In this document: positions 1 to 32,425 of the stretch, in pieces
Layout: each line of letters opens with the position of its first letter
How positions within the stretch are numbered: the stretch's first letter is position 1
DNA from: Candidatus Methanophagales archaeon
GTDB lineage: Archaea; Halobacteriota; Syntropharchaeia; Alkanophagales; Methanospirareceae
Assembly (NCBI GenBank): GCA_003336485.1
Contig: QENH01000177.1
Span: 1-32,425 of the forward strand
Direction: 5' to 3'
Length of the DNA: 32,425 nucleotides
Program-made: the position numbers and the translations under genes
Notes under the pieces: model-generated
Databases searched by the model: none
Told to the model about the DNA's origin: nothing
Seen by the model: the letters and a program-made list of their open reading frames with translations, nothing else

Positions 1-1404
1 TATGAACGGATGTCAACGACGGTCTTAGATGCATATCTAAAACGAATTGTGGATAGCTACATAACACGTATAGAATCCATTCTAGCGCAGAAAGTGCAAT
101 TCTACGTCATGCAGTCCAACGGCGGAGTAGTTAAATCGGGACTCGTGAAGCGAAAGCCCGTGAATATGCTACTGTCTGGTCCCGCAGGCGGAGTAGCCGC
201 TTCAAAGTTCCTGTGCGACCTCATCGGGCTAAACGACGCAATAACCTATGACATGGGCGGAACGAGTGCCGATGTGGCTACGGTAATAGGCGGTAAGCTG
301 TCATGGACTTCCGAGGGCAGTATAAATGGCATCCCGCTAAAAATACCGCTTGTGGACCTCGTAACTGTTGGCGCGGGTGGCGGAAGCATAGCATGGCTAG
401 ATGCAGGTGCCGCTTTACGTGTGGGCCCCGAAAGTGCAGGTGCTTCCCCCGGCCCCATCTGCTACGGGCTCGGTGGAACGGACGTCACGGTGACAGATGC
501 CGATTTATTATGCGGGTTTATCAATCCCTGCTACTTCGCAGGTGGTGAACTGGTTTTAGAAACAGAGAACGCGAAAAGGGGTATGAAAAAGCTCGCGAAT
601 ACTATTGAACTCTCATATGAAGATACGATTAGGGGCGTTTTGAATGTCGTGAACTCAAACATGATTAGCGCCATCAGATTAGCGTCTGTAGAAAGAGGGC
701 TTGACATCCGTGACTTCGCTTTAATCGCTTTTGGTGGTGCCGGGCCCGTGCATGCAGCCGCATTGGCGCGCGAGCTGAAGATCCCAAAAGTTATCGTGCC
801 TTTCGCTCCCGGTGTATTCTCGGCCTATGGCATCATGGTATCAGATGTGCAACTGGATTATAGCAAGACTAACATATTGCGAGTGGGAGAAGCAGAGGCA
901 GAAGAGTTTGTAACTGAGACGATAGAGGAGTTTACGGCAGAAGCCAAAAGAGAGCTTATGATGCAGGATATTGAGTTTGATGACGCGATGCTCTTGCCTT
1001 CTCTGGACATGCGCTTTGTTGGTCAGAGTTATGAACTGAACGTGAGCTACAACGGCTTGGAAGCGGCACAAACACGCTTTCACGGCTGCTATCGTCAACA
1101 ATACGGCTATTCTTTGCCTGCTGAAGCAGTAGAAATCGTTAATGTCCGGCTGCGGGTTATGGCAGCCCGAGCGAAACCGAAACCGCCGAAGGTTGTGGTT
1201 AATGGTACGGGCAAACCGGTAGGATATAGAGCGGTACTGTTTGAAGAAGGGCGGGAGAAAATACCAGTATACCGAAGAGATGACTTGCCATTGGAGCACG
1301 AAGGCGCGGCAATTATTGAAGCTAAGGACTCCACCATTGTTGTGCCCCCAGGCACGAGCTTTTCGGTTGATCTGTATGGCGATATTGTTATGCACATTGC
1401 CTAA
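1..1404 (+). CDS. Hydantoinase/oxoprolinase (HyuA family), 3' part
   Basis: ATP-dependent hydantoinase/oxoprolinase-type subunit (N-methylhydantoinase A, 5-oxoprolinase and acetone carboxylase families); the substrate cannot be told. The frame is open from base 1 (Tyr-Glu-Arg before the first Met), and that ERxxTTVLDAYL segment lies in the middle of family members, so roughly the first 200 residues are outside the window and the Met at base 10 is not the start. Visible family signatures are YDMGGTSADVA (the actin-fold ATPase-like phosphate-binding loop), VGAGGGSIAWLD, GPESAGASPGP and LIAFGGAGPVHA. It ends in TAA. A HyuB partner is not seen downstream; the next gene is unrelated and more than 200 bases away. 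Confidence 0.9.
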   Translation, partial: YERMSTTVLDAYLKRIVDSYITRIESILAQKVQFYVMQSNGGVVKSGLVKRKPVNMLLSGPAGGVAASKFLCDLIGLNDAITYDMGGTSADVATVIGGKLSWTSEGSINGIPLKIPLVDLVTVGAGGGSIAWLDAGAALRVGPESAGASPGPICYGLGGTDVTVTDADLLCGFINPCYFAGGELVLETENAKRGMKKLANTIELSYEDTIRGVLNVVNSNMISAIRLASVERGLDIRDFALIAFGGAGPVHAAALARELKIPKVIVPFAPGVFSAYGIMVSDVQLDYSKTNILRVGEAEAEEFVTETIEEFTAEAKRELMMQDIEFDDAMLLPSLDMRFVGQSYELNVSYNGLEAAQTRFHGCYRQQYGYSLPAEAVEIVNVRLRVMAARAKPKPPKVVVNGTGKPVGYRAVLFEEGREKIPVYRRDDLPLEHEGAAIIEAKDSTIVVPPGTSFSVDLYGDIVMHIA

Positions 1405-1431
1405 TGGAACCCAGAGTAAATTATCTGCCCA

Positions 1432-1458
1432 TTGGTATGCTTATATGACCCATACCAA
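1432..1458 (+). terminator. Possible hairpin after the hyuA-like gene
   Basis: TTGGTATG (1432-1439) and CATACCAA (1451-1458) are perfect 8-base inverted arms around an 11-base loop, 28 bases after the stop codon. There is no U-run after it, so a terminator role is only a guess. Confidence 0.3.
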
Positions 1459-1516
1459 AACGCCAAATCCTACGTGCAGAGCGATGAACGCGAGAATATC
1501 AAAGTAATAATGCAGA

Positions 1517-1592
1517 AGCCACCTTGAATCCCTATTATCTTTAAATATGTAGTATCCTGAAATAGTATTACAATAAAACAATAAGGGTGGCT
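1517..1592. repeat. Inverted repeat flanking AT-rich promoter region
   Basis: AGCCACCTT (1517-1525) is matched by AAGGGTGGCT (1583-1592), an inverted pair with one bulged G, enclosing about 57 AT-rich bases. It lies just before the 1637 gene. It could be a small palindromic repeat or an operator around the promoter; no second copy was seen in the window. Confidence 0.35.
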
Positions 1593-1636
1593 GTAGTACG
1601 GCACATTTTTTACGCCACTGTGGAAGCGGTCAAAAA

Positions 1637-2614
1637 ATGAAGAAATACACTCATGCTTGGTTAGCCTTTATGGCAATAAAAAGGCTGGAAGAAACAAAGC
1701 TGTCCGATACCGATAGACGCTATGCCAATAACCTCATAACATGGTTCAAAAGCCATAAAGACAGTGTAATACAAGGCGCCTGGTATCCGGATTCTGTGAT
1801 AAAGGATATGGCTAATAGCCATGTGCTCAAACTTACACCTTCGGATGATGCCGCGAATAAATTCAAACGGCTTCCAAGTACCTATTTGAATTACCAATAT
1901 GGCAAAAAAACAGCGCTGTGGAAGAAATCTTTCACTGTTGATAAAGACGATAACTTACCCGATCGCTGTGAATCTATCGCACATTCGGTGATTGACAATC
2001 TGAAGATGCAGGAAAGTGAGGATAAAGGATCTCCTGTATCGCCAACAGATAACCAAATCGCGCTATTACTTTTCATGTTGAGCCATTATGTTTCAGATGC
2101 GCATATGCCTTTCCATTGCGACAGCAGGCGATTTTCTGCGGGTATGAATCTTCATGCACAGATAGAAGCCAAATGGGAGAACATTATCAGGCGATATTAT
2201 CAGATAGATGACGCTAACGCCCGATTTTTTTATGACCCCGCGGGGTATCCATTGCGTGCAAAAGGGACCCATATAGATCACGAGTATCAATCCTCACTAC
2301 TCAAGGCAGTTGATGATGCACTACGCGATAGAAGATTTAGTATAGGCTGGGGCGGCAAGAACAATAACGTATGGGACTTTATGAGCGCGATATGCCAGTA
2401 TTCTTATCTCCTTTCGTATCGTTTCATTCCTGAACCGTATGATCACACTAATGTCACATCGGCAAATTGGCAGTCTCTAGGCTCGATTTCATTTGACGAT
2501 TTTAGTGTTGCTGTTCTTTCAGATGCGATTGATTCAACTGCTCGTGTTTGGTTCCGAGTCTGGCGCAAGTATATGAAATGGGAAAGAAAAGCGAGAGCAA
2601 AGAAAAAAAAATGA
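1637..2614 (+). CDS. Zinc-dependent phospholipase C / S1-P1 nuclease-like protein
   Basis: 325 residues, resembling the all-helical trinuclear-zinc superfamily that includes bacterial phospholipase C and S1/P1 nuclease. Visible zinc-ligand pattern: His near the N-terminus (KKYTHAWL, H6), HYVSDAHMPFH at about 150-160 (His, Asp, His, His), and NLHAQIEAKW at about 173-182 with the H-x3-E pair. A further His-Asp-His (THIDHEY) lies near residue 215. There is no signal peptide: the protein starts directly with the helical domain and ends in a lysine-rich tail, so a cytoplasmic location is likely. This is unusual for the secreted bacterial enzymes but seen in archaeal homologues. Substrate (phospholipid or nucleic acid) is unknown. 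It stands alone between AT-rich spacers. Confidence 0.7.
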   Translation: MKKYTHAWLAFMAIKRLEETKLSDTDRRYANNLITWFKSHKDSVIQGAWYPDSVIKDMANSHVLKLTPSDDAANKFKRLPSTYLNYQYGKKTALWKKSFTVDKDDNLPDRCESIAHSVIDNLKMQESEDKGSPVSPTDNQIALLLFMLSHYVSDAHMPFHCDSRRFSAGMNLHAQIEAKWENIIRRYYQIDDANARFFYDPAGYPLRAKGTHIDHEYQSSLLKAVDDALRDRRFSIGWGGKNNNVWDFMSAICQYSYLLSYRFIPEPYDHTNVTSANWQSLGSISFDDFSVAVLSDAIDSTARVWFRVWRKYMKWERKARAKKKK

Positions 2615-2660
2615 AGACGAGATTTAGTAATTACTCAATATCCTGTGGTATAATTTCTAA

Positions 2661-2782
2661 ACACTAAATTCTAAATCCTAAACAAATTCCAATATCTAAA
2701 CTCAAAATACAAAACAAACCTTTCTTTTGGAGTTTTGGATTTAGATATTGTTTGGGATTTGGTGCTTATGATTTAGGATTTT
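2661..2782. repeat. AT-rich imperfect inverted repeat
   Basis: A run of 'ctaaat/taaac' words on the left (from about 2661) is mirrored by 'gatttag/gtttgg' words on the right (to about 2782). The best-paired core is 2690-2708 against 2732-2750, 16 of 19 bases complementary. It lies between the convergent ends of the phospholipase-like gene and asd. It could be a palindromic intergenic repeat or a bidirectional terminator. Confidence 0.5.
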
Positions 2783-2809
2783 ACACACATTATTGAGCAC
2801 ATAAGAGAC

Positions 2810-3856
2810 TTATATGTATCCCTTCTCTACCAGTACTTCGGCGTTCAATATCGAGGCACCCGCAGCGCCTCTTACGGTGTTATGGCCTTGCGCAATGTAC
2901 TTTATTTCGTGCTCCAGTCGCCCGCTTCTTATCCGTCCTACAGATATACTCATCCCTCTACCCGCATCGCGGTCTAACTTCGGCTGCGGTCTATCCTGCT
3001 CCTCGCGTACTATTATCGGCTTTTCCGGTGAGAACGGCGTGTCAATCTCTCTAGGGAAGTTCTCAAACGCATTCTTTACTTCCGCTTCCGTTACACTATC
3101 CTCGAATTTCGCCCATATCGCTTCCGTATGCCCGTCTATCACCGGAACGCGATGACAGGAGGCGGATATATTGATGGTTGCGTCTTTTATCGCAGAACCT
3201 TCCAGAGTGCCGAGTAACTTTAGCGGTTCACTCTCCATCTTACCTTCTTCCGTTGCTATAAACGGTAGTACATTATCCAATATCGCCATTGACGAGACAC
3301 CCGCGTATCCGGCGCCTGATACCGCTTGCATTGTTGATACTCGCACCTCATTTAGCTTTAAATCCATTAACGGCTTCAAACTCAAGACCATCACAATTGT
3401 CGAGCAGTTAGGATTTGTTATAATAAACCCGTCCCAGCCCCGGTTCGATCTCTGCTCTTCTATTAATGCCAAATGGTCCCTATTTACCTCCGGTATAACC
3501 AAGGGCACATCCTTTTCCATTCTATGCACTGCGACATTACTGGAAACCGCATATCCTGCCTGCGCACAGCTCTTCTCCACTTTGATTGCCGTTGGTCGAG
3601 GCAAAGCAGAGAACATAAGTGCTATGTCTTCGGTCGCAGAGATGTCGTCAACGGATTTCACTACTGTTTCGGCCGCTGCCTCCGGCATCTCATACGGAAG
3701 GAACCATTTCGCTACCTCGCTGTATTTCTTACCCGCACTTCTCTCAGAAGCGTAGAGCGCTCCGAGCTCAAACCACGGATGACCGTCCAGAAGCTGCACG
3801 AACCGCTGCCCCACGCTTCCCGTTGCGCCCAATACGCCCACTTTTATTCTTCTCAT
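2810..3856 (-). CDS. asd: Aspartate-semialdehyde dehydrogenase
   Basis: NADPH-dependent reduction of aspartyl-4-phosphate to aspartate semialdehyde, the branch point to lysine, threonine, methionine and isoleucine. 348 residues, normal for the archaeal/fungal-type enzyme. The N-terminal Rossmann motif VGVLGATGSVGQRF (6-19), the catalytic cysteine in NPNCST (C151) and SCHRVPVIDGHTE (H235, H243) are all present. The frame is open further upstream, to 4051, but that would run through the L40e gene on the other strand and would add no family sequence. The Met at 3856 begins exactly at the expected MRRIKVGVLG, so it is the start. Divergent from rpl40e; a shared palindrome lies 28 bases upstream. 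Confidence 0.95.
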   Translation of the reverse strand: MRRIKVGVLGATGSVGQRFVQLLDGHPWFELGALYASERSAGKKYSEVAKWFLPYEMPEAAAETVVKSVDDISATEDIALMFSALPRPTAIKVEKSCAQAGYAVSSNVAVHRMEKDVPLVIPEVNRDHLALIEEQRSNRGWDGFIITNPNCSTIVMVLSLKPLMDLKLNEVRVSTMQAVSGAGYAGVSSMAILDNVLPFIATEEGKMESEPLKLLGTLEGSAIKDATINISASCHRVPVIDGHTEAIWAKFEDSVTEAEVKNAFENFPREIDTPFSPEKPIIVREEQDRPQPKLDRDAGRGMSISVGRIRSGRLEHEIKYIAQGHNTVRGAAGASILNAEVLVEKGYI

Positions 3857-3883
3857 AGCTACATCTATTATCCATTCTTTTGG

Positions 3884-3901
3884 AAAAGATTTAAATCTTT
3901 T
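3884..3901. promoter_or_regulatory. Perfect 18-bp palindrome in the asd / rpl40e divergent promoter
   Basis: AAAAGATTTAAATCTTTT reads identically on both strands and is centred on TTTAAA, which can serve as a TATA element in either direction. It begins 28 bases upstream of the asd start and ends 46 bases before the rpl40e start. It could be a shared bidirectional TATA/BRE core or a repressor operator. Confidence 0.5.
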
Positions 3902-3947
3902 TATAGTGCCTGCATGTAAAGTGGATATATAGAGGTGAAAACAGACA

Positions 3948-4094
3948 ATGGCAAGATTTCCAGAAGCAGAAGCAAGATTATTCAATATGAAAATATGCAT
4001 GGATTGTAACGCGCGAAATCCGATTAGGGCGAAGAGGTGCAGGAAATGCAACTCTAATAGCCTGAGATTGAAATCGCGACACAGAACTAAATAA
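3948..4094 (+). CDS. rpl40e: Ribosomal protein L40e (eL40)
   Basis: 48 residues, the normal size of archaeal L40e, a large-subunit ribosomal protein with one zinc ribbon. The four cysteines C17, C20, C31 and C34 form two CxxC knuckles (CMDC and CRKC), followed by the basic tail ending SRHRTK. The ATG is preceded by an AGGTGA ribosome binding site (3934-3939) about 8 bases upstream. It is separated by 32 bases from the CooC-like gene and probably forms an operon with it. Confidence 0.93.
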
Positions 4095-4126
4095 GCGCCT
4101 GGCCGGCGTGCGGAGTAACCTATGCT

Positions 4127-4897
4127 ATGAGAACGGGAAAAGTAATAGCGGTAGCAGGCAAGGGTGGAACCGGGAAAACTGCTATTGCCGCACTTTTGAT
4201 TCGGGAACTACTCAGTACTAAAGAGAGCGAAGATATATGCATATTGGCTGTGGATGCAGATGCTGATTCTAACCTGCCCGAGGCCCTTGGTATTTCGTAT
4301 GCTAAGTCGGTAGGCGATATAAGGGAAAGCTTGCTGGAAGAGAAGCAGCAGGATATTTCTTTGGATGTGCGATCGCAATTAGAGGGTAAGATAGCGGAGA
4401 TAATAGAAGAGGAAGACCGTTATGATCTCTTAGTTATGGGGCGCCCCGAGGGTCCTGGCTGCTATTGCCCGGTAAATCACATTATACGGATGATTATGGA
4501 CATCTTAACGAAGAATTACGATTACACCATCATCGATTGCGAGGCGGGTTTGGAGCACCTCAGTAGGAGAACGACAAAGGATGTAGATGTCATGCTCGTT
4601 GTGCTAGATAGGACACAGAAGAGCATGAAAACCGCATTGCGACTGAAAAAGATCGCGGACGCAATAGACGTGGATGTACAGAAGATGATGTATGTAGCAA
4701 ATAAAATACCTGCGGGTTCCGAGGAGCGGTTAATAGAGGAAGCGAAGAAGAAGGGCATCGAAATAGATGCGATAATCCCATTTGACACGTTAATACCAGA
4801 GTATGATCTTGAAGGTAGGCCGATTCTGGATTTACCCGATAATGCACCGTCTGTTATCGGTGTGAAGAAGGTGGTAGAGCAGATCACCAAGGAATAG
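4127..4897 (+). CDS. cooC: CooC-type nickel-insertion ATPase (MinD/ParA family)
   Basis: 256 residues. CooC is a homodimeric ATPase that loads nickel into the C-cluster of carbon monoxide dehydrogenase; related proteins serve other nickel sites. The deviant Walker A GKGGTGKT is at 11-18. DADADSN (44-50) is the SIMIBI switch region. GCYCP holds the CxC pair (C112, C114), the metal-binding motif characterised in CooC1. TIIDCEAGLEHLSRR follows. No CODH gene is in the window, so the client enzyme is not shown. Ends in TAG, showing that amber is an ordinary stop here. An extra ATG-like triplet occurs four bases upstream but out of frame. Confidence 0.88.
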   Translation: MRTGKVIAVAGKGGTGKTAIAALLIRELLSTKESEDICILAVDADADSNLPEALGISYAKSVGDIRESLLEEKQQDISLDVRSQLEGKIAEIIEEEDRYDLLVMGRPEGPGCYCPVNHIIRMIMDILTKNYDYTIIDCEAGLEHLSRRTTKDVDVMLVVLDRTQKSMKTALRLKKIADAIDVDVQKMMYVANKIPAGSEERLIEEAKKKGIEIDAIIPFDTLIPEYDLEGRPILDLPDNAPSVIGVKKVVEQITKE

Positions 4898-4938
4898 GTA
4901 TACCTACTCCACCCAGTATTAGTGCTATTATACGAGCG

Positions 4939-5634
4939 CTATGGATTTGTCCACGCGTTTGGAGAATTCACCTGCGTTACGTTCTCACCGCTAGCAGTAA
5001 AGGCTTGAATAGTCCAGACACCCACTGCGTCCTCACCTGCATTGAAGTTCAGATTCTCCTTCTTCGTCCATGTGATACTCACTCCGACTCTCGTATGACA
5101 TGCGATGCATGCTTCATTTGCGCCTTCCATTAACGGTTCATCTATCGCGTCATCAACAAATGGTAGATGTGCTGCTTTGTCGCCTGTATCTGGAGCTTCG
5201 GTCAGGCCGAGCCCTCCCGCATGTGGTGCTATAAAAGGCGTACCATGACAGTCACTACAATCTTGCTTAAGGTTGTAATGTGTGAAGTTTCCGCCCCCGT
5301 GACATATCATACACTCCTGGGTAGATGCCGCATGTGCTCCCTGTCCCGGATAAGTCTCTGGTCCAGACCCCCAATCTCCAACGCCTGCATATCCAACCCG
5401 TGCATCGGTTCTGTGGCACCCCTCGCACTTGATATTCTCGTGTACGCCGTTATCACTGCTCATCATCTCATCCCTTATCTCAGCATGACACTTCTCGCAG
5501 GGGATGTCATTGCCAGCTCCTGAAAGATCATACCAAGTATGCTGCCCGCTGAAGAGCGATATAGAACTCGGAAGTGCAAATAACCCGATAGCAACAACCG
5601 CTATCACCACCAGAACAGATTTACCGATACCCAT
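4939..5634 (-). CDS. Pentaheme c-type cytochrome (paralogue 1)
   Basis: 231 residues with five CxxCH heme-attachment motifs: C46-H50, C70-H74, C108-H112, C126-H130 and C176-H180. The N-terminus is a single hydrophobic segment (about 6-28) acting as export signal and possibly as anchor, followed by SLFSGQHTWYDL. Extra histidines (H31, H65, H101, H119, H138, H156) are possible distal ligands. The last ~50 residues lack cysteine and look like a beta-strand domain (VGVSITWTKKENLNFNA...WTIQAFTASGENVT). Probably an extracytoplasmic electron carrier. It is a tandem paralogue of the next gene; both ends are near-identical at DNA level and the middle has diverged. Filament formation or a specific partner cannot be inferred from the sequence. 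Confidence 0.88.
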   Translation of the reverse strand: MGIGKSVLVVIAVVAIGLFALPSSISLFSGQHTWYDLSGAGNDIPCEKCHAEIRDEMMSSDNGVHENIKCEGCHRTDARVGYAGVGDWGSGPETYPGQGAHAASTQECMICHGGGNFTHYNLKQDCSDCHGTPFIAPHAGGLGLTEAPDTGDKAAHLPFVDDAIDEPLMEGANEACIACHTRVGVSITWTKKENLNFNAGEDAVGVWTIQAFTASGENVTQVNSPNAWTNP

Positions 5635-5680
5635 TTTTTACTTTTGTCCCCTTTTACCTTATCCCCTCATGGTAACAGTT

Positions 5681-5741
5681 AGTGGTCACCATATAACTAC
5701 TTTTCGGTTTTTTGCGGATTGTTACCTAAACGGGTAACTCC
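5681..5741 (-). promoter_or_regulatory. Conserved regulatory block upstream of cytochrome 1
   Basis: This ~60-base block lies 47-107 bases upstream of the cytochrome start and aligns with 6609-6668 upstream of the paralogue. It contains the perfect inverted repeat GTTACC-TAAACG-GGTAAC (5721-5738), a CTTTTCG-T-run spacer, and a second, imperfect dyad around 5682-5700 that overlaps a TTATAT TATA-like element on the minus strand. A dimeric regulator site is likely. Confidence 0.6.
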
Positions 5742-5862
5742 AAATGGCTGCCGCTATCTGGTTCGGTTATGCACAATAAAAGCTGTACCCTAAATATGCT
5801 AGATCTTCGTAATTCGCGCTTTTGATCCAATTCCGCTGGCTATTGTACAATTACGCGGTGGT

Positions 5863-6573
5863 TTATCTGGTCCATTCGTTCGGAGAATTCACCTGCGTTA
5901 CGTTCTCACCGCTAGCAGTAAAGCTTTGGATAGTCCAGACGCCATCTGCGTCCTCTGTTGCATTAAAGTTCAGATTCTCACGTTTCGTCCATGTGATACT
6001 CACTCCGACTCTCGTATGACATGTGATGCATGCCTCGTTTGGTCCTATCATCAGCTCGCTGTCTTTTGAATCTACTACAAACGGCTTATGTGCCGCTTTT
6101 GCGCCGCTGTCTTCGGGGTCGGTCGTCAGATTGAAACCACCTGCCGTTGGTGGGAACGGTGACCCCCCAGAGCCAAAAAAACCGGGATGGCATGCCTTGC
6201 AATTTACTGCTGCATCTATATAGTCATGTGTGTAATCTAAGTGACCTTGGGTCTCATAATCATGGCAGATCATGCAATCCTCGGTCGAAGCCGCATGTGC
6301 ACCAGTGCCGGTCTTACTAGACTCTCCGGCATAAGAGCCCACGGCTGCATCCGTACGGTGACAGCACTCGCACGTGAATCCTTCATGTGCTCCTGTTGAA
6401 GCCATTTCATCTCCTATCTCCGCATGACACTTCTCACATGGGACTTGGCTTCCCGCGCGTCCCAGATCATACCACGTATGCTGCCCGCTGAAGAGCGATA
6501 TAGAACTCGGAAGGGCGAATAGTCCTATTGCAAGAACAGCTATCGCCATCAGAACAAATTTACGGCTATTCAT
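5863..6573 (-). CDS. Pentaheme c-type cytochrome (paralogue 2)
   Basis: 236 residues, same architecture as the preceding cytochrome: N-terminal hydrophobic segment, SLFSGQHTWYDL, and five CxxCH motifs at C46-H50, C68-H72 (CECCH, with a third cysteine inside the motif), C100-H104, C125-H129 and C182-H186, then the same cysteine-free C-terminal domain. The segment between the third and fifth hemes is different (HLDYTHDYIDAAVNCKACH, then a Gly/Pro/Phe-rich stretch). It has its own upstream regulatory block, so each paralogue is probably transcribed from its own promoter in response to the same regulator. It is divergent from the S9 peptidase gene. Confidence 0.88.
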   Translation of the reverse strand: MNSRKFVLMAIAVLAIGLFALPSSISLFSGQHTWYDLGRAGSQVPCEKCHAEIGDEMASTGAHEGFTCECCHRTDAAVGSYAGESSKTGTGAHAASTEDCMICHDYETQGHLDYTHDYIDAAVNCKACHPGFFGSGGSPFPPTAGGFNLTTDPEDSGAKAAHKPFVVDSKDSELMIGPNEACITCHTRVGVSITWTKRENLNFNATEDADGVWTIQSFTASGENVTQVNSPNEWTR

Positions 6574-6608
6574 CTTTTCGCTTTCTTCTCCTTCCTCCTA
6601 GTGCCCAT

Positions 6609-6668
6609 TGGCGGTTACTGCATAACCGCTTTTCGCTTTTTTCTATCCGTTACCCAAACGGGTTAGTC
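6609..6668 (-). promoter_or_regulatory. Conserved regulatory block upstream of cytochrome 2
   Basis: Counterpart of 5681-5741. It holds the perfect inverted repeat GCGGTTA-CTGCA-TAACCGC (6611-6629), the CTTTTCG-T-run spacer, and GTTACC-CAAACG-GGTTAG (6649-6666). Distance to the start codon (35-95 bases) is close to that in the paralogue (47-107 bases). Confidence 0.6.
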
Positions 6669-6710
6669 AAAGGGCCTATCATTGAGCTTTATTAAATAAT
6701 AATGTAGTAA

Positions 6711-6740
6711 GTATATATATCCCTTTTATATACGCCGAGG
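6711..6740 (+). promoter_or_regulatory. TATA element and ribosome binding site of the S9 peptidase gene
   Basis: An alternating TATATATA stretch (about 6711-6718) is followed by GAGG (6737-6740), ten bases before the ATG at 6751. It fits an archaeal promoter with a short leader. Confidence 0.4.
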
Positions 6741-6750
6741 AAGTAGCGTT

Positions 6751-8676
6751 ATGAGCAAAAAAGTACCATTTGTTGACTGGACACCCGCAATCACGCCAGA
6801 AGAGGTCTTTTCTGACATCATCGGATTGAATGAGATACAGGTTGTGGTTCAAAGAACGTATTGGCTTGAAATGAGGCCCGTAGAAAGGGGCAGATGCGTT
6901 GTTATGCAGCGAGATGAAGATGGCGTGGTTAGAGATATTACACCGCAGGGGTTCAATGTACGGACACGAGTACATGAATATGGCGGTGGTGCATACACAG
7001 TTTACAAGGATGCCATCTATTTCGTCAATTTCGATGATCAACGCATCTATTACCAGTCAAAGGATAACGCAGAAGCAGTGCCACTTACACCCATAACTAA
7101 TGAAGACGGGTCGTTAGGCAAATATGCCGCTCTTAGTGCTAGTCCTGATGGTACGAAACTCCTCTTTGTATACGAGAAGGAGTATAGGAATAAGGAAAAC
7201 GCGAATTTATTGGCTGTCTTGGACTTGGCCGCTAAAGGTATATCCAAGCCACAGATAATTGCAAAAGGTTCTGACTTCTATGCCGATCCAATCTTCTCTC
7301 CAACAGGGAAGGAAGTGGCATGGCTTCAGTGGGATCATCCGGATATGCCATGGGATAGTACGGAATTAATGATGGGCTCGTTTGAAGACAATACCCTGCA
7401 TAATGTGAAGAAAGTTGCCGATGGTGGCTCTATATGTTTCCCGCGATTTGATAGAGCGGGTAAACTATACTATGCTATGGACAAAGTGGTAGATGCTGAA
7501 TCGGACTCCGCGAATTGGTGGAATCTGTATTGTTTTACAGATGCTGTAGAGCAGATTACAGCCGAGCAGGCTGAATTTGGTGAACCCCACTGGGTATTTG
7601 GACAAAGTAATTATGATTTCCTACCGGATAATCGAATAATAGCAAAGATGGTTAAAGACGGAGCTGATTGTATGGTCGTCATTGATCCGGAGCAGAAATC
7701 GCTGTCCGTAGTTGAAACGGGTTTATCCTGTTATAGCAATATCAGAACAGATGCGCAGGGCAGGGTGTTCTTTATCGGTGCAAGCGCTAAGAAGTCTCCG
7801 GCTATAATATGTTTAGATATAGACTCGAAAACAGACAAAATATTGAAGTCCAGTTCAAGTATAGCGATGAAGAGCGCGGATATATCTCTGCCAAAAATCA
7901 TTTCTTATCCTACAAAAGATGGGGAGCATGCGCATGGTTTTCTTTACATGCCACGGAATAGCAGATATACTGCTCCGGAAGATGATAAACCACCGTTATT
8001 GGTGATGGCGCATGGCGGGCCAACAAGCAGTGCAAGAGCTGTATTTTCCGCGATTATACAGTTCTGGACCTCTGCCGGGTTTGCTGTCATTGATGTGAAC
8101 TATCGAGGTAGTACGGGTTACGGTCGGCGATACAGGGATAAATTGCTATCACAATGGGGCGTTATTGATGCGGAGGACGTGGCAGATGCCGTGCGGTACT
8201 TAATAAAGGCCGAGAAGGTGGATGGTGCCAAGGTTGCAGTTAGAGGCGGTAGTGCAGGTGGCTATATGGTGCAGCGAGTTATGACTCAATATCCTGATTT
8301 CTTTGCCGCAGGGGCAAGTTATTATGGGATTGGCAATCTTATTACGTTAGTGGAAGAGACGCACAAGTTTGAATCACGATATATAGATAATTTAATTGGT
8401 GTGAAATTACCTGCGGGCGAGAAAGAGTACAGGGAGCGTTCGCCAATAAACCATTTGGATCGGTTAAAAGCGCCCATGATCATATTCCAAGGCACAGCAG
8501 ATAAAATCGTCACGCCTGAATGCTCACGTGAGTTAGCACGAAATCTCGAGGAAAGGGGGATTCGGTACGAATATGTAGAATATGAAGGTGAATCACACGG
8601 ATTCAGAATCAGGAAGAATAATGTTGATTCGTTAAGCCGCGAATTTGCATTTTATCGGGTTGTGTTCAGTAGTTAG
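6751..8676 (+). CDS. S9 family (prolyl oligopeptidase-type) serine peptidase
   Basis: 641 residues, typical of dipeptidyl/acylaminoacyl peptidases: an N-terminal beta-propeller (about 1-390) gates a C-terminal alpha/beta hydrolase (about 395-641). The nucleophile elbow is GGSAGGY with Ser501; Asp584 lies in GTADKIV and His616 in GESHGFR, so the catalytic triad is complete. The oxyanion region MAHGGPTSSAR and the VNYRGSTGYGRRYRD motif are also present. There is no signal peptide, so it likely trims peptides in the cytoplasm. A GAGG ribosome binding site supports the ATG. The gene stands alone, divergent from the cytochromes. Confidence 0.92.
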   Translation: MSKKVPFVDWTPAITPEEVFSDIIGLNEIQVVVQRTYWLEMRPVERGRCVVMQRDEDGVVRDITPQGFNVRTRVHEYGGGAYTVYKDAIYFVNFDDQRIYYQSKDNAEAVPLTPITNEDGSLGKYAALSASPDGTKLLFVYEKEYRNKENANLLAVLDLAAKGISKPQIIAKGSDFYADPIFSPTGKEVAWLQWDHPDMPWDSTELMMGSFEDNTLHNVKKVADGGSICFPRFDRAGKLYYAMDKVVDAESDSANWWNLYCFTDAVEQITAEQAEFGEPHWVFGQSNYDFLPDNRIIAKMVKDGADCMVVIDPEQKSLSVVETGLSCYSNIRTDAQGRVFFIGASAKKSPAIICLDIDSKTDKILKSSSSIAMKSADISLPKIISYPTKDGEHAHGFLYMPRNSRYTAPEDDKPPLLVMAHGGPTSSARAVFSAIIQFWTSAGFAVIDVNYRGSTGYGRRYRDKLLSQWGVIDAEDVADAVRYLIKAEKVDGAKVAVRGGSAGGYMVQRVMTQYPDFFAAGASYYGIGNLITLVEETHKFESRYIDNLIGVKLPAGEKEYRERSPINHLDRLKAPMIIFQGTADKIVTPECSRELARNLEERGIRYEYVEYEGESHGFRIRKNNVDSLSREFAFYRVVFSS

Positions 8677-8842
8677 CAGGATACATGATGCAAGATACCG
8701 GATCTGGGATTTCCACGCAATTAAATATATCCCAACTTTTTACAACGTATATTCGTCGGAGCGTAGCGAAGACCAAGCAAAAGAGCAACAGTTTTTGCGA
8801 TGCAAACAAAAATAGGCGAAGAGTAAATCGTGAGTCAGACTA

Positions 8843-9595
8843 TTAGAATTTTAGAGGGTTGTTGTACTCAATTTCATTTATATTGAATTTAGCATAACAA
8901 AAATCGCCCAATTCAAGATTCCATTCCACTTCCACATTGTGCGGTATTTGTATCCCTTCAACCGCTCGGTAATCCCTATAATAACCCGTCCAATTTTCTA
9001 ATGTGTTCTTATCCCTGTATCTTTTTGCATAAAAGTGCGTGATTTGTCCTTGTAGATTAAAATGGAATATGCCATCAACAGTAAGTTCATCATCAGAAAG
9101 AATCACTCTTGCAGAATCATTATTTATTGGTTCCCACTTTAACTTTTCTGAGGGCAATAATGCTGTAGGAAACCAGGGGGTTTCTGCTACCCAGCGAAGA
9201 AGTTCGCCATGATCTGTTTCTTTTTCTTTGGCATCTACAAGTTTTATTATAGATACTAGTTTGACTTTAAGATTCCCCGTCCCGTTAATATACGTGTCCG
9301 TTGCAGATACTAAAGGAACTTTCCCAAACCAAACGAATCCTGGTTTTTGCGTTGTGAAGTATTCTTGCCCATCAATAGCCATCCATTTTTGGTCTGGTTT
9401 TGTTCTAAATTCACCTCCATGTTTCAATCTTACATAACTGATGTATGTCCGATTTTCCTGTAATGCATATTTAAAATATCTTTGAACCGGATCGGGAAGT
9501 CCTTTAATTTGTTCATGAGAATAAGAGCTATTAGTGTTATCTTTTGATGATGAGAAAAGTTTTTCTATTTCCTTTTCTAATTGTGATTTTGTCAT
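8843..9595 (-). CDS. DUF6920 (formerly DUF6544)-like protein
   Basis: 250 residues from the chosen start. Recognisable family features are LPDPVQRYFKYAL near the N-terminus, RLKHGGEFRTKPDQKW, LLRWVAETPWFPTALLPS in the centre and YRAVEGIQIPHNVEVEW near the C-terminus. The family has no established function. The frame is open to 9646, but the extra residues are a low-complexity Asn run. The ATG at 9595 has a GGAG about a dozen bases upstream and starts MTKSQLEKEIEKLF, so it is preferred. AT-rich compared with its neighbours and next to a transposase relic, so it may have been acquired. No signal peptide. Confidence 0.65.
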   Translation of the reverse strand: MTKSQLEKEIEKLFSSSKDNTNSSYSHEQIKGLPDPVQRYFKYALQENRTYISYVRLKHGGEFRTKPDQKWMAIDGQEYFTTQKPGFVWFGKVPLVSATDTYINGTGNLKVKLVSIIKLVDAKEKETDHGELLRWVAETPWFPTALLPSEKLKWEPINNDSARVILSDDELTVDGIFHFNLQGQITHFYAKRYRDKNTLENWTGYYRDYRAVEGIQIPHNVEVEWNLELGDFCYAKFNINEIEYNNPLKF

Positions 9596-9758
9596 TTCAT
9601 TATGTCTCCAATAATTATTGTTATTATTAACCTTAACTTCGACCAAATATGGGTGACATATACTACCATAACTACTTTATCCACCAGATTTTAGCATTTA
9701 GCAAAAGCAAAAGGGTTTTTATTAGTCATGTTCCCTATTACTAAATATTAGGAACCTA

Positions 9759-10075
9759 GAAGAGTGGGCAAAAAAGTGGTTGGAAGATCAGCGACATGAT
9801 GGTAAAACATGCCTTGAAATTAAGATGCATGGTTCAGGATACTTGCAGATCAGAGTAATCAACTTGTTTATGACCTGAGTTCCATGTTCTCCCTTTCTAT
9901 GAGTATTATAGAGGCGGAGAAGGGCTACAATAAGGATAAGATACGGGTACTTCAGATCAATCTCGCTCTTCTTTGCAGTGCTGACATGAGATTGCCAATA
10001 ATGATTCGCTCTCTTCCTGGCAGTGTAAATGATATAAAAACCCTCTATCACTCAACAATAAACAAGGTACAGTAA
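9759..10075 (+). pseudogene. IS1634/IS4-like transposase relic
   Basis: Two fragments in different frames. From 9759 a short stretch (EEWAKKWLEDQRHDGKTCLEIK) resembles the N-terminus of such transposases. From about 9842 (a stop lies in this frame at 9821) LVYDLSSMFSLSMSIIEAEKGYNKDK, QINLALL and RLPIMIRSLPGSVNDIKTL match the first catalytic region of IS1634-type DDE transposases (usually YDLTSISSYS..., QINLGL..., LP...R..PGS..D..TL). It stops at 10075, and the second half with the remaining acidic residues is missing. Frameshift, internal deletion and truncation make it non-functional. Recognition is by motif memory, not by search. Confidence 0.6.
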
Positions 10076-10134
10076 AAAATATAAAAAAGTTATCTTTAAC
10101 AAATACCGCATTATGTCATTCCACCCCTTTAACA

Positions 10135-10581
10135 TCAATCATACAACAAACGGGTCTTTTCATCCGCAAGTGTTGGTTGAATGATCTTAGTCCATCGCGA
10201 AGAATTCCATGTCCCGAGTTTCTTATGTATCTCATAGTAGTTCTGGGGGATCGGATGCGTTCCTATTACAACCTCAAGCCCATATTTTGCCTGGATAAAA
10301 TTACGAAAATCCGTCACACGTGGACATGGTGGATATCCAACGACCAGTCCTGTAGCAAGATGTATCACATTTGCCCCGTTCTTCTTCATCTCTTCAGGAG
10401 CGTATTCGATATTTCCTCCTGGACAGCCACCACACGCAGTATATCCGACCAGTTTCACTTCTTTATCCTTATAACTGCTGAATGCACCCTCCCTGTTCTT
10501 AAGCGCCCGTAGACATTTGCCTCCGGCACACATACGGTAGCGGTCGCATATAATAATCCCTATTCGAATTTCATCGCTCAT
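10135..10581 (-). CDS. CGGC domain protein
   Basis: 148 residues matching the CGGC domain family of small, putative metal-binding proteins found mostly in anaerobes. Cysteines are arranged as CDRYRMCAGGKC near the N-terminus, the defining CGGCPG in the middle, and YPPCPR after it. HLATGLVVGYPPCPRV and GTHPIP are typical. Function is not established; the cysteine pattern suggests metal or Fe-S binding. It is a single gene, downstream of a transposase relic. Confidence 0.8.
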   Translation of the reverse strand: MSDEIRIGIIICDRYRMCAGGKCLRALKNREGAFSSYKDKEVKLVGYTACGGCPGGNIEYAPEEMKKNGANVIHLATGLVVGYPPCPRVTDFRNFIQAKYGLEVVIGTHPIPQNYYEIHKKLGTWNSSRWTKIIQPTLADEKTRLLYD

Positions 10582-10752
10582 TTCTCGCCCTCTGTATCTT
10601 TTATAACAGAACTTAGGGATAATGTAGAGGTTTGTTTGTATTATTACTTTTATAATGCTCTTGCTATTTATTTAATTTCCGCCATCGTATTACATAAGCA
10701 TTATTGCAAAGATGCTCGAAGGTATGACTAGCTTTATTCCGAGGGTGGCTTG

Positions 10753-11252
10753 GTTGGGGCTTGAAATAGCTTTAAGTGTCGGATATAGCCATAAAAAATG
10801 AAAGGCTGAGCTGTTTCCATATGTGTTTAGAGCGGTAATACAAGACGAGCTTCTTGAGGCGCATAAGAACGAGTTACTATAATGCACCTTTTACATCCTC
10901 CTCAGCATAGCAGTCTATGCAAAGAGCTCGTCCTCGAATATCCATAAATTCTTATATAAAGCGTAACGTATTTGCATGGTCACATGAAATAACTGTGAAC
11001 TTTTATAGCCAAAAAATAAGTTAGTTATACTAAAGGGTTAAACCTATAATTTTACTCGCTATTAACTATATCTGCGAGGAAGAATTGACAGGTTTGAATA
11101 AAAGTATAAAAACCTTACATTAAAATGATGGAGATCATATCTACTTCGCTGATATATACCTTTTACTGGATGGCGAGAATTGTCCCGGTCATAGCAATAG
11201 GCATATTTGCAACGAATTTCGCGGTTGACATAGGGCTAATGCGGAAATTTGA
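10753..11252 (+). repeat. Segmental duplication, copy 1
   Basis: Matches 18875-19662 in four collinear blocks: 10753-10953 with 18875-19082; about 10957-11019 with 19296-19360; 11125-11136 with 19361-19372; and 11200-11252 with 19611-19662. Copy 1 has deleted the 5' two thirds of the zinc-ribbon gene but keeps the membrane-protein gene that follows. It accounts for most of the 540-base gene-free stretch from 10582 to 11124. Both copies also share an open stretch ending in AVIQDELLE.HKNELL that is interrupted by the same TGA, probably an older gene relic. Confidence 0.8.
10877..10953 (-). pseudogene. 3' remnant of the zinc-ribbon gene (copy 1)
   Basis: Reads EFMDIRGRALCIDCYAEEDVKGAL followed by TAG. 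This is the last ~25 residues of the intact 71-residue protein at 19003-19218 (which has Asp in place of one Glu and one extra Pro). The N-terminal coiled part and the first CxxC are deleted, with the break at about 10953. Confidence 0.75.
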
Positions 11253-12087
11253 TCGGTTGATTAAACCGATATCCCGTAAAGCGAATATCAGTGCAGTATC
11301 TGCTCTTTCGGTGGTAACCTGCACGTTCAGCACTACTGCCGGTTACTCCATGCTCGTGAACGGCCTGAACGAGAAAACTATTTCTGAGCGTGAAGTGATC
11401 GCAACCACGCTAATCAGCTCTTTTCCTAGCATCCTCTCTCACGTCCTCACGTTTTTCATACCTGTGGTGATTCCTATTCTCGGGTTGACTACGGGTATAA
11501 TCTATGTGTGTATGGTGGGGCTCGCAGCATTCCTGAAAACGTGTTTAGGGATATTCCTTGCGCGAGTATGGCTAAAAGACACGAAAAAACGTTCTACTAT
11601 TGCTGCTACAAATCGCAATAATGCCCCTGTTGTGGATAAGAAACAGGCATTGAATAAAAGCGCTGAGAGTGCATACAACATGCTCAAAAGGATTGTGCCC
11701 ACGATGTTCATCACCCTGTTTCTGGTATCCGTGGCGATGGAGCTGAACTTGTTCGATCATTTTTCTGCGATTCTAGGTCCTATTACGAGCTTTTTCGGAT
11801 TGGAAAGCGGAGTCGCTTTGATTAGCGCAACAGAGATTGTGAACACTACTGCCGGGATAATACTCGCTGGTAGCCTTCTGGCGGAAGGACTGATAACGAC
11901 AAAAAGTGTGCTAATCGCACTGTTCTTAGGCACGGTAGTATCATTCTCGGCAAGATTCGCAAAACATTCATTACCCTTGCACGTGTCGCTCTTTGGTCCT
12001 AAACTAGGGAGCAAGACGGTTGCGATAAATGCTACTACTACGCTTGTTATACATATAGTATTCATACTAGTGTTACTGATATTATAG
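11125..12087 (+). CDS. Nucleoside-recognition (Gate) domain integral membrane protein
   Basis: 320 residues with about eight to ten hydrophobic segments, split by a charged cytoplasmic loop (about 150-185, DTKKRSTIAATNRNNAPVVDKK). Motifs such as CTFSTTAGYSMLVNGL, TTLISSFPSILSHVLTFFIPVVIP and ISATEIVNTTAGIILAGSLL, and the two similar halves, fit the Gate-domain proteins of archaea (the SpoIIIAA/FeoB-Gate-like 'nucleoside recognition' group), whose transported substrate is not established. A TATA-like AAGTATAAA at about 11102-11110 sits so close to the ATG that the transcript is probably leaderless. Part of a duplication: a dead 5' copy is at 19361-19662. Confidence 0.75.
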   Translation: MMEIISTSLIYTFYWMARIVPVIAIGIFATNFAVDIGLMRKFDRLIKPISRKANISAVSALSVVTCTFSTTAGYSMLVNGLNEKTISEREVIATTLISSFPSILSHVLTFFIPVVIPILGLTTGIIYVCMVGLAAFLKTCLGIFLARVWLKDTKKRSTIAATNRNNAPVVDKKQALNKSAESAYNMLKRIVPTMFITLFLVSVAMELNLFDHFSAILGPITSFFGLESGVALISATEIVNTTAGIILAGSLLAEGLITTKSVLIALFLGTVVSFSARFAKHSLPLHVSLFGPKLGSKTVAINATTTLVIHIVFILVLLIL

Positions 12088-12161
12088 GCATTTGCTTTGC
12101 ATGCCAATCTTTTTCAGATACTTTTTGTTATTGCTATTTAAATCCGGACGATAAAGCGTGA

Positions 12162-12926
12162 ATATATCTTAAAGCGAGTTACTGTAACATTTCCAATAAC
12201 AATGTAACGAACAATTTGCATTGAGTACTACTCGCATACTCAAGCAATTCAAGGGTAGAATACGTCAATGCATCAAACAGCCTATTTCACAGCATCAAAT
12301 TGGTTAATTCAAGCAATAACACCATTTCAAACAGCACGGGTGGCATTAGTTTGATGGATTCGAGCATCAACACCGTTCGCGACAACGAGCGAGAATAGAT
12401 GTATCTATTTACGTGGACCAAAATTCTGGTATTCCTGAAAGCTGCAAAAGATGCGGCGGTCGGCGTATATCTCAGGAAAAGCTCGCAGTGCATAGTTGAA
12501 GATAGTGTCTGTGAGGGATGTTCTCATGGAATTTGCATAGGTAATTCGTCTGAGAACTTCGTGCGGGACAACATCTGCAATAACGGCACTCAAGCCAAAA
12601 GACCCTTGTTCCTGGACGGATACTGTATAGACCTCGATTACTAGGCAGACAATAATCTAATAGTGAACAACAGCTGCTGCTGGAACTCTCCGTCAATGAT
12701 AAACTACACGTATAAAGGAAGAAACTGCACGAATTATATAGGTAAATACTGGTGCGATTACGGAGGACACGATGAGGACGGTGATGGAATTGGCGATATT
12801 CCTTACCTCTCGGGTAGGGATATTTATCCGCTAATGGAGCGGTTTGAGATTTATTTCGTACAAAAACAAAATTCATATGGATGGATAAACAGCACCAAAT
12901 TCGTATACGCAAATTTAAGGGTTTAA
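12162..12926 (+). pseudogene. NosD-like parallel beta-helix gene, 5'-truncated with three in-frame stops
   Basis: One uninterrupted frame encodes beta-helix rungs from IYLKASYCNISNNNVTNN through SSNNTISNSTGGISLMDSS, VYLRKSSQCIVEDSVCEG and GICIGNSSENFVRDNIC to the conserved C-terminal signature IGKYWCDYGGHDEDGDGIGD and YPLMERF. It is broken by TGA (12222), TAG (12396) and TAG (12642), with TAA at 12924 as the natural end. The signal peptide and the PDDYATIQEAVDAA segment of intact relatives are absent. The stretch after the second stop (MYLFTWTKILVFLKAAK) fits rungs poorly and may hide a compensated frameshift. It lies directly before an intact paralogue. Confidence 0.75.
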
Positions 12927-12980
12927 TATGTCAGGACACAAACAATAAGATTAGCGTAGGAATGGTGAAAAAACGAACTA

Positions 12981-13733
12981 ATGAAAAGCAAAAGAATAAA
13001 ACAAAAGGCACTAATATTCGCAGTTATATTTGCAATGATGGCATTCGTAAGTGGTGAATCCACATCCGCAACAACGGTTCTCGTGCCTGATGATTATGCA
13101 ACGATTCAAGAAGCAGTGGATGCTGCAAATGCTGGTGATATGATTATCGTAAGGGATGGAACTTATCGCGAGAATATAGACGTTAAGAAACGGCTGACGC
13201 TAAAATCCGAGAAAGGCTCAGAAAATTGTAATGTTCAAGCAGCGGCTCCAGATGATCATGTCTTTAATGTGAGTGCTGATCATATAGAAATATCCGGGTT
13301 CTCGGTAGAAGGTGCAAATGACTATAAGAAAGCAGGGATAGATCTTCATGCAGATTACTGCAATATATCGAACAACACCTGCTCCTCAAACAATGAGTAT
13401 GGCATCTACCTCGAATGGTCAGACAACAACTTCATTTATCTTAACAACCTCATAAATAACTGCAAAGGAGTTTATTATACGGGATCCGAGAATATCTGGA
13501 ACACTACGGAGAAAATAACCTACACCTATAACGGCAGCACATACTCCAACTCTCTTGGTAACTACTGGGCTGATTATACCGGAAACGATGCTAATGATGA
13601 TGAAATAGGCGAAACACCTTACCGAATAAAGTCAGACGAAGACAATTACCCCTTAATGCTACCCTGGCAGAATTACATCCCTGAAGAAACAAGAGCCGCT
13701 GAAAACAAAAAGAAAGCATTACCCAAGGAATAG
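12981..13733 (+). CDS. Secreted NosD-like parallel beta-helix protein
   Basis: 250 residues. Residues 1-31 form a signal peptide (basic KSKRIKQK, hydrophobic core, cut near SATT). VPDDYATIQEAVDAANAGDMIIVRDGTYRENIDV is the usual beta-helix N-cap of archaeal NosD/CASH-domain surface proteins, followed by Asn-rich rungs (ISNNTCSSNNEYGIYL, FIYLNNLINN) and the C-terminal LGNYWADYTGNDANDDEIG, whose Asp/Asn cluster resembles a calcium site. It is short for the family and has no PGF-CTERM anchor, ending in a Lys-rich tail, so it is probably released or held by other surface proteins. Potential N-glycosylation sites (NxT/S) are frequent. Exact role unknown; surface carbohydrate binding is a family-level guess. 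Confidence 0.75.
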   Translation: MKSKRIKQKALIFAVIFAMMAFVSGESTSATTVLVPDDYATIQEAVDAANAGDMIIVRDGTYRENIDVKKRLTLKSEKGSENCNVQAAAPDDHVFNVSADHIEISGFSVEGANDYKKAGIDLHADYCNISNNTCSSNNEYGIYLEWSDNNFIYLNNLINNCKGVYYTGSENIWNTTEKITYTYNGSTYSNSLGNYWADYTGNDANDDEIGETPYRIKSDEDNYPLMLPWQNYIPEETRAAENKKKALPKE

Positions 13734-13761
13734 TATAATACCTTCATGTACAACTAGAAAC

Positions 13762-13768
13762 TATAAAA
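13762..13768 (+). promoter_or_regulatory. TATA box of the radical SAM gene
   Basis: TATAAAA, with purine-rich bases (AGAAAC) immediately upstream, about 75 bases before the ATG at 13843. Confidence 0.35.
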
Positions 13769-13842
13769 GGGGCAGGGTAATTAATAGTTTTCACAGATTC
13801 CGATATGAGACGGGAATACATGAAAGTCTAGAATGAAGAAAC

Positions 13843-14796
13843 ATGAAAGAATACGAGAATTGCAACTTGTGCGAATGGAGATGCGGAATTAATAGATATA
13901 ACGAGGTAGGCGTATGCAACGTAAAACTGCCTGAGATTGCATATACATGTCTTGCGCAATCGCTTAAAAGTTACTCAATAACACTCCTCGGCTGCAATTT
14001 CAGATGTCTATACTGCAACGCATACCGATTATCGCAATATCCGGATACCAATTGGTTCTATCGTGGTTACGTCGCCCCAAAAGAACTAGCAGAAGAAGCG
14101 GTAGACAAATTACGTGAAGCCGGGCTCAAGAAGCTTGGTTTTACCGGTGGAGAACCGACAATACATCTACCTTATATCGAAGAAGTAGTAAATGAGGCGA
14201 AGAAATTGATGCCTGAACTAAAAATAGCATTTACAACCAATGGCTTTGCAACAGAAGCGAGTATGAAACGGATAGTCAAGATTTGTTCTTATATTGCACT
14301 TGAGATAAATGCCTTTAATGATGATACGCATCTGGCTTTAAGCGGCGCTCCTGTTGAGCAGGTCTTAAGAAATGTGGAATACCTCATCGAAAACAAAGCA
14401 AAAATAAGGGCTCTTAAAACCGTTGTGGTGCCCGGGATAAATGATAATGAGATAGAAGAAATAGCAAAATTTATTGCTTCGTTCGATACCTCAATTCCGT
14501 ATCACTTAATAGGCTTCAGGCCAAGTTTCATGCTCTATTATCATCCTGGACCTACAAGGAAAGAACTAGCGGATATAGGGCGAAGATGTAAAAGGCATTT
14601 GGAAGACGTCACCTGGGGCGGTGAATCGCCAAAGGAAGTGCAATTCAATGATTCCGGGGCCGCACTTGCGTTGAAATATGCAAAGTTAGCAGGATGTGTA
14701 AGCAAAGATAGGAATTGTGGTCGTTGTGACATGAACAAAAACTGTCCTGCAATATTAAAAGAGCCGTGGTTGAATAAGCAGGAGCGGGATATATAA
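13843..14796 (+). CDS. Radical SAM protein, PflA/PflX-like
   Basis: 317 residues. The radical SAM cluster motif CNFRCLYC gives C51, C55 and C58, and GGEPTIH is the SAM-binding GGE element. Two further cysteine groups frame the core: C7, C10, C14 and C25 at the N-terminus (NCNLCEWRC...GVC), and C285, C292, C295 and C301 at the C-terminus, able to hold an auxiliary iron-sulfur cluster. This layout resembles the archaeal proteins related to pyruvate formate-lyase activating enzymes (COG1313/PflX and AmmeMemoRadiSam-type); the substrate is unknown. It lies upstream of cobN with a 236-base promoter region between, so co-transcription is not certain. Confidence 0.85.
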   Translation: MKEYENCNLCEWRCGINRYNEVGVCNVKLPEIAYTCLAQSLKSYSITLLGCNFRCLYCNAYRLSQYPDTNWFYRGYVAPKELAEEAVDKLREAGLKKLGFTGGEPTIHLPYIEEVVNEAKKLMPELKIAFTTNGFATEASMKRIVKICSYIALEINAFNDDTHLALSGAPVEQVLRNVEYLIENKAKIRALKTVVVPGINDNEIEEIAKFIASFDTSIPYHLIGFRPSFMLYYHPGPTRKELADIGRRCKRHLEDVTWGGESPKEVQFNDSGAALALKYAKLAGCVSKDRNCGRCDMNKNCPAILKEPWLNKQERDI

Positions 14797-14901
14797 ATGA
14801 AAATGTGAAAACTAAAAAGAGGCACTATAAATGTTCTATTAGCTTACTTTGTATGCCCGACTTATGATCTTCATTCCGGCCGATTTCAAACGTGTCTTTA
14901 A

Positions 14902-14941
14902 ACCGAAAAGTTTATATAGTGACCGGAAGATTTATATATGG
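14902..14941 (+). promoter_or_regulatory. Tandem TATA-containing 20-bp repeats upstream of cobN
   Basis: ACCGAAAAGTTTATATAGTG (14902-14921) is immediately followed by ACCGGAAGATTTATATATGG (14922-14941), matching at 15 of 20 positions. Each carries a BRE-like ACCGRAA and a TTTATATA box, suggesting doubled promoters or a tandem regulator site about 90-130 bases before the cobN ATG. Confidence 0.45.
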
Positions 14942-14982
14942 TCGTGATAGATATTTAGGGCATAAACTACATATATAACCTA

Positions 14983-14993
14983 ATACATAACAT
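14983..14993 (+). promoter_or_regulatory. 11-bp motif shared with the chlID upstream region
   Basis: ATACATAACAT, 39 bases before the cobN ATG. Its exact reverse complement lies at 19780-19790, 43 bases before the ChlI/ChlD-type gene. A candidate common operator, but a chance match in AT-rich DNA is not excluded. Confidence 0.3.
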
Positions 14994-15032
14994 TTTTATA
15001 AAGAAAAATGTGAAAAAAAGGTGATAAAAAAG

Positions 15033-18000
15033 ATGAAGGTAACATCAATAACCTGGGGGAGCGATATCTCCTTGCTCGTTGAAGTGGGTAAGGAACTTGG
15101 AATAGACTTGGATGCATGGTCTGCACGCGACCTGGAGGATGAGAGGAGGCGAATTGATTGCATAAACTCATTCGAGCACGCCGATGTCACTCTTCTGCGT
15201 CTAACAACTGATAAGGTCTGGGATGAGTTCATCGAGAAATTAAACAAGAACGTTCCAATAATCCCTCTAGGACGAAACATTTTCTTCCGCTCGCTTTCAA
15301 ACGTTTCATTGGATATTGTTGCAACTGTCAATGCGTACCATACGTATGGCGGGGCAGAGAACATAAAGAATATGCTGAGCTATATTGGAAAAGAAGTTTT
15401 AGGCCTGGATTACACGTATGATGATCCCAAGGAGACGATGTGGCAAGGCATATACCATCCGGATGCAAAAACAGCCTTTGCGTGCATAGATGCGTATTTG
15501 CACTGGTATAACCAGAAATCCAAGCACAAAGTCGGCATATTATTCCCCCGCACCTTATGGGCAAATGGCGACCTGGAAATCATCAATACATTGGTCCGTG
15601 AACTGGAAAAGGAATTCGATGTGTTTCCCGCGTTCTGCTATGGCATGGGCGACGCAGAACTCGGTGCTAAGCCAAGCGGCGAAGTCATTGAAGAATTCTT
15701 CTTGGGTCCTCTCAAGCTCGATGCACTAATAAACCTACAATCGGTATTTAATGCTGGAACTGAAGAAGGATCGACCAATTCCCTGAAAGAACTCGACGTT
15801 CTAGTATTCCATCCTCTGCTGGCATACTACAAGACAGAGGAAGAGTGGAGAAGGGATAGTCAAGGGCTATCCAATCTGGAAGTTGGCTGGAGTGTCGCGA
15901 TGCCCGAATTCGAAGGTGTGATCGAGCCGATAATCATGGGAGTGCCGAGAGCAGAAGAGGAATACGGAGCAGAGTTTGAGCGGCATGTACCAATCAATGA
16001 GCGGGTAGCGAAAATCGTGAACCGGGTGAAGAGCTGGCTAGCATTAAAAGATAAGCCAAAATCCGAGCGAAAAGTTGCTTTTATACTCCATAATAATCCT
16101 TGCGCTTCTGTTGAAGCGACAGTAGGGAGTGCAGCACATCTTGATGCCTTAGAGAGTGTTGCGAGGATATTGAATTGTATGAAGGCGGAAGGCTATTCCA
16201 TCGTGCCACCGGAAGATGGCAAAGCGCTTAGCGAGACTATCATGACACGGAAGGCGATTTCTGAGTTCCGATGGACAACTGTGGATGAAATCGTAAGTAA
16301 AGGTGGTGCACTTGCGATGATAACCAAGGCGGATTATGAGGCTTGGTTTGCTACACTTAGTCCAAAAGTGAAGGGCAAGATGTGTGAAGTCTGGGGAAAT
16401 CCACCTGGTGCGGCAATGGTATACGATGGTAAAATCGTAGTTACAGGTATAGAATACAAAAACGCAGTGGTATGCGTGCAGCCGAAGCGAGGTTGTGCGG
16501 GTTCAAGATGCGATGGTCAAGTCTGCAAGATACTCCATGACCCGGAAGTTCCCCCGCCGCATCAATATTTAGCAGCCTATCGGTATCTGGAGAACACTTT
16601 CGGCGCTGATGTGATCGTTCATGTAGGCACACATGGCAATCTGGAATTTCTACCTGGCAAATCGCTCGCACTGTCAGAAAGCTGTTACCCGGACATAGCA
16701 ATAGGGAATTTGCCGCATATATATATCTATAACTCCGATAACCCGTCAGAAGGAACAATCGCAAAGAGAAGGAGTTATGCAACGCTTATAGACCACATGC
16801 AAACAGTGATGACCGAAAGTGGCTTGTATGGCGAGTTAAAGGAACTCGAAGATCATATCGCAGAATATAACAAGGTAAAATCGTCAGATAAGGCAAGGAC
16901 TCATGCTTTAGAGCACATAATTATTGATCTGTTACGAAAAACGAAACTAGCCGAGGAGATAAGACTTGACAAAAGGTTAGAGGAAGGATATTCCTGTGAT
17001 ACTATAATAGAACTTGCACATGAGGTCATTACCTGCATATACAACACCCAGATACCTGATGGCATGCACATCTTCGGTGAAGTTCCAAAAGCCGAAAAGA
17101 AGGTTGAGCTAATCAATTCGATACTGAAACACGATTCAGAGCTAAGGAAATTAGTATTTGTGCTCATGGGAGAGGACATCCAGCCTTCAGATGCGGGAAG
17201 CGAGTTTTTAGCCGAGGTGGACAATATAGCAAAGGCGTTTATTTACGCGTTCTTGACTGCAGAAGAGCCTGTAGAAGTAGCGGCAAGGATATTGGGTGAT
17301 AGATTGAAGCTAAATGATGAGCATACACTTTCTACGATGAGGGATCGGGTACAGGATATATCAGCAAGGATAGAAGCATCGGATGAGATAGGGAGTTTGT
17401 TCCACGGCTTTGATTCCGGCTATATCGAGCCAGGACCCTCCGGGCTGATAACAAGGGGTAAGCCGGAGATACTGCCAACCGGCAGGAACTTTTATTCGCT
17501 TGACCCGTTCAAGATACCCACAAAGGCTGCGTGGGCGATAGGTAAGCGACTTGCAGAAGGTGTGCTAAGCAAATATGAGGCGGAGAACGGAAAGCTTCCG
17601 GAAAACATTGCTATGTACTGGATGGCATCGGACATCATGTGGGCTGATGGCGAGCAGCTTGCACAGATAATGCACCTAATTGGTGTAGAGCCGATCTGGA
17701 AAGACGGGCAGGTAAAAAAGTACCGGATTATTCCTCTTGATCTGCTTGATCGCCCGCGAATAGATGTTACGATTAGAGTGAGTGGGATTACAAGGGACTG
17801 TTTTTATAACTGTATCGAGCTCTTAGACGAAGCAATACGTGAGGTTGCAATGCTTGATGAGCCCATAGAAAAGAACTATTTGAGAAAGCATGTATTGGCA
17901 TGGGAGAAGACGCACGATGAAAATACAAGTGGGAATGAACATGCGCGTATATTCGCAAGTAAGCCGGGCACATATGGCAATGGCGTGAATTTAGCGGTCT

Positions 18001-18704
18001 ACGCATCGGCATGGCAAGAGGAGAAGGATTTGTCGGACATATTCGTGCATTGGAACGGATATGCATACGGGAAGAACAATTTTGGTGCAGAAGCGCATGA
18101 TAGTTTTGTATCACAGCTTAAAACAGTTGATTTGACTTTCAATAAGACGGTTACAGACGAATACGATCTATTCGGCTGCTGTTATTACTTTGGAACCCAC
18201 GGAGGACTCACAACTGCGGCGAGAGAGATTTCCGGGAAGGATGTCTCTGCATATTACGGCGATACGCGAGACATGGATAAGATAGAGGTGAGAAGCCTTG
18301 CAGACGAGATGCGAAGGATCGTTCGCTCGAAGTTGCTGAATCCAAAGTGGATAGAGGGGATGAAGCGTCATGGATATAAGGGTGCTGGCGACATATCAAA
18401 GCGAATAGGGCGAGTTTACGGCTGGGAAGCGACCACGCAGGAGGTGGACGATTGGATATTCAATGATATTGCGAGGACGTTCGTGTTGGATAAAGAGATG
18501 CGGAAGTTCTATGAGGAGAACAATCCATGGGCATTGGAAGAGGTGGGTAGGCGGTTGTTAGAAGCCTACGAAAGAGGGCTGTGGATCGCAGACAAAGAGG
18601 TGATAAAAGGATTGAAGAGTGCATATCTCGAGATGGAGGGGTGGATAGAAGAGAAGATGGGCGATGTGAAGGGTGAGTTCCAGGGTGGTGCGATTGGGGT
18701 GTGA
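15033..18704 (+). CDS. cobN: CobN/BchH-type metal chelatase large subunit
   Basis: 1223 residues, normal for CobN. This is the tetrapyrrole-binding subunit of the three-part ATP-dependent cobalto/magnesium chelatases that insert metal into the macrocycle. The CobN/Mg-chelatase signature VHVGTHGNLEFLPGKSLALS is at about 529-548, preceded by GCAGSRCDGQVC; later LFGCCYYFGTHGGLTTAAREISG and RSKLLNPKWIEGMKRHGYKGA are typical C-terminal blocks. The ATG at 15033 is chosen because GGTGAT (15020-15025) sits as a ribosome binding site seven bases before it; a GTG at 15021 would place that site inside the gene. Methanogen-type genomes often carry several CobN paralogues, so cobalt for corrinoid is likely but another metal or tetrapyrrole is possible. 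Its AAA+/vWA partner is at 19834. Confidence 0.93.
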   Translation: MKVTSITWGSDISLLVEVGKELGIDLDAWSARDLEDERRRIDCINSFEHADVTLLRLTTDKVWDEFIEKLNKNVPIIPLGRNIFFRSLSNVSLDIVATVNAYHTYGGAENIKNMLSYIGKEVLGLDYTYDDPKETMWQGIYHPDAKTAFACIDAYLHWYNQKSKHKVGILFPRTLWANGDLEIINTLVRELEKEFDVFPAFCYGMGDAELGAKPSGEVIEEFFLGPLKLDALINLQSVFNAGTEEGSTNSLKELDVLVFHPLLAYYKTEEEWRRDSQGLSNLEVGWSVAMPEFEGVIEPIIMGVPRAEEEYGAEFERHVPINERVAKIVNRVKSWLALKDKPKSERKVAFILHNNPCASVEATVGSAAHLDALESVARILNCMKAEGYSIVPPEDGKALSETIMTRKAISEFRWTTVDEIVSKGGALAMITKADYEAWFATLSPKVKGKMCEVWGNPPGAAMVYDGKIVVTGIEYKNAVVCVQPKRGCAGSRCDGQVCKILHDPEVPPPHQYLAAYRYLENTFGADVIVHVGTHGNLEFLPGKSLALSESCYPDIAIGNLPHIYIYNSDNPSEGTIAKRRSYATLIDHMQTVMTESGLYGELKELEDHIAEYNKVKSSDKARTHALEHIIIDLLRKTKLAEEIRLDKRLEEGYSCDTIIELAHEVITCIYNTQIPDGMHIFGEVPKAEKKVELINSILKHDSELRKLVFVLMGEDIQPSDAGSEFLAEVDNIAKAFIYAFLTAEEPVEVAARILGDRLKLNDEHTLSTMRDRVQDISARIEASDEIGSLFHGFDSGYIEPGPSGLITRGKPEILPTGRNFYSLDPFKIPTKAAWAIGKRLAEGVLSKYEAENGKLPENIAMYWMASDIMWADGEQLAQIMHLIGVEPIWKDGQVKKYRIIPLDLLDRPRIDVTIRVSGITRDCFYNCIELLDEAIREVAMLDEPIEKNYLRKHVLAWEKTHDENTSGNEHARIFASKPGTYGNGVNLAVYASAWQEEKDLSDIFVHWNGYAYGKNNFGAEAHDSFVSQLKTVDLTFNKTVTDEYDLFGCCYYFGTHGGLTTAAREISGKDVSAYYGDTRDMDKIEVRSLADEMRRIVRSKLLNPKWIEGMKRHGYKGAGDISKRIGRVYGWEATTQEVDDWIFNDIARTFVLDKEMRKFYEENNPWALEEVGRRLLEAYERGLWIADKEVIKGLKSAYLEMEGWIEEKMGDVKGEFQGGAIGV

Positions 18705-19002
18705 ATACCGATTTATAGAATTATGAATTAATCGCCTAAATAATTCGTAATTGGCTTTATCGGCGAAGGTATTTCGTGAGAAATACGCCACGCAGATAGC
18801 CGAGAAGGTTTGTGTATCCGTACGTACAGTTCGATGAGGTGACGGAGGTCGTAAGGCCGCATCCTACTATGCGTAGTTGGGGCTATCGAAATAGCTTTAA
18901 GTGCCGGAGATAGCCATAAAAAATGAAAGGCTGAGCGGTTTTCATATGTATTTGTGGCGGTAATACAAGACGAGCTTCTTGAGGTGCATAAGAACGAGTT
19001 AC

Positions 19003-19218
19003 TTACGGTAATGCACCTTTTACATCCTCATCAGCATAGCAGTCTATGCAAAGTGCTCGTCCTCGAATATCCATAAATTCTTCAAGTTCTTTACCACATC
19101 TGGAACACCGTACTTTCTTTACTTTTCTACCGCCTTCTTCAGCCTTTTCTGCTTCCCTTTCCATCCACCTTGCCCTTCGCTCTTCGGGCGTTTCTTCCCT
19201 TTCTTGCATCATTTCCAT
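19003..19218 (-). CDS. Small zinc-ribbon protein
   Basis: 71 residues. The N-terminal half is highly charged and probably a helix (QEREETPEERRARWMEREAEKAEEGG). The C-terminal half has two CxxC knuckles, CSRC and CIDC, spaced as in a zinc ribbon. No function can be assigned; such proteins may bind nucleic acid or a protein partner. TATATAAAG-like sequence on the minus strand (about 19240-19250) and a GAGG (19233-19236) precede the start; an internal Met at codon 3 is an alternative. A truncated copy is at 10877-10953. Confidence 0.65.
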   Translation of the reverse strand: MEMMQEREETPEERRARWMEREAEKAEEGGRKVKKVRCSRCGKELEEFMDIRGRALCIDCYADEDVKGALP

Positions 19219-19360
19219 TTATTACGTTTTGTTCCTCAGAGTATATAAAGTATAGTCTATTATCTATTTAGTACACTATTTTTATTATATCTATACATAA
19301 AGTATGGCGTATTTACATGGCCGCATGAAATAACTGTGAACTTTTATAGCCAAAAAATAA

Positions 19361-19662
19361 ATGATGGAGATCCTATTTGCCAATTTTGATATTTATCATA
19401 GACACAGATTTCACAGATTTACTCAGATGCTACTCGAAAGTCCCGAAAAGATTATTATGTTTTTACGGGTTGATAGAATAAAAATCAAAAAAGTAATTAT
19501 TGCGCTACTTTAATTCTTTAAATCCGTGTTAATCTGCGTTAATCTGTGTCTTAAAAATCATTGGAAAATTTTACTACATTTCTGGTAAATTAATATTCGT
19601 GAGTTCCCTAGGCAGATTTGCAACGAATTTCGCGGTTGACATAGGGCTAATGCGGAGATTTG
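19361..19662 (+). pseudogene. 5' remnant of the Gate-domain membrane protein gene (copy 2)
   Basis: Begins with the same ATGATGGAGATC as the intact gene at 11125, is interrupted by the MITE-like element at 19400-19551, and resumes at 19611-19662 with sequence equal to 11200-11252 except for scattered changes (encoding FATNFAVDIGLMR). The rest of the gene is absent. Confidence 0.7.
19400..19551 (-). mobile_element. MITE-like element with AGACACAGATT ends
   Basis: 152 bases bounded by AGACACAGATT at 19400-19410 and its exact reverse complement at 19541-19551, with further CAGATT words inside both ends. No coding capacity. Read on the minus strand, its first ~70 bases match 25840-25910. It lies inside the dead membrane-protein copy. 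Confidence 0.6.
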
Positions 19663-19779
19663 AATTATATCCCCGATGCACAAGGATAACTCCTTAGTGC
19701 GTAATAACAAAAATCAGACAATACAGAATAAAGTTTTATTAAATGAATATCGAAAAGCTTATATGGCATCAATGTTAAT

Positions 19780-19790
19780 ATGTTATGTAT
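19780..19790 (+). promoter_or_regulatory. 11-bp motif shared with the cobN upstream region
   Basis: ATGTTATGTAT, the reverse complement of ATACATAACAT before cobN, 43 bases before the chelatase ATPase gene. Confidence 0.3.
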
Positions 19791-19833
19791 ATCTTATCTT
19801 AAATAGTCACAAATAATATAATGGGATAAAAAA

Positions 19834-21930
19834 ATGACACACCATGTTAGAAGGGCGATACTGCCTTTTACTGCGATTGTAGGGCAAGATACGATGAAGA
19901 AAGCGCTTATTTTGAATGCTATTAACCCCCGTATAGGCGGGGTACTTATCAGAGGCGAGAAAGGGACTGCGAAATCCACCGCTGTTCGTGCTCTCGCAGA
20001 ACTGTTACCCGAAATCGAAGTGGTTAATGGCTGTACGTTCAATTGCAATCCTTATGATACACGAGAGATGTGCGACCTCTGCTATGCCAAAAGTACGAAC
20101 GGAGAAGATCTAAAAGTAGCAATGCGAAGGATGTGGGTCGTAGACCTTCCTCTCGGAGCTACAGAAGACCGGGTCGTTGGCTCAATAGATATGGAAAAGG
20201 CGATAAAAGGCGGGATAAAGGCGCTAGAGCCCGGTATATTGGCTGCTGCCAATAGGGGTATTCTTTATATTGACGAGGTAAATCTTTTAGATGATCACGT
20301 TGCCGATGTCATTCTGGATTCGGCTGCGATGTCAATAAACGTGGTTGAGCGAGAGGGTGTCTCTATCTCTCACCCCTCTAAGTTCATTCTGGTAGGTACA
20401 ATGAACCCGGAGGAAGGCGAGCTCAGACCACAATTATTAGATCGTTTTGGGCTGCAAGCAAGTGTAGAGAGTATAGATGATGCCGCTATGCGGGTAGAAA
20501 TAGTGAAACAGGTGGAAAGTTTTGAATGCGGCCCGGAAGAGTTCAAGGAGCAATTCGAGGTAACCCAAAAAGAGTTACGTGATAAGATAGCGCATGCGAA
20601 ACAGATAGTTAATGAGGTTACAATTAGCGATGATTTACTGAAATTAACCGCAGAAACATGCATTAAACTCGGTGTAAGAACTCATAGAGCTGAGATCGTC
20701 ATAACGAGAGCGGCAAAAACTATTGCCGCTTTCGACAGCAGGAAAAACGTTACCTTCGAGGATATAAAAGAGGCAATGGAATTAGCTCTTCCGCATAGAA
20801 TGCGTAGAAAACCCTTTGAATCGCCTAGTTTGGATAACAAGAAACTTGATGAGCTGATGCAGGACACAAAGAAAGAGCATGAAGAGGAGAAGAAAGAGGA
20901 TAGGCAACAGAAACAGCAACAGCAACAACAGCAAAAGAAAGAGAAAGAAGAGCAAAAACAGCAGCATGAACATGAGCAACCCGATAAGAACCCGGAAGGT
21001 CAAGATGACAAGGACGATGTAAACGAATCCCAAAACGAATCGGTTTTCAATATTGGTGATCCGATTGATACAAGGACAGTGAGGCAAAAGCAGAAGAAAG
21101 ACAAGACATATCGCAGGAAGACTTCAGGGCGAAGGATCCCCACGCTCTCGCTTCGCAATAACGGTAAGTACATACGGCACGGTATCCCAAAGGGAAAAAT
21201 AACGGATGTCGCGCTCGATGCGACGATACGAGCTGCGGCGGTATATCAGAAAGAGAGAGTGGTTGATTCCGATTTAGCAGTAGTAATAAAAAGCCAGGAT
21301 ATTCGTGAGAAGATTCGGGTAGGTAAATTATCAACAGCAACGATGTTTGTTGTGGACGCATCCGGTTCAATGGGTGCGAACAGAAGAATGGAAATCGCAA
21401 AAGGTGCTGTCCTTTCATTATTGCTGGATTCGTATCAACAAAGAGATAAGGTCGGTATGGTCGCATTTAAAGGAGACCAGGCAGATGTTTTGCTGCCGCT
21501 ATGTTCAAGCAGTGATTTGGCAGTTGAGATGTTAAAGGAACTCCCGACAGGAGGGCGAACACCCTTAGCTGCCGGTTTGGAACAGGGCTTAAATCTCCTG
21601 ATGGCGGAAAAGCATCGTGATGAAGAAGCAATACCAATTCTGCTCTTAATTTCCGATGGGCGTGCAAATGTGTCCGCAGGAGGGAGCAAAGAGCTAGAGC
21701 AGGAACTGTTCGCGCTCGCAGAACAAGCACGAGCTAAAGGTATATATGTGATTGTCATTGATACAGAAATAGTCAGCGACTCGTTTATTCAGATGCAGCT
21801 TGGATATTGCAGAGCGATAGCAAGCTATTCCGGCGGTAAATATTACCCGATTGCTGATTTGACTTCGGGCGCAGTGCGGGATATTGTTATCAGTGAGCGA
21901 AACATGTTAAATCTGTGTAAATCCATGTAA
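19834..21930 (+). CDS. Fused ChlI-ChlD type chelatase subunit (AAA+ ATPase plus vWA)
   Basis: 698 residues. An N-terminal AAA+ module has Walker A GEKGTAKS (41-48), Walker [11 protein letters not shown] (143-152), [20 protein letters not shown] as sensor/arginine-finger region, and a cysteine group CTFNCNPY...CDLC (67-83) typical of Mg-chelatase I homologues. A Gln/Lys/Glu-rich linker (about 345-400) leads to a C-terminal vWA domain with MIDAS motif DASGS (508-512). It supplies ATP-driven remodelling to a CobN/BchH large subunit, and cobN 1.1 kb upstream is the obvious partner. The last residues (LNLCKSM) and the TAA fall inside a dispersed repeat, so the original C-terminus may have been replaced. 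GGGAT precedes the ATG. Confidence 0.92.
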
Positions 21931-21941
21931 ATCTGCGTCCT
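21904..21941 (-). repeat. Repeat half-copy overlapping the end of the chelatase gene
   Basis: Contains AAATCTGTGTAAATCC and AAATCTGCGTC, closely resembling the right end of the 19400-19551 element (AATCCGTGT...AATCTGCGTTAATCTGTGTC). It supplies the last codons and the stop of the ChlI-ChlD gene. Confidence 0.5.
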
Positions 21942-21979
21942 AAATTAAATTTATAGGTGGAAGTCATACGTCATATACA

Positions 21980-22549
21980 ATGGAAAAAAGAGGAAAGATG
22001 AGCTGGAAGATCGTGACGTTATTGCTGTTCTTAGCAACTGCTGCTTTTCTTGCGGGCACGGTTACGGCGATTCCGGGCACAGATGGAGTGACAAGGTCTG
22101 CACCCGCGGATCCCATTCCGGGAGCCGAATTCGAGGTGAAGCTAACGATTAACGGTGAACGTCCTCTGGTGGTTGGTATTGTTGAGACGATTCCGGAAGG
22201 CTTCGAATTTGTAAGTACATCACATCACCCGGACCAGTACGATGTTTCCGGCCAAAAAATTATTTTTGCTGTGATAAACGAGACGGAGATACTATACAGG
22301 GTCAAAGCGTCTTCTTCGGGTGTGGACTCATTTACCGGGACTTGGATAGATATGCTAAGCCAGAAAGAGGGAAGCATCGCAGGTACAGGCGGGCTAGAAG
22401 AAGGCTCTACGCCAACACCTACGCCAGCAACAACGCCAACACCGGAGGTGCCGTGCTTCGAGGCTTTTTTCACCACGCTAACGCTAGTAATTGCGGGTCG
22501 CTTTGTAGTTCTGTTGAGGAATAATGAAGAGGGAGGTCGTGTAGGATGA
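21980..22549 (+). CDS. Archaeal surface protein with Ig-like domain and PGF-CTERM-like tail
   Basis: 189 residues. Signal peptide about 8-32 (WKIVTLLLFLATAAFLAGTVTA). A single beta-sandwich-like domain (about 36-135; SAPADPIPGAEFEVKLTI, VVETIPEGFEFVSTS-type strands) resembles the cohesin/DUF11-like repeats of methanogen surface proteins. A Thr-Pro linker (TPTPTPATTPTPEV) precedes VPCFEAFFTTLTLVIAG and a short Arg/Asn tail. That tail looks like a PGF-CTERM archaeosortase signal except that PGF reads PCF and an Arg interrupts the hydrophobic part, so processing is uncertain. ATG at 21998 with AGAGGA just upstream is an alternative start. Its stop overlaps the next start (ATGA), so it is translated together with the binding protein. 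Confidence 0.7.
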   Translation: MEKRGKMSWKIVTLLLFLATAAFLAGTVTAIPGTDGVTRSAPADPIPGAEFEVKLTINGERPLVVGIVETIPEGFEFVSTSHHPDQYDVSGQKIIFAVINETEILYRVKASSSGVDSFTGTWIDMLSQKEGSIAGTGGLEEGSTPTPTPATTPTPEVPCFEAFFTTLTLVIAGRFVVLLRNNEEGGRVG

Positions 22550-23757
22550 GGAACGTATTATCTTATATATTGGTAATGGGGCTTATAGGATCCACGATGC
22601 TGCTGACGGTTATGCCCGCAATTGCAATAGGGATACCCGGAGATGATGATGGGAATGATAATTTAACAGAGAAAGAACTTGCAAGTAACATTCTTAATTA
22701 TATGCTGGGAGAGGGCGATCTCAGCCTGTACGAGTTACGGGATGCCGCGCACGTCTATGCACATTGGAATGGTATGCCGAGGACGATAGTTGATACTGCA
22801 GAGAGAACGGTGACGATATACAAGCCGGTAAAGACGATTGTCGCCCTTAGTTCTGATAGTGCTCGAGCGTTACGGATTTTGGGCGATGAAGATAAAGTAG
22901 TAGGAATTAGCGAAACTATCAAAAAGCATCCTTATTACTTCCCCGAGATGTCGCATAGAAAAAGCGTTGGAACGTGGAAAGAAGTAGATTGGGAAGAAAT
23001 TGTGGCCTTGGAGCCGGACTTACTAATAACCTACGCAACAGGTTCAATTAATGCGGACTTAGCGGCAGATAAGCTTGATCCGTTTGGCATAACTGTTGTG
23101 GGCTTGTATCTTTATGTAACAGACGAATATGAACAGATATTCGACGAACATGAGAAGCTTGCAATACTACTGGAGAAAGAAGAGGCGGCAGATAAGTATC
23201 TCAAGTGGCATGACGGGTATGAAACACGAGTTCACGACTTTATTGCGGGCAAAGAAAAGCCTAAAGTCTTTATGACCTATACCGGCGGTTCAATAGGGAA
23301 GATTATGGAGATTGCAAGCTATGGTCCCGATGCAATCGACTACACGTTATGTGACAAGGCGGGAGGTAGCCCCATTACAGAGGTCTTTAGCACTAAATAT
23401 CCTAAAGTAAGTGCTGAATGGGTTTTGAGAGAGAATCCTGATATAATCATATTGAAGGGCGGAGGTGTTTTTGGCGGCTGGGATAACGAAACCGAACCCG
23501 CAAACCTCATAGCCCAAACGTTGGTCGGTAAAAATTGGGGTGATATAAATGCAATCGAGAATAACAAAATATATGCTGTGCCTTGGTCTATTACAAACGG
23601 ATTGGAGCACATCTATGGTGAGGTTCTCTTAGCGAAGATTTGCCATCCGGAACTCGATATAGATCCGACAGAGGTCTATAAGGAGTTCCTTGAAGACTTC
23701 CTGAGAGTTGAGTATCCCGAAGGGAAGGTACTTGTGTACCCGTCTCTGGCAAGTTAA
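22546..23757 (+). CDS. Metal-chelate/corrinoid ABC transporter substrate-binding protein with EF-hand
   Basis: 403 residues. Signal peptide about 1-28. Residues 33-44 (DDDGNDNLTEKE) match an EF-hand loop at positions 1, 3, 5, 8 and 12 and are followed by helices up to AHVYAHWNG, a dockerin-like module. From about 80 the PF01497-type (BtuF/FhuD/TroA-like) binding fold follows: RTVTIYKPVKTIVALSSDSARALRILG, the VGISETIKKHPYYFPEM loop, GTWKEVDWEEIVALEPDLLI and the C-terminal IYAVPWSITNGLEHIYGEVLLAKICHPE. It feeds the permease and ATPase encoded next. Substrate is probably a corrinoid or another metal chelate, inferred from the cobN neighbourhood; iron-siderophore is the alternative. Confidence 0.85.
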   Translation: MRNVLSYILVMGLIGSTMLLTVMPAIAIGIPGDDDGNDNLTEKELASNILNYMLGEGDLSLYELRDAAHVYAHWNGMPRTIVDTAERTVTIYKPVKTIVALSSDSARALRILGDEDKVVGISETIKKHPYYFPEMSHRKSVGTWKEVDWEEIVALEPDLLITYATGSINADLAADKLDPFGITVVGLYLYVTDEYEQIFDEHEKLAILLEKEEAADKYLKWHDGYETRVHDFIAGKEKPKVFMTYTGGSIGKIMEIASYGPDAIDYTLCDKAGGSPITEVFSTKYPKVSAEWVLRENPDIIILKGGGVFGGWDNETEPANLIAQTLVGKNWGDINAIENNKIYAVPWSITNGLEHIYGEVLLAKICHPELDIDPTEVYKEFLEDFLRVEYPEGKVLVYPSLAS

Positions 23758-23796
23758 ATACACCAAACATAACATCAAGACAATACCAGATACAAA

Positions 23797-23820
23797 CAAA
23801 GAAAGAAAGAAAGAAAGAGA
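23797..23820 (+). repeat. AAAG microsatellite
   Basis: About five copies of AAAG in the 78-base gap between the binding-protein and permease genes. Slippage here could alter spacing before the permease ribosome binding site. Confidence 0.6.
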
Positions 23821-23835
23821 GCGGAAAAATAATAT

Positions 23836-24966
23836 ATGCCCGAACTAAAAATAAATGGGACAGAAAAGAGCGCGGAAATAAAAGCAGAATACAAAAAATT
23901 TATCGGTAGGAAGATCATGTTTATTTTTGCTACTACGATACTGGTTATTATTATTGCCGGGATAGCAGCAACGCTTGGCCCTCATCAGATCTCGATCACA
24001 GAGGTGTATTCAATAGTCTGGTATGGCATACCAAAGATTCTACAAAATCTCGATTTTATCCTCACTCACAGTTTTAAGGATTTTTCACTTACTTATTTTA
24101 CAAAAGAGGAGAGTATTATTTGGTTCTTACGATTGCCACCAATTGTAATGGCGATTTTAGCAGGTATAGGACTTGGAATTGCAGGTACAACAATGCAGGG
24201 GGTGGTAAGAAATCCATTAGCTAGTCCTTACACTTTAGGGATTTCTTCTGCGGCGGGATTTGGTGCTGCCCTTGCCATCATTTTAGGTGCAGGCCTTGCC
24301 ACAGGACAGAATATAATAATAGCAGTAAACGCATTTTTTTTCGCTTTGTGCTCTTCATTTATCATCTATGGCATATCGCGGTACAAAGGCGTGTCTCCGG
24401 AGACGATGATTCTAGCAGGTATCGCATTGATGTATTTATTCTCTGCAATGACAGGGGTTTTACAATATTTTGGAGAGGAAAAAGCAGTGGCGGAGGTTGT
24501 ATACTGGATGTTTGGAAGCCTTGCAAGAGCATCATGGGATAAGCTGTTCGTTATGTTTATTGTCCTTATCATCTGTATTCCGCTAATCATGCTAAAATCA
24601 TGGGATCTAAACGCACTGAGTGCAGGAGATGAGCGTGCAAAAAGCCTCGGTGTTAACGTTGATAGGACAAGGGTTGTCTGTTTCATGCTTGCATCTTTAG
24701 TAACAGCAGGCGTTATTTGCTTCACCGGCACCATAGGATTCATAGGATTGGTTGCCCCGCACATGTGTCGCATGATTATCGGAGGCGATAACAGGTATTT
24801 AATTCCCGCTTCCGGGCTTTTCGGCGCTATTGTTTTGCTTAGCGCCAGTATCCTTGCAAGACCGCCTATCGCACCCTCATTCATACCGGTGGGATTAGTC
24901 ACCGCATTCTTAGGTGTTCCCATGTTCCTTTATTTGATACTGAGAAGAAGGAAGGAGTTTTGGTGA
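23836..24966 (+). CDS. FecCD/BtuC-family ABC transporter permease
   Basis: 376 residues with about ten membrane segments, the first at about 27-48. Family blocks visible: RLPPIVMAILAGIGLGIAGTTMQGVVRNPLASPYTLGISSAAGFGAAL, GVNVDRTRVVCFMLASLVTAGVICFTGTIGFIGLVAPHMCRMIIGGDNRYLIPASGLFGA (the coupling-helix region) and a C-terminal GVPMFLYLILRRRK. The N-terminal ~26 charged residues and the ~45-residue stretch between the first and second membrane segments are longer than in minimal family members. Forms the channel of the importer with the adjacent binding protein and ATPase. Its TGA stop overlaps the ribosome binding site of the ATPase gene. Confidence 0.92.
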   Translation: MPELKINGTEKSAEIKAEYKKFIGRKIMFIFATTILVIIIAGIAATLGPHQISITEVYSIVWYGIPKILQNLDFILTHSFKDFSLTYFTKEESIIWFLRLPPIVMAILAGIGLGIAGTTMQGVVRNPLASPYTLGISSAAGFGAALAIILGAGLATGQNIIIAVNAFFFALCSSFIIYGISRYKGVSPETMILAGIALMYLFSAMTGVLQYFGEEKAVAEVVYWMFGSLARASWDKLFVMFIVLIICIPLIMLKSWDLNALSAGDERAKSLGVNVDRTRVVCFMLASLVTAGVICFTGTIGFIGLVAPHMCRMIIGGDNRYLIPASGLFGAIVLLSASILARPPIAPSFIPVGLVTAFLGVPMFLYLILRRRKEFW

Positions 24967-24971
24967 TAAAA

Positions 24972-25751
24972 ATGGTGAAACTAGAAGTAAAAAATGTGAA
25001 GTTCCGCTACACAAGTGTGCCGATACTCAGAGATGTCTGTATAGAGCTTGCCGAATCGGAGATGTTAGGTGTGGTGGGCCCAAATGGCTCAGGGAAATCC
25101 ACTCTACTGCGATGTATAGATAGAATCTTGACCCCACAAGAGGGCTGTATATTACTTGATGGACAGGACATAAAAGAGATGCACCTGATGGATCTCGCCA
25201 AAAAAATGGCGTATATCCCTCAGAGTACTACGCAGGTATTCCCTGCTTCTGTCTTCGATACGGTTCTCATGGGCAGACGACCACATATCGGCTGGCGAAG
25301 TAGCGAAGAAGACATAGAAAAGGTTTTAGAAACTCTGAAACTGCTTAACCTCGAAGACCTCGCCATGAGTGACATTAAATCGCTTAGCGGCGGTCAACAG
25401 CAGAAAATTTTTATCGCTTGTGCACTCGCGCAAGAGCCAAAAATCCTTCTGCTCGATGAGCCTACTTCTAGCCTCGACATCAGGCATCAACTAGAAGTGC
25501 TGGACATCATAAAAAATAGCGTAGTAGAAAAAGGTATTTCGGCTATTATTGCTATACACGACCTCAATCTTGCTGCACGATACACGGACAGGATAATAAT
25601 GATGAATGGCGGCCATATTTATGCCGCTGGTGTGCCTTCTTCCGTCCTCACACCCGAAAACATAAATCATGCCTATGGTGTTGAGGTGGATGTGATCAAT
25701 CACAATGGAAAACTGTATGTCCTGCCGATAAGACCCGTTGCCAAAATGTGA
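24972..25751 (+). CDS. FecE/BtuD-family ABC transporter ATPase
   Basis: 259 residues. Walker A GPNGSGKST (36-44), Q-loop in YIPQST, signature LSGGQQQK (138-145), Walker B ILLLDEP (158-164) and H-loop H196 (AIHDLN) are all intact. The ATG at 24972 is chosen because GGTGAT (24962-24967) lies just before it; a TTG at 24960 is possible but would not leave room for that site. Energises the FecCD permease. The Mg-binding and switch motifs are normal, so the importer should be functional. Confidence 0.93.
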   Translation: MVKLEVKNVKFRYTSVPILRDVCIELAESEMLGVVGPNGSGKSTLLRCIDRILTPQEGCILLDGQDIKEMHLMDLAKKMAYIPQSTTQVFPASVFDTVLMGRRPHIGWRSSEEDIEKVLETLKLLNLEDLAMSDIKSLSGGQQQKIFIACALAQEPKILLLDEPTSSLDIRHQLEVLDIIKNSVVEKGISAIIAIHDLNLAARYTDRIIMMNGGHIYAAGVPSSVLTPENINHAYGVEVDVINHNGKLYVLPIRPVAKM

Positions 25752-25839
25752 AACGATGGCAAGACCAGAAGTTAGGGAACTCACAAATAATACTTTGCCC
25801 GAACGGTATCTAACTAACATTTTTCAATGACTTTTTTTT

Positions 25840-25945
25840 AGACACAGATTAACACAGATTTAAAGTAGTGTAATAATTGATTTTTTAATTATCAAAACTT
25901 TTTGGGTAAACTATTTACTGGTGGTTCCCTTACACAGATTTCACA
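25840..25945 (+). mobile_element. Second copy of the AGACACAGATT repeat
   Basis: Begins AGACACAGATTAACACAGATTT and continues with AAAGTAGTGTAATAATTG, matching the minus-strand reading of 19400-19551 (AAAGTAGCGCAATAATTA). It ends near ACACAGATTTCACAAG. It is shorter, with internal deletion. It occupies much of the gene-free stretch 25752-26070; the rest is AT-rich with no gene seen. Confidence 0.5.
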
Positions 25946-26070
25946 AGAATAAATGGCTTTGCATATCCCCAATTGAAAGAGGCAAAATAGAAATTCGGAA
26001 AATCGAAAACTTTTTATTGTGTAGTTACCTATATGATAGAAACATAAATTGTGAACAAGTCGAGATAAAA

Positions 26071-27741
26071 ATGGAAAAAGCGATCTTTACATTAGGCATA
26101 TTATTGATAGGTGCACTATGTGTAGGAACTGCTTCTGCGGACTTGCAGTTACCTGATTTGGTAAAGCCCGCAAGAGATATCGTAGAGATCAATGTTGAGG
26201 AACATGGCGGCACCCTGATTTCAAACGTAGAGAGCCAAATAGATTTTGACGGTTATTTTGGGGATGGTCCGTTTGACGTATATTTTCTAGTTCCGAAAAA
26301 CGCTGAAAGTATTGCAGTAAAAGCTAACAATCAGCTCAAAACATACCATTACCTTCTAAATGCGTCTGAGTATATGAACAGCAATGTCAAAGTACCATCG
26401 GAGTATATAGCGGATTACACAGTAATTGCATGGACAGTAGGGGACGATTTTGTACCCAGTCGGGATGAAGATTATATACCCATTAATATCAGTGTTACAT
26501 ACTCGCACAGACTGGTAGGATCAATCCTACCGGGTTGAACATATACACTTAAGTACGCACTGATTCCGCTCGCTTATAAAGCGATAAATGTGAGTATAAA
26601 GCTCCCAATTACTATTAACCCGGATACAATCATATGCAAACCGAAACAGTTAAAGTTATCCTATAATGACACAGGAACCTACTTGCATTTGAACGAAAAT
26701 AATAGTGATTACCGCGTACCTTTTGGTGATGTTGAAGTCTACTTTTCTACGCACACCGCGTCACCGATATATGTGCCTGATGACTTTGCAACGATACAGG
26801 ATGCAGTGGATGCCGCTTATCTCAATGACACGATAATCGTAAGAGACGGGACTTACATCGAAAACGTGGATGTGTACAAATGCTTAACGATTCGTTCTGA
26901 GAATGGTTCTGATGCAACGATTGTTCGGGCTGAAGAGCCATATTCTGTCTTTTACGTGCATGCCGATTATGTGAACATAAGCGGGTTCTCTGTAGAAGGG
27001 GAAGCGAGTATATTAAGTGGTGGAATATATCTTAATGCTGAGTACTGCAACATATCTAACAACAAGTGCAGAAACAACACTAATGGTATCTTTATCAGGA
27101 GTCATTTCGGCGACTCAGACAACAACTGCATATCAAACAACAAATGCACAAACAACGTTCTTGCAAATATTTTTCTTGCTGGTTCAAACAACAAATAGAA
27201 AGGCAATGTCATGGTCAATAACGGAATATGTTGGGGTATTGGTAACGAGATAGACACAAGCAATACGGTAAATGGAAAACCCGTTTACTACTGGGCGAAT
27301 GTGAACGGTGGAAAGGTCCCTAATGGAGCAGGGCAAGTCATTATCGTGAATTGCAGTAATGTCATCGTTGAAAATCAGTATTTGGACAATGCATGTATTG
27401 GTATACAAATCGCTCGATCCTCGAATATCACGGTAAAAAACAACACTTGCTCTTCAAACACTAAGTGCGGCATCCACTTCATCTGGAATTCAAGCAACAA
27501 CTTCGTATATCTTAACAACTTCATAAACAACACGGACAACGTTTATTCTTCTGAATTAACCAACTTATGGAACTCAACAGAAGAAATAACCTACTTTTAT
27601 AACGGAACTACCCACGAGAGTTACTTGGGCAACTTCTGGAGTGACTATACCGGAACAGATGCAGACGATGATGGAATCGGCGATAATCCCTACTTGAGTG
27701 GCATTGATTTCGAAACTTGTGGCTTGCGAAGGCAGAAATGA
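26071..27741 (+). pseudogene. Large secreted beta-helix (NosD-like) gene with two in-frame stops
   Basis: A single frame of 1,671 bases. Signal peptide at MEKAIFTLGILLIGALCVGTASA. An N-terminal ~130-residue domain of unknown type (ARDIVEINVEEHGGTLISNVESQ, FDVYFLVPKNAESI) ends at TGA (26536) and continues in frame (TYTLKYALIPLAYKAINVSIKLP) into VPDDFATIQDAVDAA and beta-helix rungs. These are broken by TAG (27196) and resume with NGKPVYYWANVNGGKVPNGAGQVI and rungs to LGNFWSDYTGTDADDDGIGDNPY. The end (FETCGLRRQK, TGA) is foreign, being antisense to an MFS fragment, so the natural C-terminus is lost. Three pieces of 155, about 219 and about 180 residues would be made if each were translated; only the first has a signal peptide. 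Frame is kept throughout. Confidence 0.75.
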
Positions 27742-28027
27742 CACAAGTACAATCTGTCTAAAAGCAGAGATAAAACCTATAAGAAGGATTATTTTCACGG
27801 CATCGTGTTTGATGATGCTTTTAAAAGACTCATGTTCTTCTGTTTTACTTGCATTTGGGTTCTTTACTTCCGGCAAGAAAGGTAACACAAGCAAAAATGC
27901 AATTACGCTGATACCAGACATCGCATAAAATACCGATGTCATTCCAAATAAGTGCCAGAGAAAACCACCTAAAAGCGGTCCCACACCCACCCCGAACAAA
28001 GAAACAAATACTCGAGAGGAACTATCT
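27700..28027 (-). pseudogene. MFS transporter fragment
   Basis: The minus strand encodes the central part of a major facilitator superfamily transporter: SRVFVSLFGVGVGPLLGGFLWHLFG, then a hydrophobic helix (TSVFYAMSGISVIAFLLVLPFLPE), a charged central loop (VKNPNASKTEEHESFK) and another helix (VKIILLIGFISAFRQIVLVSFLP). Both ends are cut: on one side by the beta-helix gene, on the other by a second MFS gene in opposite orientation. Non-functional remnant. Confidence 0.65.
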
Positions 28028-29241
28028 ACCGGTGAGGCTTTTACGGCTTCTGAGCGTAGACGTGTTTTTTGGCTGGTCCTTGTGCTTATACCCCTTAGTT
28101 GGGCATCAATAAAGATAGTCCTACCTGCGTTACCCGAGTTGGGAAACGTGTTTCATAGCACGGCGGGCGTGAAATTATCGGTCTCTCTCTACTTGATATT
28201 CTTTGCCTGCTCGCAACCGGTGTGGGGAGGGATCGTCCAGAAAACAAGCTGCCGCCAAACCTTATTTTACAGTCTCGTTGTCACCATGACCGGATCGTTA
28301 ATAGCAATGTCTTCCTTTAATCTTCCTTTGTACCTCATAGGTCGAACATTGGAAGGTGCAGGTATGGGTACTGCTTCGCCAATAGGACGGACTTTATTTA
28401 CCGATGTTTTTGGGCGGAAAGAGCTCGCACGTCGAATGGGCGTAATCAGCGGCTGTGCTGCGATAATGCCTGCTGTCGCCCCTATCATAGGTGGCTATTT
28501 GATGATCTACATAGACTGGCGTGCAATTTTTGGTTTCTTCTTGCTTCTTTGTGCTGCCTATTTTTATTTCGCTTTTCGGTGGCTTCCGGAAACCCGCATT
28601 AATTCGGGTGATGAAGGCGTAGTCACCACGCGCAAGGTGATAGGAACGTACATTTCTATTCTAAGGAACACTCATATTGGGGATATGTCTTTCCGTACGC
28701 CACCCTGACGGGTGGGCTGCTCGGCTACTATTCCGCGATGCCTTTTTGGTACCACTCACAACTGGGAATCGCTGAAGATACCTTTGCCTACTTTGCCATC
28801 CCTACCGTTGGTCTGTATCTAATCGGTCTTATAGTTGCCAGGTTACTCATTAAAAAGATAGCTCTTGAAGAAATCCTTTTCCTCGGTATGCTACTGGCTT
28901 TTTGTACTGCAGTTGTCACTACCATTTTGGCGATTCTGAAGGTATCAGGGGTGGCAAGCATTGTTGGAGTCCTGAGTCTTTATGGGTTTTCTGCTGGCGT
29001 GGTTTCCCCAAATGCAAATGCGGGCGTTCTGGCAAAATTTAAGAACGTGGCTGCGCCTACGGCAGCCCTGGTAGCGGTTAGAGTATTTAGTTCCGCCTCA
29101 CTCACTTCATTTGTAACAATGAACTTTTATGTCAGGGACACATTATGGCCAGTTGCAGGCTATTTAGGGACATTGTCGTTAATTGGCCTTGTGGCGGGTT
29201 ATTTCTGGATGTGGGTCCCTTACCGTGGTGAAAAGGGTTAA
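28013..29241 (+). pseudogene. DHA1 (Bcr/CflA-like) MFS drug transporter, frameshifted
   Basis: About 409 codons of a 12-helix drug:proton antiporter. The first half runs from KLSTGEAFTASERRRVFWLVLVLIPLSW through GRTLEGAGMGTASPIGRTLFTDVFGRKELARRMG and VAPIIGGYLM to a stop at 28708. The reading then continues in another frame as GYVFPYATLTGGLLGYYSAMPFWYHSQLGI to 29241. A single-base loss near 28675-28685 (CATATTGGGGATAT) joins them. No good start codon precedes the N-terminus; upstream sequence belongs to the inverted MFS fragment, though a GTG at 28082 could start a shorter product. Either a pseudogene or, if the shift is a sequencing error, a nearly complete gene lacking its start. Confidence 0.75.
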
Positions 29242-29305
29242 TGAAAGGAAAAGGCGGCAAGGAATAGCTTTAAAAAAAAGTTACCCTTGTTTATGACCTT
29301 TTGAA

Positions 29306-29633
29306 GCTGTCCCACAATTACCCAACAACCAATAGAAATTATACAATAGTACAAACATCTAAAAAAACGCTTTCTTTCTAACTCAATGCACATTTATAGC
29401 CAGATTTTTCTCAAATTGCAAAAATACCACTTAGAAGAATGTGTATCTTAGTTCCAACCGAAATTAAACCGAAAGATTTTTATTATGGCATAGCTAATCT
29501 TGCATCTAAGGTAACAATTCTTTAGGATTTTATTCGTATTAACTCGTGGAGTGTCATGATTTTTCGATTTATGTTGATTTACGGTCATTGTCTTTATGTA
29601 CAATAAAATCCTATAATTTGTTTGTGGGACAGC
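29306..29633. mobile_element. 328-bp non-autonomous IS-like element
   Basis: GCTGTCCCACAA (29306-29317) and its exact reverse complement TTGTGGGACAGC (29622-29633) bound AT-rich DNA with no transposase. The match extends outward by GA(A/G) with one mismatch. GAGGCTGTCCCA-type ends are usual for several IS families. No clear target duplication was seen. It fills most of the gene-free stretch 29242-29656. Confidence 0.55.
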
Positions 29634-29656
29634 CTCTAAGGAGATAAAAATAAAAA

Positions 29657-30373
29657 ATGCATATATCAAAAAAATGGTTCCCACCCTCGTGGTTTCAAAT
29701 CAAGATCAAAGACAAAATCATATACATTGATCCAGCTTGGATGAGAACATACTTTACGAAATACCCAAAAAAGATAGAGTTTTCTAAGTGGCCAGATCCG
29801 ATTGATGGCTTGCCAGAAGAGCTAGAAAAAGCGGATGTGATCCTAATAACACATCACCATAAGGACCATTGTAAGAGTGTTACAGTAAATAGGCTCAAGG
29901 ATGCAGATACTTTAGTAGTAGCTCCTAAGCACTGCATCAAAGAATTAGGCAAAGATATAAGAGTTATTGCGCCAGGTGACGAAATATCTTTTTGTGATAT
30001 AACAATAAAGGCGGTAGATGCCTACAATACCGAACAGGGAAGTTCTACCAGAAAGGTGCATCATAAAGGCGATTGTGTCAGCTACTTGATGACTGTGGAA
30101 GGCAAAACGATTTATCACGCTGGAGATACCGATTATATACCAGAGATGAGAGAATTGGGAAAGGTAGATGTAGCTTTACTTCCAATTGGAGGAACGTTTA
30201 CAACGAATATCCAGGAGGCTGTTGAAGCTGCAATCGCAATTAAGCCCGGGATTGCTATTCCCATGCATCGTTTGAAGGCAGATCCTGAAGAATTTAAGGA
30301 TAACCTGGAAGCAAGATCAGATATTAAGGTTGTGCCATTAAAAATAGGTGAACTTTATCATTTGAAAACATAA
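29657..30373 (+). CDS. MBL-fold metal-dependent hydrolase (UlaG-like)
   Basis: 238 residues. Metallo-beta-lactamase fold with the dinuclear metal motif HHHKDH (66-71), preceded by the strand ADVILIT; the later metal-ligand Asp lies in IYHAGDTDYIPEM and the last His in IAIPMHRLK. The short N-terminal IKIKDKIIYIDPAW pattern and size place it with the UlaG/L-ascorbate-6-phosphate lactonase-like archaeal hydrolases (COG2220), whose substrates vary. An AAGGAGA ribosome binding site overlaps the end of the preceding IS-like element. No operon partner is evident beyond the small membrane gene. Confidence 0.85.
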   Translation: MHISKKWFPPSWFQIKIKDKIIYIDPAWMRTYFTKYPKKIEFSKWPDPIDGLPEELEKADVILITHHHKDHCKSVTVNRLKDADTLVVAPKHCIKELGKDIRVIAPGDEISFCDITIKAVDAYNTEQGSSTRKVHHKGDCVSYLMTVEGKTIYHAGDTDYIPEMRELGKVDVALLPIGGTFTTNIQEAVEAAIAIKPGIAIPMHRLKADPEEFKDNLEARSDIKVVPLKIGELYHLKT

Positions 30374-30418
30374 AGGATGGATGGATGAATATACAAATGG
30401 AGTACATATAAAGTGAAA

Positions 30419-30595
30419 ATGAATTTCATGTTATCCCTAATCGCAAATGTTATCTGGGTTATCGTAGGTGGAGCAATAACTTGGTTTGGATTTGATACAA
30501 ATAGCAGCCTGTGGATAGCAGTTGGAATTCTATGTCTAATAGCTGGAGGTATAGGTGTTTACCTATCTTTTTCATCTGAGAAGATACAACAATGA
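30419..30595 (+). CDS. Small two-helix membrane protein
   Basis: 58 residues: two hydrophobic segments (about 3-23, LSLIANVIWVIVGGAITWFGF, and about 31-48, WIAVGILCLIAGGIGVYLSF) joined by a short DTNSS turn, with a charged SSEKIQQ tail. A GTG two codons earlier (30413) is an alternative start. Not recognised; probably real because of the clean membrane pattern and its position 45 bases after the hydrolase gene. Confidence 0.5.
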   Translation: MNFMLSLIANVIWVIVGGAITWFGFDTNSSLWIAVGILCLIAGGIGVYLSFSSEKIQQ

Positions 30596-30709
30596 GTTTC
30601 AATAACCCGGCACACAAGACAGACGATGCTTGATTGAAGCACTTTCGCACAACAGCGTATAAAAGGAAAATCAAAAATATATTAATCTACAAAAATAATT
30701 AGTGAAGTG

Positions 30710-31181
30710 ATGAGCGATATTGAAGAGGATAGGAACCTGGTTGCATACTGTGGTCTTTACTGCGGTGATTGCTTTTCTCACAAGGAAAAGGTCACCGATT
30801 TAGCAAGGGACCTCAGAAAAGAATTGAGGCAGTCAAAATGCGATAAGACCGCAGAATCCCTCTCTATCTACCATATCTTTCTTCAAAGTATTTGAAAACT
30901 ATGAGCAATGCTATGAGGTACTGGGCGCACTAGTAAGATTCCGCTGCAAGAACGCATGACGAGGTGGTGGCGGTCCACCGTTCTGTAAGATGCGAAAATG
31001 CTGCCAGAAGAAAGGTATTGAAGGCTGTTGGGAATGCGATGAGTTTGAAACATGCGAAAAACTGGATTTCTTGAAGCCCAATCATGGAGATGCACATCTG
31101 AAAAATCTCCGGAAGATCAAGAAAAAGGGGATTGGTGAATTCCTTGAAGGGAAGAAGTATTGGTATAACAGGATCAAATAA
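30710..31181 (+). pseudogene. DUF3795 cysteine-rich protein, frameshift plus in-frame TGA
   Basis: Begins MSDIEEDRNLVAYCGLYCGDCFSHKEKVTDLARDLRKEL, the family N-terminus, and shifts frame around 30865-30885. It continues as FFKVFENYEQCYEVLGALVRFRCKNA, meets TGA at 30957, and goes on in frame as RGGGGPPFCKMRKCCQKKGIEGCWECDEFETCEKLDFLKP to the natural end at 31181. Cysteine clusters CGLYCGDC, CRKCC-like and CWEC indicate a metal or Fe-S binding protein; function is unknown. Family members usually have Cys close to the position of the TGA. Likely a recent pseudogene. Confidence 0.75.
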
Positions 31182-31252
31182 GAAATACCTTGCAAATTTA
31201 TTTATTTATTTATTGGTTGATTGATCTGGATATGAAATAAGGTGAAAAAAAG

Positions 31253-31398
31253 ATGGAAATACCTACTTTATCGGAAGATATGCAGAGATGTTGCAGGCGC
31301 AGGGCAAAGATAACGCAATCGGCTTTGCGATGAGTGAGGCGATAGTCCGTAAGAATTTGTTGGGGCGCGATATAAATCAAGAAAAAATCGGAATGTTA
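31253..31398 (+). pseudogene. Unidentified short gene relic
   Basis: A perfect GGTGA ribosome binding site (31241-31245) precedes ATG at 31253, but that frame stops after 26 codons. In another frame the same DNA reads TYFIGRYAEMLQAQGKDNAIGFAMSEAIVRKNLLGRDINQEKI, which looks like genuine protein sequence, suggesting a frameshift soon after the start. It is cut at 31399 by a palindromic repeat. I do not recognise the protein. Confidence 0.35.
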
Positions 31399-31456
31399 GC
31401 CACCGAGACCACAGAGCAAAGGGAAAATACTCAGTGCTCTCGGTGTACTCGGTGGC
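31399..31456. repeat. Palindromic intergenic repeat
   Basis: GCCACCGAG (31399-31407) and CTCGGTGGC (31448-31456) are perfect inverted arms; the pairing extends inward imperfectly (ACCACAGAG against CTCTCGGTGTA). Style matches dispersed hairpin repeats common in environmental archaeal and bacterial genomes. Confidence 0.6.
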
Positions 31457-31511
31457 AGAAAATAAACTTTATATACAATGACAAAGTAAAACATGAGAGG
31501 AGATAATAAAA

Positions 31512-32111
31512 ATGTCAACAATAACTCATTTTATCGTGCCGGCAGATGACATGGAGCGAGCGAAAAAGTTCTACGCCGAATTGTTTGATTGGAAAATCGA
31601 AAAATTCCCGGGACCAATAGATTACTATGCGATTACCACTACCGATGAATACGGGGAGGAAGGTCTTGGTGGCGGGCTGGTAAAAAGAGAAGAACCACAA
31701 GAGGCAATTATCAACTATGTTGATGTTCCGTCAGTGGATGAGTATATCGCCAAAGTTGAAAAACTCGGAGGTAAAGTAGTGGTCCCCAAGACGGCTGTGC
31801 CCGGTATAGGATATGCTGCTGTTTGCATTGACACGGAGAATAATACCTTTGGACTCTGGGAATGCGATGAAGACGCGAAAATGAACCAATGCGAAAGTTG
31901 CGGGATGCCGGTTGATGAAAAGACGACATCTAAATTTGACGACCGATATTGCATCCACTGCCAGGACCAGCAAAGCGGTGAGTTGGGAAGTAAAGAGCAG
32001 GTGAGTGAGGGCAGTATAAAAGCAGCGATGCAGTTTTTGGGTAAAACGCGAGAAGAAGCCGAAAAAATGGTGGATGAAATGATGCCAAAACTACCGCGGT
32101 GGCAAGAATAA
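31512..32111 (+). CDS. VOC-domain protein fused to zinc ribbon
   Basis: 199 residues in three parts. Residues 1-118 are a vicinal-oxygen-chelate (glyoxalase/bleomycin-resistance-like) domain: ITHFIVPADDMERAKKFYAELFDWKIEKFPG, a GGGLVKRE loop, and a second half ending NTFGLWECDE. Residues 127-150 form a zinc ribbon, CESCGMPVD...RYCIHC, of the type found alone in small archaeal proteins. The last ~45 residues are helical (SIKAAMQFLGKTREEAEKMVDEMMPKLPRW). A good AGGAGAT ribosome binding site lies just before the ATG. The reaction is unknown. It is followed by a strong terminator, so it is the last gene of its unit. Confidence 0.85.
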   Translation: MSTITHFIVPADDMERAKKFYAELFDWKIEKFPGPIDYYAITTTDEYGEEGLGGGLVKREEPQEAIINYVDVPSVDEYIAKVEKLGGKVVVPKTAVPGIGYAAVCIDTENNTFGLWECDEDAKMNQCESCGMPVDEKTTSKFDDRYCIHCQDQQSGELGSKEQVSEGSIKAAMQFLGKTREEAEKMVDEMMPKLPRWQE

Positions 32112-32173
32112 GGGGGGATGGGAACAAACACGGGTGTTGAGGTGTGAATACTCCCCCCTTTTTCTCTTTTTTC
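32110..32173 (+). terminator. Terminator after the VOC gene
   Basis: AAGGGGGG (32110-32117) pairs with CCCCCCTT (32153-32160), followed by a T-rich run (TTTCTCTTTTTTCTT). It begins within the stop codon of the VOC gene. Confidence 0.6.
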
Positions 32174-32214
32174 TTGAGGCGAAAAATGAGTGAGAAGTTT
32201 CAGCTAAAGGGAAG

Positions 32215-32280
32215 TATATACGACATAAAGTTCGTATATAACTCCAAATTGGTGGGATATACGACATCAATGTCGCATAT
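32215..32280. promoter_or_regulatory. Two tandem palindromic operator-like sites
   Basis: Site 1: TATATACGA (32215-32223) with TCGTATATA (32232-32240), perfect arms. Site 2: ATATACGACAT (32257-32267) with ATGTCGCATAT (32270-32280), one mismatch. Both contain ATACGACAT (starting 32218 and 32259), 41 bases apart, about four helical turns, and lie 67-132 bases before the next gene. The rest of 32174-32346 has no gene. Confidence 0.5.
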
Positions 32281-32346
32281 GAACGAGTTAGCAGAAATTC
32301 TGCTGCCTCAAAAAGTTTAATAAACATATATTCATAACATTGAACC

Positions 32347-32425
32347 ATGAAAAGAAACATCAAAATTGGTATAATTGTAGCTTTATTGATTCTTCTTATA
32401 TTTGCTTGGGCGCCTTGGTTGGATA
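32347..32425 (+). CDS. Start of a secreted or membrane-anchored protein (cut by window end)
   Basis: Only 26 codons are visible: MKRNIKIGIIVALLILLIFAWAPWLD, a basic start plus hydrophobic stretch typical of a signal peptide or N-terminal anchor. The identity cannot be told. It is preceded by the two palindromic sites described above, so it is probably a regulated gene. Confidence 0.6.
   Translation, partial: MKRNIKIGIIVALLILLIFAWAPWLD

Follow-up and report, generated by a model that had tools for sequence, protein, structure and literature searches.

Duplication and complementary gene loss at a predicted cobaltochelatase locus of a Methanophagales (ANME-1) archaeon

Introduction

The stretch of DNA analysed here (32,425 nucleotides, referred to as the window) carries two similar blocks, each with parts of the same two genes, one encoding a zinc-ribbon-like protein (ZnR) and the other a membrane protein (Gate1). 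This raises the question of how the segment came to be present twice, when this happened and whether the two genes ever formed a unit. A preliminary description of the DNA had taken the blocks for copies of a ZnR-Gate1 unit that decayed in a complementary manner. The window is contig C26 of the genome G000, a Methanophagales (ANME-1) MAG of 3.18 Mb in 201 contigs, and was compared with 51 genomes of the family, including the congeners G001 (CSMAG_2415), G002 and G004. Contig C27 of G001 corresponds to the public record JAUWND010000064.1, and the evidence from this fragmented MAG is split over contigs C27 and C136. A paper search found no literature on this chelatase cluster in ANME-1.

Two collinear copies and their decay

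Base-level alignment confirms the duplication, with 10753-11252 (copy 1) and 18876-19663 (copy 2) being collinear direct repeats. Their matching blocks (Table 1) all lie in the same orientation at offsets of 8.1-8.4 kb, and the likeness is far above chance. No third copy of the repeat block was found in a search of the whole 3.18 Mb MAG.

The proposed complementary decay also holds, with each copy retaining one of the two genes whole (Gate1 in copy 1, ZnR in copy 2) and a broken version of the other. Alignment with G001 places a deletion of approximately 211 bases in copy 1, by which ZnR is reduced to its last 24-25 codons. Copy 2 possesses the whole ZnR of 71 codons and has lost approximately 103 bases of the Gate1 leader, Gate1 codons 5-24 and all beyond codon 43. 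The Gate1 remnant of copy 2 had been described as a stub of ~300 bases interrupted by a MITE. A dispersed repeat is indeed present; however, the 235-base insert which contains it stands in place of codons 5-24, making this a replacement rather than a clean insertion, and the Gate1-derived bases that are left number only 67. At least 30 sequences in the genome match the insert core (19395-19600), mostly over part of its length. The left boundary of copy 2 coincides with the right-hand end of a second dispersed repeat (about 18760-18884; 18816-18884), which has many copies in both G000 and G001. Both surviving genes are under purifying selection and are maintained, with dN/dS values of 0.38 (G000-G001) and 0.21 (G000-G002) for Gate1 and 0.12 for ZnR, the value for cobN1 being 0.18.

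Gene content of the locus

The genes between and around the two copies are listed in Table 1.

Table 1. Features of the duplicated region in the window, with the evidence for each.
Feature	Position	Strand	Evidence and remarks
CGGC-domain protein	10135-10581		Profile match
Copy 1, left block	10753-10953		91% to 18876-19082 (E 2.6e-77); ZnR stub (last 24 codons) on minus strand at 10880-10951
Copy 1, middle block, ZnR-Gate1 intergenic	10953-11019		88% to 19294-19360 (E 2e-17)
Gate1, intact membrane protein, the displaced survivor	11125-12087	+	PF07670, E 1.8e-12, 48.1 bits (gathering score 29.6); 93% to G001 C27
NosD-like gene (12981-13733) and fragment, between Gate1 and radSAM	12399-13733	+	PF05048
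80-base spacer, ending at putative duplication join 13816	13736-13815		Spacer and join recur at G001 C136 39219-39348
Radical SAM gene (radSAM), probably the right-hand paralogue	13843-14796	+	PF04055; dS 0.29-0.33 to G001/G004 copies
Gate2 5' remnant, remainder deleted	14812-14874	+	Aligned to G001 C27, G001 C136 and G004 C190
cobN1, large chelatase subunit	15021-18704	+	NCBIfam NF004646, 1703.7 bits (cut-off 1468)
Copy 2, left block	18876-19082		91% to copy 1 left block
ZnR, intact zinc-ribbon-like protein (71 aa)	19003-19218	-	96% to G001 C27; two CxxC pairs
Copy 2, middle block and Gate1 codons 1-4; ~103-base leader deletion	19294-19373	+	Alignment
Insert with dispersed repeat, in place of Gate1 codons 5-24	19374-19608		At least 30 genome matches for 19395-19600
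Copy 2, Gate1 codons 25-43; ancestral place of Gate1 ahead of chlID	19609-19663	+	96% to 11198-11252 (E 4e-19); operon order in relatives
chlI/chlD-type chelatase subunit (chlID)	19834-21930	+	TIGR02442, 789.7 bits (cut-off 779.45)

Downstream of chlID there is a gene for a periplasmic binding protein, followed by a FecCD permease gene. ZnR matches no Pfam or NCBIfam family above cut-off, its name being supported by its two CxxC pairs only, and neither Gate1 nor Gate2 has an NCBIfam family above cut-off. Gate2, reduced to its first codons in the window, lies upstream of cobN in several relatives. It is whole in G001 C136, and one identical internal deletion of it is found in G001 C27 and G004; a search for a Gate2 orthologue in G000 found none.

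Some further features were observed in the window and in related cobN genes. Two adjacent minus-strand genes (4939-6573), which carry CxxCH motifs and are almost identical at their starts, probably encode duplicated multihaem cytochromes, and pieces of a transporter-like membrane protein spread over several ORFs on both strands at 27574-29241 are possibly a broken gene. The cobN of genome G017 (L153 2284-5969) shows 70% identity to the window cobN over residues 4-518 and 85% over the adjoining residues 519-1227, and is perhaps a mosaic of two types or a frameshifted gene. In G001 C136, an IS200-type transposase (PF01797) sits between Gate2 and cobN (L177 16420-16875), and a similar degraded stretch is present between cobN1 and ZnR of the same genome (L145 8315-8813). 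The likeness between G001 C27 8315-8813 and C136 32392-32990 was considered as the trace of a deleted cobN1 and was rejected, as the C136 sequence at this position is the IS200-type transposase.

Ancestral neighbourhoods of Gate1 and ZnR

Gate1 was detected at E <= 1e-40 in 19 of the 51 family genomes, and in 13 of the 16 Gate1-bearing genomes outside the genus it is immediately preceded by cobN, immediately followed by chlID, or both, the usual order being cobN-Gate1-chlID-btuCD. Among the 51 genomes, G000 and G001 alone have ZnR close to Gate1. In G012 the two share a contig at a distance of 202 kb, and in G007 ZnR adjoins cobN1 with no Gate1 present. From these gene orders, two older neighbourhoods, cobN-ZnR and cobN-Gate1-chlID, appear to have been joined in this genus. 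As relatives carry Gate1 just before chlID, the remnant in copy 2 marks the home position of the gene, and copy 1 is the displaced one.

An adjacent and divergent ZnR-Gate1 pair had been expected in relatives, and this is what G001 C27 has, an intact pair just downstream of cobN1 with ZnR on the opposite strand; outside the genus, however, ZnR is never near Gate1. A deep or functional ZnR-Gate1 unit is accordingly not supported, the intact pair being confined to this genus, and no evidence for a functional link or co-regulation between the two genes was found. The functional link of Gate1 is probably with the chelatase genes and not with ZnR. The suggestion that cobN had come to part two co-regulated genes thus finds no support, since cobN is the old operon neighbour of Gate1 and the pairing with ZnR is restricted to the genus. 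The operon neighbours of Gate1 make it most likely that this membrane protein works with the CobN/ChlID chelatase, for example in the movement of a metal or a tetrapyrrole.

The radSAM join and the age of the duplication

The join at 13816 is also present, identical to the base, in G001 (C136:39299), where it lies between a 47-codon Gate1 stub and chlID. Here the Gate1 stub is followed by the spacer of the window and the first 50 bases of the radSAM region, and then by chlID. The start of radSAM in this G001 join stub reads 'ATGAAAGAA', as it does in the window, and that of the other radSAM genes reads 'ATGAACGGA', the start codons being ATG AAA GAA in the window and G001 stub and ATG AAC GGA in the other genomes. 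An intact radSAM is also present in G001 (C136:30119), 9 kb to the left of the join stub, and, as with the radSAM of G004, an intact or decayed histidine kinase gene lies ahead of it. With a query that includes this histidine kinase flank, the matches of the window and the G001 stub both begin at query base 2824. The histidine kinase found ahead of the G004 radSAM sits elsewhere in G000 (C48) and gives no left boundary for the duplicated segment.

The radSAM of the window has a dS of 0.33 to that of G001 and 0.29 to that of G004, compared to 0.11-0.12 for G001-G004 and G001-G002 and 0.11-0.18 for cobN1, chlID, Gate1 and ZnR between G000 and G001, making it approximately 2-3 times as diverged from its congeners as the neighbouring genes are. 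Given this divergence and the shared join, it is most likely that two radSAM copies predate the split of G000 and G001, with G000 having kept one and the congeners the other. The duplicated unit would consequently be both larger, with radSAM included, and older than the preliminary description had proposed.

The repeat blocks point the same way with less force. Copies 1 and 2 differ by 7.5% over 268 shared bases, and their distances to G001 are 6.0% and 5.2%, respectively; the bootstrap value for the first distance exceeding that between copy 1 and G001 is just 0.83 on these 268 bases. Distances only were used here, as a three-way tree of the two copies and G001 is not rootable. As the distance between the copies is equal to or greater than those to G001, the copies would date from around the time of the species split or from before it, and the values fit a pre-split date without proving it.

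Proposed history and alternatives

The locus was probably shaped by a tandem duplication that took in radSAM-Gate2-cobN-ZnR-Gate1 and predated the species split, followed by lineage-specific deletions; we infer the tandem nature, the exact extent and the order of the deletions from the repeats, their decay, the shared join and the operon order of relatives observed above. The genus ancestor would have had the order radSAM-Gate2-cobN1-(ZnR on the other strand)-Gate1-chlID-ABC transporter. The segment from radSAM through Gate1, with the NosD-like gene, would have been duplicated head-to-tail before G000 and G001 separated, bringing the Gate1-NosD end against the second radSAM as a new join. Deletions and dispersed-repeat insertions may then have stripped the redundant parts differently in each lineage, such that G000 retained Gate1 of the left unit and radSAM, cobN1 and ZnR of the right unit, and G001 the left radSAM and Gate2, with the cobN1-ZnR-Gate1 stretch on another contig. 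In the window this would have left Gate1 ~8 kb upstream of its home, with a dead stub at the old position.

Some observations count against a tandem event. The two copies match over a few hundred bases each, and two full units are seen nowhere, the extent of the duplication being deduced from the radSAM join. The second cobN of G001 (C136) shares just 75% identity with cobN1, and the window's NosD fragment (12455-12686), which shows 90% identity to G001 C136, lies on the other side of Gate1 there. Due to these last two points, further replacement and shuffling must be assumed. Retention of different copies in the sister lineages is clear for radSAM; for Gate1 the signal is blurred by the 98% identity of the two G001 copies, a likeness which calls for gene conversion or a separate later event.

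It is unlikely that only a short ZnR-Gate1 block was copied, in G000 alone, to a place ahead of radSAM, as a dispersed duplication, perhaps aided by the dispersed repeats at its flanks, that was never tandem. Such an event would suit the fact that this block is the only part seen twice in the window, that a dispersed element ends at the left edge of each copy, and that the left neighbours of copy 1 (the CGGC gene and DUF6544) have no syntenic match in G001; a search of the congeners with the left flank of copy 1 (8700-10752) returned, apart from weak partial matches, short dispersed repeats only. However, the spacer/radSAM join also occurs in G001 beside a Gate1 stub and so is not specific to G000, and the paralogy of radSAM requires a duplication that took in this gene.

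The structure of G001 C27 brings in a different possibility. Upstream of cobN1 this contig has a second, partial Gate1 (a 3' half) with 98% identity to the intact copy, so that a Gate2 fragment, cobN1 and ZnR are enclosed by two Gate1 copies (L145 3193-10336). The outer flanks of the pair (GtrA on one side and dph5 beyond the intact copy) match the two sides of Gate1 in G002, where the gene is single. The structure resembles the product of a recombinational integration at Gate1, with a later duplication plus conversion as the alternative. The broader idea that cobN1-ZnR-Gate1 is a chelatase cassette relocating within the genus, with Gate1 fragments marking old and new sites, is quite unlikely; if true, sister species would hold the same single working gene set at different places. 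More specifically, a mobile cassette excised and re-integrated through recombination in Gate1, with the Gate1 ends in the window as its scars, would account for the flanks in G001 C27, which are as expected of a single-crossover integration, but is very unlikely given that no recombinase, attachment site or circular form was seen and that the outer flanks in the window differ from those of an uninterrupted Gate1 locus. An assembly or binning artefact is hardly credible, for although metagenome assemblies are fragmented and prone to fail at repeats, several indels and a 7.5% difference over shared bases separate the copies, and the orders cobN1-ZnR and radSAM-Gate2 remnant-cobN1 recur in the independent assemblies G001 and G004.

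Tandem duplication with subsequent loss suggests that, in these uncultured methane-oxidising archaea, an operon gene can shift its place by duplication and loss and not by transposition, with relatives keeping intermediate stages. The radSAM copies of these genomes, being apparent paralogues, would be unsuitable as single-copy markers.

Comparison with known systems

Duplication followed by complementary loss is an ordinary kind of event, here unusually well documented through relatives, and no new system is involved. Reciprocal gene loss and divergent resolution of duplicates have been described mostly for eukaryotic genome duplications. The locus resembles these in that a segment was present twice with each gene surviving once, and in that sister lineages appear to keep different copies (the right-hand radSAM in the window, the left-hand one in G001). 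It differs from the eukaryotic cases in its local scale, in its occurrence in an uncultured archaeon and in the mere few hundred bases per copy that can still be compared.

The gene content is like that of the three-part CobN/ChlI-ChlD cobaltochelatase clusters, as in most relatives cobN, the chlID-type gene and the FecCD/periplasmic-binding ABC transporter genes form one uninterrupted group with Gate1; cobalt as the inserted metal is a prediction from sequence. Unlike the usual predicted cluster, the window has Gate2 deleted, Gate1 upstream and ZnR between cobN1 and the Gate1 remnant. Gate1 and Gate2 are also like paired membrane proteins of PF07670, since both match this family and flank cobN in several ANME-1 genomes.
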